Source: Saprospira grandis DSM 2844 (GTDB lineage Bacteria > Bacteroidota > Bacteroidia > Chitinophagales > Saprospiraceae). Taken from it: a stretch of DNA of 64,000 bases. The stretch spans positions 503,600-567,599 of the forward strand of contig NZ_JH719942.1 in NCBI RefSeq assembly GCF_000275825.1, read 5' to 3'. Below the pieces are notes generated by a model. That model saw only the letters and a program-made list of their open reading frames with translations, ran no database searches and had not been told where the DNA came from. Positions 1-64,000 of this stretch are shown here, in pieces (within the stretch, counting starts at the first letter, position 1; each line of letters starts with the position of its first letter). Position numbers and translations under genes: made by a program.

Positions 1-83
1 AACATACTCAAAGGGCGCAATTCAGACTGAGCAAAAGCTCCAACTGAACCTATAATAAATAATAGTAGGAATATATTTTTCAT
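1..83 (-). CDS. N-terminus of a secreted protein (partial)
   Basis: An ATG at 83-81 on the minus strand opens a reading frame that leaves the window after 27 codons. The visible residues form a classical signal peptide: MKN, a hydrophobic stretch IFLLLFIIGSVGAFA, then a probable cleavage site after AFA with Q following. Nothing of the mature protein can be read beyond SELRPLSM, so function is unknown. The product is presumably exported to the periplasm or cell surface. Confidence 0.6.
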   Translation of the reverse strand, partial: MKNIFLLLFIIGSVGAFAQSELRPLSM

Positions 84-141
84 ATTCTTTTGGCCCAAAG
101 CTAGCCATTTATTGGCTGATGTCAAATAAAAGGATGTTTTT

Positions 142-292
142 GGGGCCTGCCGCCTGCGGCGGCCGGGCCCTTGCAGGGCTCGCAGGTCTGCTCGGCCCTT
201 CAGCCCTTCGGGCTTCGGTCTGGCCTGCGGCCACCCTTTCAGGCCCCTAGGCCAAGTCGCTTCGCTCCTTTGCGGCGGCTTCGCCGCCTGCT
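142..292 (+). repeat. GC-rich structured element, copy 1
   Basis: First of at least 21 related copies. The general plan, read from the strand given, is: T-run, GGGGC, an arm hairpin (here CCGCCTGCGGCGG), the core AGGTCTGCTCGGCCC, a variable hairpin (here AGCCC-TTC-GGGCT), GGTCTGGCC..GGCCACC, and a closing AGGCC that pairs with GGCCT at the start. An extra hairpin GGCGGC-TTC-GCCGCC follows. This copy faces copy 2 across about 1.1 kb of other repeats. GC content is far above the neighbouring genes. Confidence 0.9.
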
Positions 293-447
293 AGCTGTGG
301 CTGCAGGTTGAAACCAGCAGCCATACAACAACCCCATTCTACATCTATAGTGCAGAGAGGATTAAAATCCTCTACCGCTTTGAACAAGGGTTATTTTTTT
401 CTTTGGTAGTTTTGGTTTTGTTTTTCCTCCCCCATAAAATTCAAAGG

Positions 448-544
448 AACCCTAGGGCCAAGGCCCTAGGCTATCTAAAAAAATCGCCATCCCCTCATTC
501 GAGGGGATTTGCATTCCAGCCAGCCCCTAACCACATTCCCTAAA
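448..544. repeat. 97-bp direct repeat, left flank of the R-M locus
   Basis: Identical to 6389-6484 except for one extra A in an A-run (seven against six). It contains the palindrome CCTAGGGCCAAGGCCCTAGG and the hairpin CCCCTCATTCGAGGGG. The two copies lie on either side of res and mod in the same orientation, so homologous recombination between them would delete the locus. Confidence 0.9.
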
Positions 545-1000
545 ACAACCATTGAACGAAGCACAAAAAAGCCCCCTCGACAGAGGGGGTGACTTTAGCT
601 TTAGCCTAGGGCCTTGGCCCTAGGGTCCTGTACAAAACTGCCCAACCGCCGAAGAAAACAACCCAAAGAAAAAAGACAGCTGAGTAGGTTGAAACCTACA
701 GCTTGGCGGCGGCTGCGCCGCCTGCTATATGGGCCTGTAGGTTTTAACCTACAGCATATTCCAGCCAACCCCTAACCACATTCCCTAAAACAACCATTGA
801 ACGAAGCACAAAAAAGCCCCCTCGACAGAGGGGGTGACTTTAGCTTTAGCCTAGGGCCTTGGCCCTAGGGTCCTGTACAAAACTGCCCAACCGCCGAAGA
901 AAACAACCCAAAGAAAAAAGACAGCTGAGTAGGTTGAAACCTACAGCTTGGCGGCGGCTGCGCCGCCTGCTATATGGGCCTGTAGGTTGAAACCTACAGC
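514..1000. repeat. Two tandem 242-bp repeat units (A and B)
   Basis: Unit A (514-755) and unit B (759-1000) are almost identical, with a few substitutions. Each holds a terminator-like hairpin CCCCCTCGACAGAGGGGG preceded by an A-run, the palindrome CCTAGGGCCTTGGCCCTAGG, and 14-16-bp palindromes of the form TAGGTTGAAACCTA. Each also has a GGCGGC-TGC-GCCGCC hairpin. The A-run/hairpin order would terminate minus-strand transcripts leaving res. No coding content is apparent. Confidence 0.85.
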
Positions 1001-1239
1001 CATACAACAGCGGTATTGCTTCGCAATGATATATGTACGAGGGTTGAAACCCTCATACAATTAACTGATTCCCATCTCAATATACCCCCTTATTATATCT
1101 ACAGTTTTTAACGGACATCATAACAGCCGTATTTATGATTTAAACCGCCCAGAAGCTGTTTATCTATGGAGGGTTTCAACCCTCCATTTTATATTAACAT
1201 GCATTCGTTAATTGGCTGTAGGTTTTAACCTACAGCATA

Positions 1240-1410
1240 TTCCAGCCAACCCCTAACCACATTCCCTAAAACAACCATTAACCGAAGCACAAAAAAGCCC
1301 CCTCGACAGAGGGGGCGACTTTAGCTTTAGCCTAGGGCCTTGGCCCTAGGGTCCTGTACAAAACTGCCCAACCGCCGAAGAAAACAACCCAAAGAAAAAA
1401 GACAGCTGAG
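1240..1410. repeat. Third, 3'-divergent copy of the 242-bp unit (C)
   Basis: Matches units A and B from the first bases to GACAGCTGAG at 1410, with a few substitutions (for example GGGGGCGACT for GGGGGTGACT). At 1411 it switches directly into GC-rich element copy 2, where A and B continue into the TAGGTTGAAACC palindrome. The region 1001-1239 between B and C is AT-rich with more GTTGAAAC-type palindromes and no gene. Confidence 0.85.
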
Positions 1411-1531
1411 CGGCCCAGCGCTGCGCAGGGGTGGCCGAAGGCCAGACCAAGCGGGCGCAGCCCGCGCAGGGCCGAACAGACCTGTGAGCCCCGCAGCATA
1501 GCGGCGGCCAGCTTGCTGGCCGCGGGCCCCA
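1411..1531 (-). repeat. GC-rich structured element, copy 2
   Basis: Reads 5' to 3' on the minus strand. The closing helix is of the GGCCC/GGGCC type. The core is the variant ACAGGTCTGTTCGGCCC, where the usual GCAG/CTGC stem has become ACAG/CTGT. The GGGGCC end lies four bases after the res stop codon. Confidence 0.9.
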
Positions 1532-1535
1532 AATC

Positions 1536-4256
1536 CTAGATCTCAGCCAAAAGTTCTATCAACTCTCTTACCGTATAAGAACCCTTAACAGCCGTATTTT
1601 CTCTAAATACCATACAGTAGTTATACTGAAACCCATCTCCTAAAGCATTGGCATAACTTGCCCACTGGCCTCCCAAACGAGCTTTCTCTTTGGTATCTTC
1701 AGTAGCAGATAAATGCTCTCCCTTGGTTTCTACAAGGACAATCCCTTTATTTTTTGTATAGATTAAAAAATCAGGATAATGGTTAATGGGGCCATTGATA
1801 AAGAACCCTTTACGACTAGGTATGCGATGCCAAAACACAACATTATCTAAAGCTGCAACTCGATCTATTACCTCATTCTCAAATTTATTCCCATCTTCCT
1901 CTTTGGTATACAACCCCTTGGCTAGATTAGACTCTCCTTTAGCGGTATAGGTATTGGTTAAGGTAAACTGATAAGAAGGCCGAATTACCACCTTTCTACT
2001 CGCTAGCCTTTTGTAAAATTCCTTTTGAGCGAAGGAAGTACCACAACGATCAATATGATTTTTAATAATCTTAATCGCCTGCATATTGGTCGCCAAATCA
2101 TAGATCTCCTGACCTTTAAATTCGCCAGCCTCAAAAACTCTCAAGACATATTTCTTCAAATCCTGATCTGAATAAGGTGGCATCTTCCCCATCGAACTAA
2201 CTATTGCCTCGGCTGTTCGCTCTAGTTTCTTATCCCTATTGCTTTGCGCATTTAAGTAGTCTAAAAATCTGGATGTCTTGTTAGGGCTAAATCGACTATA
2301 TTTTACATTGCCTTCCCGACTGTTCTCTCCCTCTCGGATATCAATTTCATAAATCTCTTTATCTGAAGGATTAAAGTTAATGTCTACACTCGCCTTGGCC
2401 AGCTTAAAGTCTTCCTTCAATGATTCTTTATCAAAGAATAAATAGCCTGTTTCTTCCCTACCCCTCGAAAATAACTGCTCCAATTTCTTAGGCGCCTTTT
2501 GAAAAAATTGCGGCAACCGAATGCCCTCCACATAAGAACGATAATCTTCCTTAATAGAAGTGGTATTGATCATTTTTTTCATTCCGCTCTCTTGTTTACT
2601 TAGAAATGGGTCTTCTTCTCGCTCGGCAATTCGCTTATGCTGATCTTGCTGATGTACTGCTAATGCTTTCTCCGTCAACTTATCCAATAAAGCCGATCTA
2701 ACTTTCTCTTTTTGGGCAGGATCTGCAGTTTGTAATTCGGCTCGAATAGGCGCATTACTTTCTAGAATAGTATCTAGTTCCCCCTCATCTAAGAACTGAC
2801 TAATCGCTCCTCTTACTACCCCATCATCAATCGTACGCTGTACCCCCTCTACAAATTCTTCTTGCTCATCTAAAACGATTATTTCAGAGCGTTCCTTGGC
2901 ATCCGAAAACCCCGCCTTATTCAACCCCTCTACAATATTATCTAAGGTAGCCGTAAAATTACTTGAAGAGGTAAAGACATATGCCATATTGAGCAAAGGG
3001 TTCTTTTGCTCTCTTGTATAAGGTAGACGCAAGACACGCCCCAAGATCTGCTCTACATCTGTTTTTGAGGACTTACTAGCAATCGTAGCCAAAATATAGG
3101 CAAAAGGACAATCCCAACCTTCTTTCAATGCATTTACCGTAATGATATAGCGAATTTCACAATCTCTAGACATGAGGTCCACAGACTTCAATTCATTGAT
3201 GTATGCCGTCTTAATGGCAATCTGCTCTGCAGGAACCCCCTTGGCAATTAACTTCGCCTTGATCTTCTGAAAAGTTTCACTATCCTTTTTTGTCTTTGGC
3301 TCTGCCTGAAAAAGAACAATTGGCCGAATGTACTCATCTGCCTGCTCCCTAGCCGTTACTTCTAAGTTATGACGCATGTCTAAAGCCGAACTGATTACAT
3401 CCTGCGGCTTATTATGATTATAGACAATTACTGGCAACTTTATCATCTGCTCGTCTTTCAAACGACTGGCCGATATTACACTGATTAAGTTGCTATTCTT
3501 TCTAGGCGTAGCAGTCAAGTCCAATACAAATGAGGGATACATGTTCTGCAACATTTCTACACTCAAATCACTTTCCGCCCGATGGCTCTCATCTATAATA
3601 CAAATAGGACGAAGACTGCGGATGACATTCATCAATGAATATTTGTCCACCTTTTCATCCTCTAAAAGAAAATCCGTATTGTTCAATACATCTATGAAAG
3701 GAGCCAAGGCTCCATTCTCCCGATAAATGAGACGATCCACTTTCTTTCTGGACCGAAAGCTGTCAAAACTCATCACCAAGATGTTTAACTGCTCTCGTAC
3801 CGAGCCCACATTAAAACTCGCTCCCTGCAAAACCTGATCCTTGCTATAAACAGCGACTCTATTATTAAATAATACGTTCAATCTCCGCCGATAAGGATGC
3901 TCCGGGTCCTTTAAGTTGTTTAGCGTTTGCTCTAAAATTGTATTGGAGGGCACTAACCATAATACAAGGTTAGCCTGCGTAGCTGGCAAAGCTTCCGCTA
4001 TTTCCCCCAAAGCATTACAAGCTAAAAAAGTCTTCCCGCCAGCCGTAGGCACCTTTATACATACATGCGGAATCTCCGCACCCAAGTTCGGCTTGTAGGC
4101 CTGCATCCCGTCTACTATATTCTCGCTCTTCATCTGAACGCCCTGAGACTCCCAGAAAAACTTAAATGCCGATTTTAAATCCTTTTTTTGCTCCCAGCAT
4201 TCAATAAATCGTCTTAGGTCTTGAATGACTTCCTGTTGGTATTCCTTTAATTCCAT
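1536..4256 (-). CDS. res: Type III restriction enzyme, Res subunit
   Basis: Restriction subunit of a type III restriction-modification system: an ATP-dependent helicase/translocase coupled to an endonuclease, which works in complex with Mod. Of 906 residues, the Walker A motif PTAGGKT is at 70-76. A DEAD-like box (IIDESHRAE) and a helicase C region with GRVLRLP follow. A C-terminal PD-(D/E)xK nuclease motif is visible as YPDFLIY followed by VLVETKGEH. Length is normal for the family and all motifs are intact. The gene follows mod by 83 bp on the same strand, the usual order, and ends against GC-rich copy 2. Confidence 0.95.
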   Translation of the reverse strand: MELKEYQQEVIQDLRRFIECWEQKKDLKSAFKFFWESQGVQMKSENIVDGMQAYKPNLGAEIPHVCIKVPTAGGKTFLACNALGEIAEALPATQANLVLWLVPSNTILEQTLNNLKDPEHPYRRRLNVLFNNRVAVYSKDQVLQGASFNVGSVREQLNILVMSFDSFRSRKKVDRLIYRENGALAPFIDVLNNTDFLLEDEKVDKYSLMNVIRSLRPICIIDESHRAESDLSVEMLQNMYPSFVLDLTATPRKNSNLISVISASRLKDEQMIKLPVIVYNHNKPQDVISSALDMRHNLEVTAREQADEYIRPIVLFQAEPKTKKDSETFQKIKAKLIAKGVPAEQIAIKTAYINELKSVDLMSRDCEIRYIITVNALKEGWDCPFAYILATIASKSSKTDVEQILGRVLRLPYTREQKNPLLNMAYVFTSSSNFTATLDNIVEGLNKAGFSDAKERSEIIVLDEQEEFVEGVQRTIDDGVVRGAISQFLDEGELDTILESNAPIRAELQTADPAQKEKVRSALLDKLTEKALAVHQQDQHKRIAEREEDPFLSKQESGMKKMINTTSIKEDYRSYVEGIRLPQFFQKAPKKLEQLFSRGREETGYLFFDKESLKEDFKLAKASVDINFNPSDKEIYEIDIREGENSREGNVKYSRFSPNKTSRFLDYLNAQSNRDKKLERTAEAIVSSMGKMPPYSDQDLKKYVLRVFEAGEFKGQEIYDLATNMQAIKIIKNHIDRCGTSFAQKEFYKRLASRKVVIRPSYQFTLTNTYTAKGESNLAKGLYTKEEDGNKFENEVIDRVAALDNVVFWHRIPSRKGFFINGPINHYPDFLIYTKNKGIVLVETKGEHLSATEDTKEKARLGGQWASYANALGDGFQYNYCMVFRENTAVKGSYTVRELIELLAEI

Positions 4257-4339
4257 CTTTGCTCTTGTCTGTTAATGCACTGTCTATATAATATGTATCT
4301 TCTCGCTATGGCTTTAAGGCTTGCGTTCACTCCGCCTCC

Positions 4340-6100
4340 CTATATTCTAGCTATATCTCTCGGAATCTTCTTAAAGATAATATTCCCCGATGCTAAAAAT
4401 TCATCTCCAATCAAACTTAAGTCAGCATAAATTACAACACCCCTTATCTCATCTGATGACAACTCTATCTGCTCCAAAAACTTATAGGTCAAATGACAAC
4501 TCTCTTCTTTCTCATAAAAAAAGAAATAGTCCCGATCTTCATAAGTCCCCATAAAGTAGGGGGCCTCCGCTCCCCTTTCCCGATAGCCTTTCAAAGAACC
4601 CGTCTCCGTATAAAATATATACTTCCGCAATTCCTCTTCCTCCAAATCCTCATTCAAAAAGTTGGGATTGCTCTCCTTAAATATGCTCGGCCCCAAACGA
4701 TAAAATCCAAAGTCTCCTCCCAGACCCGCTACGGCTTTAGCCCCTTCTCCATATCCATCTATCACTCTGCGTACCCGCTCCGCCGTGATCTGCTCTGCAT
4801 AATCCTCCATCTCTATCAAAATAAACTGACGATTCCCCCCATCTTCTTTGTTTAACTCTAATACCGCCTGGGCCGTTGTCCCCGAACCCGCAAAAGAATC
4901 TAAGATGATGGAGTCGGGGTCTGATAAGTTTTTAATTATCTGTTTAGAAAAAGCACAAGGCTTAGGAGTACTAAAATGTATTTTCATATTTTTTAAAAGC
5001 TGATCATCACTCCCTCCATACCGAAAAATAGAGCTTATATTTTCCTGCATGTTTTCATGCAGAAAATACTTCCTCGTAGGTTGAGTAGACTGATCTTCCC
5101 CAAATAAGATACGACCTTCTTCTAATAGCCGCTGCATTGTTTGTGGCGGATTTCTCCATCCTCTAGCCGGCACCGGACAAGCGTTTCCAGTTAAAGGATG
5201 TTTTAATGGAATAAAATATTCATCTGGCGCTTGCTTTTTATTTGGCCAAGCCATTGAAACTCCACGATAGACTGCTCCTGAGCTATCTATATATTTATAC
5301 GCTAGTTCGCCCCCTGTAAAATCTTGCTTTTTAAGCCATGCTTGAAATTCAGCATTAGCATCTTCTAATGAATAATTCTTTTTCAGGTGCTTATATTCCT
5401 TAATATCTATATTATACTTCTTGGCAACTTTTACAAAGTCTTCAGGATAAATAGTTTGTCCAATTTTGGAGTAATACTTCTTTGCCGTAGCTAACATTTT
5501 TAAAGCGTTCTTTTTATCCTGCTTTAAAAGCAAGTCAAACTTTTGCACATCTTTAGCGTATAGCAGAATACTTTCATGTTGACAGGATATCCTCTTAGTA
5601 TCTCCTTTTGGGTTTTTTTTATCCCAAACTATTGTCCCTAAACTGTTCGTAGATCCAAAAATTTCTTCTAAAAGAAATAAAAAACTATGGTATTCATTTT
5701 CATCAATATGAATTATGATAATACCATCCTCTGCCAGCAATTTATGCAATAGTTTTAGCCTAGGGTACATCATACAGAGCCATTTATCATGTCGGCTCAG
5801 GTCTTCACTTTCTTTACCGACCACCTCGCCCAGCCACTTCTGGATCTTAGGGTCTTTCACATTATCATTATAGACCCAGCCTTCGTTTCCGGTATTATAA
5901 GGGGGGTCAATATAGATGCACTTAATTTTGCCTTCATAGGCGGGCAACAAAGACTTTAGGGCCAGCAAATTATCGCCATGAATAATCTTATTAGCACTTT
6001 GGGCTGCACCATAAGTATAAGAAAGGGAAAGGGGACGATAAGGAACATCCAAATGATGCGTAAGCACCTTTTCCTTTCCTATCCAATTTAATGTAGGCAT
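4340..6100 (-). CDS. mod: Type III DNA adenine methyltransferase, Mod subunit
   Basis: N6-adenine DNA methyltransferase that gives the type III system its sequence specificity and protects the host DNA. The catalytic motif DPPYNTG is at residues 65-71, and the AdoMet-binding motif FAGSGTT lies near residue 400. This order is typical of beta-class Mod proteins, with the target recognition region between the motifs. The 586-residue length is ordinary and the frame is intact. It is the first gene of the mod-res pair. The upstream region holds no gene, only the right-hand composite repeat. Confidence 0.95.
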   Translation of the reverse strand: MPTLNWIGKEKVLTHHLDVPYRPLSLSYTYGAAQSANKIIHGDNLLALKSLLPAYEGKIKCIYIDPPYNTGNEGWVYNDNVKDPKIQKWLGEVVGKESEDLSRHDKWLCMMYPRLKLLHKLLAEDGIIIIHIDENEYHSFLFLLEEIFGSTNSLGTIVWDKKNPKGDTKRISCQHESILLYAKDVQKFDLLLKQDKKNALKMLATAKKYYSKIGQTIYPEDFVKVAKKYNIDIKEYKHLKKNYSLEDANAEFQAWLKKQDFTGGELAYKYIDSSGAVYRGVSMAWPNKKQAPDEYFIPLKHPLTGNACPVPARGWRNPPQTMQRLLEEGRILFGEDQSTQPTRKYFLHENMQENISSIFRYGGSDDQLLKNMKIHFSTPKPCAFSKQIIKNLSDPDSIILDSFAGSGTTAQAVLELNKEDGGNRQFILIEMEDYAEQITAERVRRVIDGYGEGAKAVAGLGGDFGFYRLGPSIFKESNPNFLNEDLEEEELRKYIFYTETGSLKGYRERGAEAPYFMGTYEDRDYFFFYEKEESCHLTYKFLEQIELSSDEIRGVVIYADLSLIGDEFLASGNIIFKKIPRDIARI

Positions 6101-6256
6101 TCTACTATAGCTTTAACAGTTTGATTGAATCTTTACGAAAAGCAATATATAGGTTTTTAACAAAAATTGCTAGCCCAAAGCCCTCGGAGCTTTTTTCAGC
6201 CTTAGATAAAGCAGGATTTAGGCCTTTTTCGCTATAATCAGCAGGATGATTTTTTT

Positions 6257-6372
6257 GGGGCCTGCCGCCTTTGGCGGCCGGGCCCTTGCAGGGCTCGCAG
6301 CTCTGCTCGGCCCTGCGTCGCCTTTGGCTCCTTGGTCTGCGGCTGCGCCGCCCCCTTTCAGGCCCCTAGGCC
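6257..6372 (+). repeat. GC-rich structured element, copy 3
   Basis: Arm hairpin CCGCC-TTT-GGCGG and core GCAGCTCTGCTCGGCCC, where the GCAG/CTGC stem is kept and only the loop is changed. The GGTCTG hairpin has switched from GGCC/GGCC to GCGGC/GCCGC. Closing helix GGCCT/AGGCC. Forms a + / - pair with copy 4. Confidence 0.9.
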
Positions 6373-6388
6373 GATTTGGCCTCCGGCC

Positions 6389-6484
6389 AACCCTAGGGCC
6401 AAGGCCCTAGGCTATCTAAAAAATCGCCATCCCCTCATTCGAGGGGATTTGCATTCCAGCCAGCCCCTAACCACATTCCCTAAA
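6389..6484. repeat. 96-bp direct repeat, right flank of the R-M locus
   Basis: Partner of 448-544, in the same orientation and differing only by one A in a homopolymer. Here it fills most of the spacer between GC-rich copies 3 and 4. The remaining spacer (GAAGATGGCCCAAAG..GATGAG) resembles the sequence before copies 2 and 14. Confidence 0.9.
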
Positions 6485-6532
6485 CCGCCCGGCCGCCGAA
6501 GAAGATGGCCCAAAGAAAACATAAAAGATGAG

Positions 6533-6657
6533 CGGCCTAGCGATGTGTAGGGGTGGCGCAAAGCGCCAGACCAAGCGGGCCTTAGCCCGCGCAGGGCCGA
6601 GCAGACCTGCGAGCCCCGAAACGTAGCGCCGCAAGGCGAAGCCGCGGCGGAGGCCCC
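6533..6657 (-). repeat. GC-rich structured element, copy 4
   Basis: Intact core AGGTCTGCTCGGCCC and closing helix GGCCT/AGGCC, read on the minus strand. Its GGCGC-TTT-GCGCC hairpin replaces the usual GGCC/GGCC arm. The T-run side points outward, so copies 3 and 4 have their GGGGCC ends outermost. Confidence 0.9.
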
Positions 6658-6688
6658 AAAAAAGGCAAAAAAAAGGGAAAAAAAAGGC

Positions 6689-6717
6689 AAAAAAAAGCCC
6701 CCTACAGAGGAGGGGGA
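6689..6717 (-). terminator. Rho-independent terminator of the CnrX-like gene
   Basis: Hairpin CCCCCT-loop-AGGGGG followed, on the minus strand, by a run of T. It lies about 50 bp downstream of the stop codon at 6767. Confidence 0.75.
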
Positions 6718-6766
6718 TATCTGGCTAGCGTTTAGGCGAATTGGCTAAAAGAGAAAGTTTGGGGTT

Positions 6767-7207
6767 CTATTTTTCTAGTAGGATAGCTTTTAGCGTATGG
6801 GCCAACCATCTTTTAAAGGACTTCTTTTGTTCTTCATGGAGGAGGGCTTCTACTTTTTCGAAATGTTCGTAGGTAACAACTACCTTTTGAGATTGGAGTG
6901 ATTCAATATCTTGGATAATAGTTTGTTGGTTGCTTACTTTATTTTGGCTAACGAGCGGGCTAAAGTACCTCATAACCAGGTCATGTTCTTGGAGGTGGAC
7001 CTTTTGCATTTGCTGCAGATGTTCGTTTACGAGTAGAATAAACGCTTGTTCTTGTTCATTGCTTAAGTTAAGTTCTTGGGTGGTATCTTCTAATCGTGGG
7101 GGGCCTTTTGGGGGAGGGGGGCTAAAGAATAGGAAAAGGGTAATTAGGGAAATATTTAGTAGGAGAAGGCCTAAGCTCAGGTATTTATAAAACTGTAGCT
7201 GCTTCAT
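6767..7207 (-). CDS. Membrane-anchored CnrX-like periplasmic metal sensor
   Basis: 146 residues: a short cytoplasmic start, one hydrophobic segment at about 11-29 (LSLGLLLLNISLITLFLFF), then a helical periplasmic domain with LSNEQEQAFILLVNEHLQQMQ and late EQKKSFKRWL. This arrangement matches the heavy-metal-sensing CnrX/NccX/Spy-like family by fold, as inferred from segment order and helix content. Its start overlaps the preceding stop as TAATG, so it is translationally coupled. With the small membrane protein and ECF sigma factor upstream it forms a CnrH-CnrY-CnrX-like arrangement. The metal is unknown. Confidence 0.65.
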   Translation of the reverse strand: MKQLQFYKYLSLGLLLLNISLITLFLFFSPPPPKGPPRLEDTTQELNLSNEQEQAFILLVNEHLQQMQKVHLQEHDLVMRYFSPLVSQNKVSNQQTIIQDIESLQSQKVVVTYEHFEKVEALLHEEQKKSFKRWLAHTLKAILLEK

Positions 7208-7497
7208 TATTGATAAATTTTATAATTAGACATTAGGCTAATATTGGGGTTATTGCTTTGTTTTTGGGTGGACAGTTGTCTATTTTGTTGAAGGGCTTGG
7301 ATGGTCCAGAGATTTAGTATTAGGAGGCCTACTAGGGCGGCGGCGACAATAGAAAGCTGTTTGAGTTGGATAACTTTTGATTGGGAGGCTAGCTCTTGTT
7401 CAATTTTGGTAAACAGTTGAGTTGGCGGTTTTGCTTTGGGTGCTCCTTTCATGCTGTAGAGCACATTATTTAGTTGTTCTTCTTTATTGTTATTCAT
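7207..7497 (-). CDS. Small single-pass membrane protein, probable anti-sigma factor
   Basis: 96 residues with a soluble N-terminal half (about 1-45), a predicted membrane helix at about 48-70 (LSIVAAALVGLLILNLW) and a polar C-terminal tail. I do not recognise the family by sequence. The gene starts 49 bp after the ECF sigma gene and is fused by a one-base overlap to the CnrX-like gene. By analogy with CnrY, this small membrane protein would hold the sigma factor inactive at the membrane. That role is inferred from gene order only. Confidence 0.6.
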   Translation of the reverse strand: MNNNKEEQLNNVLYSMKGAPKAKPPTQLFTKIEQELASQSKVIQLKQLSIVAAALVGLLILNLWTIQALQQNRQLSTQKQSNNPNISLMSNYKIYQ

Positions 7498-7546
7498 AGA
7501 AAATAATTTTAGGGTGACTTTATATATTATTAGACTTCAGAAGGGG

Positions 7547-8104
7547 TTAAATCCTTCGGTTGGGGTAGGATTTTTCTAGTTTGGATCTAAGATTTTTTTT
7601 TGCTCTTTGGAGGAGGGATTCTACGGCTTTTAGGGAGATGCCCATAATATTGGCTACTTCTTGTCGGGGTAAATCCTCGACAAAGCTAAGGATAAAAGCT
7701 GTTTTTTGTTTATTGGCCAAGCTTTCAATAAACTGAAAGAGCAGTTTTGCATTTTCTTTATTTTCGAGAATCAGGGCGGGGTGTTCAAAGTCTGTTTGTT
7801 CTTTTTGGGTATAATTTAGTTGAAAGAGGGTTAATCGTTTTTTCTTTTTAATAAAATTGATGGATTTATTGACTGTAATTCGGTAGACCCAAGTATTGAC
7901 AGCAGCCTTAGCTTTAAAATTGGCGGCGGCTTGATAGATGCTTGTAAAAACATCTTGTGTAACTTCCTCGGCATCTTGAAGATTCTGGGTATAGCTAAGG
8001 GCTGTATTAAAGACCTTTTCTGCAAAGAGCTGGTAGAACTGCTGAAAAGCTTGGCGGTCTTCAGCGGCGATACGGCTTAATAATTCCTCAGCGTTAACAT
8101 TCAA
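7547..8104 (-). CDS. ECF-family RNA polymerase sigma factor
   Basis: 185 residues with both ECF regions. Region 2 contains DAEEVTQDVFTSIYQ and NTWVYRITVNKSINF (about 40-80). Region 4 contains LPRQEVANIMGISLKAVESLLQRAKKNLR (about 145-175), a helix-turn-helix. There is no extra domain. It heads the three-gene sigma / membrane protein / CnrX-like operon and is probably released by a periplasmic signal. The adjacent YHYH and TonB genes are the natural candidate regulon, but I found no clear shared promoter motif. Confidence 0.9.
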   Translation of the reverse strand: MNVNAEELLSRIAAEDRQAFQQFYQLFAEKVFNTALSYTQNLQDAEEVTQDVFTSIYQAAANFKAKAAVNTWVYRITVNKSINFIKKKKRLTLFQLNYTQKEQTDFEHPALILENKENAKLLFQFIESLANKQKTAFILSFVEDLPRQEVANIMGISLKAVESLLQRAKKNLRSKLEKSYPNRRI

Positions 8105-8159
8105 AGCTTAGTATAATTTGATACTTATAACAAAGCGCTAGAATAGGGTGGTAGGAGCC

Positions 8160-8732
8160 TTATCTAGCGAGTAAATAATAAATGAGGGCGATAAAAACGA
8201 GGGCGCCTAGGGTGATCAGGAGGTAAGTGCTTAGCTTACTTTTAGGGGCTTCAATGATTATTGCTTGGTAGTCATTATTGGTGGAGAGGACAAGATGTTC
8301 TGCTTGGCCATTTAAGTGGTGGAAAAAGATAGTTTGATGTTGTTTATTCTCCTTAAATGCGGGGATACTGATCGTGGCTTCTTTTATATTTTGGGGTAGA
8401 TCTGAGAGGATAAACTTCAGGTCTGTTTGGTGGTTTCCTAGGCGCAGGCCGCCATCTTTTAAGGTAATTTTTTCTCCGTTGACCTTTAGTACAAATCGGG
8501 GTTTAATATATTCTATGATTAGTTGTTTGAGTTGGGTGGTTGTTTTGGTATTGAGCGATTCTTTGCTGTATTGTTTTAGCAGTGCTTGTTCTAGTCCGCT
8601 TTGGCTCAGGTTAACATTGAGGGTCCAATGATTATCTTCTTGATTTAGCTCATAGCGGGCGGAAAGCGGGTTATGGGCAAAAAGGCTGAAAGGGAGTAGG
8701 GTGAGGAGGAGATGGAATAGGATAAACTTCAT
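8160..8732 (-). CDS. Exported protein with C-terminal membrane anchor (paralogue B)
   Basis: 190 residues: signal peptide (MKFILFHLLLTLLPFSLFA), a mature start HNPLS, a beta-rich soluble domain with KPRFVLKVNGEKITL, and a C-terminal helix at about 169-188 ending in LLAR. It has the same plan as 10945-11592 (signal peptide, AHxP start, NGE or NEG lysine-rich strand, LGH/LGN motif, C-terminal helix), so the two are paralogues. Some features resemble DUF6702 proteins, but I cannot confirm this. It lies between a terminator and the ECF sigma gene. Confidence 0.6.
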   Translation of the reverse strand: MKFILFHLLLTLLPFSLFAHNPLSARYELNQEDNHWTLNVNLSQSGLEQALLKQYSKESLNTKTTTQLKQLIIEYIKPRFVLKVNGEKITLKDGGLRLGNHQTDLKFILSDLPQNIKEATISIPAFKENKQHQTIFFHHLNGQAEHLVLSTNNDYQAIIIEAPKSKLSTYLLITLGALVFIALIYYLLAR

Positions 8733-8758
8733 TTAGGCAATGCTTTAGTGGTTGAGTA

Positions 8759-8792
8759 AAAAGGGGAAGAGGTGATCCTCTTCCCCTTTTTG
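8759..8792. terminator. Strong bidirectional terminator
   Basis: Near-perfect hairpin AAAAAGGGGAAGAGG / CCTCTTCCCCTTTTT around TGAT. On the minus strand it closes the transcript of the YHYH gene ending at 8819 and separates it from the paralogue-B and sigma genes. Confidence 0.85.
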
Positions 8793-8818
8793 GTTTAATC
8801 ATATTTAGTTTGCTGTAT

Positions 8819-9814
8819 TTAGTTATATTGGAAAGCATTTTGGGCGGCCACGCCCTTTAGGCATTGGGGTACATTGGGTGCGCTAGTTGTGCTAGCTACA
8901 TAGTGGTAGACGCCATCGGGGTATTCGTTGGTTATGGCTGTTCTTCCGCCGCAGTCATCTAGATCTGTAGGAGTAGTAGCATAAGCATAGATAGGAAATC
9001 CATCTTTGGCAAAGCCTACTAATTCGGTAGTAGTTGTTTGAGTAATTTTGGTACAAGAGGTAGCGGTAATTCCGTTGGCTACAAGTACTTGATTCATTAC
9101 TTGAGGGACAAAATGCCAGTGGTAGTAGCCAGCGGGGTCATGATGTCCACCACAGGGGTCTAGAGAAGGGATATTGATTTCTGTTGCTGTACCGCCGGTA
9201 CCGCCTGCTCCTCCACCTGGGCCATTCATAGCTGGTCCATTGATTGCTGAGGGGGGGTCACCATTGATGGGGACGCCATCTAGAGAGAGGCCGATGAGTT
9301 CTATTTCTTCGATATCATTATTAGTTGCGGCTAATTTAGGGTTGGCCGGAATAATGAAGGTGAGTTCTAGGTCATCGTTGGGTGCAGCATCTAAGCAATT
9401 AGACTGATCCATATTGATAGTCCCTGAAACAAAGTCATAGATATTCACATTGCCGCTAGAGTCTACGATATCGTAGCCATCGGCTTCCATATCATTGAGA
9501 AAATCGGCTGCCCAGAGGCGGAGGCCGGGGTTAGTTGCCCCATCATAGACGCTTAATCCGGCTACATCATTAACTGTTTCGGCACAAAAAGGGCCATTAG
9601 CTACGGGGTTGCTAGAGAAGCTAAGTTGGAAGCAATCGGCGGTAGTTCCGTCTTCTAGGGTTGCGGTAATGAGTTCAAAGCTCAGCAGTGAATTTGCGTT
9701 AAATAGTGATTCCTTGATGAGGTAATCTTCTGTGGGGGAATCTTCATCTGTTTTATTGCAAGCGGAGAGGCCAAAAAGGCCTATTATGGCTGCTATATAA
9801 ATTAGATTTTTCAT
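8819..9814 (-). CDS. YHYH-domain lipoprotein 1
   Basis: 331 residues. The N-terminus MKNLIYIAAIIGLFGLSACNK is a lipoprotein signal with lipobox LSAC. The C-terminal half carries the histidine-rich motifs of the YHYH family in degenerate form: GGHHDPAGYYHWHF and DGVYHYV, plus a glycine-rich linker (GGGAGGTGG) and a DDCGG motif. It is more divergent than the other two YHYH proteins here. YHYH proteins have no established biochemical role; the conserved His, Asp and Cys clusters suggest metal binding, which is inference. It is the last gene before the terminator at 8759. Confidence 0.8.
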   Translation of the reverse strand: MKNLIYIAAIIGLFGLSACNKTDEDSPTEDYLIKESLFNANSLLSFELITATLEDGTTADCFQLSFSSNPVANGPFCAETVNDVAGLSVYDGATNPGLRLWAADFLNDMEADGYDIVDSSGNVNIYDFVSGTINMDQSNCLDAAPNDDLELTFIIPANPKLAATNNDIEEIELIGLSLDGVPINGDPPSAINGPAMNGPGGGAGGTGGTATEINIPSLDPCGGHHDPAGYYHWHFVPQVMNQVLVANGITATSCTKITQTTTTELVGFAKDGFPIYAYATTPTDLDDCGGRTAITNEYPDGVYHYVASTTSAPNVPQCLKGVAAQNAFQYN

Positions 9815-9840
9815 ACTTAGGATTTTTTTTGGTTAGATAA

Positions 9841-10935
9841 TTATTCGGCCCAGGCGCCATGATAGCATTCTAAGATTTCATTATTTTCTAGGGGCATAAC
9901 ATGGTAGTGATAGCCTCTAATTTCGTCATAATGTCCGCGACATTCGTCCAGATCGGTAGGTTCATTTCCATTGACATCATATTGTGCGTAGAGTCCGTGT
10001 CCATCTAAGGCGTAGCCAATCATGGGGGCGTGTCCATCTGCTTGAGCGATACGTGTAGTGAGGCCCATATCTCCGTGATAGTGGTAGCCCAGGCGGTTAT
10101 TGACATGTCCTCCGGCGTCATCGACGGGGGCGAGTTGGTATCCGGCGAGGATAATATTAACATCTGCGGGGTGGTCAAAGCGGACGCCATTAAAGGCTAG
10201 TCCTCTAACTAGGGGGCCATAACTCACGCCAGCTTGGTCAAGAGTTGGTCCATCGCCAAGTGTGGTAGAATTAGCTTGAATAGTTGGTCGAACGGGGATG
10301 AGATAGCTTTCTTGAGCGTTTACCCAAGAGGGTAGGCATTGGGCGCACATATTCATATATTGGTCTTCAATATTGGGGTCGGCGCCCTGTTCGCATTCTT
10401 GTTGAGTAGTGAAGCGGTAGACATTTCCGTTAGCGTCATGCATTTTCCAGCTTGTATCATTATAAAATACGGCTAGATTTTCAATAAAGGGTCCATCTAC
10501 ATCGTAGAGGACGCCATTATCCATCCAGAGGCCTCCATCTTCTGGTCCATCAGAAATATGTTCTGGGCACCAGGGTCCCATTTGGTGATCGGTGGGGATA
10601 TGTTTAGAAACAATTTCAAAACATTCTGTTTCTGTGCCGTCGGATAAGGTACAGGGTACACGGTTTATCGTAACATTTCCATCTGTAGTAATGAATAGAG
10701 TTTCATCTACTTCATTGACAACATAGGGGCTCGTATCGTCATTATCTAGACTATTATCTACGTATCCTGTTGGTTGTTCGCAGGCAGTTTTGCTGATGGC
10801 AGGATTTCCTAGTCCGTCGGCGTCGGTATCTTCATACCAGAGGGTATCTTCACAGAGGGGTTCATCATCTCCGCAGGCCCAGAGGAGTTGCAGGCTTAGG
10901 AGGAGGAGCAAAGCATATTTCAGTTGATTTTTCAT
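9841..10935 (-). CDS. YHYH-domain lipoprotein 2
   Basis: 364 residues with lipoprotein signal (LLWACGDDE). An Asp-rich stretch DTDADGLGN near residue 40 resembles a thrombospondin type 3 calcium-binding repeat. The long domain with GPWCPEHISD, ECEQ and CAQCLPSW is followed by the YHYH region: DDAGGHVNNRLGYHYHG, then ALDGHGLYAQYD and DECRGHYDEIRGYHYHV. It is closely related to 14499-15494, and both contain the signature GYHYH twice. Three conserved Cys pairs suggest disulphides in an exported protein. The gene lies 26 bp upstream of YHYH 1 and directly after paralogue A. Confidence 0.85.
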   Translation of the reverse strand: MKNQLKYALLLLLSLQLLWACGDDEPLCEDTLWYEDTDADGLGNPAISKTACEQPTGYVDNSLDNDDTSPYVVNEVDETLFITTDGNVTINRVPCTLSDGTETECFEIVSKHIPTDHQMGPWCPEHISDGPEDGGLWMDNGVLYDVDGPFIENLAVFYNDTSWKMHDANGNVYRFTTQQECEQGADPNIEDQYMNMCAQCLPSWVNAQESYLIPVRPTIQANSTTLGDGPTLDQAGVSYGPLVRGLAFNGVRFDHPADVNIILAGYQLAPVDDAGGHVNNRLGYHYHGDMGLTTRIAQADGHAPMIGYALDGHGLYAQYDVNGNEPTDLDECRGHYDEIRGYHYHVMPLENNEILECYHGAWAE

Positions 10936-10944
10936 GGCTTTATT

Positions 10945-11592
10945 TTAAAGATTTGGCGTGGGTGGGGCTATTTTAGATTGTTTATTAAGGAGTAAAAAAA
11001 TTGCTATTCCAGTTAGCAGGATGCCTAAGACAAGAACAAGAGCATAGACATTAGTTTGTTTTTCTGCGCTAGGGTCTAGGGGTTCAAATTTATTATCTTC
11101 AGCTTTGAGGTATAGTTGATGATTATTTTCTTTATTCATCATAAACTGATTTTTGGCGAAGCCTTTTTTTAGTACAATCAGGGCGGCTTGGTTTCTGGAG
11201 ATATGTTCAAAGCTAGTGTTCTTCACCTCTATAAGGTTCATATTGTCATGTTGTCCTTCTAGTTCAAAAGTAATACTGCTTTCATGTCCTAGGCGAACTT
11301 GGGGTTTATTCAGTTTAAGGCTTTCGCCCTCATTAAATTTCACCGACAGGCTTTGTTCTATTTGCTTAACGACCAATTCTTTAAACTCTTCGGCTGTTTT
11401 ATAGGCATCTTGGCCAAAGCGTGCAGCTACTTCATATTCGAAGGCGGTAAGGGAGGCTCGGATTTGGACAATCCACTGTCCGTTTTCTTTTTCCATTAAG
11501 ATGGTGGAGGACAAATTGGGTTGGTGGGCCCAGAGCCCTGTTGTGGAGCAAAGGAAGAGGAGCAATAGGCTATATTGAATGATCTTTTTCAT
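10945..11592 (-). CDS. Exported protein with C-terminal membrane anchor (paralogue A)
   Basis: I chose the start at 11592 because the methionine there begins a clear signal peptide (MKKIIQYSLLLLFLCSTTG). The reading frame is open nine codons further upstream. The mature protein starts AHQPN, has a beta-rich domain with FNEGESLKLNKPQVRLGH, and ends with a membrane helix (YALVLVLGILLTGIAIFLLL) and a short tail. It is a paralogue of 8160-8732. It stops 10 bp before YHYH 2 starts, which suggests co-transcription. Function unknown; possibly an adaptor for the secreted YHYH proteins. Confidence 0.6.
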   Translation of the reverse strand: MKKIIQYSLLLLFLCSTTGLWAHQPNLSSTILMEKENGQWIVQIRASLTAFEYEVAARFGQDAYKTAEEFKELVVKQIEQSLSVKFNEGESLKLNKPQVRLGHESSITFELEGQHDNMNLIEVKNTSFEHISRNQAALIVLKKGFAKNQFMMNKENNHQLYLKAEDNKFEPLDPSAEKQTNVYALVLVLGILLTGIAIFLLLNKQSKIAPPTPNL

Positions 11593-11686
11593 GCTGTATA
11601 ATTTTATAGTGGTGATCAATGCTTAGAAGCTAATTATTCAAGATATTTTTGGGGTTTGCCCCTCTCCTATTGGTTGGGGTTTTCTT

Positions 11687-11823
11687 GGCCCAGCGCTGCG
11701 GAGCGGGTGGCCGTCAGGCCAGACCGAAGGCGAAACGAAGTGTAGCCTGAAGGGCCGAACGAACAGTGAGCCCCGCAGCATAGCGGCGGCCGCCCGCCCT
11801 TTTTGGGGCGGCCGCGGGCCCCA
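11687..11823 (-). repeat. GC-rich structured element, copy 5
   Basis: Core variant CACTGTTCGTTCGGCCC: relative to CGCTGTTCGCTCGG both members of one pair changed (G-C to A-T). Closing helix GGCCC/GGGCC. The GGGGCC end lies four bases past the stop codon of the TonB-dependent receptor, reading in the same direction. Confidence 0.85.
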
Positions 11824-11827
11824 AATT

Positions 11828-14047
11828 CTAGAACTTATATTGCATGACTGCCTTGAGGAAAAAAGGAGTTCCGGGCGTAAAGTGAATTTCCTCTACCGAT
11901 TCGCTTTCATTAAAAAGGCGAGATTCGGTGGCAAACTGTGTTTCGTTCCATGCTGTATTAAAGAGGTTTTGAACCTGCACAGCAAAATCAAATTGTTTAT
12001 ATCCATAGCCTAGGTTGGCATCGACAAGCGTGTATCCTTCTGCTACGATAGAATTATCTTCATTGGCGGGGCGGTCATTGATATGTCTTAGGTTGAGGCT
12101 CCCATAAAGTCCGCTAGGGTGTTTATAATTCAGGCCAGCTTGGAGGGTGAAATCTGCTGCTAGGGGGATATAATCTTGGCCGATTTCCTCCTCTATACTT
12201 CGGGCGTGGGTATAATTGGCATCCAGGTTAAAAAAGAGGGGAGCAATAGGTTGGTATCGATAGCTAAGGTCTATACCTTGTCTTTGGCTACGGCCAGAGG
12301 GTTCTACAATACCGGCATCGCCTACATAGACAAACTCTTGTTCCATATAGAGGTACCAATAGGCCATATTGAGGAACATTTTGGGGCTAATTTTCCAGTT
12401 ATAGCCTAGATCGAAGCCATAGGTAGCGGGTAAAATTTCGTCTAAATTTTGGGCAATGACTAGGCGGCTATCATTGGAGTGGAAGCCCTTTCCTCCTTTG
12501 AGGTAGAGCTGCAAGCGATTGGATTGTTGGTAAGCGATATTGAGTTTTGGGCTCAAAATGCTTTTTGTTGTAGCGCGATGGTCATATTCGCTGCTCAGAT
12601 GGTTGGTATAAGCAAAATCAAAATAATCTAGGCGCAAGCTGGGCTGGATCAGCCATTTGCCAATATTTAATTTTGCGCCTAGATAAGCAGCGGCATTTTT
12701 TTCTTGGATATCGCCAAATTGGATTTGCTCCAAAACGGTTTGGCGATTGACCGTATGAGAGAGTTCATTGTCTATAGATTCATCGGCTCTTAGTTGTAGG
12801 CCAGCGATCAGGGCCCCTTCTAACTGATTAAAATGAAAGAAGCGATTATACTCTGTATTTAGGCCGTAGATATTTCGATCTTCTTGCTGTTTGATTTGGT
12901 CGCCATTGATGCTATCTTCTAAGAAGAAGGTAAAATTAGAGTAGAGTTCAAAATCGTACTTGCTCCAATAGAGGCTAGTTTTGATCAAAGAATGCGCATC
13001 AATAATTTTTTTGTGCGCCAAACGAATATTTGTTCGGCTGGTTTGTCCGCCTTCGGTATCATCTATAGCTCCAAAGCGGCTAATGAGTCCTTGTTCTACT
13101 GCTCGTGTAGGAATTTGGCCCGAGGCGTCCCAACTACTTTGAAAATGCGAGGCCGTAATATTTATTTGATTATTTGGGGAGCTATTTAGGCTATATTTAG
13201 CAAAGAGATTGAGCCGATCAAAGTGCTGGGGGCTTTCAAAATAGCCATCAGTTGCTTGATAATCGCTAGCGATATAAGCCGATTGCTTTTCGCTATTAAA
13301 TAATTTAAAAAGCCCCAAAACACGGGCACTATTATATTGGCCAGCTTCTAGTTTAATCAGATTGTTTTCTAAGTAGTTTTTTGTTTTAAAATTGACATAG
13401 CCAGCTGTAGCAAAATTACCTTTTTGCTCATTGTAGCTTCCTTTTTCAAACTGAATTTGCTCTACCGTTTCAGGAATCAGAAAATGCAAATCTGCATAGC
13501 CCTGCCCATGCGCATGAGAGACCATATTTACGGGCATATCATCTACCGTGATGCTCAAATCGGTGCCGTGGTCAATGTCAAAACCACGTAGAAATATCTG
13601 CTCGGCTTTTCCTCCCCCAGCATGCTGCCCAATAAAAAGACCAGGCACTTTTTTTAATAAGTCTTGAGAAGATTTTACGGGCTGCAACTGCAAATCAATA
13701 TCAGAAAGGAGCTGTAGGCTATTCACCTTATTGTTGATGACAACTTCTTCAAGCTCTACCGCCAAATCATCTAATTTTACAATAATAGGACTGTCCGTTT
13801 GGACCACCAACAATAACTGAGGGCGATATAAAAGATGTCGAAACTCTAAAGTATCTCCAACAGCCACTTTTTCTAGCTGAAAATTACCCCGCAAATCACT
13901 GTGGCTATGCTGCTGATTGGCCCTGTTGATAACAGTCGCCTCAGCAATAGGAGAAGAGCTCTGATCTAGGATCTGCCCTTCTAGGGTTTGTGCACGCAAA
14001 CTAATAGAGAAGGTCAATAATAAAGCGGAAAAAAAAATAAACTTCAT
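11828..14047 (-). CDS. TonB-dependent outer-membrane receptor
   Basis: I placed the start at 14047 (MKFIFFSALLLTFSISLRAQ, a signal peptide), because the open frame upstream runs through a terminator. The 739-residue product has a carboxypeptidase-like regulatory domain (LEGQILDQSSSPIAEATV), a plug with LRGFDIDHGTDLSITVDDMP and HAHGQGYADLHF, and a beta-barrel ending in aromatic FFLKAVMQYKF. The HAHGQGYADLHF signature defines a receptor subfamily seen in several phyla; its substrate is not known to me. The setting with YHYH lipoproteins, EF-hand protein and metal-sensor-like operon suggests cation or metal uptake, by inference. Confidence 0.9.
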   Translation of the reverse strand: MKFIFFSALLLTFSISLRAQTLEGQILDQSSSPIAEATVINRANQQHSHSDLRGNFQLEKVAVGDTLEFRHLLYRPQLLLVVQTDSPIIVKLDDLAVELEEVVINNKVNSLQLLSDIDLQLQPVKSSQDLLKKVPGLFIGQHAGGGKAEQIFLRGFDIDHGTDLSITVDDMPVNMVSHAHGQGYADLHFLIPETVEQIQFEKGSYNEQKGNFATAGYVNFKTKNYLENNLIKLEAGQYNSARVLGLFKLFNSEKQSAYIASDYQATDGYFESPQHFDRLNLFAKYSLNSSPNNQINITASHFQSSWDASGQIPTRAVEQGLISRFGAIDDTEGGQTSRTNIRLAHKKIIDAHSLIKTSLYWSKYDFELYSNFTFFLEDSINGDQIKQQEDRNIYGLNTEYNRFFHFNQLEGALIAGLQLRADESIDNELSHTVNRQTVLEQIQFGDIQEKNAAAYLGAKLNIGKWLIQPSLRLDYFDFAYTNHLSSEYDHRATTKSILSPKLNIAYQQSNRLQLYLKGGKGFHSNDSRLVIAQNLDEILPATYGFDLGYNWKISPKMFLNMAYWYLYMEQEFVYVGDAGIVEPSGRSQRQGIDLSYRYQPIAPLFFNLDANYTHARSIEEEIGQDYIPLAADFTLQAGLNYKHPSGLYGSLNLRHINDRPANEDNSIVAEGYTLVDANLGYGYKQFDFAVQVQNLFNTAWNETQFATESRLFNESESVEEIHFTPGTPFFLKAVMQYKF

Positions 14048-14087
14048 TAGATTTTTGTTTAGTGAGCCCCCAAGATATTTTTTTATA

Positions 14088-14118
14088 AAAAAAAAAGGGC
14101 AACCCCAATTGGCTGCCC
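14088..14118 (-). terminator. Terminator after the EF-hand gene
   Basis: Imperfect hairpin GGGCAACC..GGCTGCCC with a long T-run on the minus strand. It lies between the EF-hand stop and the receptor start, so the two genes are probably separate transcripts or attenuated. Confidence 0.6.
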
Positions 14119-14146
14119 CTAAAAAAACAAACAAGACTGTAGTTAT

Positions 14147-14425
14147 CTAATCCTCTCTACGGCCTCGAGCTCGTTTCTTTTTTTCTGGTTTGGGAGCGTT
14201 TTCTAGCTCCTCAGGGCTAATAAAACCGTCCTGGTTGGCATCAATTGTAGCAAAACCTTTTTTCAAAGGACCTTTTACCTCCGATTCTGCAAGCAAGCCA
14301 TCTTGGTTGGCATCCATTTGTTCAAATACTTCTTCTGTAGTAGGAGGCGCTTTACGCTCTCCTCTTTGTGCGTTACAATTCAATGCGATAAAAGCAAAGC
14401 TAACAGCCATCATTAGAGTTTTCAT
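14147..14425 (-). CDS. Small secreted EF-hand protein
   Basis: 92 residues. The signal peptide ends near NCNAQ at about 20. Two EF-hand loops follow: DANQDGLLAESE and DANQDGFISPEE, each with the Asp/Asn/Asp ligands and a terminal Glu. They are followed by a basic tail (KKKRARGRRED). The loops should bind calcium. The protein would be periplasmic or exported. It sits between the TonB-dependent receptor and a YHYH gene on the same strand. Calcium-dependent assembly or sensing is possible but not shown. Confidence 0.85.
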   Translation of the reverse strand: MKTLMMAVSFAFIALNCNAQRGERKAPPTTEEVFEQMDANQDGLLAESEVKGPLKKGFATIDANQDGFISPEELENAPKPEKKKRARGRRED

Positions 14426-14498
14426 AAGTTTCTATTTTGTGGTGTAAAATTAAAACTCTGACCTCACGCTATTAAATTAGTTTAAACGACAATGAAAT

Positions 14499-15494
14499 TT
14501 ATTCTACATATGCCCCTTTTAAGCAATTGATAAAGTTGTTGTTCCCCGCAGCATCTACATGATAATGATAACCTCTTACTTCATCATAATGCCCTCTGCA
14601 ATCATCCAAATCTGTAGGTTCATTACCATCAGCATCCAATCGAGCATAAATACCATGACCATCCATAGCATAACCAATCAAATCCGCATGACCATCGTCC
14701 TGCGCAACAGCATAACTCAGCCCTGTTGCAGCATGATAATGATACCCCTGATTAACATTGACATGACCCCCCGCATCATCAAAAGGAGCTAGCGTATAAG
14801 CCCCCAAAATGTTGTTTACCGGAGCAGGTGCAGAAAACTCAACGCCATTCAAAGCCAACCCTCTTGTTGAAGGAATTGTACTTTGGCCCGGAGGAGGCCC
14901 AGGCTGCCCCGCCGTCATAAAATCTACAGCAACTTCCTGAAGAACGGGAGTCACCGGAATGGTCCATGTCTGACTAACCGTAGCAATGTAAGAAGGAATA
15001 CACTCTACACAGAAGTTTTCATATGTCGCCCCAACATTAGGATTGGCCGCATCTATACATTCTTGCTCTGTGTCTGTTGTGTAAATATCCCCATTGGCAT
15101 CATACATCTGCCAGGTTGTATCATTATAAAAACTAGCCATGTTCTGTACAAAGGCGCCATCTACATCATAAACTACTCCCCCCTCTAACCAAATCCCTCC
15201 AGCAGATGCATCATCGCTAATGTTGTCCGGACACCAAGGGCCCATCTGATGATCTGTAGGCATACTCGTCGTTACAATCTCATAACAATCCGTTTCTGTC
15301 CCATCAGAAAGCGTACAAGGTACAATCGTTATTGTGGTGTTCGTATTCGCCGCCGTAAAATAACTAGCCTCTACACTCACTACTGTTTCTTCACTGCCCG
15401 AAATATCTTCCTCATCCTTTTTACAAGCCGAAGTGGCTACTGCTAAGCCCAAAAATAAAAAGGAAGCCATTTTGAAGGATCTGTTCATAATCAT
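14499..15494 (-). CDS. YHYH-domain lipoprotein 3
   Basis: 331 residues, lipoprotein signal with ATSACKKDEED. The body parallels YHYH 2 closely: GPWCPDNISD, ECIDAA, CVECIPSY, then DDAGGHVNVNQGYHYHA, AMDGHGIYARLD and DDCRGHYDEVRGYHYHV. The linker is proline- and glycine-rich (GQPGPPPGQ). It is the first gene of the accessory locus in transcription order, with no gene upstream until 15900. Two in-frame methionines (codons 1 and 3) are possible starts. Role unknown, as for the family; histidine clusters suggest metal binding. Confidence 0.85.
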   Translation of the reverse strand: MIMNRSFKMASFLFLGLAVATSACKKDEEDISGSEETVVSVEASYFTAANTNTTITIVPCTLSDGTETDCYEIVTTSMPTDHQMGPWCPDNISDDASAGGIWLEGGVVYDVDGAFVQNMASFYNDTTWQMYDANGDIYTTDTEQECIDAANPNVGATYENFCVECIPSYIATVSQTWTIPVTPVLQEVAVDFMTAGQPGPPPGQSTIPSTRGLALNGVEFSAPAPVNNILGAYTLAPFDDAGGHVNVNQGYHYHAATGLSYAVAQDDGHADLIGYAMDGHGIYARLDADGNEPTDLDDCRGHYDEVRGYHYHVDAAGNNNFINCLKGAYVE

Positions 15495-15668
15495 CTCTTT
15501 TTGGTATTCTTACATTTAATACCCCTTTAGACCCTCCTCCCCATATAATCCTTCGCCCTTTGGTTGTTTTTTTTTTTTTAATTTCGCCGCTAAAAAATCC
15601 CCCCAAAGCACATACCTACAATGCGTGTTTTTTATTCGCCCAAATCTTTCTTCTCTATACTCATTTTT

Positions 15669-15784
15669 TGGGGCCTCCTGCCTGCGGCAGGCGCTACGCT
15701 TTGGGGCTCGCAGGTCTGCTCGGCCCTTCGCCAGCTTCGCTGCCTCGGTCTGGCCTGACGGCCACCCCGCCGCATCGCTAGGCC
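15669..15784 (+). repeat. GC-rich structured element, copy 6
   Basis: Arm hairpin CCTGCC-TGC-GGCAGG, a paired change from CCGCC/GGCGG. Intact core, closing helix GGCCT/AGGCC. Fills much of the gene-free region 15495-15899, with only T-rich and A-rich DNA around it. Confidence 0.9.
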
Positions 15785-15865
15785 TGCTCATCCATTTTTT
15801 TTTCTTTTAGCTTTTTTCTTCGGCAGTTTGGCTTTTGTTTTTTATTCCCCATAATTAACCCAAAC

Positions 15866-15896
15866 ACAAAAAAAGCCCCCTAAACAGGAGGCTTTA
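15866..15896 (-). terminator. Terminator of the cca transcript
   Basis: Hairpin GCCTCCT-loop-AGGGGGC with one mismatch and a T-run on the minus strand, just after the stop codon at 15900. Confidence 0.75.
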
Positions 15897-15899
15897 TAG

Positions 15900-16361
15900 C
15901 TATTGCTGCAAATTTTGAGTGTTTCCCTTTAATGGCAAACCATTGAGAGGAAGCGGCTGCCAACTGCTTTCGGGAGTAAACATCCAGATCGTTTGGTCTT
16001 GCAACCGAAGCATATAGACCGTCTGTTGCCCCTGCATAAAAGCCTGAAAATCATCAATTTTATAATTGTCAGGCAGGCCTTTGCTGGAAGAAGGCTGCCA
16101 AGGATGACCCGGAACAAACCACCAGATCGATTGGTCTTCTAGGACGGCCACATAACGGCTGCCATCTCGAGCAGAGCGGCTGTAAGCCACAAAATGAGCA
16201 ATTTTATAATCTTTGGGCAGACCATCATTGGAAGAAGGCTGCCAGGGATAACCCGGGGCATACCACCAAATCGACTCGTCTTCTAGGACCACCACCGTGC
16301 GGATATCCCGGTCTTCTAGTCGAGTATAGGTAGAAAAATGTTTAACTTGAAGTTGATTCAT
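15900..16361 (-). CDS. W-rich three-repeat protein
   Basis: 153 residues made of three repeats of about 46 residues. Each has a D(E/Q)(S/T)IW core, a Pro-rich PG(Y/H)PWQPSS segment and a GLPxxYKI-x-F end (third copy degenerate: PESSWQPLPLNGLPL). There is no signal peptide or membrane segment. I do not recognise the family. The repeats suggest a small beta-propeller-like or beta-sandwich scaffold, as inference. It follows cca by six bases and shares its terminator, so it is co-transcribed with it. Confidence 0.7.
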   Translation of the reverse strand: MNQLQVKHFSTYTRLEDRDIRTVVVLEDESIWWYAPGYPWQPSSNDGLPKDYKIAHFVAYSRSARDGSRYVAVLEDQSIWWFVPGHPWQPSSSKGLPDNYKIDDFQAFMQGQQTVYMLRLQDQTIWMFTPESSWQPLPLNGLPLKGNTQNLQQ

Positions 16362-16367
16362 GGCAGA

Positions 16368-17810
16368 CTATTTTTTGGGAAAGAGGTCCATCGCGGCGGC
16401 CTGCGCTAGCATAAAATTGCGGGCGGCCTCATATTCATTGGCAATCAAACCATCGAGGATCGCCTCGCGGATGGCATTTTTGAGCTGGCCCACCGTTCTA
16501 GAGGGCTTAATCTGAAAGGTCTCCATAATTTCCTCTCCAGAAATAGGAGGTTGCCATTGGCGGAGATGGTCTTTTTCTTCTACCTCTTGTAGGCGTTGGC
16601 GCAGAAAAATGAGGTTGTCGGCATAGCGGGCCAATTTTTTGGGGTTGGCGGTGGTGCTATCGGCCTCACACATCAAGAGGAGGTCCTCTAGATCCTCTCC
16701 GGCCTCAAAGAGAAGGCGGCGAATGGCAGAATCGGTAATATTTTCTCGGTCCTGTGTGAGCAGAATAGGGCGTTGGTGCATACTCACGATTTTTTGAACC
16801 TTCTTCATTTTTTGGTCCAATGGCAGCTTAAAACGCTTAAATATTTTGGGGACCAATTTGCCGCCTACAGCCTCATGCCCATGAAAGCTCCAGCCTTGCC
16901 CCTTAAAATAGCGCTTGGTGAGGGGTTTGGCTATATCGTGCAAGAGAGCCGACCAGCGCATCCAAAGATCATCGCTCTTTTCCGCCATATTATCAACCAC
17001 CTTTAGCGTGTGCCAAAAATTATCCTTATGGCGGACCCCTTCTTTTTCATCTACCCCATGCATGGCATAGAGCTCAGGGAAAATCAGCTCGAGCAGGCCA
17101 GATTTAAACAGCAGGCTAAGGCCCAAAGAAGGCTTGCTCGAAAGCATAATCTTATTGAGTTCTGTGCTGATGCGCTCTTGAGAAATAATATGAATGCGTT
17201 CCCGCTCAGACTGAATAGCGGCGAAGGTCTTCTCCTCAATCTCGAAGCCCAACTGACTAGCAAAGCGGATGGCCCGCATCATGCGGAGCGGGTCATCAGA
17301 AAAGGTGGTTTCTGGAGCGAGTGGAGTGCGAATACATTTTGCCTCTAGATCGGCGAGGCCGCCAAAGGGATCTAGCAACTGCCCAAAATCGGCTTCATTG
17401 AGCGAAATGGCTAGGGCATTGATGGTGAAATCGCGGCGATTTTGGTCATCTTCTAGGCTGCCATCCTCTACAATGGGTTTGCGAGATTCGGGGCGGTAAG
17501 ACTCCTTTCGGGCGCCGACCAGCTCAATTTCCCAATCCTTATGATGCAAGGCGGCTGTACCAAAGCGGGCATAAGTGACCACCTTAGGTTGTGGCTTTAG
17601 GCTTTTGGCAATGGCCTTGGCCAATTCGATACCGCTACCAACACAGACGAGGTCGAGGTCCTTCCCCTTAGTCGAGCGGGCCAATAGGCGGTCGCGGACA
17701 TATCCGCCAATCACATAAGTAGGAAAGCCCAGCTTCTGAGCCGCTTGGGCTATAGTCTTAAACAAGGCCTCCTCTTGGGCCGTCATCTCAAATTGCATAG
17801 GAAGGTGCAA
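16368..17810 (-). CDS. cca: CCA tRNA nucleotidyltransferase, HD-domain type
   Basis: Adds or repairs the 3'-CCA end of tRNA. The 480 residues begin with a polymerase-beta-like domain (VIGGYVRDRLL, then the metal-binding KDLDLVCVG). The RNA-binding flanking part has RRDFTINALA and DDPLRMMRAIRFA. An HD domain follows with LLHDIAKP. The motifs are intact. Poly(A) polymerase and CCA enzymes cannot be told apart with certainty, but length and HD domain fit CCA enzyme. Methionines at codons 1, 5 and 9 are all possible starts. Confidence 0.9.
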   Translation of the reverse strand: MHLPMQFEMTAQEEALFKTIAQAAQKLGFPTYVIGGYVRDRLLARSTKGKDLDLVCVGSGIELAKAIAKSLKPQPKVVTYARFGTAALHHKDWEIELVGARKESYRPESRKPIVEDGSLEDDQNRRDFTINALAISLNEADFGQLLDPFGGLADLEAKCIRTPLAPETTFSDDPLRMMRAIRFASQLGFEIEEKTFAAIQSERERIHIISQERISTELNKIMLSSKPSLGLSLLFKSGLLELIFPELYAMHGVDEKEGVRHKDNFWHTLKVVDNMAEKSDDLWMRWSALLHDIAKPLTKRYFKGQGWSFHGHEAVGGKLVPKIFKRFKLPLDQKMKKVQKIVSMHQRPILLTQDRENITDSAIRRLLFEAGEDLEDLLLMCEADSTTANPKKLARYADNLIFLRQRLQEVEEKDHLRQWQPPISGEEIMETFQIKPSRTVGQLKNAIREAILDGLIANEYEAARNFMLAQAAAMDLFPKK

Positions 17811-17869
17811 ACTATGTTTTCAAAAAGATTAGAAGGCGCAAAGATAGCAAAATTAAGCGTCCTCCCCAA

Positions 17870-18433
17870 TTAGGGTCGAATAAACTCCAATTCTTCCTTG
17901 GGGCCAATACGGACAATGGTGGAGGGGGCCACTTCTTGGCGATCATCTTGGCCGTACTCACAAACATAATCTACTTTTTCTATGAGGCTGGGGTCAATTT
18001 CGCCAAAATGGGCTGGGCTAGCTTGGCCGCTATAATTGGCAGAGGTAGAGACCACGGCTCGGCCAAAGGTGCGGATAAAATCTTGGCAAAAAGCAGATTG
18101 GCAGACGCGGATAGCGATGCTGCCATCGGCGGCCAAGAGTTCTTTGGGCAATTTTTTGGGTTGATCGTAAATAATGGTGAGCGGGCGTTCATGAAAGCTA
18201 ATGAGCTTAGCGGCCTTTGGGGGAATGGGAAAAACGTATTGCTTCAGCATCTCGATATCGGAGACGAGGAGAATCAGTGACTTTTCTGTGGGGCGGCCTT
18301 TGAGGGCATACAACTGCTGGACGGCGGCTACATTATGGGCATCGCAGCCCAGGCCCCAGATGGTGTCTGTAGGATAGAGCAGGCTCCCTCCCTTTTGCAG
18401 ACAGGCTAAAATTGCTGCTTTTTCGTCTTTCAT
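17870..18433 (-). CDS. tsaC: Threonylcarbamoyl-AMP synthase (YrdC/Sua5 family)
   Basis: Makes threonylcarbamoyl-AMP from threonine, bicarbonate and ATP for the t6A37 modification of ANN-decoding tRNAs. The 187 residues have the YrdC fold: YPTDTIWGLGCDA at about 20, KGRPTEKSLILLV at 45-60 (KxR..K ligands), and STSANYSGQ near 132. There is no long Sua5 C-terminal domain, so it is the short TsaC form. It stands alone, upstream of cca on the same strand. Confidence 0.9.
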   Translation of the reverse strand: MKDEKAAILACLQKGGSLLYPTDTIWGLGCDAHNVAAVQQLYALKGRPTEKSLILLVSDIEMLKQYVFPIPPKAAKLISFHERPLTIIYDQPKKLPKELLAADGSIAIRVCQSAFCQDFIRTFGRAVVSTSANYSGQASPAHFGEIDPSLIEKVDYVCEYGQDDRQEVAPSTIVRIGPKEELEFIRP

Positions 18434-18572
18434 TCTGTAGTTATATTAGGTCTTAAATTTTGGTCCTTAAGCAAGGGGGCAAAAAGCTATACTTTAGTTC
18501 CCCCAGATGTTCCGCACAAAAGTAATAGGATTAATGCGTTTTACCGCATTTAATTTTGGTCCATTTGGATGG

Positions 18573-18711
18573 GACAGGCGGCGAAGCCGCCGCAGGCTGA
18601 GGGATGGAAAGGGTGGCCGCAGGCCAGACCGAGGCAGCAAAGCTGCCGATGGGCCGAGCAGACCTGCGAGCCCGACACAGCCCGACCCGCCCGCAGGGCG
18701 GGGCAGCCCCA
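18573..18711 (-). repeat. GC-rich structured element, copy 7
   Basis: Closing helix GGGCTG/CAGCCT, intact core AGGTCTGCTCGGCCC, internal hairpin GGCAGC-TTT-GCTGCC. Lies after the terminator of the 18758 gene, in the same direction. No gene is seen in 18434-18572. Confidence 0.9.
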
Positions 18712-18716
18712 AAAAA

Positions 18717-18750
18717 AGAAAAGCCAGCCCTTCTCAAGAAAAGCTGGCGA
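18717..18750 (-). terminator. Terminator after the YwqG-like gene
   Basis: Hairpin GCCAGCTTTTC..GGGCTGGC with a T-run on the minus strand, a few bases after the stop at 18758. Confidence 0.75.
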
Positions 18751-18757
18751 AAAATGT

Positions 18758-19375
18758 TTAGTAGCATTGCCAGAAGGCGGTATCTTCAAAGAGATACATG
18801 ACGCCTGAGTCGCCGAGGTTAAGCTCTGGCGCCAGTCGCTCATCAAATTGGCCAATAAAGGGGCCATGATGTTCATCGCTTTGGAGCCAGAGTGGTTGGC
18901 CGCCCAGGTAAGCGCAATTGAACAGTTGTTGGCGGATGGCCTTTAGGGCTTCATTGGGCGCTTCCCAGCCAAAAATTTCGCTAGGGAGCATTAGGGCTTT
19001 TTGCTGTATCATTTGAGTAGAAAGGGGCGCAATAGGCGGCGTGTTGGGCATAGCGGCTTGGCCAGTATGGAAATGGAGCTGGCTAGAGTCATTGAAGGGT
19101 AAAAAAGCCTCATTATCTTCTGGATTCGCCACAAAAAGAGAGAGAAAATCGGCTGGGGGGTTGGGCAGCTGCCGCAAATCTAGGCGCAAAACATGCTGCA
19201 TCGGCTGGCCTTGGCGTTCGGGCCAATCCGTTAACTGGCTGGCTTGACCGCCATAATAAGAAAGGCTGGCGCCGCCTTCTTCTCGCCAAAGGAGGATAAC
19301 TTTTTCTTGTTTTGCCTCAGGGTTTTGGGCAAAATAGGCCTGGGCGGCCTGTTGGAGTGATTCGTACTTATTCAT
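18758..19375 (-). CDS. DUF1963/YwqG-like protein
   Basis: Start chosen at 19375 (MNKYESLQQA), four bases after the holA stop; the longer frame upstream lies within holA. About 205 residues resembling the YwqG family: LSYYGGQAS, then LRLDLRQLP, FLPFNDSSQLHFHTGQ, and a C-terminal LGDSGVMYLFEDTAFWQCY, the usual end of such proteins. The family has no firm function. It is probably co-transcribed with holA. Confidence 0.7.
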   Translation of the reverse strand: MNKYESLQQAAQAYFAQNPEAKQEKVILLWREEGGASLSYYGGQASQLTDWPERQGQPMQHVLRLDLRQLPNPPADFLSLFVANPEDNEAFLPFNDSSQLHFHTGQAAMPNTPPIAPLSTQMIQQKALMLPSEIFGWEAPNEALKAIRQQLFNCAYLGGQPLWLQSDEHHGPFIGQFDERLAPELNLGDSGVMYLFEDTAFWQCY

Positions 19376-19379
19376 AGGC

Positions 19380-20450
19380 TTAATCAATTTGTAAAATTCG
19401 GGAGACCAGCTCTTGTAGGAGTTGGCCCGACTCAGTTTGTTCATTGAAAAAATCGCCCACTTGTGGCCAGCCCACCCCTTTAGAGCGGAGGTCATAGATT
19501 TTGAGCAGGGCGATAACTTCCTCTAGATGAGGCAGCGCATAATTTTTTTGCACATGGCGATAATCGGCAAAGCGTTTTGTTTTTTGGCCTGGGCGGCCAT
19601 AGGCTCTTTGGCCAATGGCCCCAGCAATACTGACATCATCTAGGTTGCTCAGGAAGCGGCAAATATAGGCCTTACTAAAGAAATTGTAGAGCACGCCCGT
19701 GAGCATGGGCAGGGGGCCCGCTTTGGGATTGGCCTGATAATACTTGACAATTCGCTGGGCCTTGAGGGCATCTTTTTGGGCCAGGGCCGATTGTAGTTCA
19801 AAGACATTATAATCCTTGCTAATGCCAATATTTTTCTCAATTTCTGCCTTTCCGATTAATTGGCCCTTAGGGTGGTTAATCAGCAACTTTTCGAGTTCAT
19901 TGGCGATCTTGCTCAGATCGTTGCCCAGATATTCGGCCAGCAAGAGGCCCGCCTCTTCTTCTATTTGGGCGCCTTTGTCCTTGAGGTAATTGCGGATCCA
20001 ATTGGGCAGCTCATTTTCATAGGGCTTTTTGCTTTCAAAAAGGACCGCCTTGCCCGCTTTTTCGGCCACTTTGAGGCTTTTGCCTAGCTTTTTGCGGCTA
20101 TCGAGTTTTTTGTGCTTATGTAAAATAAGCAAAAGCGTAGTGGGCAAGGGGTTTTTGACATAAGCCTCTAGTTGGTCCAAACTGCGCATACTTTGGGCCT
20201 CCTTAAGGACCACCAACTGCCGTTCGGCCAGCATAGGGTAACGGCGGGCGGCATCTAGAACCTGCTTAAAGTCGGTATCCTTGCCATACAAAATCGTTTG
20301 ATTGAAGGCTTTTTGGTCCTCAGAAAGCGTATTGGCCTCAATAAAGTCGGCAATTTCATCAATATAAAACTCCTCCTCGCCATGCAAGAAGTAGATCGGG
20401 GCGATTTTCCCCTGCTTAACATCTCGGATAATTTCTTTGGGGCTAGCCAT
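19380..20450 (-). CDS. holA: DNA polymerase III delta subunit
   Basis: Clamp-loader subunit that opens the beta clamp. 356 residues: PIYFLHGEEEFYIDEIADFIE opens the protein, in place of a Walker motif, as expected for delta. Then follow RRYPMLAERQLVVLKEAQ, LPNWIRNYLKDKGA, and the C-terminal helical collar (LPMLTGVLYNFFSK). Length and motifs match HolA. It starts four bases upstream of the ferredoxin reductase stop codon side of the same strand and is followed closely by the YwqG-like gene. Confidence 0.9.
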   Translation of the reverse strand: MASPKEIIRDVKQGKIAPIYFLHGEEEFYIDEIADFIEANTLSEDQKAFNQTILYGKDTDFKQVLDAARRYPMLAERQLVVLKEAQSMRSLDQLEAYVKNPLPTTLLLILHKHKKLDSRKKLGKSLKVAEKAGKAVLFESKKPYENELPNWIRNYLKDKGAQIEEEAGLLLAEYLGNDLSKIANELEKLLINHPKGQLIGKAEIEKNIGISKDYNVFELQSALAQKDALKAQRIVKYYQANPKAGPLPMLTGVLYNFFSKAYICRFLSNLDDVSIAGAIGQRAYGRPGQKTKRFADYRHVQKNYALPHLEEVIALLKIYDLRSKGVGWPQVGDFFNEQTESGQLLQELVSRILQID

Positions 20451-20453
20451 AAA

Positions 20454-21557
20454 TTAGACATCAAAGTTGATACGGACAATAGGCGTAGTGGGCTTAGACT
20501 GGCAGCTGAGGATAAAGCCTTGGGCGACCTCCTCCTCATCTAGGGCCAGACAGCGTTCCATCTCTACGCTTCCTTCTTCTATTTTGGCCATACAGCTAGA
20601 GCAGGCGCCAGACATACAAGAAAAAGGCGCATCGGCCCCTACCCTACGCAAACCGTCTAAGATAGATTCTTTCTTTTGCAAAACAACCTCAAAGTCTTCC
20701 CCATCGATGCGGGCATAGACCTTGGCATTGGCTTGAGCATTCACCTCATTTTTTGGGGCTTCATCGGCATTGAACCATTCTCTGTGGATTTGGTCGACAC
20801 CCAAGTTTTCGCCTGCTTTTTGGGCGGCATCCATCAGTCCGGCGGGTCCACAAAGATAAAGCGCTTTGGGGCGACCATCCTCTGCCTGATGCTGCTTGAT
20901 AAAGCGGCTGGCCTTTTTGGCGTCAATTCGGCCCTGTTCGCCCTTCCAGCTTCTGTTCTTTTTGGCAAATAGGCCCATAAAACCACCAGAGGTTTCGGTT
21001 TTGGGTTGGCTCAGGATATGTTTCACGAGCAATTGGCCAGCATAGCGTTTTTCTAGGCGGTCTAGCTCTTCTCTAAACAAAATGCTATCTTCTGTTCTGT
21101 TTTGGTAATAGAGAAAAACCCGACTTTTTGGGGCCAGCTCAATCACTGATTTCAAGATAGACAAGAGCGGCGTCAGTCCGCTTCCGCCCCCAAAAAGGAA
21201 ATAATCTTTCTTCTCATCGGCTTGGGGCTGGGCCACAAAATGGCCTTCTGGGGGCATGACCTCAATTTGGTCTCCTGCCTTAAGCTGATCGTTAATATGA
21301 TTAGAGACTAGGCCCTTGGGCACTCTTTTGACGGCCACGGCCAAATCTTGGTCTAGGGCAGGGCTAGAGCAGAGCGAATAGGCTCGGCGTTCTTCTTGGC
21401 CATTGAGGACAAAACGAAGCGTAACATATTGGCCCGCAAGATAGCTAAACGGCTCCTTGAGCGCTTGAGGAATATCAAAAACGAGCTTTACGGTATCGTT
21501 AGATAGCGAAATGACTTCTTTTAGTGTAAGCGTATAAAACTGATGGGCTGCATCCAT
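20454..21557 (-). CDS. Ferredoxin reductase with C-terminal 2Fe-2S domain
   Basis: 367 residues of the PaaE/HmpX-like type. FAD-binding domain with RAYSLCSSP near 60, NAD(P)-binding domain with GGGSGLTPLLSILK near 120, and C-terminal 2Fe-2S ferredoxin domain with CMSGACSSCMAKI and a final Cys in LSCQSKP. It would move electrons from NAD(P)H to an oxygenase or other partner; the partner is not in the window. The usual upstream neighbour is the TetR gene now cut by an IS element, so the gene may have lost or gained control by the IS. Confidence 0.85.
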   Translation of the reverse strand: MDAAHQFYTLTLKEVISLSNDTVKLVFDIPQALKEPFSYLAGQYVTLRFVLNGQEERRAYSLCSSPALDQDLAVAVKRVPKGLVSNHINDQLKAGDQIEVMPPEGHFVAQPQADEKKDYFLFGGGSGLTPLLSILKSVIELAPKSRVFLYYQNRTEDSILFREELDRLEKRYAGQLLVKHILSQPKTETSGGFMGLFAKKNRSWKGEQGRIDAKKASRFIKQHQAEDGRPKALYLCGPAGLMDAAQKAGENLGVDQIHREWFNADEAPKNEVNAQANAKVYARIDGEDFEVVLQKKESILDGLRRVGADAPFSCMSGACSSCMAKIEEGSVEMERCLALDEEEVAQGFILSCQSKPTTPIVRINFDV

Positions 21558-21565
21558 AAAAAAGC

Positions 21566-21680
21566 TTATTGTTCTTCTTGCTCCCTTGCATTTTTTTGCA
21601 GATAGCTCTGCTTAAAAATACCTCGGCTTTTCATCAAAAAATAATTATCAAAGGCGGCTTGCAAAGAGATATCATACTCT
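21566..21680 (-). pseudogene. 3' end of the IS-interrupted tetR gene
   Basis: After removing the IS and one copy of its TCT target duplication, the tetR frame continues in phase through this stretch: FLQEYDISLQAAF, then NYFLMKSRGIFKQ, to a stop at 21566-21568. That stop lies nine bases before the ferredoxin reductase start. This fragment supplies the natural C-terminus of the regulator, about 38 residues. Confidence 0.85.
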
Positions 21681-22610
21681 GAGTTTGTTTAAAAATTTCG
21701 TTTTAGGAAAATAAGTATAAAGGCTAAATAGTGTAGACTCGCCCAGTTGTCGGCTTTTCTTTCAAAACGAATGAGTAAAATTTTGAATGCGTCAATCCAT
21801 GCGTTAGTTCGCTCAACAGAAAAGCGTTCTTTGTAAAGTTCCTCATCTATAATATCTTGATAATAAGCTTTTTTTCTATTTCTTTTGTTGTGGTCAATAT
21901 TAGGGATAATGCCCATTTTTTGGCAGTTTTCTCTAAGTTTTTTGCTATCAAACCCTGCATCAGCATTCATAAATAAACCATCAGGAGAGATGTCTGAAAG
22001 CTGCAGATCGGCAAGCTATTTTTTGGAAATGACTCTCGATTTCAAACAAATCATTATGGTTTCCCGCAAAAGGCGGAGACATAGCGATTGGCAGCCCATT
22101 TTTATCTGTGAGAAAGAGAGCATTTGTGGTTTTGGACTTTTTTCGGCCCTGATAACCCACAGCTTCGCCCCCTCTTTTCGCTGGGGTATGACTTCCGTCA
22201 AGCTGTATACTAGATAAATCTAAACAAGATTTTCATGGGCTAGAAATTGGATCCACACTTTTTGCCAAATACCAGACTCGGACCAGCTATTGAAGTAGTA
22301 ATATACTGTTTGCCAGCAAATTAGAACTTCGTCAAAAAAAGATTGTATCGGTAATTCTCTCCACTGACAACCTGTTTTAAGCCTATAAATTATCGCTTTA
22401 ACAATTTGCCACAGAGGCGCTTTGGTTTTTCGAGCCAATTTTTTTTCGGGAAAAAATGCTAATATTTTTTCCGTAATAAATTCTTTTGATAAATTCACAA
22501 CCATGTTGCAAAGCCTTTTTTTGTTTTTGTCGTAATCAACAATAATAAGCGCTTTGCAGCATTTTTTTTTGCCTTAGTCTAGCTGCTGACTAAAAAATTT
22601 AAACAAGCTC
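21681..22610. mobile_element. IS5-family insertion sequence, 930 bp
   Basis: Ends are imperfect inverted repeats: GAGTTTGTTTAAA on the left and GAGCTTGTTTAAA (reverse complement of the right end). A TCT is present on both sides (21678-21680 and 22611-22613), which fits a 3-bp target duplication. Size, the DDE-type transposase and the single minus-strand coding region suit an IS5-family element. It sits inside tetR; the reconstructed junction is in frame. Confidence 0.85.
21689..22504 (-). pseudogene. IS5-family DDE transposase, frame-disrupted
   Basis: Three pieces: residues 1-94 end at 22220 (LSKEFITEKILAFFPEKK, with GCQWRELP); the middle piece has LDGSHTPAKRGGEAVGYQG and PPFAGNHNDL; the last has NADAGFDSKKLRENC and ERFSVERTNAWIDAFK. 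The catalytic D, D and E can all be seen (QLDGSH, NADAGFD, FSVERTNAW). A -1 shift near 22220 is possible as programmed frameshifting, as in some IS5 groups. A second shift beside a run of six T at 22019-22024 returns to the first frame and looks like a lesion or a sequencing error. About 270 codons in total. Confidence 0.8.
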
Positions 22611-23137
22611 TCTTGCAAAAAGGCTTCATCGGCTACAGAGCGGATGAACATTTTATCTGTTAGGGCCAACAGACGAGGATTGATATCGTTCATGATACCG
22701 GCCTCGATTCCTTTTCGGTAGAAGGCTTCGGCCACAAAGAGGGCTCGATCTTGAAAATCCCGCATTTTGGCCCAGAGCTCAGGGTAAAGCTGTCGGCTAT
22801 CAATGAGAAACTGATTGGACATTTCGGCCAGCATAACCGAGGCCGTTTTGATCACCTCAAAATAGCGTTCGCTAAAGGTAATTTTATCATCGCTTAATTG
22901 GTCCTCAAAGGCTTCAATTTCGGTAATTCGGAGGCGGACCACGGCATCTAGGATTTCGGCTCTAGAGGCAAAATATTTATACAAAGTGGCCTTGCTAATG
23001 CCCAATTTTGCGGCAATATCGTCCATAGTAAATTTGGTCAATCCATTGCGGAGATAGACCGTAGAGAGTTGTTCGATCCAGCTAGCTTTGAGGCTAGGGT
23101 CATCGATTCGTTCTTTTTTGACTGGTTTTCGTCCCAT
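22574..23137 (-). pseudogene. TetR-family regulator, 3' end replaced by IS
   Basis: The open frame has 187 codons. The N-terminus holds the helix-turn-helix (FTMDDIAAKLGISKATLYKYF, about 37-57) preceded by basic MGRKPVKKER. The ligand domain runs to DEAFLQE. The final ten codons (SLFKFFSQQLD) come from the IS terminal repeat, not from the gene. The authentic C-terminus lies at 21566-21680. The truncated product loses about 38 residues, which in TetR proteins belong to the dimer-forming part, so DNA-binding function is doubtful. Confidence 0.85.
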
Positions 23138-23217
23138 ATATTTTTGGAGTAGCGGCTAAAAAACTTTTTTCTGGCCCTAAAGTTACCAAGTTTTGCGCAA
23201 TTTTTTTTTGTTTTTTT

Positions 23218-23330
23218 GGGGCCTCCCGCCTGCGGCGGGCGCTACGTTTCGCCGCTCGCTGCTCGCTCGGCCCTTCGCCGCTTTCAGCGGCTCGGTCTGG
23301 CCTTCGGCCACGGCTGCACATCGCTAGGCC
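23218..23330 (+). repeat. GC-rich structured element, copy 8
   Basis: Core variant CGCTGCTCGCTCGGCCC, internal hairpin CCGCT-TTC-AGCGG, closing helix GGCCT/AGGCC. Pairs with copy 9 across a 97-bp spacer rich in small hairpins (GCCGCCCTTCGGGCGGC). Confidence 0.9.
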
Positions 23331-23427
23331 GTTGCCAGCCGCCCTTCGGGCGGCCAAAAGCAGGCCTGGGGGCCTGCCCCGCAGTTCCGCCTAAGCCTTT
23401 TTGGACCAAATAGAGGGCTTGGCGCCA

Positions 23428-23570
23428 TGGCCCAGCGCTGCGGAGTGGGTGGCCGAAGGCCAGACCGAGCTTTTTGAGCAAAGCGAAAAAGCGAAGGGCC
23501 GAACAGACCTGTGAGCCCCGTAGCATAGCGGCGGCCGACCTAGGCAGAGCCTAGCCGGCCGCGGGCCCCA
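23428..23570 (-). repeat. GC-rich structured element, copy 9
   Basis: Closing helix GGCCC/GGGCC, core variant ACAGGTCTGTTCGG, internal cassette with GCTTTTT..AAAAGC-type pairing (TTTTTGAGCAAAGCGAAAAA). Arm hairpin built on GGCTAGGCTCTGCCTAGG. Confidence 0.9.
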
Positions 23571-23574
23571 AAAA

Positions 23575-23612
23575 GAAAAAGCCAGTCCTCTTTACAGAAA
23601 ACTGGCTTTATA
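23575..23612 (-). terminator. Terminator-like hairpin
   Basis: GCCAGT/ACTGGC stem with a T-run on the minus strand, between the SRP RNA and copy 9. It could terminate read-through from the RNA gene. Confidence 0.65.
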
Positions 23613-23639
23613 TATAGTCTATTGATGATTCTCATAAAA

Positions 23640-23742
23640 AAAGGAGCCCGATCTACACCAAGCGCTCAACCACCTACCCTTGCTTCGTTTCCGACCTGGG
23701 GGAATTCAGTAGGAGCTGCCCGTGTCTCTTGGCTCCGCTGCA
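23640..23742 (-). ncRNA. ffs: Signal recognition particle RNA, small (4.5S) type
   Basis: Read on the minus strand, the ends pair (GGAGCC at the 5' side, GGGCTCC at the 3' side), and the apical domain contains the conserved CAGGTCGGAAACGAAGCA of bacterial SRP RNA helix 8, which binds Ffh. Length about 100 nt. A run of T follows immediately on the minus strand. Not encoded in any protein reading frame, and the neighbours are unrelated. Confidence 0.85.
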
Positions 23743-23901
23743 AATATAAGGTGGCTTTTTAGATTTGCCAAATCTTTTTTGAGGAGAAAAGGCCATAGCG
23801 AGGCTAAGTCTTTTGGAATCAGGCAGAAAAAAATCAGAAAAAGGGAGAATTAGATAGGGGGAGGCTTTAAATTAAACATCTGTTTAATAAAAAGAAAGTC
23901 T

Positions 23902-24495
23902 ATGAAGAAGTTAGTTTTATTTGCCCTCCTCCTCCTCGTTTTTGGTCCTTTGCAAGGGCAGCAATGGGAGTTGGCCAAAGAAAAATCGGAAATATCTGTT
24001 TATAGTCGGCCATTGGCGGCTTGGGAAATGCAAGAGAGTCGAGCCGAAATGTACATTTCGGCCAATTTAGAAGCGGTAGAGGCGGCCATTAAGCGGGCAG
24101 ATATGCGCAAAAAGTGGATGTATGAAACCCCATTAAATGAGAACCTAGAGCGGGTTTCTGATGATGAATTCTATGTTTATTATCAGGTAGATATGCCTTG
24201 GCCGATAGAAAATAGGGATAATGTGACGCATTATAAGATACATCGATTATCGGAGACAGAGTTGCGGATTGACTTTAGGAGTTGCCCAAAGAAGAAGGCC
24301 AAACAGGCGGGTTTTATACGGATTGAGGAGATGCAGGGGCATTGGTATTTTAAGGATATGGGTCGGGGGAAATTATTTGTTCGGCAGCAGTTGGTGGCTC
24401 ATGCTGGGGGGAGCATTCCGGCTTGGTTGGCCAAAAAATCGGTGGTTGAGGGGCCTTATAAAACGATGACGAAATTTAGGGCTTTATTGGAGTAG
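23902..24495 (+). CDS. Secreted START-domain protein
   Basis: 197 residues. A signal peptide (MKKLVLFALLLLVFGPLQGQ) is followed by a START-like lipid-binding domain: WELAKEKSEISVYSR at the start, KKWMYETPLNENLERV, DMPWPIENRDNVTHYKI, and GHWYFKDMGRGKLFVRQQL. The order and spacing fit bacterial START proteins that bind a hydrophobic ligand in a beta-barrel. The ligand is not known. It faces the TOPRIM gene across 20 bp of convergent DNA. Confidence 0.8.
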   Translation: MKKLVLFALLLLVFGPLQGQQWELAKEKSEISVYSRPLAAWEMQESRAEMYISANLEAVEAAIKRADMRKKWMYETPLNENLERVSDDEFYVYYQVDMPWPIENRDNVTHYKIHRLSETELRIDFRSCPKKKAKQAGFIRIEEMQGHWYFKDMGRGKLFVRQQLVAHAGGSIPAWLAKKSVVEGPYKTMTKFRALLE

Positions 24496-24515
24496 GGCCT
24501 TTTTTGTGACCTAGC

Positions 24516-25202
24516 TTATAGTTCTTTTTTTAATCGTTCACAAAGCAGCAAAAACTGTCGAAAACTATCTAGATGGTTAGTTTCTACAGTTCGGTTCTTC
24601 ATCTCTTTAAAATAGCTAGTGGTCAAGACTGCAGAAGGATTTGCTTTTGTATAGCGCATATTTTTTTCCTTTAGCATCTCTCTTAGGTAGTAGGCGTGAA
24701 ACTGTGCTACAGTTCCAGTTTGATTTGGGGCTAAGGGCATTTTTTCAGGATCTGCTATTCCCACATCATAATGTGCTTTTAAGGCTCTAAAGCGTTCTGA
24801 TTCTGGCGCTCTACTACAGACTCGTCGGTTTCCTAAGAACCAGCTTTCTATACAATGTTTATGAACAATAATTTCTAGTTTACAGTTGGTAGGCAAACTA
24901 AAATTGCGCTCTTTTAATGCTTTCTCTAGTGCAACTTTTCGATCAAGAAGAGACAAATCTTCACTATCTATACAGACCAGCAAATAATCGTAGTGATCTG
25001 CGAGTTCTGTGATATCTTCTGCAGCATGTACAAGATGATTATAGATCGAGGGAATTCCACCAGCAGAAAAAAGGTAATAATTATTATGCTGCACCTCCTG
25101 ATAGTCATCAACTCGACTAAGTTCGGGAAGTAGCCTAGCCAACCATTCTGGATAAGCCCTCATTTCTGTCTTAGCCCCCTCGACTATAATGTATAAATTC
25201 AT
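24516..25202 (-). CDS. TOPRIM-like nuclease partner (pair 1)
   Basis: 228 residues. The frame begins with a TOPRIM-type glutamate motif, YIIVEGAKTE, followed by the acidic CIDSEDLSLLDRK and the HKHCIESWFLGNR segment. The last is the IESW(L/F) sequence typical of RloB/DUF4276-like proteins. No other domain is seen. Its ATG comes two bases after the stop of the ATPase, so the two are one unit. OLD-like and RloA/RloB-type systems with this organisation act in phage defence. That role here is inferred. Confidence 0.65.
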   Translation of the reverse strand: MNLYIIVEGAKTEMRAYPEWLARLLPELSRVDDYQEVQHNNYYLFSAGGIPSIYNHLVHAAEDITELADHYDYLLVCIDSEDLSLLDRKVALEKALKERNFSLPTNCKLEIIVHKHCIESWFLGNRRVCSRAPESERFRALKAHYDVGIADPEKMPLAPNQTGTVAQFHAYYLREMLKEKNMRYTKANPSAVLTTSYFKEMKNRTVETNHLDSFRQFLLLCERLKKEL

Positions 25203-25204
25203 AA

Positions 25205-26320
25205 TTAGCTTGTTTGCACTCCTTGTCGATATTGCTTCAGGTTAATTAAACGAAGAAAACGTTCGTGTTTTGAATCTCCAAGGTTTAATCCTTTAGCATC
25301 AATAGTTGAAATGGTCCCTGCTTTTCGCTGTACTAGCTTCCAATAATCATAGGGCACCTGATTAATAATGTATGGATGATGGCTAGTGGCTATAAATTGA
25401 ATACTTTCTTGGCTATACAGCAAATCCTCTGTCAGAATATCAATACAATTAGTCCCCAAACTATTCTCAAATTCATCAATCAGTACCACTGTCCCTTTTT
25501 CCAACAAGTACATCTCTGCAATATGAATCAGGCTGCGCAACATACCTGAGGAAATGCGATATTGAGGAATCCAGTTATTAACTCCTTTCTCTTTTATAGA
25601 CAAAATAATTACTCGTCCCAAAAAAGAGCTAAGTTCTCCCATTCGGCCTGTTTTTATCTCTTCTACCTGAGGAAAGGCTGCAGAAAATTGCTCCTGTATA
25701 TCCTGAAAAAGGTCATCATTTTTTTCGTATAGCCAGTGCAATTTAACAATTGTGGGGAGTTCGGCAGCTTTTAACTCCTCTACAGTTTGGTAATCCTCCA
25801 TTCTATAATCAGTAGAAGATATCCCAACTTCTTTAGTGTGATCTCTTAAAATAATTTTCTGAAAGCCTTCATAAGCGGGACGGATCGCTTCTTCTTCCTT
25901 AAAAATGGAAATTAGGCTTTCTGTAAAAGAGAGCTTGGGCATTTTTTTACCCTCAAAATATATTTGCTCTCCTTTGCGCTCTGTAATTAGTTCATCATTT
26001 AACCAGAGTTTTTCTCGAAGTAATTTAGCCATTTTCTTTTTAGCACTCGTCTGCCAATCTAAGCCCTCTATCTCATCAACTAAAAAGTCAAATTCACCTG
26101 TCCAACGATAGTGCTGACCCTCATTCCGAAATTTGACATCCCATGCTAATCCATTTTGATTGCCCCCCTTACTAATCTTGACCAAGCTATTTATGGCCTG
26201 AAGAATCTGCGTTTTACCAACTCCCGAAATGCCAACTAAAAGTGTCAACTTTAGAAAGTGAATATCTTGAATTGACCACTCCTCTTGCATATGTTGATAA
26301 GCTAGACTATCAAGGTACAT
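25205..26320 (-). CDS. AAA ATPase, OLD/RloA-like (pair 1)
   Basis: 371 residues of the ABC-type ATPase fold. Walker A GISGVGKT at 30-37. A long variable middle follows, then a signature-like region (YRISSGMLRSLIHIAEMYLLEKG), Walker B TVVLIDEFEN, and an H-loop in IATSHHPYIINQVP. Directly followed by a TOPRIM-like gene. In the RloA/RloB and PARIS-like systems such an ATPase senses phage products and controls the nuclease. The exact system is not determinable from sequence. It starts at the end of a 303-bp region holding only terminators. Confidence 0.75.
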   Translation of the reverse strand: MYLDSLAYQHMQEEWSIQDIHFLKLTLLVGISGVGKTQILQAINSLVKISKGGNQNGLAWDVKFRNEGQHYRWTGEFDFLVDEIEGLDWQTSAKKKMAKLLREKLWLNDELITERKGEQIYFEGKKMPKLSFTESLISIFKEEEAIRPAYEGFQKIILRDHTKEVGISSTDYRMEDYQTVEELKAAELPTIVKLHWLYEKNDDLFQDIQEQFSAAFPQVEEIKTGRMGELSSFLGRVIILSIKEKGVNNWIPQYRISSGMLRSLIHIAEMYLLEKGTVVLIDEFENSLGTNCIDILTEDLLYSQESIQFIATSHHPYIINQVPYDYWKLVQRKAGTISTIDAKGLNLGDSKHERFLRLINLKQYRQGVQTS

Positions 26321-26410
26321 AGGATACTAAATTTATTTTGTACAAAATCAAAATGTTGTCAAACTGCTTATCTCAAGATAAGCGTTTTTTTACAAATGCT
26401 TAAATATCCT

Positions 26411-26450
26411 AAAAAAGGCCCCGCTAGCAGTTGCTAGCGGGGCCTTTTTT
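26411..26450. terminator. Bidirectional terminator
   Basis: Perfect hairpin GGCCCCGCTAGCA / TGCTAGCGGGGCC, flanked by A-runs and T-runs on either side. Lies between the ATPase and the NAD-salvage operon. Confidence 0.85.
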
Positions 26451-26463
26451 CTGGCTTAAAATA

Positions 26464-26498
26464 AAAAAGAGGCTGCCCTTATTCAGGACAGCCTCCCC
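26464..26498 (-). terminator. Terminator of the pncB-nrtR-pncA transcript
   Basis: Hairpin GAGGCTG-(C)CCT..AGG-(A)-CAGCCTC with a T-run on the minus strand, 125 bp after the pncA stop. The rest of 26321-26623 is AT-rich with no gene. Confidence 0.7.
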
Positions 26499-26623
26499 TA
26501 AAAACCCAAACAAATAAACACAAAGACAATTCAAAGATACAGCTCTTATTGTAAATGTCAAATTGCAGCCTAAAAATATCCCCCAAAAGGGGTAATTTTA
26601 ACAAATGTTAAAAACCGATGTAA

Positions 26624-27247
26624 CTACACTAATTTAATAACATATTGGCTATCAATAATTTCTACGCCTTTTGCTTTTAGTTCGGCGATTGCATTTTTTC
26701 CGTCTTCTGCTTTCATATTTACGGCTCTACAAGCATCTTGGACCAAATAAGTTTTGAATCCTAGGGCCTGAGCATCTAGGGCGGTAAACTTGACGCAATA
26801 ATCTAGTGCAAGGCCGAGCACAAAAACAGTTGTGACGCCTTTTTCTTTGAGGTAATCGCCTAGGCCGGTGGATTTTCTGTGGCCATTATCAAAAAAGCCG
26901 CTATAGCTATCAATTTCTACATCCGTTCCTTTTTGGAAGATCTTTATAATTTGGCTTTGGTCTAGTTCGTCTACCAGCTCGGCGCCATAGCTTCCTTGCA
27001 CGCAGTGAATGGGCCAAAGGATTTGCTCTAAGCCATTGAGGTCAATAACTTGCCCAGGCTGTCGAAAAAGGTGATTGGCCGCAAAGCTTTTGTGGTTGGC
27101 GGGATGCCAATCTTGGGTAGCCAGCACCAGATCAAAATGAGGCATCAGGCTGTTGGCGATAGGGATCACGGCATTAGCATCGGGGACCTCTAGGGCGCCA
27201 TGTTGGCAAAAGTCGTATTGTAAATCTACTAAGATCACTGCATTCAT
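26624..27247 (-). CDS. pncA: Nicotinamidase (isochorismatase fold)
   Basis: Hydrolyses nicotinamide to nicotinate in the NAD salvage route. 207 residues with the catalytic Asp in ILVDLQYDFC (residue 8), metal ligands Asp and His in ATQDWHPANHKSF, Lys in the FQKGTD segment, and the catalytic Cys in LGLALDYCVKFTALDA. All three catalytic residues are visible. Downstream of nrtR with a 12-bp gap, last gene of the operon. Confidence 0.93.
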   Translation of the reverse strand: MNAVILVDLQYDFCQHGALEVPDANAVIPIANSLMPHFDLVLATQDWHPANHKSFAANHLFRQPGQVIDLNGLEQILWPIHCVQGSYGAELVDELDQSQIIKIFQKGTDVEIDSYSGFFDNGHRKSTGLGDYLKEKGVTTVFVLGLALDYCVKFTALDAQALGFKTYLVQDACRAVNMKAEDGKNAIAELKAKGVEIIDSQYVIKLV

Positions 27248-27259
27248 AAGTTACTCTCT

Positions 27260-27982
27260 TTAGTCTTCGGTCTCTCTGGGTTGAAAGCGAATTTCGAAGA
27301 TAAATTCGCCTAAGCGTTCAGACAGCCGTTGATATTTTTCTTTATTAAATTTATAGAGGTAGGCGGGGCGATGCGGCACATTTTGTTGCCGTTCTTGTTG
27401 TTCGAGCAGGCCCATTTTTAGAATTTTGGATCTAAAATTTCGGCGGTTGAGTTGTTGGCCCAAAATAGTTTCATATAAATTCTGAAGATCTGTCAGGGTA
27501 AACTTTTCGGGCAAAAGCTCAAAGCCAATAGGTTTGTACAAGACCTTTGCTCGGAGTCGCTCCAGCGCCATTTCTAGCACTTTGTTATGGTCAAAGGCTA
27601 GGGGTGGCAGCTCCGAAATCTTAAACCATTTGGCTTGTCGGGCATCAGAGGCGGCTTTAATGGGGTGTTCCGATAAATTGACTAGGGCATAATAGGCCAC
27701 ACTAATCACTCGGCCCCTAGGGTCTCGATTTGGTGCGCCAAAGGTATAGAGCTGCTCGATAAAGATATCTTTAATGCCCGTTTCTTCCTCCAGTTCTCGT
27801 TTGGCGGCCAAATCTAGGTCTTCGCCCATATCTACAAAGCCGCCTGGCAAGGCCCAATGCCCAGCAAAAGGGTCATCGGCTCGCTCAATGAGCAAAATGC
27901 GCAAATCTGCGCTATCGTCTAGTCCAAAAACCACACAATCTACCGTGACCGCGGGTCTTGGGTATTCATAGGTATATGCCAT
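27260..27982 (-). CDS. nrtR: NrtR-type NUDIX transcription regulator
   Basis: 240 residues. The N-terminal NUDIX domain carries a complete Nudix box, [22 protein letters not shown], so it may keep ADP-ribose pyrophosphatase activity, unlike many NrtR proteins with a degenerate box. The C-terminal part, with [18 protein letters not shown], is a winged helix for DNA binding. In NrtR regulators ADP-ribose relieves repression of NAD genes. Sandwiched between pncB and pncA with six and twelve bases of spacing, it most likely controls its own operon through the tandem palindromes at 29480-29522. Confidence 0.85.
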
Positions 27983-27987
27983 ATTTT

Positions 27988-29442
27988 TTATTGTTTTTTA
28001 TTCCGAAGTCCCTCTATTAAGTCGGCTTTAGTTTGGGCCAAATTCGCTTCTAGCCCCTTGGGGTACAACTTAAAATCTACGCCCTGAAAAAGGGCCAAAT
28101 CTTGTTCTGCAGCCTTGCGAATTTCGCCTAAGCTAGGCAATTTATAACAAAGTTTGCCTTTTCTAAATATGGGCTGCAAGAGATCTTCGTATTTTCGGCT
28201 ATCACAAACTATGCTACGGCCATCTAGGCTTTGTAATTGGCCTAAAGGGGCAGTTTGTAGCTCATCCCAAATCATGTCGCCATAGGGCCGCCCATCGGTT
28301 AAATAATAGCGGCGAACTTGGAGCGCGCCCGGATTAGAGATTTTAATTGGCGTATTGGAAAGCTTAATTTTATAGGCCCATTTGCTGTTTGCATCCTTGC
28401 GCAAGGCGGCCAGTTTATAGACGCCGCCTAGGGCGGGCTGATTCTGAGCCGTGACCAAATTCGTGCCCACGCCCCAACTATCAATGGCTGCTCCCCCAGC
28501 CTTTAAGGTCCTAATTTTATCCTCATTCAGGCTATCGCTAGCAATGATTTTAGTGTTTTCAAAACCTGCCTCATCCAAACGTTTTCTGGCCCAAATACTC
28601 AGGGCCCGCAAATCGCCACTATCTAAGCGAATCCCAAGTAAATCTTGTCCTTGCGCCCTGAGTTCTCGACCGATTTCAATGGCTTTGTCTACTCCCTTTT
28701 GGGTATCATAGGTATCTACCAGAAAAACGCAATTAGCGGGCATGGCCTGCGCATAAGTAGCAAAGGCTTGCTGCTCATCCTCAAAACTCATCACCCAGCT
28801 GTGCGCATGGGTTCCCTTTACGGGAATGTCATAGAGCTTGCCGGCCAATACATTACTCGTTGCGGCTACTCCGGCAATATAAGCTGCTCGAGAAGCCGAG
28901 AGGCCGCCATCAATTCCCTGCGCTCTACGCAAGCCAAACTCTAGGACCGTATCGCCCTGAGCGGCCAAACAAACCTGATGGGCCTTGCTGGCGATTAAGG
29001 TCTGAAAGTTGAGGATATTTAACAAGGCCGTTTCTAATAATTGGGCCTGAATCAATGGGCCACGCACCCGCAAAAGTGGTTCATGCGCAAAAACAACTCG
29101 GCCCTCTGGCACTGCATCAATATCACAGCTAAACTTCATGCGCTGTAAGTAATTCAAAAAGGCTTCCTCAAATAATGGGCGGCCATCGGCCCCCTTCAAG
29201 CCCCCCAAATACTGTATATCGTCTACCGAAAAGGCAAAATCTTGCATATAGGCAATGGCATCTTCCAAACCTGCCGTAATGGCATAATTGGCCCCAAAGG
29301 GATTTTTTCGGTAAAACCAATGAAAGATGGCCTCTTCTTCCTGCCGTCCTGCCTTCCAATAACCGTAGGCCATAGTAATTTGATAGAGGTCGGTGAGCAG
29401 GGCCAAACTGCTCCGATAGCGCTTATTTAAACTGTTTTGCAT
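27988..29442 (-). CDS. pncB: Nicotinate phosphoribosyltransferase
   Basis: Converts nicotinate and PRPP (with ATP) to nicotinate mononucleotide. 484 residues: [15 protein letters not shown] at the N-terminus, the [11 protein letters not shown] segment containing the phosphorylated His in the family, DSGDLRALS, and [11 protein letters not shown] near residue 325. It is the longer bacterial form. First gene of pncB-nrtR-pncA and preceded by the operators. Confidence 0.95.
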
Positions 29443-29479
29443 AGGGATATTTTATTTTGTATGAACAAGGTAATTAGAC

Positions 29480-29522
29480 TTAGTTTATTTTCCAAACTAA
29501 CTTAGTTTATTTTTCAAACTAA
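29480..29522. promoter_or_regulatory. Two tandem NrtR-box-like operators
   Basis: Two 21-bp palindromes, 29480-29500 and 29502-29522, each with perfect 7-bp arms TTAGTTT and AAACTAA around a 7-bp T-rich centre, separated by one base. They lie 38-80 bp upstream of the pncB start. NrtR operators are about 21 bp and palindromic, so these fit size and place. Confidence 0.7.
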
Positions 29523-29613
29523 GTACCCTAGCAATTAGTTCAGCTGGCTTAAAATTTCAGGTTAAAAAAGGAATAGCCAATTGGTTATCAGTTATTTATT
29601 TCTGGTCTTTTTT

Positions 29614-29777
29614 GCGGCAGGCAGGCGGCTTCGCCGCCTGCAAAGGAGCGAAGCGACGCGGCTGAGGGGCTGTAGCAGGGCGGCGAAGCCGCAGACCGAG
29701 GCGCTCTGCGCCGAAGGGCCGAGCGAACAGCGAGCTGCGAAATGGCCCGACCCGAGCGAAGCGAGTGGGCAGCCCCA
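29614..29777 (-). repeat. GC-rich structured element, copy 10
   Basis: Closing helix GGCTG/CAGCC, core variant CGCTGTTCGCTCGGCCC, arm hairpin CACTCGCTTCGCTCG. Starts 17 bases after the stop of the DUF6427-like gene. The 3' extension has GGCGGC-TTC-GCCGCC. Together with the operators this accounts for the gene-free stretch 29443-29794. Confidence 0.9.
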
Positions 29778-29794
29778 AAACAGCAGCAGCTTGG

Positions 29795-30760
29795 CTACAG
29801 AAGGGGATAATATTGAGCCAGGGCGGCAATAGCCAGAAGCAGCAGTTGCCAAAGCTCTGCCCAGCGGCTATTTTTCCAGGCTTGCCATTGCAAAGCAAGC
29901 AGCAGAGCTAGGGGCAGCAAGCAGGCGGTTAGTTGGGCGGATATTCCTTGATAGGCCAAGAGCTGTAGTGGGGCAAAAAAGAGGAAGATAAAAATGAGTT
30001 GTAAAAACTTCTGCTCCTTAATAGTCGTCTTTTGTTTGAGGGCTTGAAAATTGGCCCAAGAGAGGAGAAACATCAGCAAAGCCGCCCCCAAAGAAGCTAA
30101 AAGAAAGGGATCATTGAAGTTGGAAAAATCTTGGGCGAGCCAATTGGAAAAGGCATAAATTTGGGCAAAATCGCCCCAATGATCAAAGAGAAAATAGGTT
30201 GTGCCGCTTAAGAAAGCCGGTATACTGCCCGAGAGTAGGATGACGGAAAAATCCTTAATACTGGCTGGTCGAAGGGTGACCCAGGCCAATAAAAAGGCGG
30301 GTAAATAGAGGGCAAAAGGCAGATAAAACTGTATACTTAGGCCCATAAAGAGGGCGGCATTAGAAAGTGGCAAAACCGAGTTTTTCTGTTCGTAAGATCG
30401 GTAGAGATTATAGAAACAGAGCAGCAAACTCAAATTGCCCAGCAGAATGGGAGAAAGGCCTAGGCTCTGCGGAAACAAAGCCAGGCTAAGCAAGCTACTG
30501 ATAGCCACAAAAAAAGTACTCTGTCGGCCCAAGCGAAAGCGATTGACCAATTGATTGAGCCCAAAAGCCAAGACAAAAGCGAGGAGCAAAAAAAGCAAAT
30601 TGGCCCCTAGTCCACTGCCACCAACATAAGGCGCCAGTGGCCCCAAATGCGCCAGAGTAGCCCTATCGGGGAGAAAAAAGACGGGCAAAAGGAGTAAAAC
30701 TCCATAAATCAAGACAAAAAAGCCGGTAATAATATGGTTGTTGCGAAATAAAGAGAGCAC
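29795..30760 (-). CDS. DUF6427-like integral membrane protein
   Basis: 321 residues with about nine hydrophobic segments spread evenly from LSLFRNNHIITGFFVLIYGVLLLL to ALAQYYPLL. The N-terminal LFRNN and polytopic plan match the DUF6427 family of the Bacteroidota. No catalytic motif was seen. Its function is unknown. It is transcribed alone and ends beside copy 10. Confidence 0.7.
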   Translation of the reverse strand: MLSLFRNNHIITGFFVLIYGVLLLLPVFFLPDRATLAHLGPLAPYVGGSGLGANLLFLLLAFVLAFGLNQLVNRFRLGRQSTFFVAISSLLSLALFPQSLGLSPILLGNLSLLLCFYNLYRSYEQKNSVLPLSNAALFMGLSIQFYLPFALYLPAFLLAWVTLRPASIKDFSVILLSGSIPAFLSGTTYFLFDHWGDFAQIYAFSNWLAQDFSNFNDPFLLASLGAALLMFLLSWANFQALKQKTTIKEQKFLQLIFIFLFFAPLQLLAYQGISAQLTACLLPLALLLALQWQAWKNSRWAELWQLLLLAIAALAQYYPLL

Positions 30761-30921
30761 CTTTTCTTTTTATAGGGTAGAGGTAATTTGTTCATTTAGG
30801 GCAAAATGGGCCTTTCGTCTAAAAGATGATGGACAAGATCTTAATTCTTCAGTAAGTTCATCAAAAAAGCCTAAATTTACGGTCCATTTTATGCCTGACC
30901 GCCCCAAAATACAGCTTCAGC

Positions 30922-32574
30922 ATGCGAAATACAATCGGTTTTCTGCTTTTCTTTCTCCCTCTTTTTCTTTTGGCCCAAACCGAAGAAGAAGAACAAGCAA
31001 ATCCCCCCTTAAAATTGGGGCAATTTTATGCCGATATACATATCAACTCTAGTAGTAAGCCCTACAACTCTCGGACTGGAGACATGGACTATACGATCTG
31101 GGAGCCCATTTTTCATGATTGTGGCTACGATCGCTCTAGCCAAATGATGCAGGCCCTTGGCCCTTATTTGCCCAAATACTCGCAGGCGCATTTTGCGGCC
31201 CTAGCGCAGGGGCGTAGCCGCCTGAGCTGCATGGCCCTCTCTCCCGTAGAGCGCCCACTCATCAATGGCTCTAGTTTTTACAATGACCGAAATAAAAAAT
31301 CAACCGTCTCTTGCATGACGGGCATTGTGGCCAACCAACTCTTTTTGCGCCAAAAAGAAATGGATTACTTTGCCGACTTGCTGGGTAATATTGAGTATTT
31401 GCAACGTTTTGAGGGCGATAAAAGCTTCTACTATTTTCAGGGCAAAAAGCATCAGTACGAAATTATCCGCAATGCCGAGCAGCTCGACTCGGTGCTGGCC
31501 AGCCCCTACCGCCTCGGCATCTTGCTGAGCATTGATGGAGGCCATAGTTTGGGCCACTCTATATATATAGATGAAAATATTACCAACCTAGAGGAGTATA
31601 GCGATCTGATGCGCAAAAATATTCGCCGCCTAAAGGGCCTGCTCCCCATCTCGGATAATACCGATGAGTATATCCAAACGCCAATTCTCTGGATTTCCTT
31701 GGCCAAAAATTATGAAAATGGCCTAGGCGGAATGGCCAATAGCTGGAGCCGCGACGAAATTAACGTCTTTGGTAAGGTCAAAGCAATTAACAACGGCCCT
31801 AGCCGCCTAGGTAAAGAAATTATTGAAGAACTGACCGCCCGAGAAGGCCGACGCATCCTCATTGATGTGAAACACATGAGCTACCGCTTTAGAAAATATT
31901 ATTATCAGGCCATTGAACGAGCCTCGATTTTGGGCGAAAAAATTCCCGTGGTCTGTAGCCATTGTGGCATTAGCGGCTTGAGTTGGCAGCAACGAAATTA
32001 TAAACGCAAAGATGACGATAGTAAAAATAATACCTCTTACCTGAACCACTGGACCCAAAACCTCTCGGAGGAGGACCTTGTCAATATTTATAAGTCGGGC
32101 GGACTGATTGGCATCCCCCTAGATGCCTCGGTTTTGGGCGGCCAACTGGCCCTAGAAGAAATCCAAATGAGCCCCGAAGGCAGCTTGCAACGCAAAAAAG
32201 CAGAACTGCACCTCTTTATGGCCAATCTGCTGACGGTGGTGCAGCTGGTTTCTAAAAGTAGCGGCTACAACCCCAAGCGAAGAAGTGTTTGGGACATCAT
32301 TGCCCTCGGTTCCGATTTTGACAATATCAAGCAACCCCTCACGGCCTACCCTAATGCCTCCTCTACCGCCAAATTGGCTGAAGATGTCCAGGAGTTTTTG
32401 ACCCAGCCCGAAAATATTAGCAGCCTCTTTACTAGCCGCCAAATTGAGGAACTGATGGAGGGCCTTAGCCCCGAGGAACTAACCGAAAAGATCATGGCCA
32501 AAAATGCCTATACCTTTATTAAAAAACAGCTAGAGCTCCAACCCAAACTAATGGGCCCACAAGCCCAAAAATAA
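30922..32574 (+). CDS. Secreted peptidase M19-like amidohydrolase
   Basis: 550 residues. Signal peptide (IGFLLFFLPLFLLAQ) and then a TIM-barrel metallohydrolase of the membrane dipeptidase (M19) type: YADIHINSS (HxN in place of the usual HxD), LSIDGGHSLG, ILIDVKHMSYRF, VVCSHCGISGLS and IALGSDFDNIKQP. These are the metal-binding and barrel motifs in the family's order. The protein is longer than classical dipeptidases, with extra loops. The first motif is altered, so substrate and activity are uncertain. Confidence 0.7.
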   Translation: MRNTIGFLLFFLPLFLLAQTEEEEQANPPLKLGQFYADIHINSSSKPYNSRTGDMDYTIWEPIFHDCGYDRSSQMMQALGPYLPKYSQAHFAALAQGRSRLSCMALSPVERPLINGSSFYNDRNKKSTVSCMTGIVANQLFLRQKEMDYFADLLGNIEYLQRFEGDKSFYYFQGKKHQYEIIRNAEQLDSVLASPYRLGILLSIDGGHSLGHSIYIDENITNLEEYSDLMRKNIRRLKGLLPISDNTDEYIQTPILWISLAKNYENGLGGMANSWSRDEINVFGKVKAINNGPSRLGKEIIEELTAREGRRILIDVKHMSYRFRKYYYQAIERASILGEKIPVVCSHCGISGLSWQQRNYKRKDDDSKNNTSYLNHWTQNLSEEDLVNIYKSGGLIGIPLDASVLGGQLALEEIQMSPEGSLQRKKAELHLFMANLLTVVQLVSKSSGYNPKRRSVWDIIALGSDFDNIKQPLTAYPNASSTAKLAEDVQEFLTQPENISSLFTSRQIEELMEGLSPEELTEKIMAKNAYTFIKKQLELQPKLMGPQAQK

Positions 32575-32596
32575 GGTCCTGTTTTTTCTTTTTTTT

Positions 32597-32735
32597 GGGG
32601 CTGCCCCGCCCTTCGGGCGGGTCGGGCTGTGTCGGGCTCGCAGGTCTGCTCGGCCCATCGGCAGCTTTGCTGCCTCGGTCTGGCCTTCGGCCACCCTTTC
32701 CATCCCTCAGCCTGCGGCGGCTTTGCCGCCTGTAG
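32597..32735 (+). repeat. GC-rich structured element, copy 11
   Basis: Arm hairpin CCCGCC-CTTC-GGGCGGG, intact core, internal hairpin GGCAGC-TTT-GCTGCC, closing helix GGGCTG/CAGCCT, followed by GGCGGC-TTT-GCCGCC. It lies 22 bases after the M19-like gene in the same direction and just before the histidine kinase. Confidence 0.9.
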
Positions 32736-32759
32736 GGGTCCAATACGACCATTTTAGCT

Positions 32760-33944
32760 ATGAACATCAATCAATTTTTTCAGACAGCCAGCTGGCGATT
32801 TGCCCTTATTTTGGGCTGCGTATTGGTCCTTTTGGGCTCTGTTTACTTTAATATTACGATTGGGCAGCAGCTAGAAACCGCAGAGCGGCAACGCATGCGC
32901 ACTTGGGCCCAGGCCCAAGAAAGCATTTTAAAAGCAGCCAATAATTGCGACCTCAGTTTTCAGAGCCAAATCATTAGCGAGAATGAAGATATTCCCATGA
33001 TTCTGGTCGATGGCGATTACCGCATTATTGATGTGCGTAATTATGGCGATAGAAGCTGGCCCAAGGACCGAAAATACTTTGAAAAAGAGCTAAAAAAGCT
33101 GAGAGGAAAAAGCCAGCCCATTATTTATGAAGTGCCCGAACTACAACTTAAAAACTACGTTTATTTTCGGCAATCTAAATTGATTACCTACTTAGAGGTA
33201 TCGCCTTATTTGCAGTTTGCTTTATTGTTGGCCTTTATCATTATGGCCTATTTGTCTATTAAGGCCCTTAAAGATTTGCAGCAAGAGCGCATTTGGTTGG
33301 GCATGGCCAAAGAAACTGCCCATCAGTTGGGGACGCCCACTAGTTCTTTGGTGGGTTGGATAGAAAACATTCGTTTGTTTTATCCCGAAGATGAAAATCT
33401 GGGCATGATGGCCGATGAAATGGCCAAGGATGTAGAACTGCTCAATCAGGTGGCCTATCGCTTTTCTAAATTGGGGGCTTCGGCAGAATTGAAAGAGGAG
33501 GACCTTTTGCCTCGCCTAGAAAAATTGTTGGCCTATAGTAAAGAGCGGGCCTCTAGAAAAGTGCAGTTTATGGCCCCCAACTTTGAGGAACTAGCCCCAA
33601 TTATTGCTCCTATCAATGGCCTTTTATTTGATTGGGTGATTGAAAACCTCTTTAAGAATGCCCTAGATGCCATGGATGGACATGGCGAAATTGCCCTGCG
33701 GGTCTATCAAGTTCAGCAGCAAGTGATTATTGAAATTCAGGATAGTGGAAAAGGCATGCCCAAAAAGCTGCATAAAAAGATTTTTCAGGCGGGCTTTTCT
33801 ACCAAACAGCGAGGTTGGGGCTTGGGGCTCTCCCTCTCTAAGCGCATTGTAGAGCAATATCATAATGGGCGCATCTATGTAAAAGAATCGGTACCTGGAG
33901 AAGGGACCATTTTTAGGATCCAGCTGCCCACAAGCCTAAGTTAA
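32760..33944 (+). CDS. Membrane sensor histidine kinase
   Basis: 394 residues. Membrane helices at about 12-34 (FALILGCVLVLLGSVYF) and 150-170 (FALLLAFIIMAYLSI) enclose a periplasmic domain of about 115 residues. The phosphorylation box is KETAHQLGTPTSSLVGWIE, the HQLGTP form common in Bacteroidota. Then follow the N-box (ENLFKNALDAM), G1 (IQDSGKGMPKK) and G2 (GWGLGLSLSKRIVEQYH). No response regulator is next to it; the partner must be elsewhere. Complete length. Confidence 0.9.
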   Translation: MNINQFFQTASWRFALILGCVLVLLGSVYFNITIGQQLETAERQRMRTWAQAQESILKAANNCDLSFQSQIISENEDIPMILVDGDYRIIDVRNYGDRSWPKDRKYFEKELKKLRGKSQPIIYEVPELQLKNYVYFRQSKLITYLEVSPYLQFALLLAFIIMAYLSIKALKDLQQERIWLGMAKETAHQLGTPTSSLVGWIENIRLFYPEDENLGMMADEMAKDVELLNQVAYRFSKLGASAELKEEDLLPRLEKLLAYSKERASRKVQFMAPNFEELAPIIAPINGLLFDWVIENLFKNALDAMDGHGEIALRVYQVQQQVIIEIQDSGKGMPKKLHKKIFQAGFSTKQRGWGLGLSLSKRIVEQYHNGRIYVKESVPGEGTIFRIQLPTSLS

Positions 33945-33959
33945 GCCTTCTGCGGTTTG

Positions 33960-34100
33960 CAGGCCCTTTAGGGCCGCAGGCTGAGGGATAGAAAGCAGTG
34001 GCCCAAAGGGCCAGACCCAAGCCGCCGCAGGCGGCTGCAGGGCCGAGCAGACCTGCGAGCTGCGACATAGCCCGACCCGAGCAAAGCGAGGGGCAGCCCC
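33960..34100 (-). repeat. GC-rich structured element, copy 12
   Basis: Closing helix GGGCTG/CAGCCT, intact core AGGTCTGCTCGGCCC, internal hairpin GCCGCC-GCA-GGCGGC. Antisense to the histidine kinase it follows, and upstream of gyrB. Confidence 0.9.
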
Positions 34101-34176
34101 AAAAAAAAGGAATAAAAAAAACGAGATAGAGAAGCGCTAAAAAAGAAGCTCAAGAACGGTTCTTTTTTGCTTTTAA

Positions 34177-36195
<2,019 letters not shown>

Positions 36196-36225
36196 AATTT
36201 AGGCCAAAACAAAGAAGCAAAAAGC

Positions 36226-36258
36226 GAACTTCCCAAATTGGGAAGTTCGCTTTTTTTT
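36226..36258 (+). terminator. gyrB terminator
   Basis: Perfect inverted repeat GCGAACTTCCC..GGGAAGTTCGC followed by nine T, about 30 bp after the gyrB stop. Confidence 0.9.
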
Positions 36259-36810
36259 TGCCTTGCTAATATAAAAGGGCAAAGCTTGGAAAATAAGTTA
36301 AGCACTTGAACTGTCACATCAGTCAGGAATTTCTGGCCTTTTTATAGAGCCCTAGATAAAGAAGCAAAGATTTGCTACGAACAAAAGTGCGGCTAAAATA
36401 TGGCCAATAGGAGTTAAATTTTGGCAAAATCAACACAAATCACTACAAATCAGTTACTTAAAGCCAAAGGCTAGCAAAAAACACTTTTTTAGGTTTTTTT
36501 ATGACCTTGAGCTTGTAAAAGAAATGTTAAGCTGATTTAAAGAAAATCTGGCTTTTAGGGTAACATTTTGAGTAAAAATGCCATAAACTACTAGTAGTCC
36601 CAAATAAAATGAAGCTAATCAATTGACTTAAGGTATAAAATTCATTTTAATTGTAATTAACGACAGAAAATAGAACAGACACTAAAGGACAAAAAAGCAA
36701 GGGAAGAGTGACAGGAATCAACCAAACTTAATTCTTAGACAAACTAAAAAGGCAGAATTTTATCTGTATTTGGGCTTTTTTTTGCGTATTATACATAAAA
36801 ATAAAGCCCT
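36259..36810. other. Gene-free AT-rich stretch
   Basis: About 550 bases with no protein frame, tRNA-like structure or repeat that I recognise. It is more AT-rich than the neighbouring genes and presumably carries the promoter of the UbiA-family gene at its right end, but no clear -33/-7 pair is visible. Confidence 0.6.
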
Positions 36811-37710
36811 ATGGACAAACAAATTTCATTTCAGCAGTTATTTTTTGCTTTTTCTAGAGAAATAGAGCTTCTCTGGAAATTTACAAAAACCGACCTTTTG
36901 GTCTCTGTCGTATCGGCTAGCATTTTTATGCTAGTGGCGCTTTTTTCGGTGGCTTCAGTTAACCTTCAAAGCCTGCTTTATTTTGGCCTTGGGCTTTGCT
37001 ACTTTATTTTTTACATATATCCTTTTGACATTAGCAACCAATTGGAGGCCATAGAAGAGGACAAAATTAACAAGCCTTTTCGGCCCTTGCCTTCTGGCCT
37101 GATTAACGAGCAATCGGCCTATTTTCGCTATTATTTAGGCACGGCTATTTACCTAATTTTAGGGGCCTTTTTGGGCGTCTTTTATTGGTCGGCACTTTGG
37201 GTAGTTGTTACCTATATGCTCAATTTGGGCGGCTGGGATAAAAACTGGATCACAAAGAATTTTGTCTCTATGGGCTTGGGCACTGCTGCTCAATTGGGCG
37301 CGGCTTGGCAAATTATTGGCCCCTTTAGTTCTTCTGCCATTATTTGGATCGGCTTAATTTCTTTTTGGGTGGCCCTTACTTCTTGCACCCAAGATTTTCG
37401 AGATGTAGAAGGCGACCTAAAAACGGGCCGTAAAACATTGCCTATTTTAGTGGGTGATCAAAAGGCCAGAATCATTACGATTAGCTTTTGGGCCATTATG
37501 TCAATCAGTGTTGGAATCGTCTATTTTCAGTTGCAAGAAGGCCTATTTTGGCTAGACCTCGCCCTCATTTTGCCTGCCCTGAGCTGCCACTTTTATATTA
37601 TGTACCGTCTTTGGTTTTTGCGCAGCCCGCTGGCCGATGGAAAAACCTACCTCATCCAATGCCTCCTCTATTGCTACCTTTTGTTGCTGTCTGTCTATAT
37701 TTTTCTATAG
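36811..37710 (+). CDS. UbiA-family prenyltransferase
   Basis: 299 residues with about eight membrane segments. The first prenyl-diphosphate motif is altered, NQLEAIEEDKINKPFRPLPSG; the second, TQDFRDVEGDLKTGRKTLPIL, keeps the Asp residues. These positions match the UbiA superfamily, which couples an isoprenoid diphosphate to an aromatic or lipid acceptor in the membrane. The acceptor cannot be told. It stands alone and ends seven bases before copy 13. Confidence 0.85.
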   Translation: MDKQISFQQLFFAFSREIELLWKFTKTDLLVSVVSASIFMLVALFSVASVNLQSLLYFGLGLCYFIFYIYPFDISNQLEAIEEDKINKPFRPLPSGLINEQSAYFRYYLGTAIYLILGAFLGVFYWSALWVVVTYMLNLGGWDKNWITKNFVSMGLGTAAQLGAAWQIIGPFSSSAIIWIGLISFWVALTSCTQDFRDVEGDLKTGRKTLPILVGDQKARIITISFWAIMSISVGIVYFQLQEGLFWLDLALILPALSCHFYIMYRLWFLRSPLADGKTYLIQCLLYCYLLLLSVYIFL

Positions 37711-37717
37711 ATTTTTT

Positions 37718-37870
37718 GGGGCTGCCCACTCGCTTCGCTCGGGTCGGGCTATGCCGTGGCTCGCTGTTCGCTCGGCCCTGCGCAAAATTTCGCTGCGCTC
37801 ATTTTGCTAGGTCTGCGGCTTTGCCGCACCACTATCTATCCCTCAGCCTGCGGCCCTTTGGGCCTGTAGG
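37718..37870 (+). repeat. GC-rich structured element, copy 13
   Basis: Closing helix GGGCTG/CAGCCT, core variant CGCTGTTCGCTCGGCCC. Its GGTCTG hairpin is GCGGC-TTT-GCCGC, a paired change. In the same direction as the UbiA-like gene. Pairs with copy 14 across a 54-bp spacer. Confidence 0.9.
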
Positions 37871-37924
37871 ACGCCATAAAAACAAAAGGCCAAAGAAGAA
37901 GGCCAAAAGAAAAAATACCGATGA

Positions 37925-38100
37925 GCGGCCCAGCGCTGCGCAGCCGTGGCCGAAGGCCAGACCAAGTTTTTTTGAGCAAAGCGAAAAAAAACGCAGGGCC
38001 GAGCAGACCTGCGAGCGGCGACAACAAGGACTTTAGTCCGCAGTTCGACGACCGAAGGGAGTAACCATAGCGGCGGCCAGCAAAGCTGGCCGCGGGCCCC
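37925..38100 (-). repeat. GC-rich structured element, copy 14
   Basis: Longest copy. Closing helix GGCCC/GGGCC, intact core, cassette with a TTTTTTTGAGC..GCGAAAAAAA-like stem. An insert with GACTTTAGTCCGCAGTTCGACGACCGAAGG lengthens one arm. The upstream spacer AAGGCCAAAAGAAAAAATACC..GATGAG resembles those before copies 2 and 4. The 200 bases up to rpoN hold no gene. Confidence 0.85.
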
Positions 38101-38307
38101 AAAACAATATGATCCCCTCCCCCACTGCAGAAGTAGTAACTAAAAGTTGCTACTTTTTTTTGCCAAAAAGCGGCCACCCGATCAAAAATCTTACCAAATG
38201 AAAACTTAAATTTGATTTTAAGGGCTAAAAATAGTAACTTTAGTAAGTAAGCGGGCGTATATAGCCCCTAGAACCCTTTTCGCACAGCCTATTTAAACGA
38301 TAAATAT

Positions 38308-39831
38308 ATGCTCAAGCAACAGCAATCTCAGAAGATGATGCAAAAGCTATCGCCTCAGCAAATTCAGCTGATGAAGCTCTTGCAAGTACCCACCGACATG
38401 CTAGAACAGCGGGTCCAACAGGAATTGGAAGGTAATCCGGCCCTTGAAATGGATGAGCATCAGACGGAAGAGGAGGAAAAAGAGGATCCCTTAGAGGAAG
38501 AATATTTGATTGGGAGTGAGGAATCGGAGAAAAAAGAGGAAGAAGAAGAGCTCAATGACCCCGATTTTGAGGATTATTTGGAAGAATACCTGGGCGATGA
38601 TGTCGCTTCTTATAAACTAGAGGTCAATAATTACTCGCCAGACCAAGAAGAAAAAACCATTCCCGCCGCTGTAGAATCTAGTTTTCAGGAGCAGTTGGAG
38701 CGGCAATTGGGCATGCGTGAGCTGACGGAGTCGGAAGAATTGATTGCGCGGCAGATTATGGGCAGCTTGGATGATGACGGTTATTTGCGGAGGGAGCCTA
38801 TTGCTTTGGCCGACGACCTATTATTTGCCGAAAATGTTCGTTTGGGGGAGGCTGAAATTCTGCGTGTTTTGGAGGAAGTCATTCATTTATTTGAGCCGGC
38901 TGGAATTGGAGCCAGAGATTTGCGGGAGTGTTTGCTTTTGCAATTGGACCGCAAACTGCAGTCTGAAGAAGTGCAGCAATATTATGATGAAAAGGAAATG
39001 AAGAGCCTCAAATTGGCTCATCGAATTATCAAAGACTACTTTGAGCCCTTTTCTAAAAAGCACTACAAAAAGCTGATTCGCCAACTCAATATTTTTAGAG
39101 AAGACCTCAAAGATGCTACCGATGAGATTTTGAAACTCAACCCTAAGCCGGGTAGCGTTTATGCCTCTTCTTCTAAGATTAAGAAATATGTAGTGCCCGA
39201 CTTTATTATTGAGAACAAAAACGGAGAGCTAGACCTGCGCCTGAACAGCCGCAATGCGCCTGAGCTTCGGATCAATCGGGAATATAAAAATATGTTGGAG
39301 GCCTATAGTGCCAGTAAGAAAGACAAAAAACAGCGAGAAGCCATCATGTTTGTCAAGCAAAAAATTGATGCCGCTCGTTGGTTCATTGATGCCATTCGTC
39401 AGCGTCAGGACACCATGTTTAGGACCATGTATACTATCATGAACTACCAGGAAGACTTCTTTTTGACGGGAGATGAAAAGCGCTTGCGGCCCATGATCTT
39501 AAAAGACATTGCCGAAATTACGGGCTTAGATATCTCGACGATTTCGCGGGTGGCCAACAGTAAATACGTACAAACTGAATTTGGGACCAAGCGGCTCAAG
39601 AGCTTTTTCTCGGAGTCTTTGCAAACCCAATCTGGAGAGGAGGTCTCTACCTTGGAGGTCAAGAAAATTTTGACCGAAATCATTGAGGCGGAGAACAAGC
39701 GCAAGCCTCTTTCTGATGAGAAACTAAAAACGGCCTTACAAGATAAGGGCTATAATATTGCTCGAAGAACCGTAGCCAAATACCGAGAGCAGTTGAATAT
39801 TCCGGTGGCTCGTTTGCGCAAAGAAATTTAA
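38308..39831 (+). CDS. rpoN: RNA polymerase sigma-54 factor
   Basis: 507 residues. Region I is the Gln/Leu-rich activator-interacting start (MLKQQQSQKMMQKLSPQQIQ, LMKLLQVP). An acidic region II follows, strongly rich in Glu and Asp (about 55-110). The core-binding part and HTH come next, and the C-terminal RpoN box ARRTVAKYREQLNIP is intact. Sigma-54 needs enhancer-binding ATPases, none of which is in the window. Well separated from neighbours by a composite repeat and a terminator. Confidence 0.95.
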   Translation: MLKQQQSQKMMQKLSPQQIQLMKLLQVPTDMLEQRVQQELEGNPALEMDEHQTEEEEKEDPLEEEYLIGSEESEKKEEEEELNDPDFEDYLEEYLGDDVASYKLEVNNYSPDQEEKTIPAAVESSFQEQLERQLGMRELTESEELIARQIMGSLDDDGYLRREPIALADDLLFAENVRLGEAEILRVLEEVIHLFEPAGIGARDLRECLLLQLDRKLQSEEVQQYYDEKEMKSLKLAHRIIKDYFEPFSKKHYKKLIRQLNIFREDLKDATDEILKLNPKPGSVYASSSKIKKYVVPDFIIENKNGELDLRLNSRNAPELRINREYKNMLEAYSASKKDKKQREAIMFVKQKIDAARWFIDAIRQRQDTMFRTMYTIMNYQEDFFLTGDEKRLRPMILKDIAEITGLDISTISRVANSKYVQTEFGTKRLKSFFSESLQTQSGEEVSTLEVKKILTEIIEAENKRKPLSDEKLKTALQDKGYNIARRTVAKYREQLNIPVARLRKEI

Positions 39832-39868
39832 GAAAAAAGCCCTGATCGTGAAGATCAGGGCTTTTTTG
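39832..39868. terminator. Convergent terminator for rpoN and 39871
   Basis: Hairpin GCCCTGATC..GATCAGGGC flanked by A-run and T-run, three bases before the stop of the opposite gene. Confidence 0.85.
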
Positions 39869-39870
39869 GT

Positions 39871-40179
39871 TTATAGCACGGGGGTACCATCTTTTCCTTT
39901 TTTCAGCATCAATTTAAGAAACTCCACATCGGGTAGGCGGCCATTGGCCTCTTCGCGGGGCAGCATTCGGCCACTGCTACTATCTAGGCGTTGGTGTGGG
40001 GGCGCAATAATAATCACTCGTTGTTTATTGGTTTGGGGATCTCGGATAATAATGCGTTTGCCCTCCTGCATCAGTTCACGTTCGGAGGGATTGGCCTTAA
40101 AGTTTAGAAAATAGAGGGCCGAAAAGCTGCAAAGGCTCAGGCTGGCCACTCCTAATTGGTAAAAAATTGTTTTTGACAT
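39871..40179 (-). CDS. Small protein with one N-terminal membrane segment
   Basis: Start at 40179 (MSKTIFYQLGVASLSLCSF); upstream codons overlap sbcD. 102 residues: a hydrophobic segment at about 6-25, then a polar region with RIIIRDPQTNKQRVIIIAPP and DVEFLKLMLKKGKDG. No family recognised. It starts 10 bases after the sbcD stop and is probably co-transcribed. Confidence 0.55.
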   Translation of the reverse strand: MSKTIFYQLGVASLSLCSFSALYFLNFKANPSERELMQEGKRIIIRDPQTNKQRVIIIAPPHQRLDSSSGRMLPREEANGRLPDVEFLKLMLKKGKDGTPVL

Positions 40180-40189
40180 CCTATTGGCT

Positions 40190-41407
40190 TTAATCTCGAT
40201 CTTGTTCTTGCATCCAAGAGAGCAACTCCCCAAAGCTTTTTTGTAGCGCTTGGCTGGCTTTGGGATCGGTTCCTTTTTCTTGGAGGTAAAGGTCGAAGAG
40301 CCCTTCTGGACTCAATTCTGCTAGGTCTTTTTCTGGACCTTTAGCCGCCTTTTCCCTACTGTTTAGCGCTGCTTTTTGCTGCATAGAGATCAGTTCGGCG
40401 GCTTTGTCTTTTAGTATTTTGCGAAACTCTTGTTCTAGAGCGGGCAAAAACTGTGGCACTTCTAGTTCTAGCTTGAGTAAATCACTTACTTTTTCGCCTT
40501 TGGGGGCTAGTTTTTCCAGTTTGGCCCTAATTTTTTGCTCATCGCCCTTATAAAAGATTAAACGCCGAAGCAGCTTTAAGGGTTTCGTTTTATTTTGGAG
40601 CAGCTTTCGGCCCTCAAACTCGAGCAGCTGCACAGATTGCGCATAATTGATTTCATTGAAGTCCATGGGCAAGATAGAGCCCGAGTAACAGATCCGTCCT
40701 TGCTCCCCTAATTTTTGTGGGCGGTGCAAATGCCCTAGGGCCACATAATCAAAAAGGGCGGGAAAATCTTGGGCGGGAAAAAGGTCGGCCTGACCAATAT
40801 GGATATAATCGCTACGGCCATCTCGCTGTCCTTGGTCCACATATAAATGCCCCGTAGTAATTAGCGGAATATTCAATGCTGTTTTATCGGCCAGCAAAGC
40901 AGCTAAATCCGCATAATGCTGTCGGATGGCCAAACGGAGCGCCTTAATTCGCTCTTCATAGGGCAGCATTTGGCCTTGTCGGAGCTCTCTTTCTCTTAGA
41001 AAGGGGACGGCAGCAACATAGGCTTGTAGTTCGCCTTGGGGATTTCGGACCTCAATGAGCTGTTCTTCTAAGGTTTCGGGTAAATTGGCCAATACCTTTA
41101 TATTAAAGCTATCGAGCAGCAGTTTGCTACTATCCAAAAAATTAAAGGAATCGTGGTTACCCGCCACCACCACTACTGTATGACAAGAGGTTTGTTGTAA
41201 GGCTTTTAGGAAATTATAGTACTGCGCCTGCGCATAATTGGGCGGCAGGTGTTGGTCAAAAATATCGCCAGCAATAAGGAGCAGCTCCACTCCTTCGGCA
41301 ATAATAAGGTCTATAATCTGCTGAAGAACAGCCGCATGTTCCTCTTCTCTAGTCTGGTTAAATAATTTATGGCCCAAATGCCAATCGGCGGTATGTAGTA
41401 CTTTCAT
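40190..41407 (-). CDS. sbcD: Nuclease SbcCD subunit D
   Basis: Start taken at 41407 (MKVLHTADWHLGH), matching the family N-terminus. About 405 residues of a metallophosphoesterase with the phosphodiesterase motifs VLHTADWHLG, LLLIAGDIFDQ, VVVAGNHDSFN and VALGHLHRPQ. Mre11-like exonuclease that, with SbcC ATPase, opens DNA hairpins and ends. No sbcC lies next to it, which is unusual. A TOPRIM/ATPase pair is downstream of the start instead. Hairpin DNA such as the GC-rich elements would be a natural SbcCD substrate; this is speculation. Confidence 0.9.
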   Translation of the reverse strand: MKVLHTADWHLGHKLFNQTREEEHAAVLQQIIDLIIAEGVELLLIAGDIFDQHLPPNYAQAQYYNFLKALQQTSCHTVVVVAGNHDSFNFLDSSKLLLDSFNIKVLANLPETLEEQLIEVRNPQGELQAYVAAVPFLRERELRQGQMLPYEERIKALRLAIRQHYADLAALLADKTALNIPLITTGHLYVDQGQRDGRSDYIHIGQADLFPAQDFPALFDYVALGHLHRPQKLGEQGRICYSGSILPMDFNEINYAQSVQLLEFEGRKLLQNKTKPLKLLRRLIFYKGDEQKIRAKLEKLAPKGEKVSDLLKLELEVPQFLPALEQEFRKILKDKAAELISMQQKAALNSREKAAKGPEKDLAELSPEGLFDLYLQEKGTDPKASQALQKSFGELLSWMQEQDRD

Positions 41408-41433
41408 CTTTGTTGCTTTGTTGCACAAGAAAC

Positions 41434-41468
41434 AAAAAAGCGCTCGCTTTTTGTTGAGCGAGCGCTGC
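41434..41468 (-). terminator. Terminator after TOPRIM gene (pair 2)
   Basis: Long stem AGCGCTCGCT..AGCGAGCGCT with a T-run on the minus strand, twenty bases after the stop at 41489. Confidence 0.85.
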
Positions 41469-41488
41469 TAATTGCTAAAATTTCAACC

Positions 41489-42220
41489 TTAAAGTGCTTC
41501 ATCTGAAAGCCCTAACTTTTCTTTAAAACCAGAGAGACCATAATAATCGGCCAGCATTAAAGGATATCCACTCAAAACAGCAACAACTTCTGCTCTATTG
41601 AGATAATTATTTTGCTGAGATTCAAAAATGGTCAGTTGGTCAACCCTTGTTTGGGGCCAACTGAAATTCCGATGAACAACATAATTCATCTTTCTTAAAT
41701 GGGCTACTGCAACTTCTCGCCAGTGACTTAGCTCCCAATTTGTTAGATTCTGAAAACGAGGACTAGCTTCATTGCCCACCAAATTTTTATAGTTAATTTT
41801 TGTCCTAGCCGCTACAACTAATTCTTTAAAATCAATCTCATCAGCTAAATGCTTAATCGCTTCAAGCATCGGATAACTAATGTAGAGCTTACCTTCTTCT
41901 GTTTCATTCCTAAAGAACTCTAGCATTTCTACTATTTGTTCATCAGTAGCCATACGGTCGTGCCCATCATAATCAAAGAAAAAGTATAACTCACTAAAAT
42001 CATTTCGGCCAAAGCCCTCTAATTGATTAGGATGACGGTTTTTTAGTAAAAAAAAGGTATCCAGAAACTCATCTTCTGAGCATTGCCTATAGAACGTATA
42101 AATATTTTCTCCATAGACTGTAAAGATGGTACTTTGCTCTATTAAATTCAATGCTTTTAAGCGCTCTCCAATCTGATTTTCTGCTCGGCCACCTTCAAAT
42201 ACAAAAAGAATTCTACTCAT
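41489..42220 (-). CDS. TOPRIM-like nuclease partner (pair 2)
   Basis: Start chosen at 42220 (MSRILFVFEGG) because AGGAG lies just upstream and the ATG overlaps the ATPase stop as ATGAGTAG. An earlier ATG at 42250 is possible. 243 residues with an FEGG..E motif at the start, the acidic FFFDYDGHD near 90, and ISYPMLEAIKH. These are the E, D-x-D and later motifs of TOPRIM-type proteins in OLD- or AbiL-like pairs. It differs clearly from the pair-1 protein. Nuclease activity and defence role are inferred. Confidence 0.65.
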   Translation of the reverse strand: MSRILFVFEGGRAENQIGERLKALNLIEQSTIFTVYGENIYTFYRQCSEDEFLDTFFLLKNRHPNQLEGFGRNDFSELYFFFDYDGHDRMATDEQIVEMLEFFRNETEEGKLYISYPMLEAIKHLADEIDFKELVVAARTKINYKNLVGNEASPRFQNLTNWELSHWREVAVAHLRKMNYVVHRNFSWPQTRVDQLTIFESQQNNYLNRAEVVAVLSGYPLMLADYYGLSGFKEKLGLSDEAL

Positions 42221-43337
42221 AAAAAGCTCCTGCTTTATACATTTTTTCAATGTTATGCGCCTCTCGCAACTCTTTTGCCGTACTTGCCGCTAGTGATTGT
42301 ATTTTATTGGGCCACATCAAAAAATAACAATCAGGACGCAGTAAGTCATTCGTCATGATAGAGGTATTATGCGTAGTTAGCACAAATTGTGTTTTCGACG
42401 CTTTGAGCAGCTCCACAATTGCTCGAGACAACTCATGATGATAAAAGGCGTCAAATTCATCTATGAATAAAAAAGAAACGGGCTGCTCAGAACGCAAACG
42501 AAGACTCCAAGCATAAAAAAGTGCTAGTGCTTGCGTTCCCGTAGATGCAATATCATAGAAGGGAATATGAACTCCGTCAAAATCAAAGGCAATAATTATT
42601 TTATCAAAAGTACTTACGGCCTCCAATCGACAATCTAAATTAGCCTTCTCATTTAAAAACAACTCAAAGTCTTTTAACTTCCCCTTTTTTATAATATCTG
42701 TTTCAATGTCCCAAACCCCATTTTCATAGCCTAAATATAGATTTCTAGACAAGGACCGATAAAAGAGCATTTTATTTACAAAGTCAAAAAACTCTGCCAA
42801 TATCCGATTCTCTAAACTATCAATTAAGTTTGCATTCGTCTGGATATACTTTAATAACGATAAGTTTGGGTTATTCAACTCTTTGTTTAAACTTTCGGCT
42901 CCAGCTAGTTCAATTCTCGCTATAGTTCCTTGGCTACGATCTATTTCGGCCACAATTTGATCATTGATGATAAGTTGCTCTTTCAAAAGCAACCGAAAGC
43001 TCTTCTTTTCATAGGAATAAGTAACTCGCTGCCGACCAAACAAAAATTCATACTTGAAAGTCGCCGCTCGAGTTTTATTGTATGCATTTAGATAACTACT
43101 CTCTCCATAAGAGTTTTCTGCATCTGTGTGCTTATCCGTCAAATGCCCAACAATATCAAAAAGAGCCAAACCTAAATTTGATTTGCCCACTCCATTGTAT
43201 CCATAAACAATGGCATTTTGTACTACTCCCTCTTTTACTGCAGAAGCATTAAAGCTGTAGTTTTTTGCATCTTCTAAGGAAAAGATGAAAGGCTCCTTAA
43301 AGTTCTTAAAATTAGAGACCGTAAATTTGCTTAGCAT
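42213..43337 (-). CDS. AAA ATPase, AbiL/RloA-like (pair 2)
   Basis: The start at 43337 (MLSKFTVSNFKNF) is preferred to an ATG further upstream in a terminator-like hairpin. Of 374 residues, Walker A is GYNGVGKS at 46-53, the signature-like region is STGTQALALFYAW, Walker B VSFLFIDEFDAF, and an H-loop follows in VLTTHNTSIMTND. This is the SMC-like ATPase of two-gene defence systems. It overlaps the TOPRIM gene by eight bases. Distinct from pair 1 in sequence, so the two pairs are separate systems. Confidence 0.75.
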   Translation of the reverse strand: MLSKFTVSNFKNFKEPFIFSLEDAKNYSFNASAVKEGVVQNAIVYGYNGVGKSNLGLALFDIVGHLTDKHTDAENSYGESSYLNAYNKTRAATFKYEFLFGRQRVTYSYEKKSFRLLLKEQLIINDQIVAEIDRSQGTIARIELAGAESLNKELNNPNLSLLKYIQTNANLIDSLENRILAEFFDFVNKMLFYRSLSRNLYLGYENGVWDIETDIIKKGKLKDFELFLNEKANLDCRLEAVSTFDKIIIAFDFDGVHIPFYDIASTGTQALALFYAWSLRLRSEQPVSFLFIDEFDAFYHHELSRAIVELLKASKTQFVLTTHNTSIMTNDLLRPDCYFLMWPNKIQSLAASTAKELREAHNIEKMYKAGAFYE

Positions 43338-43370
43338 AATTGACACTTTATTTATTAGCTGCAATAAATG

Positions 43371-43407
43371 AAAAAAAGCAGCCGTAAAAAAATTACGGCT
43401 GCTTTTT
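43371..43407. terminator. Bidirectional terminator
   Basis: Perfect stem AGCAGCCGTAA / TTACGGCTGCT with A-run on the left and T-run on the right, just after the stop at 43414 (minus strand). Confidence 0.85.
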
Positions 43408-43413
43408 CTCCCC

Positions 43414-44004
43414 CTAATCCAAAAAATAAACGGGCTCATCCATGGCCCTTATTTTCTCCTTTATCTGCAAAAAGAGATGCAAGGGCTTTTGCGGTCGCCA
43501 ATTTAATTCATTAAAAGGGGCCCCAAAATAAATATGCTCATGAAGATCATGGGCCTCCATTTCAGCACTCAAATGCTGCCGCAAATTCAAAAAACAACAC
43601 CAGCCTTCTTCCTCATCCAAATCCTCTACAAAGGCTTCGTAATAAGCATCATCACTGCCATGAAAATTTAATACATTTTCCATAATGAGCATAAAATAGC
43701 GAATCCCCTCCCCCTGCAAAAGGTCCAGTAGTTCATCTTTCAAACAACCCATGTCATTGTTGAGAGTGTCGTTCCACTCCCCAATCAACTCAATAATAGC
43801 ATAACCCCGCTCATAATCCACAAAAAGAATTTTAAGATAGAGGGTTTCCGAGCCAAATTCATCCCATTGCGGATGAATCAGGTAGTTGTAGATCCTGTTT
43901 TCAAAATAGAATTCACTATACTCCCGCCCATAAAATGGCGAACGCTCGTCTTGCTCTGCCGTATATTCGTCTCGCCAACGAAAATGAGGTTCTATGCTGT
44001 GCAT
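43414..44004 (-). CDS. Conserved hypothetical, acidic soluble protein
   Basis: 196 residues with no signal or membrane segment, rich in Glu, Asp and aromatic residues (FAYE, DDAYYEAFVEDLDEEEGWCCF, NFHGSDD). I cannot assign a family. It ends immediately before a strong terminator and begins six bases after the lipoprotein gene, so the two form one transcript. No catalytic motif was recognised. Confidence 0.55.
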   Translation of the reverse strand: MHSIEPHFRWRDEYTAEQDERSPFYGREYSEFYFENRIYNYLIHPQWDEFGSETLYLKILFVDYERGYAIIELIGEWNDTLNNDMGCLKDELLDLLQGEGIRYFMLIMENVLNFHGSDDAYYEAFVEDLDEEEGWCCFLNLRQHLSAEMEAHDLHEHIYFGAPFNELNWRPQKPLHLFLQIKEKIRAMDEPVYFLD

Positions 44005-44010
44005 CTCTTT

Positions 44011-44643
44011 CTAATTTGTCGGAATAGCCTGGGGAGCAATCTTTACCCCATCAATATCATCGCGAATGAGGCTCTGTACTTGGTCTACCGCCCGTATGAC
44101 GCTGGCATAACCCTCCACATCAAAGGTGTTGGTGTTCGATTTGGGCAATATGTCGTTGATTTTTGGCCCCGTTACCCCAATGGTCTGGAAAATATAACGC
44201 ACCGAGGCCCGACCTAGCTGTACATGGGCCGCCAATTGTGGTAGGTTGTTTAAGTCAATTTTTCGACTGGCCTTTTCAATATGCAAAAATAAACGTACCC
44301 CAACTCCATAACGACTCTGATCCTCTTCACAGTCCATATCTTTGTATTGCATATAGTCCACAATGACCACCACTTCTTTTTTGCCCAATTGCATTTCTTT
44401 GCCAAAAAGGGCCAAGCTCCCCTGGTTGTTCTTGTTAAATTGATAATATATTTTTTTCAATCCACCATCCAGATCCGCTACCGTTTTAGGCAACTGACAA
44501 CCCGCTGGCGGCGCTACTACTTTGTATTCTTTAACCTCTACTTTGGGCATTTGTTCATCCACGGTTTCCCCTTCTTTAGATAGCTGATCACAAGAGGTCA
44601 ATAGCAATAGAGCAAAAATAAGTATACTAAATTTTCTAATCAT
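44011..44643 (-). CDS. Lipoprotein of unknown function
   Basis: Start at 44643 (MIRKFSILIFALLLLTSCDQ), where the lipobox LTSC gives a lipid-modified Cys near 18. The mature 190 residues have a QLPKTVADLDGG stretch, a probable beta-rich central part and a QTIGVTGPKINDILPK segment. No family recognised. Co-transcribed with the acidic protein downstream. Confidence 0.65.
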   Translation of the reverse strand: MIRKFSILIFALLLLTSCDQLSKEGETVDEQMPKVEVKEYKVVAPPAGCQLPKTVADLDGGLKKIYYQFNKNNQGSLALFGKEMQLGKKEVVVIVDYMQYKDMDCEEDQSRYGVGVRLFLHIEKASRKIDLNNLPQLAAHVQLGRASVRYIFQTIGVTGPKINDILPKSNTNTFDVEGYASVIRAVDQVQSLIRDDIDGVKIAPQAIPTN

Positions 44644-44749
44644 GTTGATGTTGTTCGTTGGCCCCAACTAAAAAGAAGAGCACGGTTAAGAGATTCCCAA
44701 ATTTAACCTATTTCTGCTAAAGGGTTTCATCTTTTATGAACTGTTTTTT

Positions 44750-44893
44750 GGGGCTGCCCCGCCCTGCGGGCGGGTCGGGCTGTGCGGGGGCTCGCTGCTC
44801 GCTCGGCCCTTCGCTTTTTCGCTGCGCTCAAAAGCTCGGTCTGGCCTTCGGCCACCCCCTGCCATCCCTCAGCCTGCGGCCCTTCGGGCCTGT
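44750..44893 (+). repeat. GC-rich structured element, copy 15
   Basis: Arm hairpin CCCGCC-CTGC-GGGCGGG, core variant CGCTGCTCGCTCGGCCC, internal cassette GCTTTTTCGCTGCGCTC..AAAAGC, closing helix GGGCTG/CAGCCT. It lies in the gene-free stretch 44644-45006, whose remainder holds small hairpins (CCCTAAGGAATCCCTTCGGGG). Confidence 0.9.
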
Positions 44894-45006
44894 CCACCGC
44901 AAAAGTGGTATTCCTCGCTGCGCTCCTCATCCGTCAATATGTCCCCGCCCACCCTCCCCTCCTCGAGATTCCCTAAGGAATCCCTTCGGGGAGGCTGGAC
45001 CAATTG

Positions 45007-45765
45007 CTATTCCCCCCAAAGCCTAGCATTCAACCTAGGCTGCCAAAGCTCCGCCCAACTACAAACATAGCCCCGGCCCATAAACTCCCGCACCCAACTG
45101 ATCCCCTGCACCGCATTCGTCAGCCAAATTTCATCCGCGGCCAGACAATCCGCTATAGTCAGGGCTTTTTCCTCCACCACTACGCCCTTCTGCCCAAATA
45201 CATCCAACAAATAGGCCCGAAACACCCCCGCCACGGGCCCTTCCGAAAGAGCAGGCGTGGCCCATCCCTCTCCTTTCCGAAGCCAGATATTGGCCGCCAC
45301 GCTCTCTACTACACGGCCCCAAGCATTCAGTAAAATACAGTCGTCAAAACCCGACTCCTGCCTATATTTGGCCGCCATCACATAGGTCTGGGCACTCAAT
45401 GATTTTAGAAAAGATAAGCCACCCGCCGCTATCGGCTGCCCTTCATAAACGCCTAAATGCAGCCCCTTTTTGGGCCAAGGGAAAGCAGCCGCTTGCAGCG
45501 GCTGCTCTTCTACCGCATAGGCCAAGCCGTTCTCTTCAGGGGTATAAAGCCCGCCGCCTGCCCGCCAGCAGCTCAGCCGCAGGCGGTAGGCTTCGCCCAA
45601 ACGGATAAATGAAGCTAGCTGAAAATCCTCCGGGAGCAAAATGCCCAATTGGTCCAAACTGCGGCGCAGCCGCTGCTCATGCCAAAGCAACAAAGGCGCC
45701 CCCTTGGGCCCTACCCGAATGCTCTCAAACAACCCATCCCCATACTTAAACCCTCTGTTATTCAT
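45007..45765 (-). CDS. Class IV aminotransferase
   Basis: 252 residues of the fold-type IV PLP family (branched-chain aminotransferase, D-amino acid aminotransferase, aminodeoxychorismate lyase). Seen: YGDGLFESIRV, LLWHEQRLRRSL, the probable PLP-binding Lys in VMAAKYRQES, CILLNAWGRVVESVAANIW, and DEIWLTNAVQGISWV near the end. The substrate cannot be decided. PabC-type aminodeoxychorismate lyase is one option. Stands between copy 15 and a terminator. Confidence 0.8.
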   Translation of the reverse strand: MNNRGFKYGDGLFESIRVGPKGAPLLLWHEQRLRRSLDQLGILLPEDFQLASFIRLGEAYRLRLSCWRAGGGLYTPEENGLAYAVEEQPLQAAAFPWPKKGLHLGVYEGQPIAAGGLSFLKSLSAQTYVMAAKYRQESGFDDCILLNAWGRVVESVAANIWLRKGEGWATPALSEGPVAGVFRAYLLDVFGQKGVVVEEKALTIADCLAADEIWLTNAVQGISWVREFMGRGYVCSWAELWQPRLNARLWGE

Positions 45766-45773
45766 AACTATAC

Positions 45774-45806
45774 ATAAAAATGGCCTTGGAAAAACTCCAA
45801 AGCCAA
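45774..45806 (-). terminator. Terminator after the 45812 gene
   Basis: Hairpin TGGC-(C)TTGGA..TCCAA-(A)-GCCA with a T-run on the minus strand. It separates the hypothetical gene from the aminotransferase. Confidence 0.65.
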
Positions 45807-45811
45807 ATTAC

Positions 45812-46585
45812 TTAATATTGTTTCAATAAGCGCCCCCATTTAGAAGCCGCCTGCTTCATAAAGGCCCCCACTTCTTCTCTAGCCGTGCGGTCCGGCACCT
45901 TCCAACGAGCCATAGAAAAGAAAGAGTGCTTTTGCTCTTCCTCTACCTCTGGCGGCAAAATCTCTAGCCAGCGGTCTACGGAAGTACGCAACTTTTGGAC
46001 CTCCTCCAAAAGGACCAGCTCCTCCTTGATGTGCTTTTGCTGCAGCTGGTTGTCCAGACTTTGGGTAAATTGCCAAAGCAAACCATAAGCCTCCTTGTAG
46101 CGATTCCGAATTTCTAAAATTTCCACCATATTCATGAGCATCTGCAAGTTGTAGCCAATGCTCGAACGGCGCTTGCGCTGCCAATCCGCTGCCGTAAGGA
46201 CCAAACTCTCCTCTTTATAATCATAAATGGCCAAATAGAGCATATTGGCCCCATTGGCAGCAGCATAAAAATGCGGAACATCGGCCCCTTGGGCCTCGGC
46301 AAAGGCCATTTCTTGGGCCAACTCTTCTGGAATATTGCCAATGTATTCCGACTTATTGTTTTGGGGCTGAAAACATTCTACCTCGGCATCTATAAATTGC
46401 CCAAGGCTAAAGGCCCAAGCCGCCGATTTGTTGGTGGCCGCCCAAGACATAATGGGTGCCGTGCGGGCATGAGCCAAGACCTGCCCCTCCTTATTGGTCC
46501 AGTAAATTTTGGCCTCGGCCAAGTTGGTGCTGCAATCGCTAGCGCCCAACTGGGCCAAGCGCTCTGCTATTTTTTGTGTAGACAT
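45812..46585 (-). CDS. Hypothetical protein, DUF6882-like
   Basis: 257 residues with no signal peptide. The N-terminal half has alternating segments (HARTAPIMSWAATNKSAAWAF, AAANGANMLYLAIYD) that recall DUF6882-type proteins, only weakly. The second half is a long helical region with LQMLMNMVEILEIRNRYKE and EELVLLEEVQKLRT, probably a coiled coil. Function unknown. Confidence 0.5.
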   Translation of the reverse strand: MSTQKIAERLAQLGASDCSTNLAEAKIYWTNKEGQVLAHARTAPIMSWAATNKSAAWAFSLGQFIDAEVECFQPQNNKSEYIGNIPEELAQEMAFAEAQGADVPHFYAAANGANMLYLAIYDYKEESLVLTAADWQRKRRSSIGYNLQMLMNMVEILEIRNRYKEAYGLLWQFTQSLDNQLQQKHIKEELVLLEEVQKLRTSVDRWLEILPPEVEEEQKHSFFSMARWKVPDRTAREEVGAFMKQAASKWGRLLKQY

Positions 46586-46631
46586 GATTTTATATGGATT
46601 CTATTTTCTGTACTCTAATTTTTTGCGTCTA

Positions 46632-46783
46632 GAGGCGGGCGAAGCCCGCCCGGCCTAGCGCTGTGAAAGGGTGGCCGAAGGCCAGACCAAACTTTTTTGA
46701 GCAAAGCGAAAAAAAGTGAAGGGCCGAGCAGACCTGCGAGCCCTGAAACCTAGCGCCGACGAGCGAAGCGAGGCGGAGGCCCC
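46632..46783 (-). repeat. GC-rich structured element, copy 16
   Basis: Closing helix GGCCT/AGGCC, intact core, cassette with TTTTTTGAGC..GCGAAAAAAA. Its first G is the last base of the rhomboid stop codon TAG. The 3' end has GGGCGGGC-TTC-GCCCGCC. Confidence 0.9.
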
Positions 46784-47454
46784 TAAAACCAATTGGCCAA
46801 TTGGTAATAAAAATTTTGAGCAATGGCGCCTCCCGTCCAAGCAAAATCAAAGGCTAAGGTAAAGACAATGCCCCAAATAGCCCCCCAAAAGTGAGCATCA
46901 TGCCCAATATTGTCGTTGCCATTTTTACTCATATAATGCGAGTAGGCCAAATAGCCCAAAGCGGCCACAATGGCGGGAGTGGGAATAACTAAAAAGAGCA
47001 AAAGCGTGCTGGTGGGCGCAAAAAGCACATAGGCCAACAAGACCGCCGAAACCGCCCCAGAAGCCCCCAGTGCATTGTAGCCATAGTTGTCCTTATGCTT
47101 CTCGAAGCTATAAAAAGAAGAGGCAGCTAGGGCCGAAACATAAAGCAAAAGATAGAGAATATGGCCCCAAATATTTCCAAAAACAAGGGTAAAAACCTGC
47201 TCCACCTGTCCCCCAAACTGATAAAGGACAAACATATTGAGGCCCAGGTGCATGCCATCGGCATGAATGAGGCCCGAGCTAAAAAAGCGGTACCACTCCT
47301 TGCGGTTGACAATGACCGCCGGATTAAAAATGAGCTGTGCGTAAATCTCCCGCTTCTGAAAAGCTTGGAGAGAAACGATGACCGTAATGACCAAAATGGC
47401 TAAATTTACGGGCGCCTGACTAAGCAAATTGTCTAATAAAAGTAAGCTATTCAT
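46783..47454 (-). CDS. Rhomboid-family intramembrane serine protease
   Basis: 223 residues and about six membrane segments. The conserved SGLIHADGMHLGLNMF (HxxxN) segment, the catalytic Ser in GALGASGAVSAV, and the catalytic His in GHDAHFWGAIWG are all present. It cleaves membrane proteins within the bilayer; substrates unknown. The stop codon abuts GC-rich copy 16. Starts eight bases after rlmH ends. Confidence 0.9.
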   Translation of the reverse strand: MNSLLLLDNLLSQAPVNLAILVITVIVSLQAFQKREIYAQLIFNPAVIVNRKEWYRFFSSGLIHADGMHLGLNMFVLYQFGGQVEQVFTLVFGNIWGHILYLLLYVSALAASSFYSFEKHKDNYGYNALGASGAVSAVLLAYVLFAPTSTLLLFLVIPTPAIVAALGYLAYSHYMSKNGNDNIGHDAHFWGAIWGIVFTLAFDFAWTGGAIAQNFYYQLANWF

Positions 47455-47462
47455 AATAGAAA

Positions 47463-47936
47463 TTAAGCGTGATGATAGGGCAAGCCCCTTTGGATACTAA
47501 TGGCCCGATAGAGCTGTTCGAGCACAAAAAGGCGGACCATTTGATGCGAAAAAGTGAGTTTGGAGAGACTCCAGCGGCCATTGGCACGGGCATAGACCTC
47601 ATCGGAAAAGCCATAGGCCCCACCAATTAGGTAAATGATCCGCTTATGGCTAAGTTGAAACTGCTGCTCTAGTTTAGCAGAAAAAGCCAGCGAGTCAAAC
47701 TGCTTGCCTCGCTCATCGAGGAGCATAAGGAAATCGCCCTGCTCTAGTTTGGCCAAAATCTTTTCGCCCTCCTTCTGCTTAATTTGGGCCTCTCGCATAT
47801 TTTTGGCCCCTTTTATATCGGGAATAATGCGGCTCTCGAAGGGAACAAAATGCTTGAGGCGCTTTTCATAAATATCCATTCCCTCTTTGAGGTAGTTGAA
47901 GGCGGTGTTCCCGACCATCCAAAATTCTAGTTTCAT
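47463..47936 (-). CDS. rlmH: 23S rRNA pseudouridine-1915 N3-methyltransferase
   Basis: SPOUT-class methyltransferase. 157 residues, usual length. The AdoMet-binding knot with IIYLIGGAYGFS and the C-terminal SHQMVRLFVLEQLYRAISI then PYHH match RlmH. It modifies m3Psi1915 of 23S rRNA in the 70S ribosome. Operonic with the rhomboid gene and the upstream lipoprotein. Confidence 0.95.
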   Translation of the reverse strand: MKLEFWMVGNTAFNYLKEGMDIYEKRLKHFVPFESRIIPDIKGAKNMREAQIKQKEGEKILAKLEQGDFLMLLDERGKQFDSLAFSAKLEQQFQLSHKRIIYLIGGAYGFSDEVYARANGRWSLSKLTFSHQMVRLFVLEQLYRAISIQRGLPYHHA

Positions 47937-47939
47937 CTC

Positions 47940-48758
47940 TTAGCGTTGGCGGCGAAAAAAATAACGGTCCTTGCTACGGACATTTAAGTTGGTGATCCAG
48001 AGCGACTGACTATCTAGCTTATTGATGGCAAAATATTGCCGTTTTTTCTGGGCATTATCAAAAGAGAGTCGACGCTCTTCTAGGTATAAAGGCGCTTGCA
48101 TAGGCACCAGCAATTGGCTGTCGCTAATTTGCCAAAAGATGCTATCGGGCAAATGAAAATAGTCTCGCCATTGTTGGCGGGCGCCATCAAAAAAGACATG
48201 ATCTTCTAAGCGCCATTGGCCCTGCAAAAGCGGAAAAATATCGGTTTGTTCTAGACTATCAAAAGTTTCCTCATAGCGAATAGCTTGGCCCAAATAAGCC
48301 GCATGCAAAAAGGGCGTACTCAACTGGAAATTGGGAATCTCTAGCTCCTTATATTCCTCTAGGCCCAGGCGGATTTTCAGCTGCATGCTGCCCGTAGATT
48401 GCTTAAACTGCTCATGCGAGTGGAGCTGAAAACTCCCCGACAAATTGCGGTTGACGACAAAGCCCGTGCTGTCGAGGCCCGTCAAAACGGCCTCAATTTG
48501 CTCCGAAGGGAAGCTATAACTACTATCTAGGGCAAAATTAAATAATGCTCCATTAAAAATGAGGTAAAGGCTGCTAGAACCGCCCTCCAAACTCAGTTGG
48601 ATGATTGTCTGCTGGCCCGATTGAATACTAAAGTCCTGCTCCGTATTCAGTCGAGCATAATAATGAATGCCCCCTCCCGCATCTATACTTTCTTTTGGTC
48701 CATTTTGGCCACAGCTAAAGAGGCCAAACAGCAAAACAAAAGCAACTAAAATTCTCAT
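47940..48758 (-). CDS. Lipoprotein of unknown function
   Basis: 272 residues. Lipobox in LLFGLFSCGQ; then a beta-rich body with repeated ELQ/LRL strands (QLSLEGGSSSLYLIF, QLKIRLGLEEYKELEIP) and a basic end (KDRYFFRRQR). No family recognised. Its ATG overlaps the stop of the DUF5672-like gene by four bases. Three bases separate it from rlmH. Confidence 0.6.
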   Translation of the reverse strand: MRILVAFVLLFGLFSCGQNGPKESIDAGGGIHYYARLNTEQDFSIQSGQQTIIQLSLEGGSSSLYLIFNGALFNFALDSSYSFPSEQIEAVLTGLDSTGFVVNRNLSGSFQLHSHEQFKQSTGSMQLKIRLGLEEYKELEIPNFQLSTPFLHAAYLGQAIRYEETFDSLEQTDIFPLLQGQWRLEDHVFFDGARQQWRDYFHLPDSIFWQISDSQLLVPMQAPLYLEERRLSFDNAQKKRQYFAINKLDSQSLWITNLNVRSKDRYFFRRQR

Positions 48759-49483
48759 AATTTATCTTTTTCGGCCTGAATAAAAGGGGCCCAAAATTCG
48801 GGCTCGTATTTCTCCCAAGCATGGCAACCAAAAGGCAATTGCTCCCCATTTTGGGCATAGGCTTTTGCTGGCGAAAGCTCAAAGGCGAAACGCAGGGCTT
48901 CAGCTTCTTTGGGCCGCTTAAATTTCATGAAATAAGGCAGAACACAGGCCCAGAGAAAATCTTCATTTTTGCCCGTGGCCCGCAAAAGGCCGCCCCATTG
49001 CTTGGCCGCCTGAATAAAACGCTCAATTTTTCGGAGCGAAAAGCCTCCATTGCCCACCTGCCCCTTCATCATATTGGCCAAATTAAACAGTGGGCGCTTG
49101 TCTACCGGGCTAGGCGGGGCCTCTATCCAAGGCGCCCCAATATAGTCATAATCTTGCTCCATCCAATGGGCCAATTCATCGCGAAAAACAAAGGCATCTA
49201 GCTGATAAATCAACAAATAATCATAAGCTTGAAAACGGCGATAAAAATCGGCCCTCAGCATCAAACGATTATAGCCTTTTACCGAAGCAAAATAAGTAGG
49301 CTCAAAATATTCTACTGTAGCCTTGGGCGCAAGGGCCAAATAAGGGGCCGCATCAAAGCCCTCTGCCGCAATAAAACTAAAGGGGTAATTGCCCAAAACA
49401 CGAACAGCCTGCCCAAGGGCAAGCAGTTCATTATCTGTGGGTTGCTCCCGATAAATCGGAATGCAAACAATAGCAGTTTTCAT
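48755..49483 (-). CDS. DUF5672-like glycosyltransferase-type protein
   Basis: 242 residues. The GT-A-like start MKTAIVCIPIYRE is followed by DYLLIYQLDAFVFRDEL (D-x-D-like acidic site), DYIGAPWIEAPP, VGNGGFSLRKIERF and NEDFLWACVLPYF. These segments match the DUF5672 family, which is related to glycosyltransferases; the acceptor is unknown. In an operon with the lipoprotein, rlmH and the rhomboid gene. Confidence 0.75.
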   Translation of the reverse strand: MKTAIVCIPIYREQPTDNELLALGQAVRVLGNYPFSFIAAEGFDAAPYLALAPKATVEYFEPTYFASVKGYNRLMLRADFYRRFQAYDYLLIYQLDAFVFRDELAHWMEQDYDYIGAPWIEAPPSPVDKRPLFNLANMMKGQVGNGGFSLRKIERFIQAAKQWGGLLRATGKNEDFLWACVLPYFMKFKRPKEAEALRFAFELSPAKAYAQNGEQLPFGCHAWEKYEPEFWAPFIQAEKDKL

Positions 49484-49484
49484 C

Positions 49485-49955
49485 TTATTCTTCTTCTGGA
49501 CCAGCCTCTTTCAAAATCTCCCAAGTATGGTCGGCCAACAACTTTACAGTAGCCAAAAAGCGGTGAAACTTATGCCCAGCCCAGCCCCATTCATCGGGAC
49601 CCACCATAGACAATACAGCCTCCCCATTCTCTCGCTGATAGAGGTGGTAAATATGGTTAATTAAAGGCTTAAAGTTCATATCGGCCCCATAAATCATCTC
49701 CGAAACCGAGACCCGATCCTGCAATTTTTTGGCTTGCATAGCCAAGAGCTTAATCTGCTCCTCAATCTGAGACAACTGCATTTTGGTTTGCTCCTGCATG
49801 GCCTGCACAGACAGCCCTTTGGCCCGCCCCTTGTCCATCGGCTTGATCACAGCGCCCCCCACCGTATGCGCATAAGGCAAAAGGTGTGGATTTTCTGCAA
49901 TTTTATCGGGATCAATCGGGTTGATGAACTCTTTTTCCTTTTTCTCTTCTTTCAT
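49485..49955 (-). CDS. DUF2452-family protein
   Basis: 156 residues. The N-terminal NPIDPDKIAENPHLLPYAHTVGG and a following helical region (MQEQTKMQLSQIEEQIKLL) plus YHLYQRENGEAVLSMVGPDEWG match DUF2452 as I recall it. The family function is not known. It begins the operon running to the rhomboid gene; it stops one base before the DUF5672-like start. Confidence 0.7.
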   Translation of the reverse strand: MKEEKKEKEFINPIDPDKIAENPHLLPYAHTVGGAVIKPMDKGRAKGLSVQAMQEQTKMQLSQIEEQIKLLAMQAKKLQDRVSVSEMIYGADMNFKPLINHIYHLYQRENGEAVLSMVGPDEWGWAGHKFHRFLATVKLLADHTWEILKEAGPEEE

Positions 49956-50022
49956 AATCTTGAAATTAGGGCCTAAAAATACGGATTGTTTTAATATTGT
50001 GGGTCTATACTGCTGTTTTTTT

Positions 50023-50150
50023 GGGGCCTCCGCAGCTTCGCTGCGGCGCTATGTTGCGGGGCTCGCTATTCGCTCGGCCCTTCAGGCTCCACTTCGTTCC
50101 GCCTTTGGTCTGGCCTTCGGCCACCCCTCCACAGCGCTAGGCCGAAGGGC
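50023..50150 (+). repeat. GC-rich structured element, copy 17
   Basis: Arm hairpin CCGCAGC-TTC-GCTGCGG, core variant CGCTATTCGCTCGG, closing helix GGCCT/AGGCC. Its 3' end overlaps the kptA coding sequence. Confidence 0.9.
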
Positions 50151-50697
50151 CGCCTGCCCATAGCTGCAGGTATTCTGGCGGAACGGTATCGGTAAGCCAA
50201 ACGCCATTGGCCGATTGGTAGAAGGCATAGCCTGCGGCCTGCATCTTTTGGGCCTGCACCACCAAAAGGACCAATTTGCCATGCCGACGGCCCACATTTT
50301 CGGCAGTAGAAATATCTGCCGATAAATGCACCTGATGCCGATCCATTTTTAACAAGCCCTCTTTTAAAATGTTGTCTAAAAAATGCTGGGCCGTGCCATG
50401 ATAGAGAATTTCTGGGGGCGCTTGGGCCCTATATCCCAACTCAATGTCTACAGAATGTCCCTGGCTGGCTCGAATCTTGGTTTTTTCTGCATTAAAAGCA
50501 AAGCGCTTTTTGTTATTTTTGCAGACCACTTCCTCCAGCAACTCCCTATCTAATTCCTTATTATGAGCCTTGGCCGCCGCCAAAAGCTGCTCCACATCGA
50601 GCCAGCCGCCAGCCTCTAGGCTTAGGCCCAATAGCTCGGGCCGGTGGCGTAGAATTAAACTTAGGAACTTAGAGGTTTTTACTAATCTTCTACTCAT
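50137..50697 (-). CDS. kptA: RNA 2'-phosphotransferase (KptA/Tpt1)
   Basis: Transfers the 2'-phosphate of RNA to NAD. Start taken at 50697 (MSRRLVKTSKFLSLILRHRP), preceding the family's RHxP motif. 186 residues with RASQGHSVDIEL, ILYHGTA, DRHQVHLSADISTA and GKLVLLVVQA, the catalytic and NAD-binding residues of Tpt1. The last residues (LWAGGPSA) are encoded inside GC-rich copy 17, so the natural C-terminus has probably been replaced by the repeat. Confidence 0.9.
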   Translation of the reverse strand: MSRRLVKTSKFLSLILRHRPELLGLSLEAGGWLDVEQLLAAAKAHNKELDRELLEEVVCKNNKKRFAFNAEKTKIRASQGHSVDIELGYRAQAPPEILYHGTAQHFLDNILKEGLLKMDRHQVHLSADISTAENVGRRHGKLVLLVVQAQKMQAAGYAFYQSANGVWLTDTVPPEYLQLWAGGPSA

Positions 50698-50807
50698 TTT
50701 TCGTTTTTTTCGCTGATAATGAAGAATTTTGCCTAAAACGTTCCCTGCGCCCCCTCTTTTTTGCAGCAAACTGGCCTAGCGCTTGCTCAAATGCTCGGCT
50801 TAGCTGC

Positions 50808-50961
50808 CTGAGGCTGGGGCTTTCCCCAGCCTATCGGCTGAGGGATGGATAGCAGTGGCCCAAAGGGCCAGACCGAAGCGCGCAGCGCTGAAGGGCCGAG
50901 CAGACCTGCGAGCTGCGACAGAGCCCGACCCGCAGGCCCAAAGGGCCGAAGGGGCAGCCCC
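50808..50961 (-). repeat. GC-rich structured element, copy 18
   Basis: Closing helix GGCTG/CAGCC, intact core, arm hairpin CCCC-TTCGGCCCTTTGGGCC. Its 3' extension contains CCCCAG..CTGGGG. It lies between kptA and the MORN-like gene. Confidence 0.9.
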
Positions 50962-50991
50962 AAAAAAATATATTAAGAAACTATTTCATCT

Positions 50992-52446
50992 ATGCGATTA
51001 ACCATCATGTTCTGCCTTGCCTGCCTTTTCTGTCTGAGCAGTGTAGAGGCCCAAAAAAAACGACCCAAATACAACCAAATCAATGCCGAGGGCCAAAGAG
51101 TAGGCTACTGGATTATTAAGGGAAAAGATGGGAAACCCCTGGCCAAAGGCCGCTATAACGAAAATGGCGGAAAAGAAGGCCGCTGGCGCTTTTATATCTC
51201 TCCAATTGGCCGATACGCCGATGAACCCGATGTGGTGGGCCAATATGAAAATGACGTAAAAAATGGCCGCTGGGAGCTAGTAGACTCCAGAACAAAGATC
51301 AAAATGAAAGGCAAATTTACCAACGATAGCATGAATGGCGTCTGGATTGTCTATAACCATTTAGATGATAAACTGGCCGCGGGCAAATACCTCAACGGCA
51401 TCCGACAAGACGAATGGCTGCTGTTTAAGGATGACCGCCTGATGGCCAAAGGCCGCTATACCAATGGCCAAAAAAAAGGCCGCTGGCAATATGACTATTA
51501 TATAGATAAGGGAAATGTCCACATTAAAGGAGAATTTGACTTTGGCCAAGAACGGGCCAGCGGAAAAATGGAATACTATAAGGTAGACCGACATCCCCGT
51601 TTTGGAACCGAAGAGTTGCTGGTGGGCACGGGCTCCTTTCTCAATGGCCTGCGAGAAGGCCGCTGGATTGAGTACAAAAGAGGCCTCAATGGGGGCGAAC
51701 TAGTGGCCACCGGCTACTATGATGGCGAAGGCCGAAGAACGGGCCTTTGGAAAACCACTTTGGATGCCGAACCCTTCCGACAAGAGACCTTTAATGACGG
51801 CAGACGCCAAGGAGTCTTTAAGACCTACTATGATGATGGCACCCCCAAATATAGTACGGCCTATGAAGATGGCCTAGAACTGGGCTTTTTTACTAGCTAT
51901 TATGAAAATGGAGAAATTAGGGCCAAGGGCGCACATACCATTTTGAAGGACCAAAAAGATATGGATACCCTCTTTTATAAAATTGAACTGCCCTATGAAT
52001 ATAAATTCAAATTGGTGGACCAAGACTTTGAGGCGCTGAACTACAACGCCATTAACTGGATTGACAAAGTAGATTATTCGGTTTCTGCCGATAGTTTGGA
52101 AGAGCGCTGGCAAGAGTACCTCAGCTATGGCTTGGCCAAGGAGTTTCGTATCCAGAAGCTAACTCCTCGCAAACAATATAGCGTTCGGATTGGGGAGTAT
52201 GTGCAATACCACATTAACGGCAAAGAACATATTAAGGGAAAATACCTGCCCAAACTCATTATTGAGTACAACCCTTTGACAGGCCGCAAAGAACGCGGTT
52301 ATGCCAAAACTGGCGAATGGGTAGAGAATGACCCTGTGGGTTATCTGCGCTTCAAGTACTTTTTCAAAGATGGGGTTTTAGTCCGAATGGAAAATAACAA
52401 GGGCCGAAAGATCGACCCTTATACCTTTGAAGAATTAAACGATTAG
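50992..52446 (+). CDS. Secreted MORN/YwqK-like repeat protein
   Basis: 484 residues. The signal peptide ends near SVEAQ. Many short repeats of about 22-24 residues follow, each with a G-x-W or G-K-F core: GRYNENGGKEGRWRFY, GQYENDVKNGRW, GKFTNDSMNGVW, GKYLNGIRQDEW, GRYTNGQKKGRW, GYYDGEGRRTGLW. These form a beta-hairpin solenoid of the MORN_2 type. Surface or periplasmic adaptor role is inferred. Its stop overlaps that of the AddA-like gene on the opposite strand (shared TTAG). Confidence 0.8.
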   Translation: MRLTIMFCLACLFCLSSVEAQKKRPKYNQINAEGQRVGYWIIKGKDGKPLAKGRYNENGGKEGRWRFYISPIGRYADEPDVVGQYENDVKNGRWELVDSRTKIKMKGKFTNDSMNGVWIVYNHLDDKLAAGKYLNGIRQDEWLLFKDDRLMAKGRYTNGQKKGRWQYDYYIDKGNVHIKGEFDFGQERASGKMEYYKVDRHPRFGTEELLVGTGSFLNGLREGRWIEYKRGLNGGELVATGYYDGEGRRTGLWKTTLDAEPFRQETFNDGRRQGVFKTYYDDGTPKYSTAYEDGLELGFFTSYYENGEIRAKGAHTILKDQKDMDTLFYKIELPYEYKFKLVDQDFEALNYNAINWIDKVDYSVSADSLEERWQEYLSYGLAKEFRIQKLTPRKQYSVRIGEYVQYHINGKEHIKGKYLPKLIIEYNPLTGRKERGYAKTGEWVENDPVGYLRFKYFFKDGVLVRMENNKGRKIDPYTFEELND

Positions 52447-55400
52447 AAGTCTTCTTCCTCCTCTCCTACTAAACTAGGCGCTACTTCTACGTAGAGGCCC
52501 GAAAGAGGAAAATGTAAATAGCAGCTAGCGCTATAGCCTGCTTGGGCCAAGGCGTTTTTGGCTGCATACAATTTGGCTGCTGCTTCTCTGATGCGGTGGC
52601 TTTTTTGTTTCCAGCCCTCATAAGTATACAAAACATCTAGCATTAAGATTTGCCGCTCCTCCTCTTCAGAAAAGAAGTAATAATCTACCTGCCCCCTAAA
52701 AACCTGTCGGTCTTGCTGAAAGCGGAACCTTCTGGCCCGATGCAGCTGCATAGGTCCAAATGCCTGTAGGCTTTGATGAAACTGCTGACTCAGGCGCATC
52801 AATTGCAAGCTATTGAGCTGATGCTTGAGCTCAAAATCTTCTAGTAGTTGTTGGGCGGTTTGCTCTCTCAAGCTCAGGGCATAATCCAATTGGTCGGCCC
52901 GCAAATAGAGCTGTAACAATTGGCCCAAACGCTCTTCCTCCTCTTCGCTAATATCTTCTATGGGCAAGCCAGGCAGATAGGGATACTCGCCCAAAATTGG
53001 CATTTCAATTTCGCCCATCAGCTGCTCTGCCGTTTCGGGCTGGGCCGCCAAATGGTCCTGCTCGCCCTTAAAGGCCTGCAAATAAGGAAAAACCTCCTCC
53101 TCTTGTTCCGCTTCTAGGGGGTCAATCTCCTTAAAGAGCTCCAATTGCATCCGCTGAACGGGCAGGGCATTCCCCTTCCAGTCCCAAATGCAAAAATCGC
53201 TATCGGGGTCTACGGTCTGCATCTCCTCATCGCCCAGATGAAAGCTGCGGTTGAGCCAATTGAGGCCCCAATTCTTTTGCTGCAAAAAGATGGGCAAGGC
53301 CAGATAATCTCGGGCACGAGTTACCCCCACATAAAGCAAGCGCGACTCCTCCTGCAATTGCGCCTTTTTGCGCAAGGCGGTCTGTAGTAAGGCCTTGATG
53401 TTCTCTACCAAATTGGTTTTCTGGCTCTGCTTGCCATAGGGATTGGGCCAAAAAGAAATCAGGCGATTGGCCAAGGGGTTTTTCAAGTCTACCTCTTCCT
53501 GGGTAGAAATCAACTGAAAGCCAAAGTAGTTTTCTCGCAGCGATTTCTCTAGCTCATAGCAAACCACAAAAGGCCATTCTAAGCCCTTACTCTTATGATA
53601 GGTCAATACATTGACGGCATCCTGGCTTTGGCTAGAGGCCTGGGCATCTAAGCCCTCCCGCTCCAAATGGTCCAACCACAGGAGAAAGCCCCCCAAGGTG
53701 GCCGCATTATGCAAACGGTTGCAGTTTTCTTCATATTCTAGGGCCTTGCTGCGTAAGGCATCCAAATTGGCAAAACGCTGATTGGCATTTCCCCAGCGGG
53801 CCACTACATTGCGGAGGTTCATTTTTTCGATGACCAGATTGACGATTTCGGTGGCAGACATCTCGGGCAGTTGTTGGGCCAAATGCAATAAGCGCTTAAT
53901 TTGTCCCGACTCCCCCCAAAGTTTATACTTTTTCTGCTCCTGCTCTCGCTCCAAATACTTTAGGCGGTCCTTGACAATTTCCTCCAAGCTCTGCGCCTCT
54001 AAGAGAAGTTTTAGCTCGGCTACCGATAAGCTATCTTGCGGATTGAGAATAAACTTTAGGCAGGCATGCAACAAACTGGCTTCTGGCGTTTTGAGCAAGC
54101 CCTTTCGGGCAATGGAGGCTTTTAGGCCTTCTTCGGCCAGTTGCTCGGCTAGGTCCTGACAAGTTTGGTTCGAGCGGCAGAGTACGGCTATATCGCCCGC
54201 CTGCAAAGGCCGCATTTGGCCCTTGCCTCTGGGCCGAATCATCCGCCCCTCTTTTAAGAGTTGGGCAATAGCATGCGCCAAAGCCCGATGCGGCCAAGGT
54301 TTTCCGGGCCGTCTTTTGCCTTCCTTAAAGTCAATAACCCAATGCTCTAAGGCATGGCCCAAACCCTGGGGTTCTAGTTCTTTCTTAAAGGGCGGAGCTA
54401 CCTCTAAGGCTACCCGCTCTTCCCCTAAATCTGGAAAAGCTTTGCAGAAAAGCCCATTGGTAAAATGAACAAGGTCTTGCCTAGAGCGCCAAGAGTTCCC
54501 CAATACTTGCATCTCTTTGGCTTGTTCTACTACGGCCTGCATGAGCTCGGGGGCGGCCCCTCTAAAACCATAAATTGACTGCTTGGGGTCGCCCACCCAA
54601 ATCGAGCGCTTGGCCAAACGGCTGAGGTCCAAGAAGATTTTGAGCTGAATGGGGTTGGTATCCTGAAACTCATCGACTAATAAAAGGTCTAGCTCTTCTT
54701 CCAAAACTTCCCGCACTAGGGGTTGCTCCAAAAGCTTGAGGATATAGACCTCCATATCGGTGTAGTCAATTAGGCCTCGACTCGTTTTGTAGGTTTCGTA
54801 TTCATCTATAGCTGCCTGTGCCAAGGCAAAAAGCTGCTCGATATATTGGCTGAGGTCCTCCTGAAATTGAGGATGAGATTCATGCCCATCGGTCAATTCT
54901 TTGAGTTCTTCTACAGCCTCCTTACATTTTTTTGGGGCCTTGCCGCAGGCTTTGCCCAGGGCCACCCATTCCGACCAATGCAAATAGCCCCGAGCGCGAA
55001 GTTTATTCTGAAAACTTCGCAGTTTGGAGATTAGGGTTTGTCTAGATTTGGTCCCATCTTCTATTTCTAAAACGGCCAGCAAGGTATTTTCCAAATAGCT
55101 GCGCAACTGCTGGTCTAAAGCTGCGGCGGTCTTGGCGCTTCGGCTAGGCAAAAGGGCCAAAAGACTACGCACAGAAGCCGTAGCGCTTTCTTCCAGGGCT
55201 GCTGCATCTAGGTTGTTGCTTCGGGCCAAATCGGTCAGTTGGAGGATATCGCTGCGCCAATCTCGGCCATAAAAGCCCTGCTCTTCATAACCTAGGCGCT
55301 TGCTCAGCATTTCCATTTGCAGGCTGCGCTCTTCGGTTAAAATTGTCGATAGCGATTGGTTAAAAATCTGCGATTGCTCCCCTTCGGCAATGATGTCCAT

Positions 55401-55718
55401 TTCGGGAGAAAGCCCCGCCTCAAAGGCAAAGCGCTTGAGCAGCTGTACGCCCACCGCATGCACGGTCCCAATCATGGCTTGGCCCAATTCATCGGCTTCT
55501 TGGCTCATGCCTTCCTCCAATAATTTGACCCGCACCCGCTCTTTCAACTCAGCGGCGGCCTTATTGGTAAAAGTGGTGGCCAAAATCCCCGAGGCCCGCA
55601 CTTCGGCGGGCTGTCCATCTTTGGGGATCAGCAGTTCGGCCATTTGTTGAGTGAGGGTGTAGGTTTTTCCACTCCCCGCTCCAGCCGATATAATTTTCAG
55701 TTGCATTTTTTCTTGCAT
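52443..55718 (-). CDS. UvrD/RecB-like helicase-nuclease (AddA type)
   Basis: 1091 residues of an SF1A DNA helicase. Walker A AGAGSGKTYTLTQQ at about 12-25, TTFTNKAAAELKERV, DEFQDTNPIQLKIF, DPKQSIYGFRGA, NSWRSRQDLVHF, TYHKSKGLEWPFVV and LLYVGVTRARDYLAL. The C-terminal nuclease-like part has FRGQVDYYFF and LMLDVLYTYEGW. In place of the usual D-x-K, LDVLYT has no obvious lysine, so nuclease activity is doubtful. Likely the exonuclease V/AddAB subunit for end repair. No addB is adjacent. Confidence 0.85.
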   Translation of the reverse strand: MQEKMQLKIISAGAGSGKTYTLTQQMAELLIPKDGQPAEVRASGILATTFTNKAAAELKERVRVKLLEEGMSQEADELGQAMIGTVHAVGVQLLKRFAFEAGLSPEMDIIAEGEQSQIFNQSLSTILTEERSLQMEMLSKRLGYEEQGFYGRDWRSDILQLTDLARSNNLDAAALEESATASVRSLLALLPSRSAKTAAALDQQLRSYLENTLLAVLEIEDGTKSRQTLISKLRSFQNKLRARGYLHWSEWVALGKACGKAPKKCKEAVEELKELTDGHESHPQFQEDLSQYIEQLFALAQAAIDEYETYKTSRGLIDYTDMEVYILKLLEQPLVREVLEEELDLLLVDEFQDTNPIQLKIFLDLSRLAKRSIWVGDPKQSIYGFRGAAPELMQAVVEQAKEMQVLGNSWRSRQDLVHFTNGLFCKAFPDLGEERVALEVAPPFKKELEPQGLGHALEHWVIDFKEGKRRPGKPWPHRALAHAIAQLLKEGRMIRPRGKGQMRPLQAGDIAVLCRSNQTCQDLAEQLAEEGLKASIARKGLLKTPEASLLHACLKFILNPQDSLSVAELKLLLEAQSLEEIVKDRLKYLEREQEQKKYKLWGESGQIKRLLHLAQQLPEMSATEIVNLVIEKMNLRNVVARWGNANQRFANLDALRSKALEYEENCNRLHNAATLGGFLLWLDHLEREGLDAQASSQSQDAVNVLTYHKSKGLEWPFVVCYELEKSLRENYFGFQLISTQEEVDLKNPLANRLISFWPNPYGKQSQKTNLVENIKALLQTALRKKAQLQEESRLLYVGVTRARDYLALPIFLQQKNWGLNWLNRSFHLGDEEMQTVDPDSDFCIWDWKGNALPVQRMQLELFKEIDPLEAEQEEEVFPYLQAFKGEQDHLAAQPETAEQLMGEIEMPILGEYPYLPGLPIEDISEEEEERLGQLLQLYLRADQLDYALSLREQTAQQLLEDFELKHQLNSLQLMRLSQQFHQSLQAFGPMQLHRARRFRFQQDRQVFRGQVDYYFFSEEEERQILMLDVLYTYEGWKQKSHRIREAAAKLYAAKNALAQAGYSASCYLHFPLSGLYVEVAPSLVGEEEEDF

Positions 55719-55921
55719 AGCTCATCTGTCTTCTTAAGCAGTTATCAACCGCTAGGTCCTTATCCTTCTGTTTCTTTTTTGTGAAAACTTAGGTTTTTTA
55801 TACGCAATAAAGTTATCCCTTATTTTGGGGTTTTGCAACTGTTGTTTCTTTTATTTTTGTTTGGGGCCTTCGGCCATAACTGTAGGCTCAAAGCTACAGC
55901 AAGATTAAATTCTTGCGTTTA

Positions 55922-56057
55922 GAAGGAGCGAAGCGACTGGCCTAGCGATGCGAAAGGGGGCGGCGAAGCCGCAGACCAAGGCCGTCAGGCCGCAGGGCCG
56001 AGCAGACCTGCGAGCCCTGAAGCGTAGCGCCGACGACCGAAGGGAGGCGGAGGCCCC
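55922..56057 (-). repeat. GC-rich structured element, copy 19
   Basis: Closing helix GGCCT/AGGCC, intact core; GGTCTG hairpin is GCGGC-TTC-GCCGC. Follows the second TonB-dependent receptor stop by nine bases in the same direction. Region 55719-55921 has no gene, only a fragment like GGGGCCTTCGGCC. Confidence 0.9.
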
Positions 56058-56066
56058 AAAACCTCA

Positions 56067-58700
56067 TTAAAAATCTAGACGAAAGCGCAGGTTCAGTCGG
56101 CGAGAAGAGAGATAATTGGGGATAGCATAGCTGGTATTTGTGAAGTCCTTGATCCAAGTATTGGAGGCTACATTGCCCACCGCCATCAGGTTAAAAACCT
56201 CTAGGCTCAGCCAGGCCGATCGCAGGTAGCGGAAAGGATTTTTGCTATCTTTTTTGAGGGCTTGTTCGGCCATGGCCAAGGATAAACTCTTGTCTTTATA
56301 GGCTTCTTGGGCCTTTTTGGCGCGATCCCAAAGCGAGAGGCTAAAGCCAATATCGATGCGATGATAGGGGGAATAGCGGTAGAGGTTTCGGGCCACAATA
56401 TTGTCTTTGGGCACGCCATAGTGCATGCCGCTGCCCAAGGTAAAGGCCAAATTGACCTTGAACCACTCGGCGCCGGGCAGCTCATCTTGAAAATACATAG
56501 AGAAAATGAAGAGCTGGTCGGTGGGTTTAGAGACATAATCAACCGTGCTGGTATCGATAGTTTGGCCCTCTAGGGTATAGACCTTATGGTCTACGCCATT
56601 AAGGCTTTCGCGGGCGCGCAACAAAGAGAAATTGACCCATGATTCGAGGCCTTTGACCAGCTCTCCGTTGAGGCGAAAATCCCAGCCCGTTATGTAGCCC
56701 TTGGCCAGATTATCGCCATAATAGCGAATCCGAACATTGTCCACATCATAGGGAATTAGGTCCCATTGATGCTTATAATAAAGCTCTGAAATCAGCTTAA
56801 ATTTGCGCTTATACCAGCTAAAATCCCAGACGACACCGCCCAAAATATGGACCGACTTCTGTGCGCGGACCGAAGTATTGATTTCGCCCTCTAAATTCCT
56901 CAACTCCCGATAAAAAGGGGGTTGATGATAGGCTCCTAGGGCCAACTTAAAGGTCAAATCCTTGCTCCAATGGGTCGTATCGCTCATGGCATGATGCTGT
57001 GAAAGCGGGCTATAGTAGAGCTGAAATCGGGGGGCCAGCAAAAACTCTTCGTTCAGGCTCCAGTAACTGGCCCTCAGGCCGAGGGTGCTCCGCAAAAAGT
57101 GCCGATCATTTTTGTACTCCCAAGTATTTTGTAGAAAGCCCGAAAAGCGATGCGTCAACAGCTGCGTATCGGTCCGGATGTATTCAAAAACAGGCATGGC
57201 CGTCGTGTCAAAGGGGAGCGTATAGCCCAAAGAATCGAAGCTGGTCCACTCCTTTAGGTCGTCACGGATAAACTCATTTTTGTAGGTCAAGCCCCACTTT
57301 AAGAGCTGTTTACTTTCGGTAAAGGTCGAGTCATTGAAGCGCTCATAGCTATAGGCGCCCACATATTTGGCCTGAATCACATTGGCCGTCAGGTAGTTTC
57401 GGGCATATTGATGGGTTTCGCCATAGGCCAAAGTGCCCAGCACATCGCCAAAATTATCGGCGCCCAGGCCAGTTTCCACCTCCTCCAAGCGATAATTATT
57501 GATCACATCAATGCGTTCATCCTCCTGCGATTGGTAGTTAGAAAATAAGATGCGGTGGCGGCTATTTTCCTGAATCGTCAGTTTTTTTTCTGGAATCGTT
57601 TTGACCTTTAGTTTTCCACTGTAGGCCAAGGCCGTTCCCATCATATAGGTATTAAAGCTAGAAATTTCTTGGCCCTCAAAGAGCGAGCTGAGGCGTATCG
57701 CATAATTATATAAGCCGCTCGTGCTGGCCGATTCTTCAGGTATCAGTTGAAATTGGGCCGTATTATAATTTCCGATGGCTTCTATTTGCCAGTTTTTGCC
57801 CAAATCATAGATCAAATCGGCCTGCAGATCTAAAAATCGGGGGACATACTCTCCCTTAATATCTAAGCTCGATAATAAATACTGGGTTGTTTTATAGCGG
57901 GCGCCCAGGGTATAGGTCAGGGCGTTGTTGCCCTCTGTTCGCCCACCCAAATAGAGCGATCCGCCCAATAAACTTCCGCTAGCTCTGGCCTCAAAGCGGC
58001 TAGGGCGGCGATAGCGGACATCCAAAACCGAAGACATTTTCTCGCCATATTCAGCCTTAAAGCCCCCCGAAGAGAAGGCCAATTCATTGAGCATATCGGG
58101 ATTGGGAAAGCTCAGGCCCTCCTGTTGGCCCGAGCGAATGAGCAATGGGCGGTAAATCTCAAAGCCATTGACATAGACCAAATTTTCATCATAGTTTCCG
58201 CCTCGCACCGAGTATTGAGAGGAAAATTCGTTGCGATTGGCCACCCCTACTGCGGTATACAAAAGCACCGACTCTAGGCTCATGGTCGTGGTTGGAATAT
58301 TCTGAATATCATCTCTAGACAGCCGCAAAGCATCCGCTTCCTTATCCGAAAACGACTCTACAATTACCTCTGGAACCGCATCATCCAAGGTTTTCAGGGC
58401 AATATCTAAGCGCAAAACTTCCTCCTCTTTTAAGCGCAGGCCTCGCTTTTCATAGCGTTGAAAGCCCAGATAGCTAGCCATTAGTTTGAGCCGAGGACCA
58501 GCGGGCAGACTCAGGTCATATCGGCCATCCATATCCGTCACCAGCCCAATGAGCAGTTCGTCATTGAGGTAAACACGAATAGCAGCCGAGGGCAGCGGCT
58601 CTCCTGTTTGCGCATCGGTTAGCTGGCCGATGAGTCGGCCTTTTTGGGCCAATAAGGGGAGCGAAGCCAAGAAGAAAAAGAAAAATATTAAGCGAGACAT
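56067..58700 (-). CDS. TonB-dependent receptor with carboxypeptidase-like domain
   Basis: 877 residues. The signal peptide runs to LPLLAQ. A carboxypeptidase-like domain (LIGQLTDAQTGEPLPSAAIRVY), a plug (SVRGGNYDENLVYVNGFEIYRPLL), then a long beta-barrel with an aromatic end (LNLRFRLDF). The plug lacks the canonical LRGxD form of nutrient receptors, and no SusD partner is next to it. Substrate unknown. It is the only gene between AddA and the chemotaxis operon and ends beside copy 19. Confidence 0.9.
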   Translation of the reverse strand: MSRLIFFFFFLASLPLLAQKGRLIGQLTDAQTGEPLPSAAIRVYLNDELLIGLVTDMDGRYDLSLPAGPRLKLMASYLGFQRYEKRGLRLKEEEVLRLDIALKTLDDAVPEVIVESFSDKEADALRLSRDDIQNIPTTTMSLESVLLYTAVGVANRNEFSSQYSVRGGNYDENLVYVNGFEIYRPLLIRSGQQEGLSFPNPDMLNELAFSSGGFKAEYGEKMSSVLDVRYRRPSRFEARASGSLLGGSLYLGGRTEGNNALTYTLGARYKTTQYLLSSLDIKGEYVPRFLDLQADLIYDLGKNWQIEAIGNYNTAQFQLIPEESASTSGLYNYAIRLSSLFEGQEISSFNTYMMGTALAYSGKLKVKTIPEKKLTIQENSRHRILFSNYQSQEDERIDVINNYRLEEVETGLGADNFGDVLGTLAYGETHQYARNYLTANVIQAKYVGAYSYERFNDSTFTESKQLLKWGLTYKNEFIRDDLKEWTSFDSLGYTLPFDTTAMPVFEYIRTDTQLLTHRFSGFLQNTWEYKNDRHFLRSTLGLRASYWSLNEEFLLAPRFQLYYSPLSQHHAMSDTTHWSKDLTFKLALGAYHQPPFYRELRNLEGEINTSVRAQKSVHILGGVVWDFSWYKRKFKLISELYYKHQWDLIPYDVDNVRIRYYGDNLAKGYITGWDFRLNGELVKGLESWVNFSLLRARESLNGVDHKVYTLEGQTIDTSTVDYVSKPTDQLFIFSMYFQDELPGAEWFKVNLAFTLGSGMHYGVPKDNIVARNLYRYSPYHRIDIGFSLSLWDRAKKAQEAYKDKSLSLAMAEQALKKDSKNPFRYLRSAWLSLEVFNLMAVGNVASNTWIKDFTNTSYAIPNYLSSRRLNLRFRLDF

Positions 58701-58824
58701 AATTTATTTTTGTACAGAAAGAAAGAGCGCGTTGGCGGCCCATACTTTTTATCAACGTAGCTAGGGCCTAGTTCGCAAGATACAGAACTGTTTTTCTTTG
58801 TCGCTTTTTCTGTTTTGATTTTTT

Positions 58825-58946
58825 GGGGCCTGCCGCCTTTGGCGGCCGGGCCCTTGCAGGGCTCGCAGGCTTGCTCGGCCCTTCCTTTTTCGCTTCGCTC
58901 AAAAGTCGGTCTGGCCCTATGGGCCACCCTTACAGGCCCCTAGGCC
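58825..58946 (+). repeat. GC-rich structured element, copy 20
   Basis: Arm hairpin CCGCC-TTT-GGCGG. Core GCAGGCTTGCTCGG keeps GCA/TGC with a G-T wobble. The GGTCTG hairpin is GGCCC-TAT-GGGCC, closing helix GGCCT/AGGCC. A 45-bp GC-rich tail follows. Antisense to the genes on both sides. No gene in 58701-59051. Confidence 0.9.
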
Positions 58947-58993
58947 GGCTGCGCCCTTTGGGCGCGGCAAGGCCTCGCTTCGCTCGGCCCCAC

Positions 58994-59028
58994 AAAAAAA
59001 AAGCCGCCAAGGAAAATTCCTTGGCGGC
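58994..59028 (-). terminator. Terminator of the chemotaxis operon
   Basis: Perfect stem GCCGCCAAGGAA/TTCCTTGGCGGC followed by a long T-run on the minus strand. It closes the cheB-cheA-cheC/X-cheR-cheR transcript. Confidence 0.9.
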
Positions 59029-59051
59029 TGCGGTTGCTCCTTTTGGGCCAT

Positions 59052-59834
59052 TTACTTCGCTTGAAAAATGCCCATGCCCAAAGGCATAAAATGCGCTTCA
59101 TCTGTAATTTGATCTTGGGGACCAAGGCAAAGTAAGCCATTTGTTTTCAGGCCCGTATAGCAATGGTCCAAAATCTTTTTTCGATTTTTCTCATCATAGC
59201 GTTTAATCACCTCCGAACAAATAATGAGGTCATATTTATTTCGGTTAGGGACCATCTTAGAAAAATTTCGGCTGCTATAACTCAGGTTTTTCTGATAACG
59301 CGAGCTAAGGCGGTTGGGACTAGAGCTACTCAGGTACTTTTTATAATTACCATTAGGGAAAAGCAACCGAAACTTAATGGTCAATTGCTTTTGCAAATTG
59401 GCGTATTCTGCTTTTTTGGCAATTTTCAAAAGGCTAGGATCTACATCTGTAGCCTCAATCTTAGCCGATAGCCCCATTTCCTCTAGCAAAAGGACCAAAC
59501 TGTGCAGGCCTTCACCTCTTCCTACTTGCATATACAAAATGCGTAGGTTTCCGCTTGCCTTTTCTTCTAGCAACTGCTTAAAATGTCGCCATTGAGAAAG
59601 AGGATTAAAAAAGCTATTATCTCTAGCCTGCAAAAAGCGAATTGTTCTTTGGCCCAAATCAGCATTCCGCAAAATTTGGCTCCAAAGCGAAAAGATAGAG
59701 CTAAGCTGTTCTGCTTTCATCAACAACTCTACTCTTTCAGTTAGAAAGCTTGGGGAATAGCCTTTAAAGTCTGCGCCAAATTTATTGGCCAAACCAGAAA
59801 GCAGAGAGTCAATTTCTTCGGTTCTTACCATCAT
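59052..59834 (-). CDS. CheR-like methyltransferase, divergent copy
   Basis: 260 residues, a paralogue of the neighbouring CheR. The AdoMet site that reads WHAGCSSGEEAYSMAIL in that protein is changed to LYMQVGRGEGLHSLVLL here. The later acidic IEATDVDPSLLKIAKKAEY is still recognisable, as is DLIICSEVIKRYDEKNRKK for DLILCRNVMIYF. The N-terminal SLLSGLANKFGADFKGYS helix aligns with the CheR receptor-binding domain. Enzyme activity is doubtful. It overlaps the upstream CheR gene by four bases (ATGA). Confidence 0.75.
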   Translation of the reverse strand: MMVRTEEIDSLLSGLANKFGADFKGYSPSFLTERVELLMKAEQLSSIFSLWSQILRNADLGQRTIRFLQARDNSFFNPLSQWRHFKQLLEEKASGNLRILYMQVGRGEGLHSLVLLLEEMGLSAKIEATDVDPSLLKIAKKAEYANLQKQLTIKFRLLFPNGNYKKYLSSSSPNRLSSRYQKNLSYSSRNFSKMVPNRNKYDLIICSEVIKRYDEKNRKKILDHCYTGLKTNGLLCLGPQDQITDEAHFMPLGMGIFQAK

Positions 59835-60673
59835 AATAATTCCTTCTTTTTATAAATTCGACGACTCAAGCAATAGGGTTCAAAATAATCTTGTCCAGCT
59901 TTGGGGAGTATATCATAATAGCCAATAATCAGATAGCCATTTGGCTTGAGGCTTTGATAAAAACGCTTGAGGCTGTTCATTTTGAGCCGCTCGTCAAAGT
60001 AAATCATGACATTGCGGCACAAAATCAAGTCGAAGTCTTGGGGGTAATCGTCTTGGACAAGATTGTGTTGAAAAAAGTTAATCTTCTTCTTCAAGTTAGG
60101 GTGCATACAGAAGTCCTTTTGGTCCTCTGTTAAAGTAACATAAGCACTGGCCCTATTACGAGGGCTAAATGCTTCATAGTTTTTAAAATAACGGCCTTGG
60201 CTATTACTATAATAGCAGCCTTTTTTTGCTCGATCCAGCATTTTCTGGCTCAGATCAGAGGCCCAAATTTCGGCCTGTTGCAAAAAATAGCTCTCTTTGA
60301 GCAAGATTGCCATACTGTAGGCTTCTTCTCCAGAGGAACAGCCTGCATGCCAAACTTTCATGGACCTTCTAGACTTAAACTCCGGCAGGAGTTCGTCTCT
60401 TAGTCCTCGCCAAAGCTCTGGATTTCTGAAGAAGGCCGTTAAATTGACCATCAATTCATCTACATAATGCTGAATCATCTGGCGGTCCTTCAAAATATGT
60501 CCCCAAAGCTGAGTCAGTACAGTATAGTCATAACGCAGCATCAAGCGAGAAAGTCCCCGTTTTAAGGATTTTGCTTCATATCCGCTAAAATCCATACCAA
60601 AACGCTGTTTAACTGCAGAAACAAAAGCAGCTAGTTCTTCATCGCTGGCTGCTGCAGGTGTAGAAAACTTCAT
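59831..60673 (-). CDS. cheR: Chemotaxis protein methyltransferase CheR
   Basis: Methylates glutamates of chemoreceptors with AdoMet. 280 residues: N-terminal helical domain with DFSGYEAKSLKRGLSRLM, then VNLTAFFRNPELW, the AdoMet motif VWHAGCSSGEEAYSMAIL, EIWASDLSQKMLDRA and DLILCRNVMIYFDE. All motifs are intact and the length is normal. Follows the cheC/X-like gene by three bases. Confidence 0.93.
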   Translation of the reverse strand: MKFSTPAAASDEELAAFVSAVKQRFGMDFSGYEAKSLKRGLSRLMLRYDYTVLTQLWGHILKDRQMIQHYVDELMVNLTAFFRNPELWRGLRDELLPEFKSRRSMKVWHAGCSSGEEAYSMAILLKESYFLQQAEIWASDLSQKMLDRAKKGCYYSNSQGRYFKNYEAFSPRNRASAYVTLTEDQKDFCMHPNLKKKINFFQHNLVQDDYPQDFDLILCRNVMIYFDERLKMNSLKRFYQSLKPNGYLIIGYYDILPKAGQDYFEPYCLSRRIYKKKELL

Positions 60674-60676
60674 AGC

Positions 60677-61165
60677 TTATTTTATCCTATTTTTGGGTAG
60701 CCGTTCACCGGCTACGGTCCAATAAATACAGACCGGCTTGGGGATGCCCGCTGCGCTAAAAGATAAGCGAAAAGACCAACTCTCGGCGCTTATCTCTTTC
60801 CAGTCTTTAAACACTGGGGGTAAGCCATAAATTACGCCCTCATAATGGTCGGCAAAACTGGCCAAAAAGTTCCCCGAAAGGATGTTGTCCAGTTCGAGGA
60901 AAAAGGCTTCTTCCATTTCGGCAGGGACAGCCGCCCCTGCTTGGGCCAAAATTACTTGTTTCCAAGCCTGGGGGATGAGCAAAAAAGATGCGCCTACAAT
61001 TGGGCCTTTCAGCTGGGTTTGCCAACAACTCCCCTGCTTCGGAAGTTGGTCCAGACAGTCTATGCCCAAGTAGTTTACCTTTTTCCCGCTATAGCGCTGC
61101 AAAAGCTCCAGCATTTTTGGTACAGCCGCCAATAGCAACTGACTAAATTCTTCTTGTTTAGGCAT
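60677..61165 (-). CDS. CheC/CheX-like chemotaxis phosphatase
   Basis: Start chosen at 61165 (MPKQEEFSQLL); its ATG overlaps the cheA stop as ATGCCTAA. 162 residues with the motif ELDNILSGNFLASFADHYE in the middle, close to the E-x2-N pattern of CheC and CheX phosphatases. Only one clear copy of the motif is seen, which fits CheX better than CheC. It would remove phosphate from CheY, which is not in this window. Gene neighbours support a chemotaxis role. Confidence 0.7.
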   Translation of the reverse strand: MPKQEEFSQLLLAAVPKMLELLQRYSGKKVNYLGIDCLDQLPKQGSCWQTQLKGPIVGASFLLIPQAWKQVILAQAGAAVPAEMEEAFFLELDNILSGNFLASFADHYEGVIYGLPPVFKDWKEISAESWSFRLSFSAAGIPKPVCIYWTVAGERLPKNRIK

Positions 61166-62951
61166 CCCGTTCTCGCTTAAAGTCCTCAAATAATGTGTCT
61201 ATGGTCAATAGCAAACAAACTTCGCCATTGCCCAAAATCGCAGCTCGCCTAAACAAAGGGTGCTGGTCTAAGGGCGGAGCTAATTTGCGTTCAAAAATCT
61301 CTTTTTGTTGCTGCAAACGATCTACCCAAAGGGCCATTCGCTGCCCTCCATAATGCAAAAGCAAGAGCTGAAGCTCTGCCTCTGCATCTAGCTCGGCTAT
61401 GCCTTCTTTTTTTTGCCCAAAGACCTGGGCCAAGGCCCGAATCGGATAAAAATCACCCTCATAGTTGCACATCCAGTTTTGGCCCAGCCACTTTATCTCT
61501 TTCCGCTTGATGCTCAAGACTAAGTACGCCATATCAATAGGAAGCGCAAAGCTTTGCCCGTCTTGCTCAAAAAGAAGCACGGTGCGCATGGCCATAGAGT
61601 AAGGCATTTGCAGACAAAAAGTACTTCCTTTGCCTAAAACAGTGGACAAACTTAGTTTGCCCCCCAAAGATTGTATCGCATTCCGAACCGCATCTAGCCC
61701 CACTCCCCTACCCGCCAAATCGGTCAATTCACTAGCCGAAGAAAAACCCGATTTAAAGAGGTATTCAAAGCATTCTTCATCGCTCAATTTGGCCAACTGG
61801 GCCGCAGTTAGCCAAGCTAATTCAATGAGTTTTTGCTCAATTTTTTTACGGTCTACCCCCGCTCCATCATCAGTGAGCTCAATAACAACCTGCTCCTTAT
61901 TGGTCCTTGCCTGCAGCAATAATGTCCCTACTTCCTCTTTGCCCGCCAATAGGCGTTCCGCTGGCTTTTCTATGCCGTGGCTCATCGCATTGCGCAACAA
62001 ATGTTGTAAGGCATCGGCAATAACGGGCAAAAGGTTGCGGTCAATCTCGGTCTGCCCTCCCCGAATCTCTAAGCGGGCCTTTTTGCCCGTTTGTCGACAC
62101 AAATCGCTCAAGATCCTCGGATATTTGGCAAAGAGCAACTGCAACTCAGACATCCGCAGTTGCATAATCTGATATTGCAGCTCTGTACTCAACCGATGTA
62201 GGGTCAAAAAGCGATAATCATTGCCTTTTTCCTGCTGATCTTCCAACATCAATCGGTCCTTTTCTATACTGAGCTCTCCCACCAAATTGAGCAGTTGCGT
62301 GAGCCGTTCTACGGGCACTTTCAAATGGTCCGAAAGCCGAATATCTCGAGGCGCCAATAGGTTTTCGGCTGGTTCTTTAAACACTTCTTTTTCTTCAGAA
62401 GTAGCCAGCGCCTCTACCGTCTTTTCCCGCTTCTTGGCCTTTCGCAAGGCTACTTTTAGCTTGGTGCTAAAGCCTTTATAGGCCAGTTTTTCTTCCTTCC
62501 GAATGGCCGAAATCAAATCGGAGAGCAGATCACTGCTTCGCAAAAAAAGCACAATATCATCGGGCCAAAGCGGAAATTCTCCAGCCTGTAGGGCCTTAAA
62601 ATAATCTTCCAAAAGATGACTCACCGCCGCAATGCCCTCATAACCTAGGCCCATAGCATTCCCCTTTAGGGTGTGCGTCAACCTAAAAATAGGGGCCCAG
62701 AGGTCTTTGCGCTCGGGGCTAGCTTCTAGCTGCAAAAACAAGGCTTCTAGTTCGGCCTGCTGCTGTTCTGCTTCTGCTAAAAATATCGCCTTGTACTCAT
62801 CTCCTGTTTCCAACTGTTTTGCTTTTTCTGTATTTAACTTTTTTTTGGGGGCCTCCCGCCTTCGGCGGGCGCTACGTTTCAGGGCTCGCAGGTCTGCTCG
62901 GCCCTTCGTTTTTTCGCTGCGCTCAAAAACTTGGTCTGGCCTAACGGCCAC
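61158..62951 (-). CDS. cheA: Chemotaxis histidine kinase CheA
   Basis: HPt domain with FRLTHTLKGNAMGLGYEG near 90, the dimerisation helices, an ATPase region with LLRNAMSHGIEKPAERLL, LTDDGAGVDRKKIE and DLAGRGVGLDAVRNA, and a C-terminal CheW-like domain. No P2 domain is obvious. The only in-frame ATG (62951) lies within GC-rich copy 21, and the first 35 or so codons read through that repeat. After it, the first usable start would be TTG at 62813 (codon 47), which would give 551 residues and a natural HPt start. I prefer TTG biologically but give the longer frame. Confidence 0.85.
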   Translation of the reverse strand: MAVRPDQVFERSEKTKGRADLRALKRSARRRREAPKKKLNTEKAKQLETGDEYKAIFLAEAEQQQAELEALFLQLEASPERKDLWAPIFRLTHTLKGNAMGLGYEGIAAVSHLLEDYFKALQAGEFPLWPDDIVLFLRSSDLLSDLISAIRKEEKLAYKGFSTKLKVALRKAKKREKTVEALATSEEKEVFKEPAENLLAPRDIRLSDHLKVPVERLTQLLNLVGELSIEKDRLMLEDQQEKGNDYRFLTLHRLSTELQYQIMQLRMSELQLLFAKYPRILSDLCRQTGKKARLEIRGGQTEIDRNLLPVIADALQHLLRNAMSHGIEKPAERLLAGKEEVGTLLLQARTNKEQVVIELTDDGAGVDRKKIEQKLIELAWLTAAQLAKLSDEECFEYLFKSGFSSASELTDLAGRGVGLDAVRNAIQSLGGKLSLSTVLGKGSTFCLQMPYSMAMRTVLLFEQDGQSFALPIDMAYLVLSIKRKEIKWLGQNWMCNYEGDFYPIRALAQVFGQKKEGIAELDAEAELQLLLLHYGGQRMALWVDRLQQQKEIFERKLAPPLDQHPLFRRAAILGNGEVCLLLTIDTLFEDFKRERDA

Positions 62952-62970
62952 CCTTTCACATCGCTAGGCC
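62848..62970 (+). repeat. GC-rich structured element, copy 21
   Basis: Arm hairpin CCCGCC-TTC-GGCGGG, intact core, cassette GTTTTTTCGCTGCGCTC..AAAAAC (one paired change from GCTTTT..AAAAGC in copy 15), closing helix GGCCT/AGGCC. It lies on the opposite strand to cheA and covers its apparent start. Between it and 63149 are about 180 gene-free bases with a short GGCGGC-TTT-GCCGCC hairpin. Confidence 0.9.
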
Positions 62971-63148
62971 AAATGGAAGTCCTGCGCTTCGGCCATCCTT
63001 TGATAAAAATTTTAAGCTAGTCAAGGCATTTTTTAAAGGCATAGCCTTAGCTATGGGGGAGAAAAATAACGATGAATAGCAGGAAATTAAATTAAAGGAT
63101 AGAAGTGGAGGGCTTCTATTTGGCCTTCGGCCAAGGCGGCTTTGCCGC

Positions 63149-64000
63149 CTATTCCATATCTAGTAATTGGACCAAAAAGGGCGGAATAGTTGAGAGCGGA
63201 AGCTCTCTTCGGCTGGCGCCTATTCCTTGAGCTGCTCGGGGCATTCCATAAATGCTAGAGCTAGCTTCATCTTGGTTGATCGTAAAGCCGCCAGCCTCCT
63301 TAATGGCCAATAAGCCTTTGGCCCCATCGGATCCCATGCCCGTAAGCAAAACCCCCAAAAGGCTTTTGCCGATCAGCTCGGCTGCAGATTCAAAAAGGGC
63401 ATCGACAGAGGGGTAATTATAGGAAGGATGCGTTCTTTGGCTCCAAGCAAAAAGGTAGTCCTTAGGAGTTCCCCGCAAGAGCAAATGATAATCTCCTGGG
63501 GCCAAATAGACCTGATTGGGTTTTGGTCGCTCGCCATTTTGGGCCATACTAACTTTCAGTTTACTCATTTTTTGTAGGCGGCGGGCAAAAGCGGGCAAAA
63601 AGGCCTGCGGCATATGCTGGGCAATAACAATAGGCAGCGGCCAATTTTCGGGCAATTGGGCCAAAATAAACTCTAGGGTGGCGGGACCGCCAGTAGACGC
63701 GCCCAACAAAAGCATTTCGTAGGGCAAATCTGTTGAAAAAGAGTGTTTGGCTTGGCTGGCAAAAGCCTGTGGTTTTTGGGCCAAATTAGTGGCTAGGGCC
63801 GCCTTAATTTTTTGGTCCAACTCTAGACCAAAATGCTGCAAATTGCCATTGCGCAAAGAGGGCTTGGCCAGTACATCGGTGGCCCCGGCGGCCAAGGCTT
63901 TGAGCAAAAGCTCTTCGCTTTGGCTGGCTGCAGAGAGCAACAAAATGGGACAAGGGCAATTTGATTTCATAATTTGCTCTACCCCATAAAGGCCGTCGTA
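63149..64000 (-). CDS. cheB: Chemotaxis methylesterase CheB (5' end outside window)
   Basis: Demethylates and deamidates chemoreceptors. The C-terminal catalytic domain is complete: the catalytic Ser in LLGASTGGPATL, His in VIAQHMPQAF, and Asp in LTGMGSDGAKGLL. The receiver domain is only partly visible: the frame stays open to the edge as YDGLYGVEQIMKSN, ILLLSAASQSEELLLKALAAGATDVLAKPS being the last part of a response-regulator fold. An internal methionine at 63970 is not the real start. First visible gene of the chemotaxis operon, about 200 bp from cheA. Confidence 0.93.
   Translation of the reverse strand, partial: YDGLYGVEQIMKSNCPCPILLLSAASQSEELLLKALAAGATDVLAKPSLRNGNLQHFGLELDQKIKAALATNLAQKPQAFASQAKHSFSTDLPYEMLLLGASTGGPATLEFILAQLPENWPLPIVIAQHMPQAFLPAFARRLQKMSKLKVSMAQNGERPKPNQVYLAPGDYHLLLRGTPKDYLFAWSQRTHPSYNYPSVDALFESAAELIGKSLLGVLLTGMGSDGAKGLLAIKEAGGFTINQDEASSSIYGMPRAAQGIGASRRELPLSTIPPFLVQLLDME

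Follow-up and report, generated by a model that had tools for sequence, protein, structure and literature searches.

Proteins of the YHYH family (PF14240) are known from bacteria and diatoms as well as from phages and a giant virus, and in the literature searched we found neither a metal-binding measurement nor a tested function for any of them. Three such proteins are encoded in a block of ten genes of the marine bacterium Saprospira grandis DSM 2844, within the 64,000-nucleotide stretch of DNA analyzed here (the window), together with a TonB-dependent receptor, an EF-hand protein, two membrane-anchored proteins and an ECF sigma factor set. The block raises the question of what YHYH lipoproteins do in the bacterial envelope and whether a metal is involved. 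The first-pass annotation regarded the family as lacking an assigned function, which holds for tested functions, but the available text of one report (PMC7824862) predicts a Zn-dependent hydrolase from conserved His and Asp residues in phage YHYH proteins. Among the papers listed, none describes this locus, judged by title and abstract start, in a literature composed mainly of non-subscription journals.

Composition of the ten-gene block

A check of the sequence places all ten genes on the minus strand between 6767 and 15494, as first described, and the block is kept at 95% DNA identity in one close Saprospira. Its features are as follows.

14499-15494, minus strand: YHYH-A lipoprotein (PF14240), two GYHYH motifs (Pfam, alignment, AF2 model)
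14147-14425, minus strand: small secreted protein carrying a pair of EF-hand loops (sequence, Pfam)
14095-14120, minus strand: terminator-like hairpin at the boundary of the EF-hand gene and the receptor (terminator scan)
11828-14134, minus strand: TonB-dependent receptor with HAHGQGYADLHF motif, accessory rather than core; likely ATG near 14047
10945-11619, minus strand: NH224, 224 aa, predicted N-terminal His (HQPN), predicted beta-sandwich, anglerase-like; likely ATG near 11592
9841-10935, minus strand: YHYH-B lipoprotein, two GYHYH motifs (sequence, Pfam, alignment)
8819-9814, minus strand: YHYH-C lipoprotein, YHWH variant (sequence, Pfam, alignment)
8759-8790, minus strand: terminator-like hairpin with T tail at the boundary of YHYH-C and DUF6702 (sequence reading)
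8160-8732, minus strand: DUF6702 protein with a predicted N-terminal His (HNPL) and a single hydrophobic segment at the C-terminal end (Pfam, alignment)
7547-8104, minus strand: ECF sigma factor (Pfam)
7207-7497, minus strand: 96-aa candidate anti-sigma factor containing a single hydrophobic segment (weak anti-sigma model match)
6767-7207, minus strand: Spy/LTXXQ-like periplasmic protein, candidate metal sensor (Pfam, alignment)
6698-6716, minus strand: terminator-like hairpin downstream of the sigma set (terminator scan)

The three YHYH lipoproteins, two with doubled GYHYH, are borne out by motif and by profile: all exceed the PF14240 cut-off of 25 bits (89.4 for 8819-9814, 41.1 for 9841-10935 and 37.2 for 14499-15494), and YHYH-C carries YHWH and YHY. 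Across YHYH proteins of three types, residues D272, H277, H285, H287, D311, D330 and H343 are kept in all 25 aligned rows. The AF2 model found no PDB match, hydrolase or other, at E 0.001 or better (best 0.51), its best viral match stood at 1.4e-3, and a sequence search of solved structures returned nothing significant (best E 0.49 and 2.6); failure to find a match is no proof that the fold is new. A rule predicts surface export from acidic residues that follow the lipidated Cys. At least two such residues follow a lipobox-like Cys in 46/88 YHYH-A/B proteins of relatives (five of 93 lack such a Cys and stand outside this count), in 32/44 of a third type found in relatives and in 13/16 YHYH-C, so that the picture for surface export, as far as this rule predicts it, is mixed.

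Both the Plug and the barrel of the receptor score above the Pfam cut-offs, and its HAHGQGYADLHF motif is present as first reported. The receptor frame as listed starts with TTG just upstream of the hairpin at 14120-14095 and reads through it, which makes the ATG near 14047 the likelier start. That hairpin was returned by the scan on the minus strand, while the near-symmetric one at about 8790-8759 was returned on the plus strand only and is readable on the minus strand as well; further terminator-like hairpins lie at the block ends (15895-15872 and 6716-6698). A division into several transcripts by terminators at 8759 and 14088 agrees with two readable inner hairpins, but the scan as a whole did not rise above shuffled sequence (19 found against 20.7 expected).

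The ECF sigma factor has Sigma70 regions 2 and 4 above cut-off. Neither the 96-aa nor the 224-aa protein matches a Pfam family above cut-off, the former reaching 16.3 bits (E 0.0073) with an anti-sigma model whose cut-off is 100. The protein at 6767-7207 falls just below the LTXXQ cut-off (23.7 against 24.3 bits), and the CnrX-like name given to it appears weak, because Metal_resist (PF13801) scores 12.7 bits against a cut-off of 29.2, even though among Spy-like proteins one His is retained by all 18 rows and another by 16 of them (15/15 and 13/15 once three organisms counted twice are reduced to one row each).

The two anchored proteins are both predicted to begin with His after signal-peptide cleavage, a feature that, like the SCO1 and MORN-like genes of relatives, goes beyond the first-pass annotation. 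The protein at 8160-8732 matches DUF6702 (PF20420) with 30.6 bits (cut-off 24); NH224 does not match this family, yet it is 25% identical to the window DUF6702 protein (E 6.7e-8). His1 and His81 are invariant in 55 aligned rows, the two window rows having been trimmed by hand to begin at His. The predicted structure of NH224 resembles the Cu-bound anglerase RbAng-1a (9gce; Z 10.9, rmsd 6.2, 136 residues, 11% identity), the Zn protein ZrgA (Z 10.7) and PA4063 (10.0), the next unrelated row standing at 6.5. NH224 lacks a PF13795 match and carries a single C-terminal helix in place of a permease.

YHYH genes and their partners in other genomes

Relative loci were taken as the 80 best-scoring of 536 (hereafter the best 80); they are related by descent and partly come from the family genomes that were also searched in reverse (L033 and L073, for instance, belong to the same genome). 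Genes were labelled by phmmer to seed proteins at E 1e-4 or better, and L141, which has no labelled YHYH frame, stands outside the assessment of neighbors. Among the best 80, an NH224-type gene directly follows YHYH-A/B in 63 of 93 cases, the remainder being followed by an EF-hand gene (9), another gene (6), a gene on the opposite strand (6), another YHYH gene (6), a receptor, a DUF6702 gene or a contig end (one each). Co-occurrence in other genomes had been set beforehand as a test, and the pair of YHYH and NH224-type protein does recur: NH224-type genes are present in 72 of the best 80 loci, spanning 29 named groups, and absent from eight. Each of the other YHYH types has its own follower in the best 80, a DUF6702-type gene after YHYH-C in 14/16 cases and a MORN-like gene after the third type in 39/44. 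The pattern A/S/G-His after the signal peptide is found in 72/72 NH224-type and 16/17 DUF6702-type genes of the best 80, the sole exception lacking its N-terminus. Tested against Pfam, a single relative DUF6702-type gene scored 20.4, under the cut-off of 24, and a single MORN-like gene 21.2, under that of 29.6.

SCO1 genes occur in 37 of the best 80 loci, against 0.65 expected given the 128 SCO1 matches found across 60 relatives; the SCO1-like copies retain CxxxC in 38/38 and HTEN in 37/38, one copy being truncated where its locus ends. In two organisms (L038/L152 and L042) an MbnP gene is next to YHYH-A, and diheme CCP_MauG genes lie beside YHYH or SCO1 at three loci. The window locus itself has no SCO1, MbnP or MORN-like gene, a point against the metal reading favored below.

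The reverse search, in 199 family genomes, gave the same association. All 12 strong NH224 matches lie at most 0.6 kb from a YHYH gene or in frame with one; an EF-hand gene intervenes in G070, and in L153 NH224 and YHYH form one 521-aa frame. Of 24 places found with the DUF6702 protein, 19 lie within the same limits of YHYH, 11 of these being NH224-type genes again, and five have no nearby YHYH among the matches listed (L154 confirmed by direct reading).

A survey of YHYH neighborhoods for the receptor and the sigma set, as first suggested, divides the two. The set of ECF, small protein and Spy-like protein stands next to YHYH in several genera, but the receptor is present in only two of the best 80 loci. 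The receptor also stands without an intact YHYH gene in G005 and G002, and inspection by eye of 20 out of its 55 family places showed no constant neighbor; as a core part it is rejected.

Metal handling and its alternatives

Taken together, the partner pairings, the presence of SCO1 in 37 of the best 80 loci and the 12/12 result of the reverse search support a transition-metal locus, this being the common theme of the recurring modules. The metal system of the first-pass annotation survives in its theme, but with the receptor outside its core and with a weak Cnr label. On balance, we consider it somewhat probable that the block encodes a system handling one divalent late transition metal, Cu or Ni, in the envelope, with YHYH lipoproteins as the metal-binding effectors and a separate partner for each type. 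NH224, for YHYH-A/B, and DUF6702, for YHYH-C, would be tethered to the inner membrane, with signal-peptide cleavage presumably falling just before the His, and would hold the metal in the periplasm; in relatives, SCO1 may be the corresponding partner of the third YHYH type. Metal might then pass between partner and YHYH protein, loading the latter before export or moving in reverse, and the ECF, anti-sigma and Spy-like set may switch the locus. That YHYH proteins form a new class of surface Cu or Ni proteins with an unsolved fold, in which every type is made functional by a metal-handing partner of its own, either an N-terminal-His protein or SCO1, is put forward tentatively, with somewhat less than even confidence.

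As to the metal, copper is slightly ahead of nickel: SCO1 and MbnP favor copper, and nickel is suggested by the plasmid relatives of the receptor and by one hydrogenase locus. Nickel enzyme families were rejected as proof of the metal, with no urease and one NiFe hydrogenase in 17 genomes; Ni-SOD was found in 0/17, by a search that was silent in control genomes too and is hence uninformative.

The same plasmid relatives (30-33% identity, HGQGY motif in both of two checked) bear on metal uptake, in which the receptor would import a Ni or Cu chelate and YHYH and N-terminal-His proteins would pass the ion inward, in the manner of a receptor and an anglerase-HupE permease. Genes for nikR, HoxN/NixA or hydrogenase lie within about 5 kb of the receptor relatives in 5/9 plasmid regions, a sixth relative, from Hymenobacter (49% identity), is one gene away from a HupE_UreJ_2 protein with the N-terminal-His pattern, and in the window NH224 directly follows the receptor. 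Uptake nonetheless seems rather unlikely, given the rarity of the receptor at YHYH loci (2 of the best 80), its occurrence without intact YHYH in G005 and G002 and its lack of a constant neighbor in the 20 family places viewed by eye, together with the lack of an inner-membrane permease among the ten genes and of a nickel gene in 3/9 plasmid regions (for which the gene table is incomplete).

Many genera with YHYH loci live on algae, and YHYH proteins could instead be metal-dependent hydrolases that degrade or remodel envelope or algal polymers, their partners serving only to load the metal. The conserved His/Asp set and the prediction for phage YHYH proteins in the available text of PMC7824862 are in line with this, and recurring sulfatase-like genes suit a function on polymers better than one in metal handling: they were seen by eye in 12 of the best 80 loci, nine of them from Arenibacter, and adjoin YHYH in L071 and L156. 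A phosphoesterase-like gene, likewise recognized by eye, is next or close to YHYH in L059 and L155. However, the fold search with the YHYH model returned no PDB entry at E 0.001 or better and, outside Arenibacter, no frequent polymer-degrading family was seen by eye among the clusters listed for the best 80, so that this explanation is likewise rather unlikely.

Metal defence, with surface and periplasmic sponges sequestering toxic Cu or Ni under a metal-sensing sigma set, would account for the ECF and Spy-like proteins and for the RND efflux and heavy-metal P-type ATPase genes found near YHYH on one plasmid each, but no RND pump, P-type ATPase or multicopper oxidase was seen by eye among the most frequent unlabelled clusters listed for the best 80, and we regard it as quite unlikely. 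A calcium-dependent surface or adhesion system, with EF-hand and YHYH proteins binding calcium, is highly improbable: EF-hand genes similar to the seeds occur in 45 of the best 80 loci, YHYH and EF-hands are fused in two L080 proteins and a CotH-like cluster (one member tested) appears in 18 of the best 80, but the N-terminal-His partner, SCO1, MbnP and the Spy-like protein have, to our knowledge, no link to calcium. Of the calcium theme first proposed, the two EF-hand stretches at 14147-14425 (Pfam) do have calcium-type loops, but calcium as the ion handled is not supported.

Because cellular YHYH types are accompanied by members of metal-binding families, the YHYH role can be tested directly and cheaply, and the recently described N-terminal-His proteins gain a frequent partner and hence a pathway to look for. 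If the more tentative reading of YHYH as a new class of surface Cu or Ni proteins is right, the locus would represent a novel type of metal system in the envelope, widespread in marine Bacteroidota, as well as a first pathway for N-terminal-His sequesterases.

Comparison with known systems

In Cnr systems, the gene for a sigma factor is grouped with those for a small membrane protein and for a helical protein of the periplasm. The window has a set of the same kind as the CnrYXH nickel/cobalt system, but its Metal_resist score is far below cut-off and no efflux genes are found among the ten. The three window YHYH proteins belong to PF14240 by score; the functional note found on this family, in the available text of PMC7824862, concerns phage tail proteins, whereas the window members are lipoproteins in metal-linked loci. 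Nickel TonB receptors, including FecA3, FrpB4, Bll6948 and others (PMC11247825, available text), resemble the window receptor through the neighborhoods of its plasmid relatives only, these distant relatives lying beside nikR and HoxN/NixA.

Among N-terminal-His and related proteins, ZrgA and PA4063 share the fold group of NH224, but at 5-11% identity and, in the text available, in a setting of zinc uptake. The available text of PMC12537917, whose main text does not contain the word YHYH, reports affinities for the DUF6702 family of 5.6 pM for Ni, 3.6 nM for Co and 3.3 nM for Cu, and gives His1, His28 and His32 as the metal ligands of PaDUF6702. The window protein at 8160-8732 resembles PaDUF6702 in scoring above the DUF6702 Pfam cut-off and in its predicted N-terminal His; it differs in being membrane-tethered with YHYH neighbors and, by residue numbers, may differ in its further ligands (invariant H81 here, His28 and His32 in PaDUF6702), a possible mismatch that would count against the favored metal reading. 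In the anglerases Ang-1 and Ang-2, an N-terminal-His domain is fused to a HupE/UreJ-2 permease (PMC12537917, available text). NH224 shares with them a predicted N-terminal His after the signal peptide and an Ig-like beta-sandwich (Z 10.9 to 9gce), but at 11% identity, with one transmembrane helix instead of the permease domain and with YHYH lipoproteins as its partners.

The gene block in Saprospira

As the first-pass annotation had observed, ten genes lie on the minus strand at 6767-15494, and these fill the interval. In order of transcription, they are:

14499-15494, minus strand: YHYH-A, a PF14240 lipoprotein
minus strand: EF-hand protein
minus strand: TonB receptor
10945-11619, minus strand: NH224, an anchored 224-aa protein, predicted to be a beta-sandwich with an N-terminal His
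9841-10935, minus strand: YHYH-B, a PF14240 lipoprotein
8819-9814, minus strand: YHYH-C, a PF14240 lipoprotein
minus strand: DUF6702 protein
minus strand: ECF sigma factor
minus strand: 96-aa membrane protein
minus strand: Spy/LTXXQ-like protein

The same block is found in S. grandis Lewin (L073; YHYH-A identity 96%), and the related genome G001 matches it with 95% DNA identity across 11.8 of 12.5 kb. Two further Saprospira genomes are poor in YHYH: in G005 the receptor is retained and YHYH-A is reduced to its first 0.3 kb, while G002 presents adjacent receptor and EF-hand matches at another site and lacks YHYH. At the DNA level, neither N-terminal-His genes nor the sigma set were found in these two genomes among the matches listed. 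Hence, within Saprospira the YHYH genes, the N-terminal-His genes and the sigma set are jointly present or absent, and the receptor occurs independently of them. Since it persists in G005 and G002 without intact YHYH, the TonB receptor, originally counted as part of the locus, has to be removed from the list of its components, to which the N-terminal-His partners are the key addition.

Copies of a dispersed repeat family occur at 6240-6700, 11685-11845 and 15655-15860, and are numerous in the window. Two of them (6495-6663 and 15664-15824) are mutually inverted and flank the locus at both ends, and one stretch separates the receptor from NH224. Most of the matches listed for G001, G002 and G005 (117, 117 and 138, respectively) land on repeat stretches, and dispersed repeats may have contributed to gain or loss of the block. 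Just downstream of the block (1536-6100), two genes resemble, by eye, those of a type III restriction system (Res and Mod subunits). Near members of the receptor family in other loci, DUF4331-like proteins are annotated (L165) or recognizable by eye (L179 and L192), and L192 encodes two of them with an HREAPL start preceded by S.

Association of YHYH genes with predicted N-terminal-His partners

A scan of GTDB genomes with 13 YHYH-A/B proteins identified 536 relatives, the best 80 of which were used for comparative analysis, with genes labeled by phmmer (E 1e-4) against seeds from the window and its relatives. A labeled YHYH-A/B gene is present in 79 of the 80 loci, the exception (L141) being devoid of any labeled YHYH reading frame. 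The gene following YHYH-A/B (n=93) is NH224-type in 63 cases, EF-hand in 9, another YHYH in 6 and some other gene in 6; the remainder comprises six genes on the opposite strand, one receptor, one DUF6702-type gene and one contig end. YHYH-C (n=16) is followed by a DUF6702-type gene in 14 instances, by another gene in one and by a contig end in one, and a third type of YHYH gene, absent from the window locus, precedes a MORN-like gene in 39 of 44 cases. NH224-type genes occur in 72/80 loci and 29/31 named groups, and SCO1-like genes in 37/80 loci and 15/31 named groups, where locus counts include, and group counts omit, metagenome-assembled loci without a genus. Maribacter and Zobellia are among the named isolates that carry both YHYH-A and NH224-type genes. 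By chance, SCO1 would be expected in about 0.65 of 80 loci (128 matches in 60 relatives, 267 Mb). That background was drawn from genomes in the window genome's order, whereas the loci belong mostly to Flavobacteriia, and the loci share ancestry. An exact probability therefore has little meaning, though the excess is large. When the labels were checked against Pfam, all three SCO1 proteins tested were over the cut-off, whereas the one MORN-like protein tested was under it, as was the one DUF6702-type relative (20.4 bits, cut-off 24).

Reverse searches were carried out in 199 genomes of the family, which overlap the 80 loci, so that the two surveys are not independent. NH224 matched 14 places in 13 genomes, and each of the 12 strong ones (E 5.4e-36 or better) is either no more than 0.6 kb away from a YHYH match or in one frame with it; in G070 an EF-hand gene sits between the NH224-type gene and YHYH. 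The DUF6702 protein matched 24 places in 20 genomes, 19 of them near YHYH, 11 of these 19 being NH224-type genes again. The other five have no YHYH nearby among the matches listed. One of them, in L154 (5539-7716), is a DUF6702-like gene without Pfam match or labeled YHYH neighbor; it adjoins DUF3500, and Asn replaces its predicted first mature His. NH224 and a YHYH domain share a single open frame of 521 aa (L153, 8428-9990, and L175), an apparent fusion or lost stop; the contig also carries a NicO-like gene, hyp genes and a NiFe hydrogenase.

Wider neighborhood and candidate metals

Oceanihabitans (L080) presents, on one strand, ECF, small membrane protein, Spy-like, EF-hand, DUF6090, YHYH-A, NH224-type, YHYH-C, DUF6702-type, EF-hand, two YHYH/EF-hand fusions, EF-hand, third-type YHYH, MORN-like and SCO1 genes. 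The fusions (12700-13899 and 14017-15144) carry the EF-hand part one on the N-terminal and one on the C-terminal side. The ECF set adjoins YHYH in other genera too (e.g. L023/L056, L070 and L152), and the Spy-like proteins share one His in 18/18 rows and a second in 16/18, three organisms being counted twice; metal sensing by this set is putative. Recurring clusters in the 80 loci include DUF6090 (30), CotH (18), a LytTR-like regulator (29) and a sensor kinase (29), the latter two mostly on the opposite strand; one member each of the DUF6090, kinase and CotH clusters was tested, and other identities were assigned by eye. In L081 (6235-8848) and similar Flavobacteriia loci, EF-hand, CotH kinase protein and DUF6090 genes lie immediately upstream of YHYH-A, frequently with a divergent LytTR-type sensor pair. 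Sulfatase-like genes, again by eye, occur in 12/80 loci (nine from Arenibacter), and adjoin YHYH in L071 (10285-11583) and L156 (7864-9159). In L059, YHYH has a HupE/UreJ_2 gene as its neighbor. Plasmid YHYH genes with 42-48% identity lie near RND efflux genes in Acaryochloris (L166), near a heavy-metal P-type ATPase in Paracoccus (L167) and with no annotated metal gene in Falsirhodobacter (L168).

The metal theme put forward in the first-pass annotation is supported. In the most likely mechanism, YHYH lipoproteins would bind metal and dedicated periplasmic metal-holding partners would serve them; we infer metal binding by these members, its transfer and direction, and the identity of the metal. 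Several pointers argue for copper: the SCO1-like copies (CxxxC in 38/38, HTEN in 37/38), MbnP directly adjoining YHYH-A (L042, and L038/L152, which represent one organism), diheme CCP_MauG genes adjoining YHYH or SCO1 (L103, L118 and L152) and little sign of nickel demand, with urease in none and NiFe hydrogenase in one of 17 genomes. Arguing for nickel, a DUF6702 protein is reported to have preferred Ni in measurements (PMC12537917). A plasmid search with the receptor matched 63 records, and in 5 of 9 regions examined among the 25 listed, nikR, HoxN/NixA or hydrogenase genes are found no more than about 5 kb away from its distant relatives, one of the five containing cobalamin genes as well. 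Furthermore, the sole NiFe-hydrogenase genome (G150) carries on one contig an NH224-YHYH frame, a NicO-like gene 4 kb away (20.0 bits, under the cut-off of 27.7) and hyp and hydrogenase genes at about 8 to 17 kb, among which HypA, a CobW/HypB domain and the hydrogenase large subunit were identified with Pfam and the rest by eye. For the widespread locus, copper may be slightly ahead of nickel.

YHYH proteins and their partners

Residues D272, H277, H285, H287, D311, D330 and H343 (YHYH-B numbering), among others, are invariant in 25 YHYH proteins of three types. The YHYH-A AF2 model is fair (pLDDT 85.9, pTM 0.85; 69-80 for the other four models) and had no match in the PDB at E 0.001, where YHYH sequence likewise had no significant relative. 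Phage YHYH domains are described in PMC7824862 as predicted metal-dependent hydrolases with a Zn site.

In both NH224 and the DUF6702 protein, a signal-peptide-like hydrophobic stretch leads to Ala and then His (HQPN and HNPL, respectively), and the first His of a DUF6702 protein is presented as part of a modeled Ni/Co/Cu-binding site (PMC12537917). NH224 does not match the DUF6702 Pfam model, but it is related to the DUF6702 protein of the window (25% identity, E 6.7e-8), and His1 and His81 are invariant in a 55-protein alignment of both kinds, in which the two window rows were trimmed manually to begin at His. The NH224 AF2 model (pLDDT 93.8) resembles the copper-bound anglerase domain of RbAng-1a (9gce; Z 10.9, rmsd 6.2, 136 residues), ZrgA (Z 10.7) and PA4063 (Z 10.0), the next entry dropping to 6.5; Foldseek alone gave E 9.7e-7 for ZrgA and 1.3e-4 for 9gce. 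Each of these three proteins has a solved structure with bound metal.
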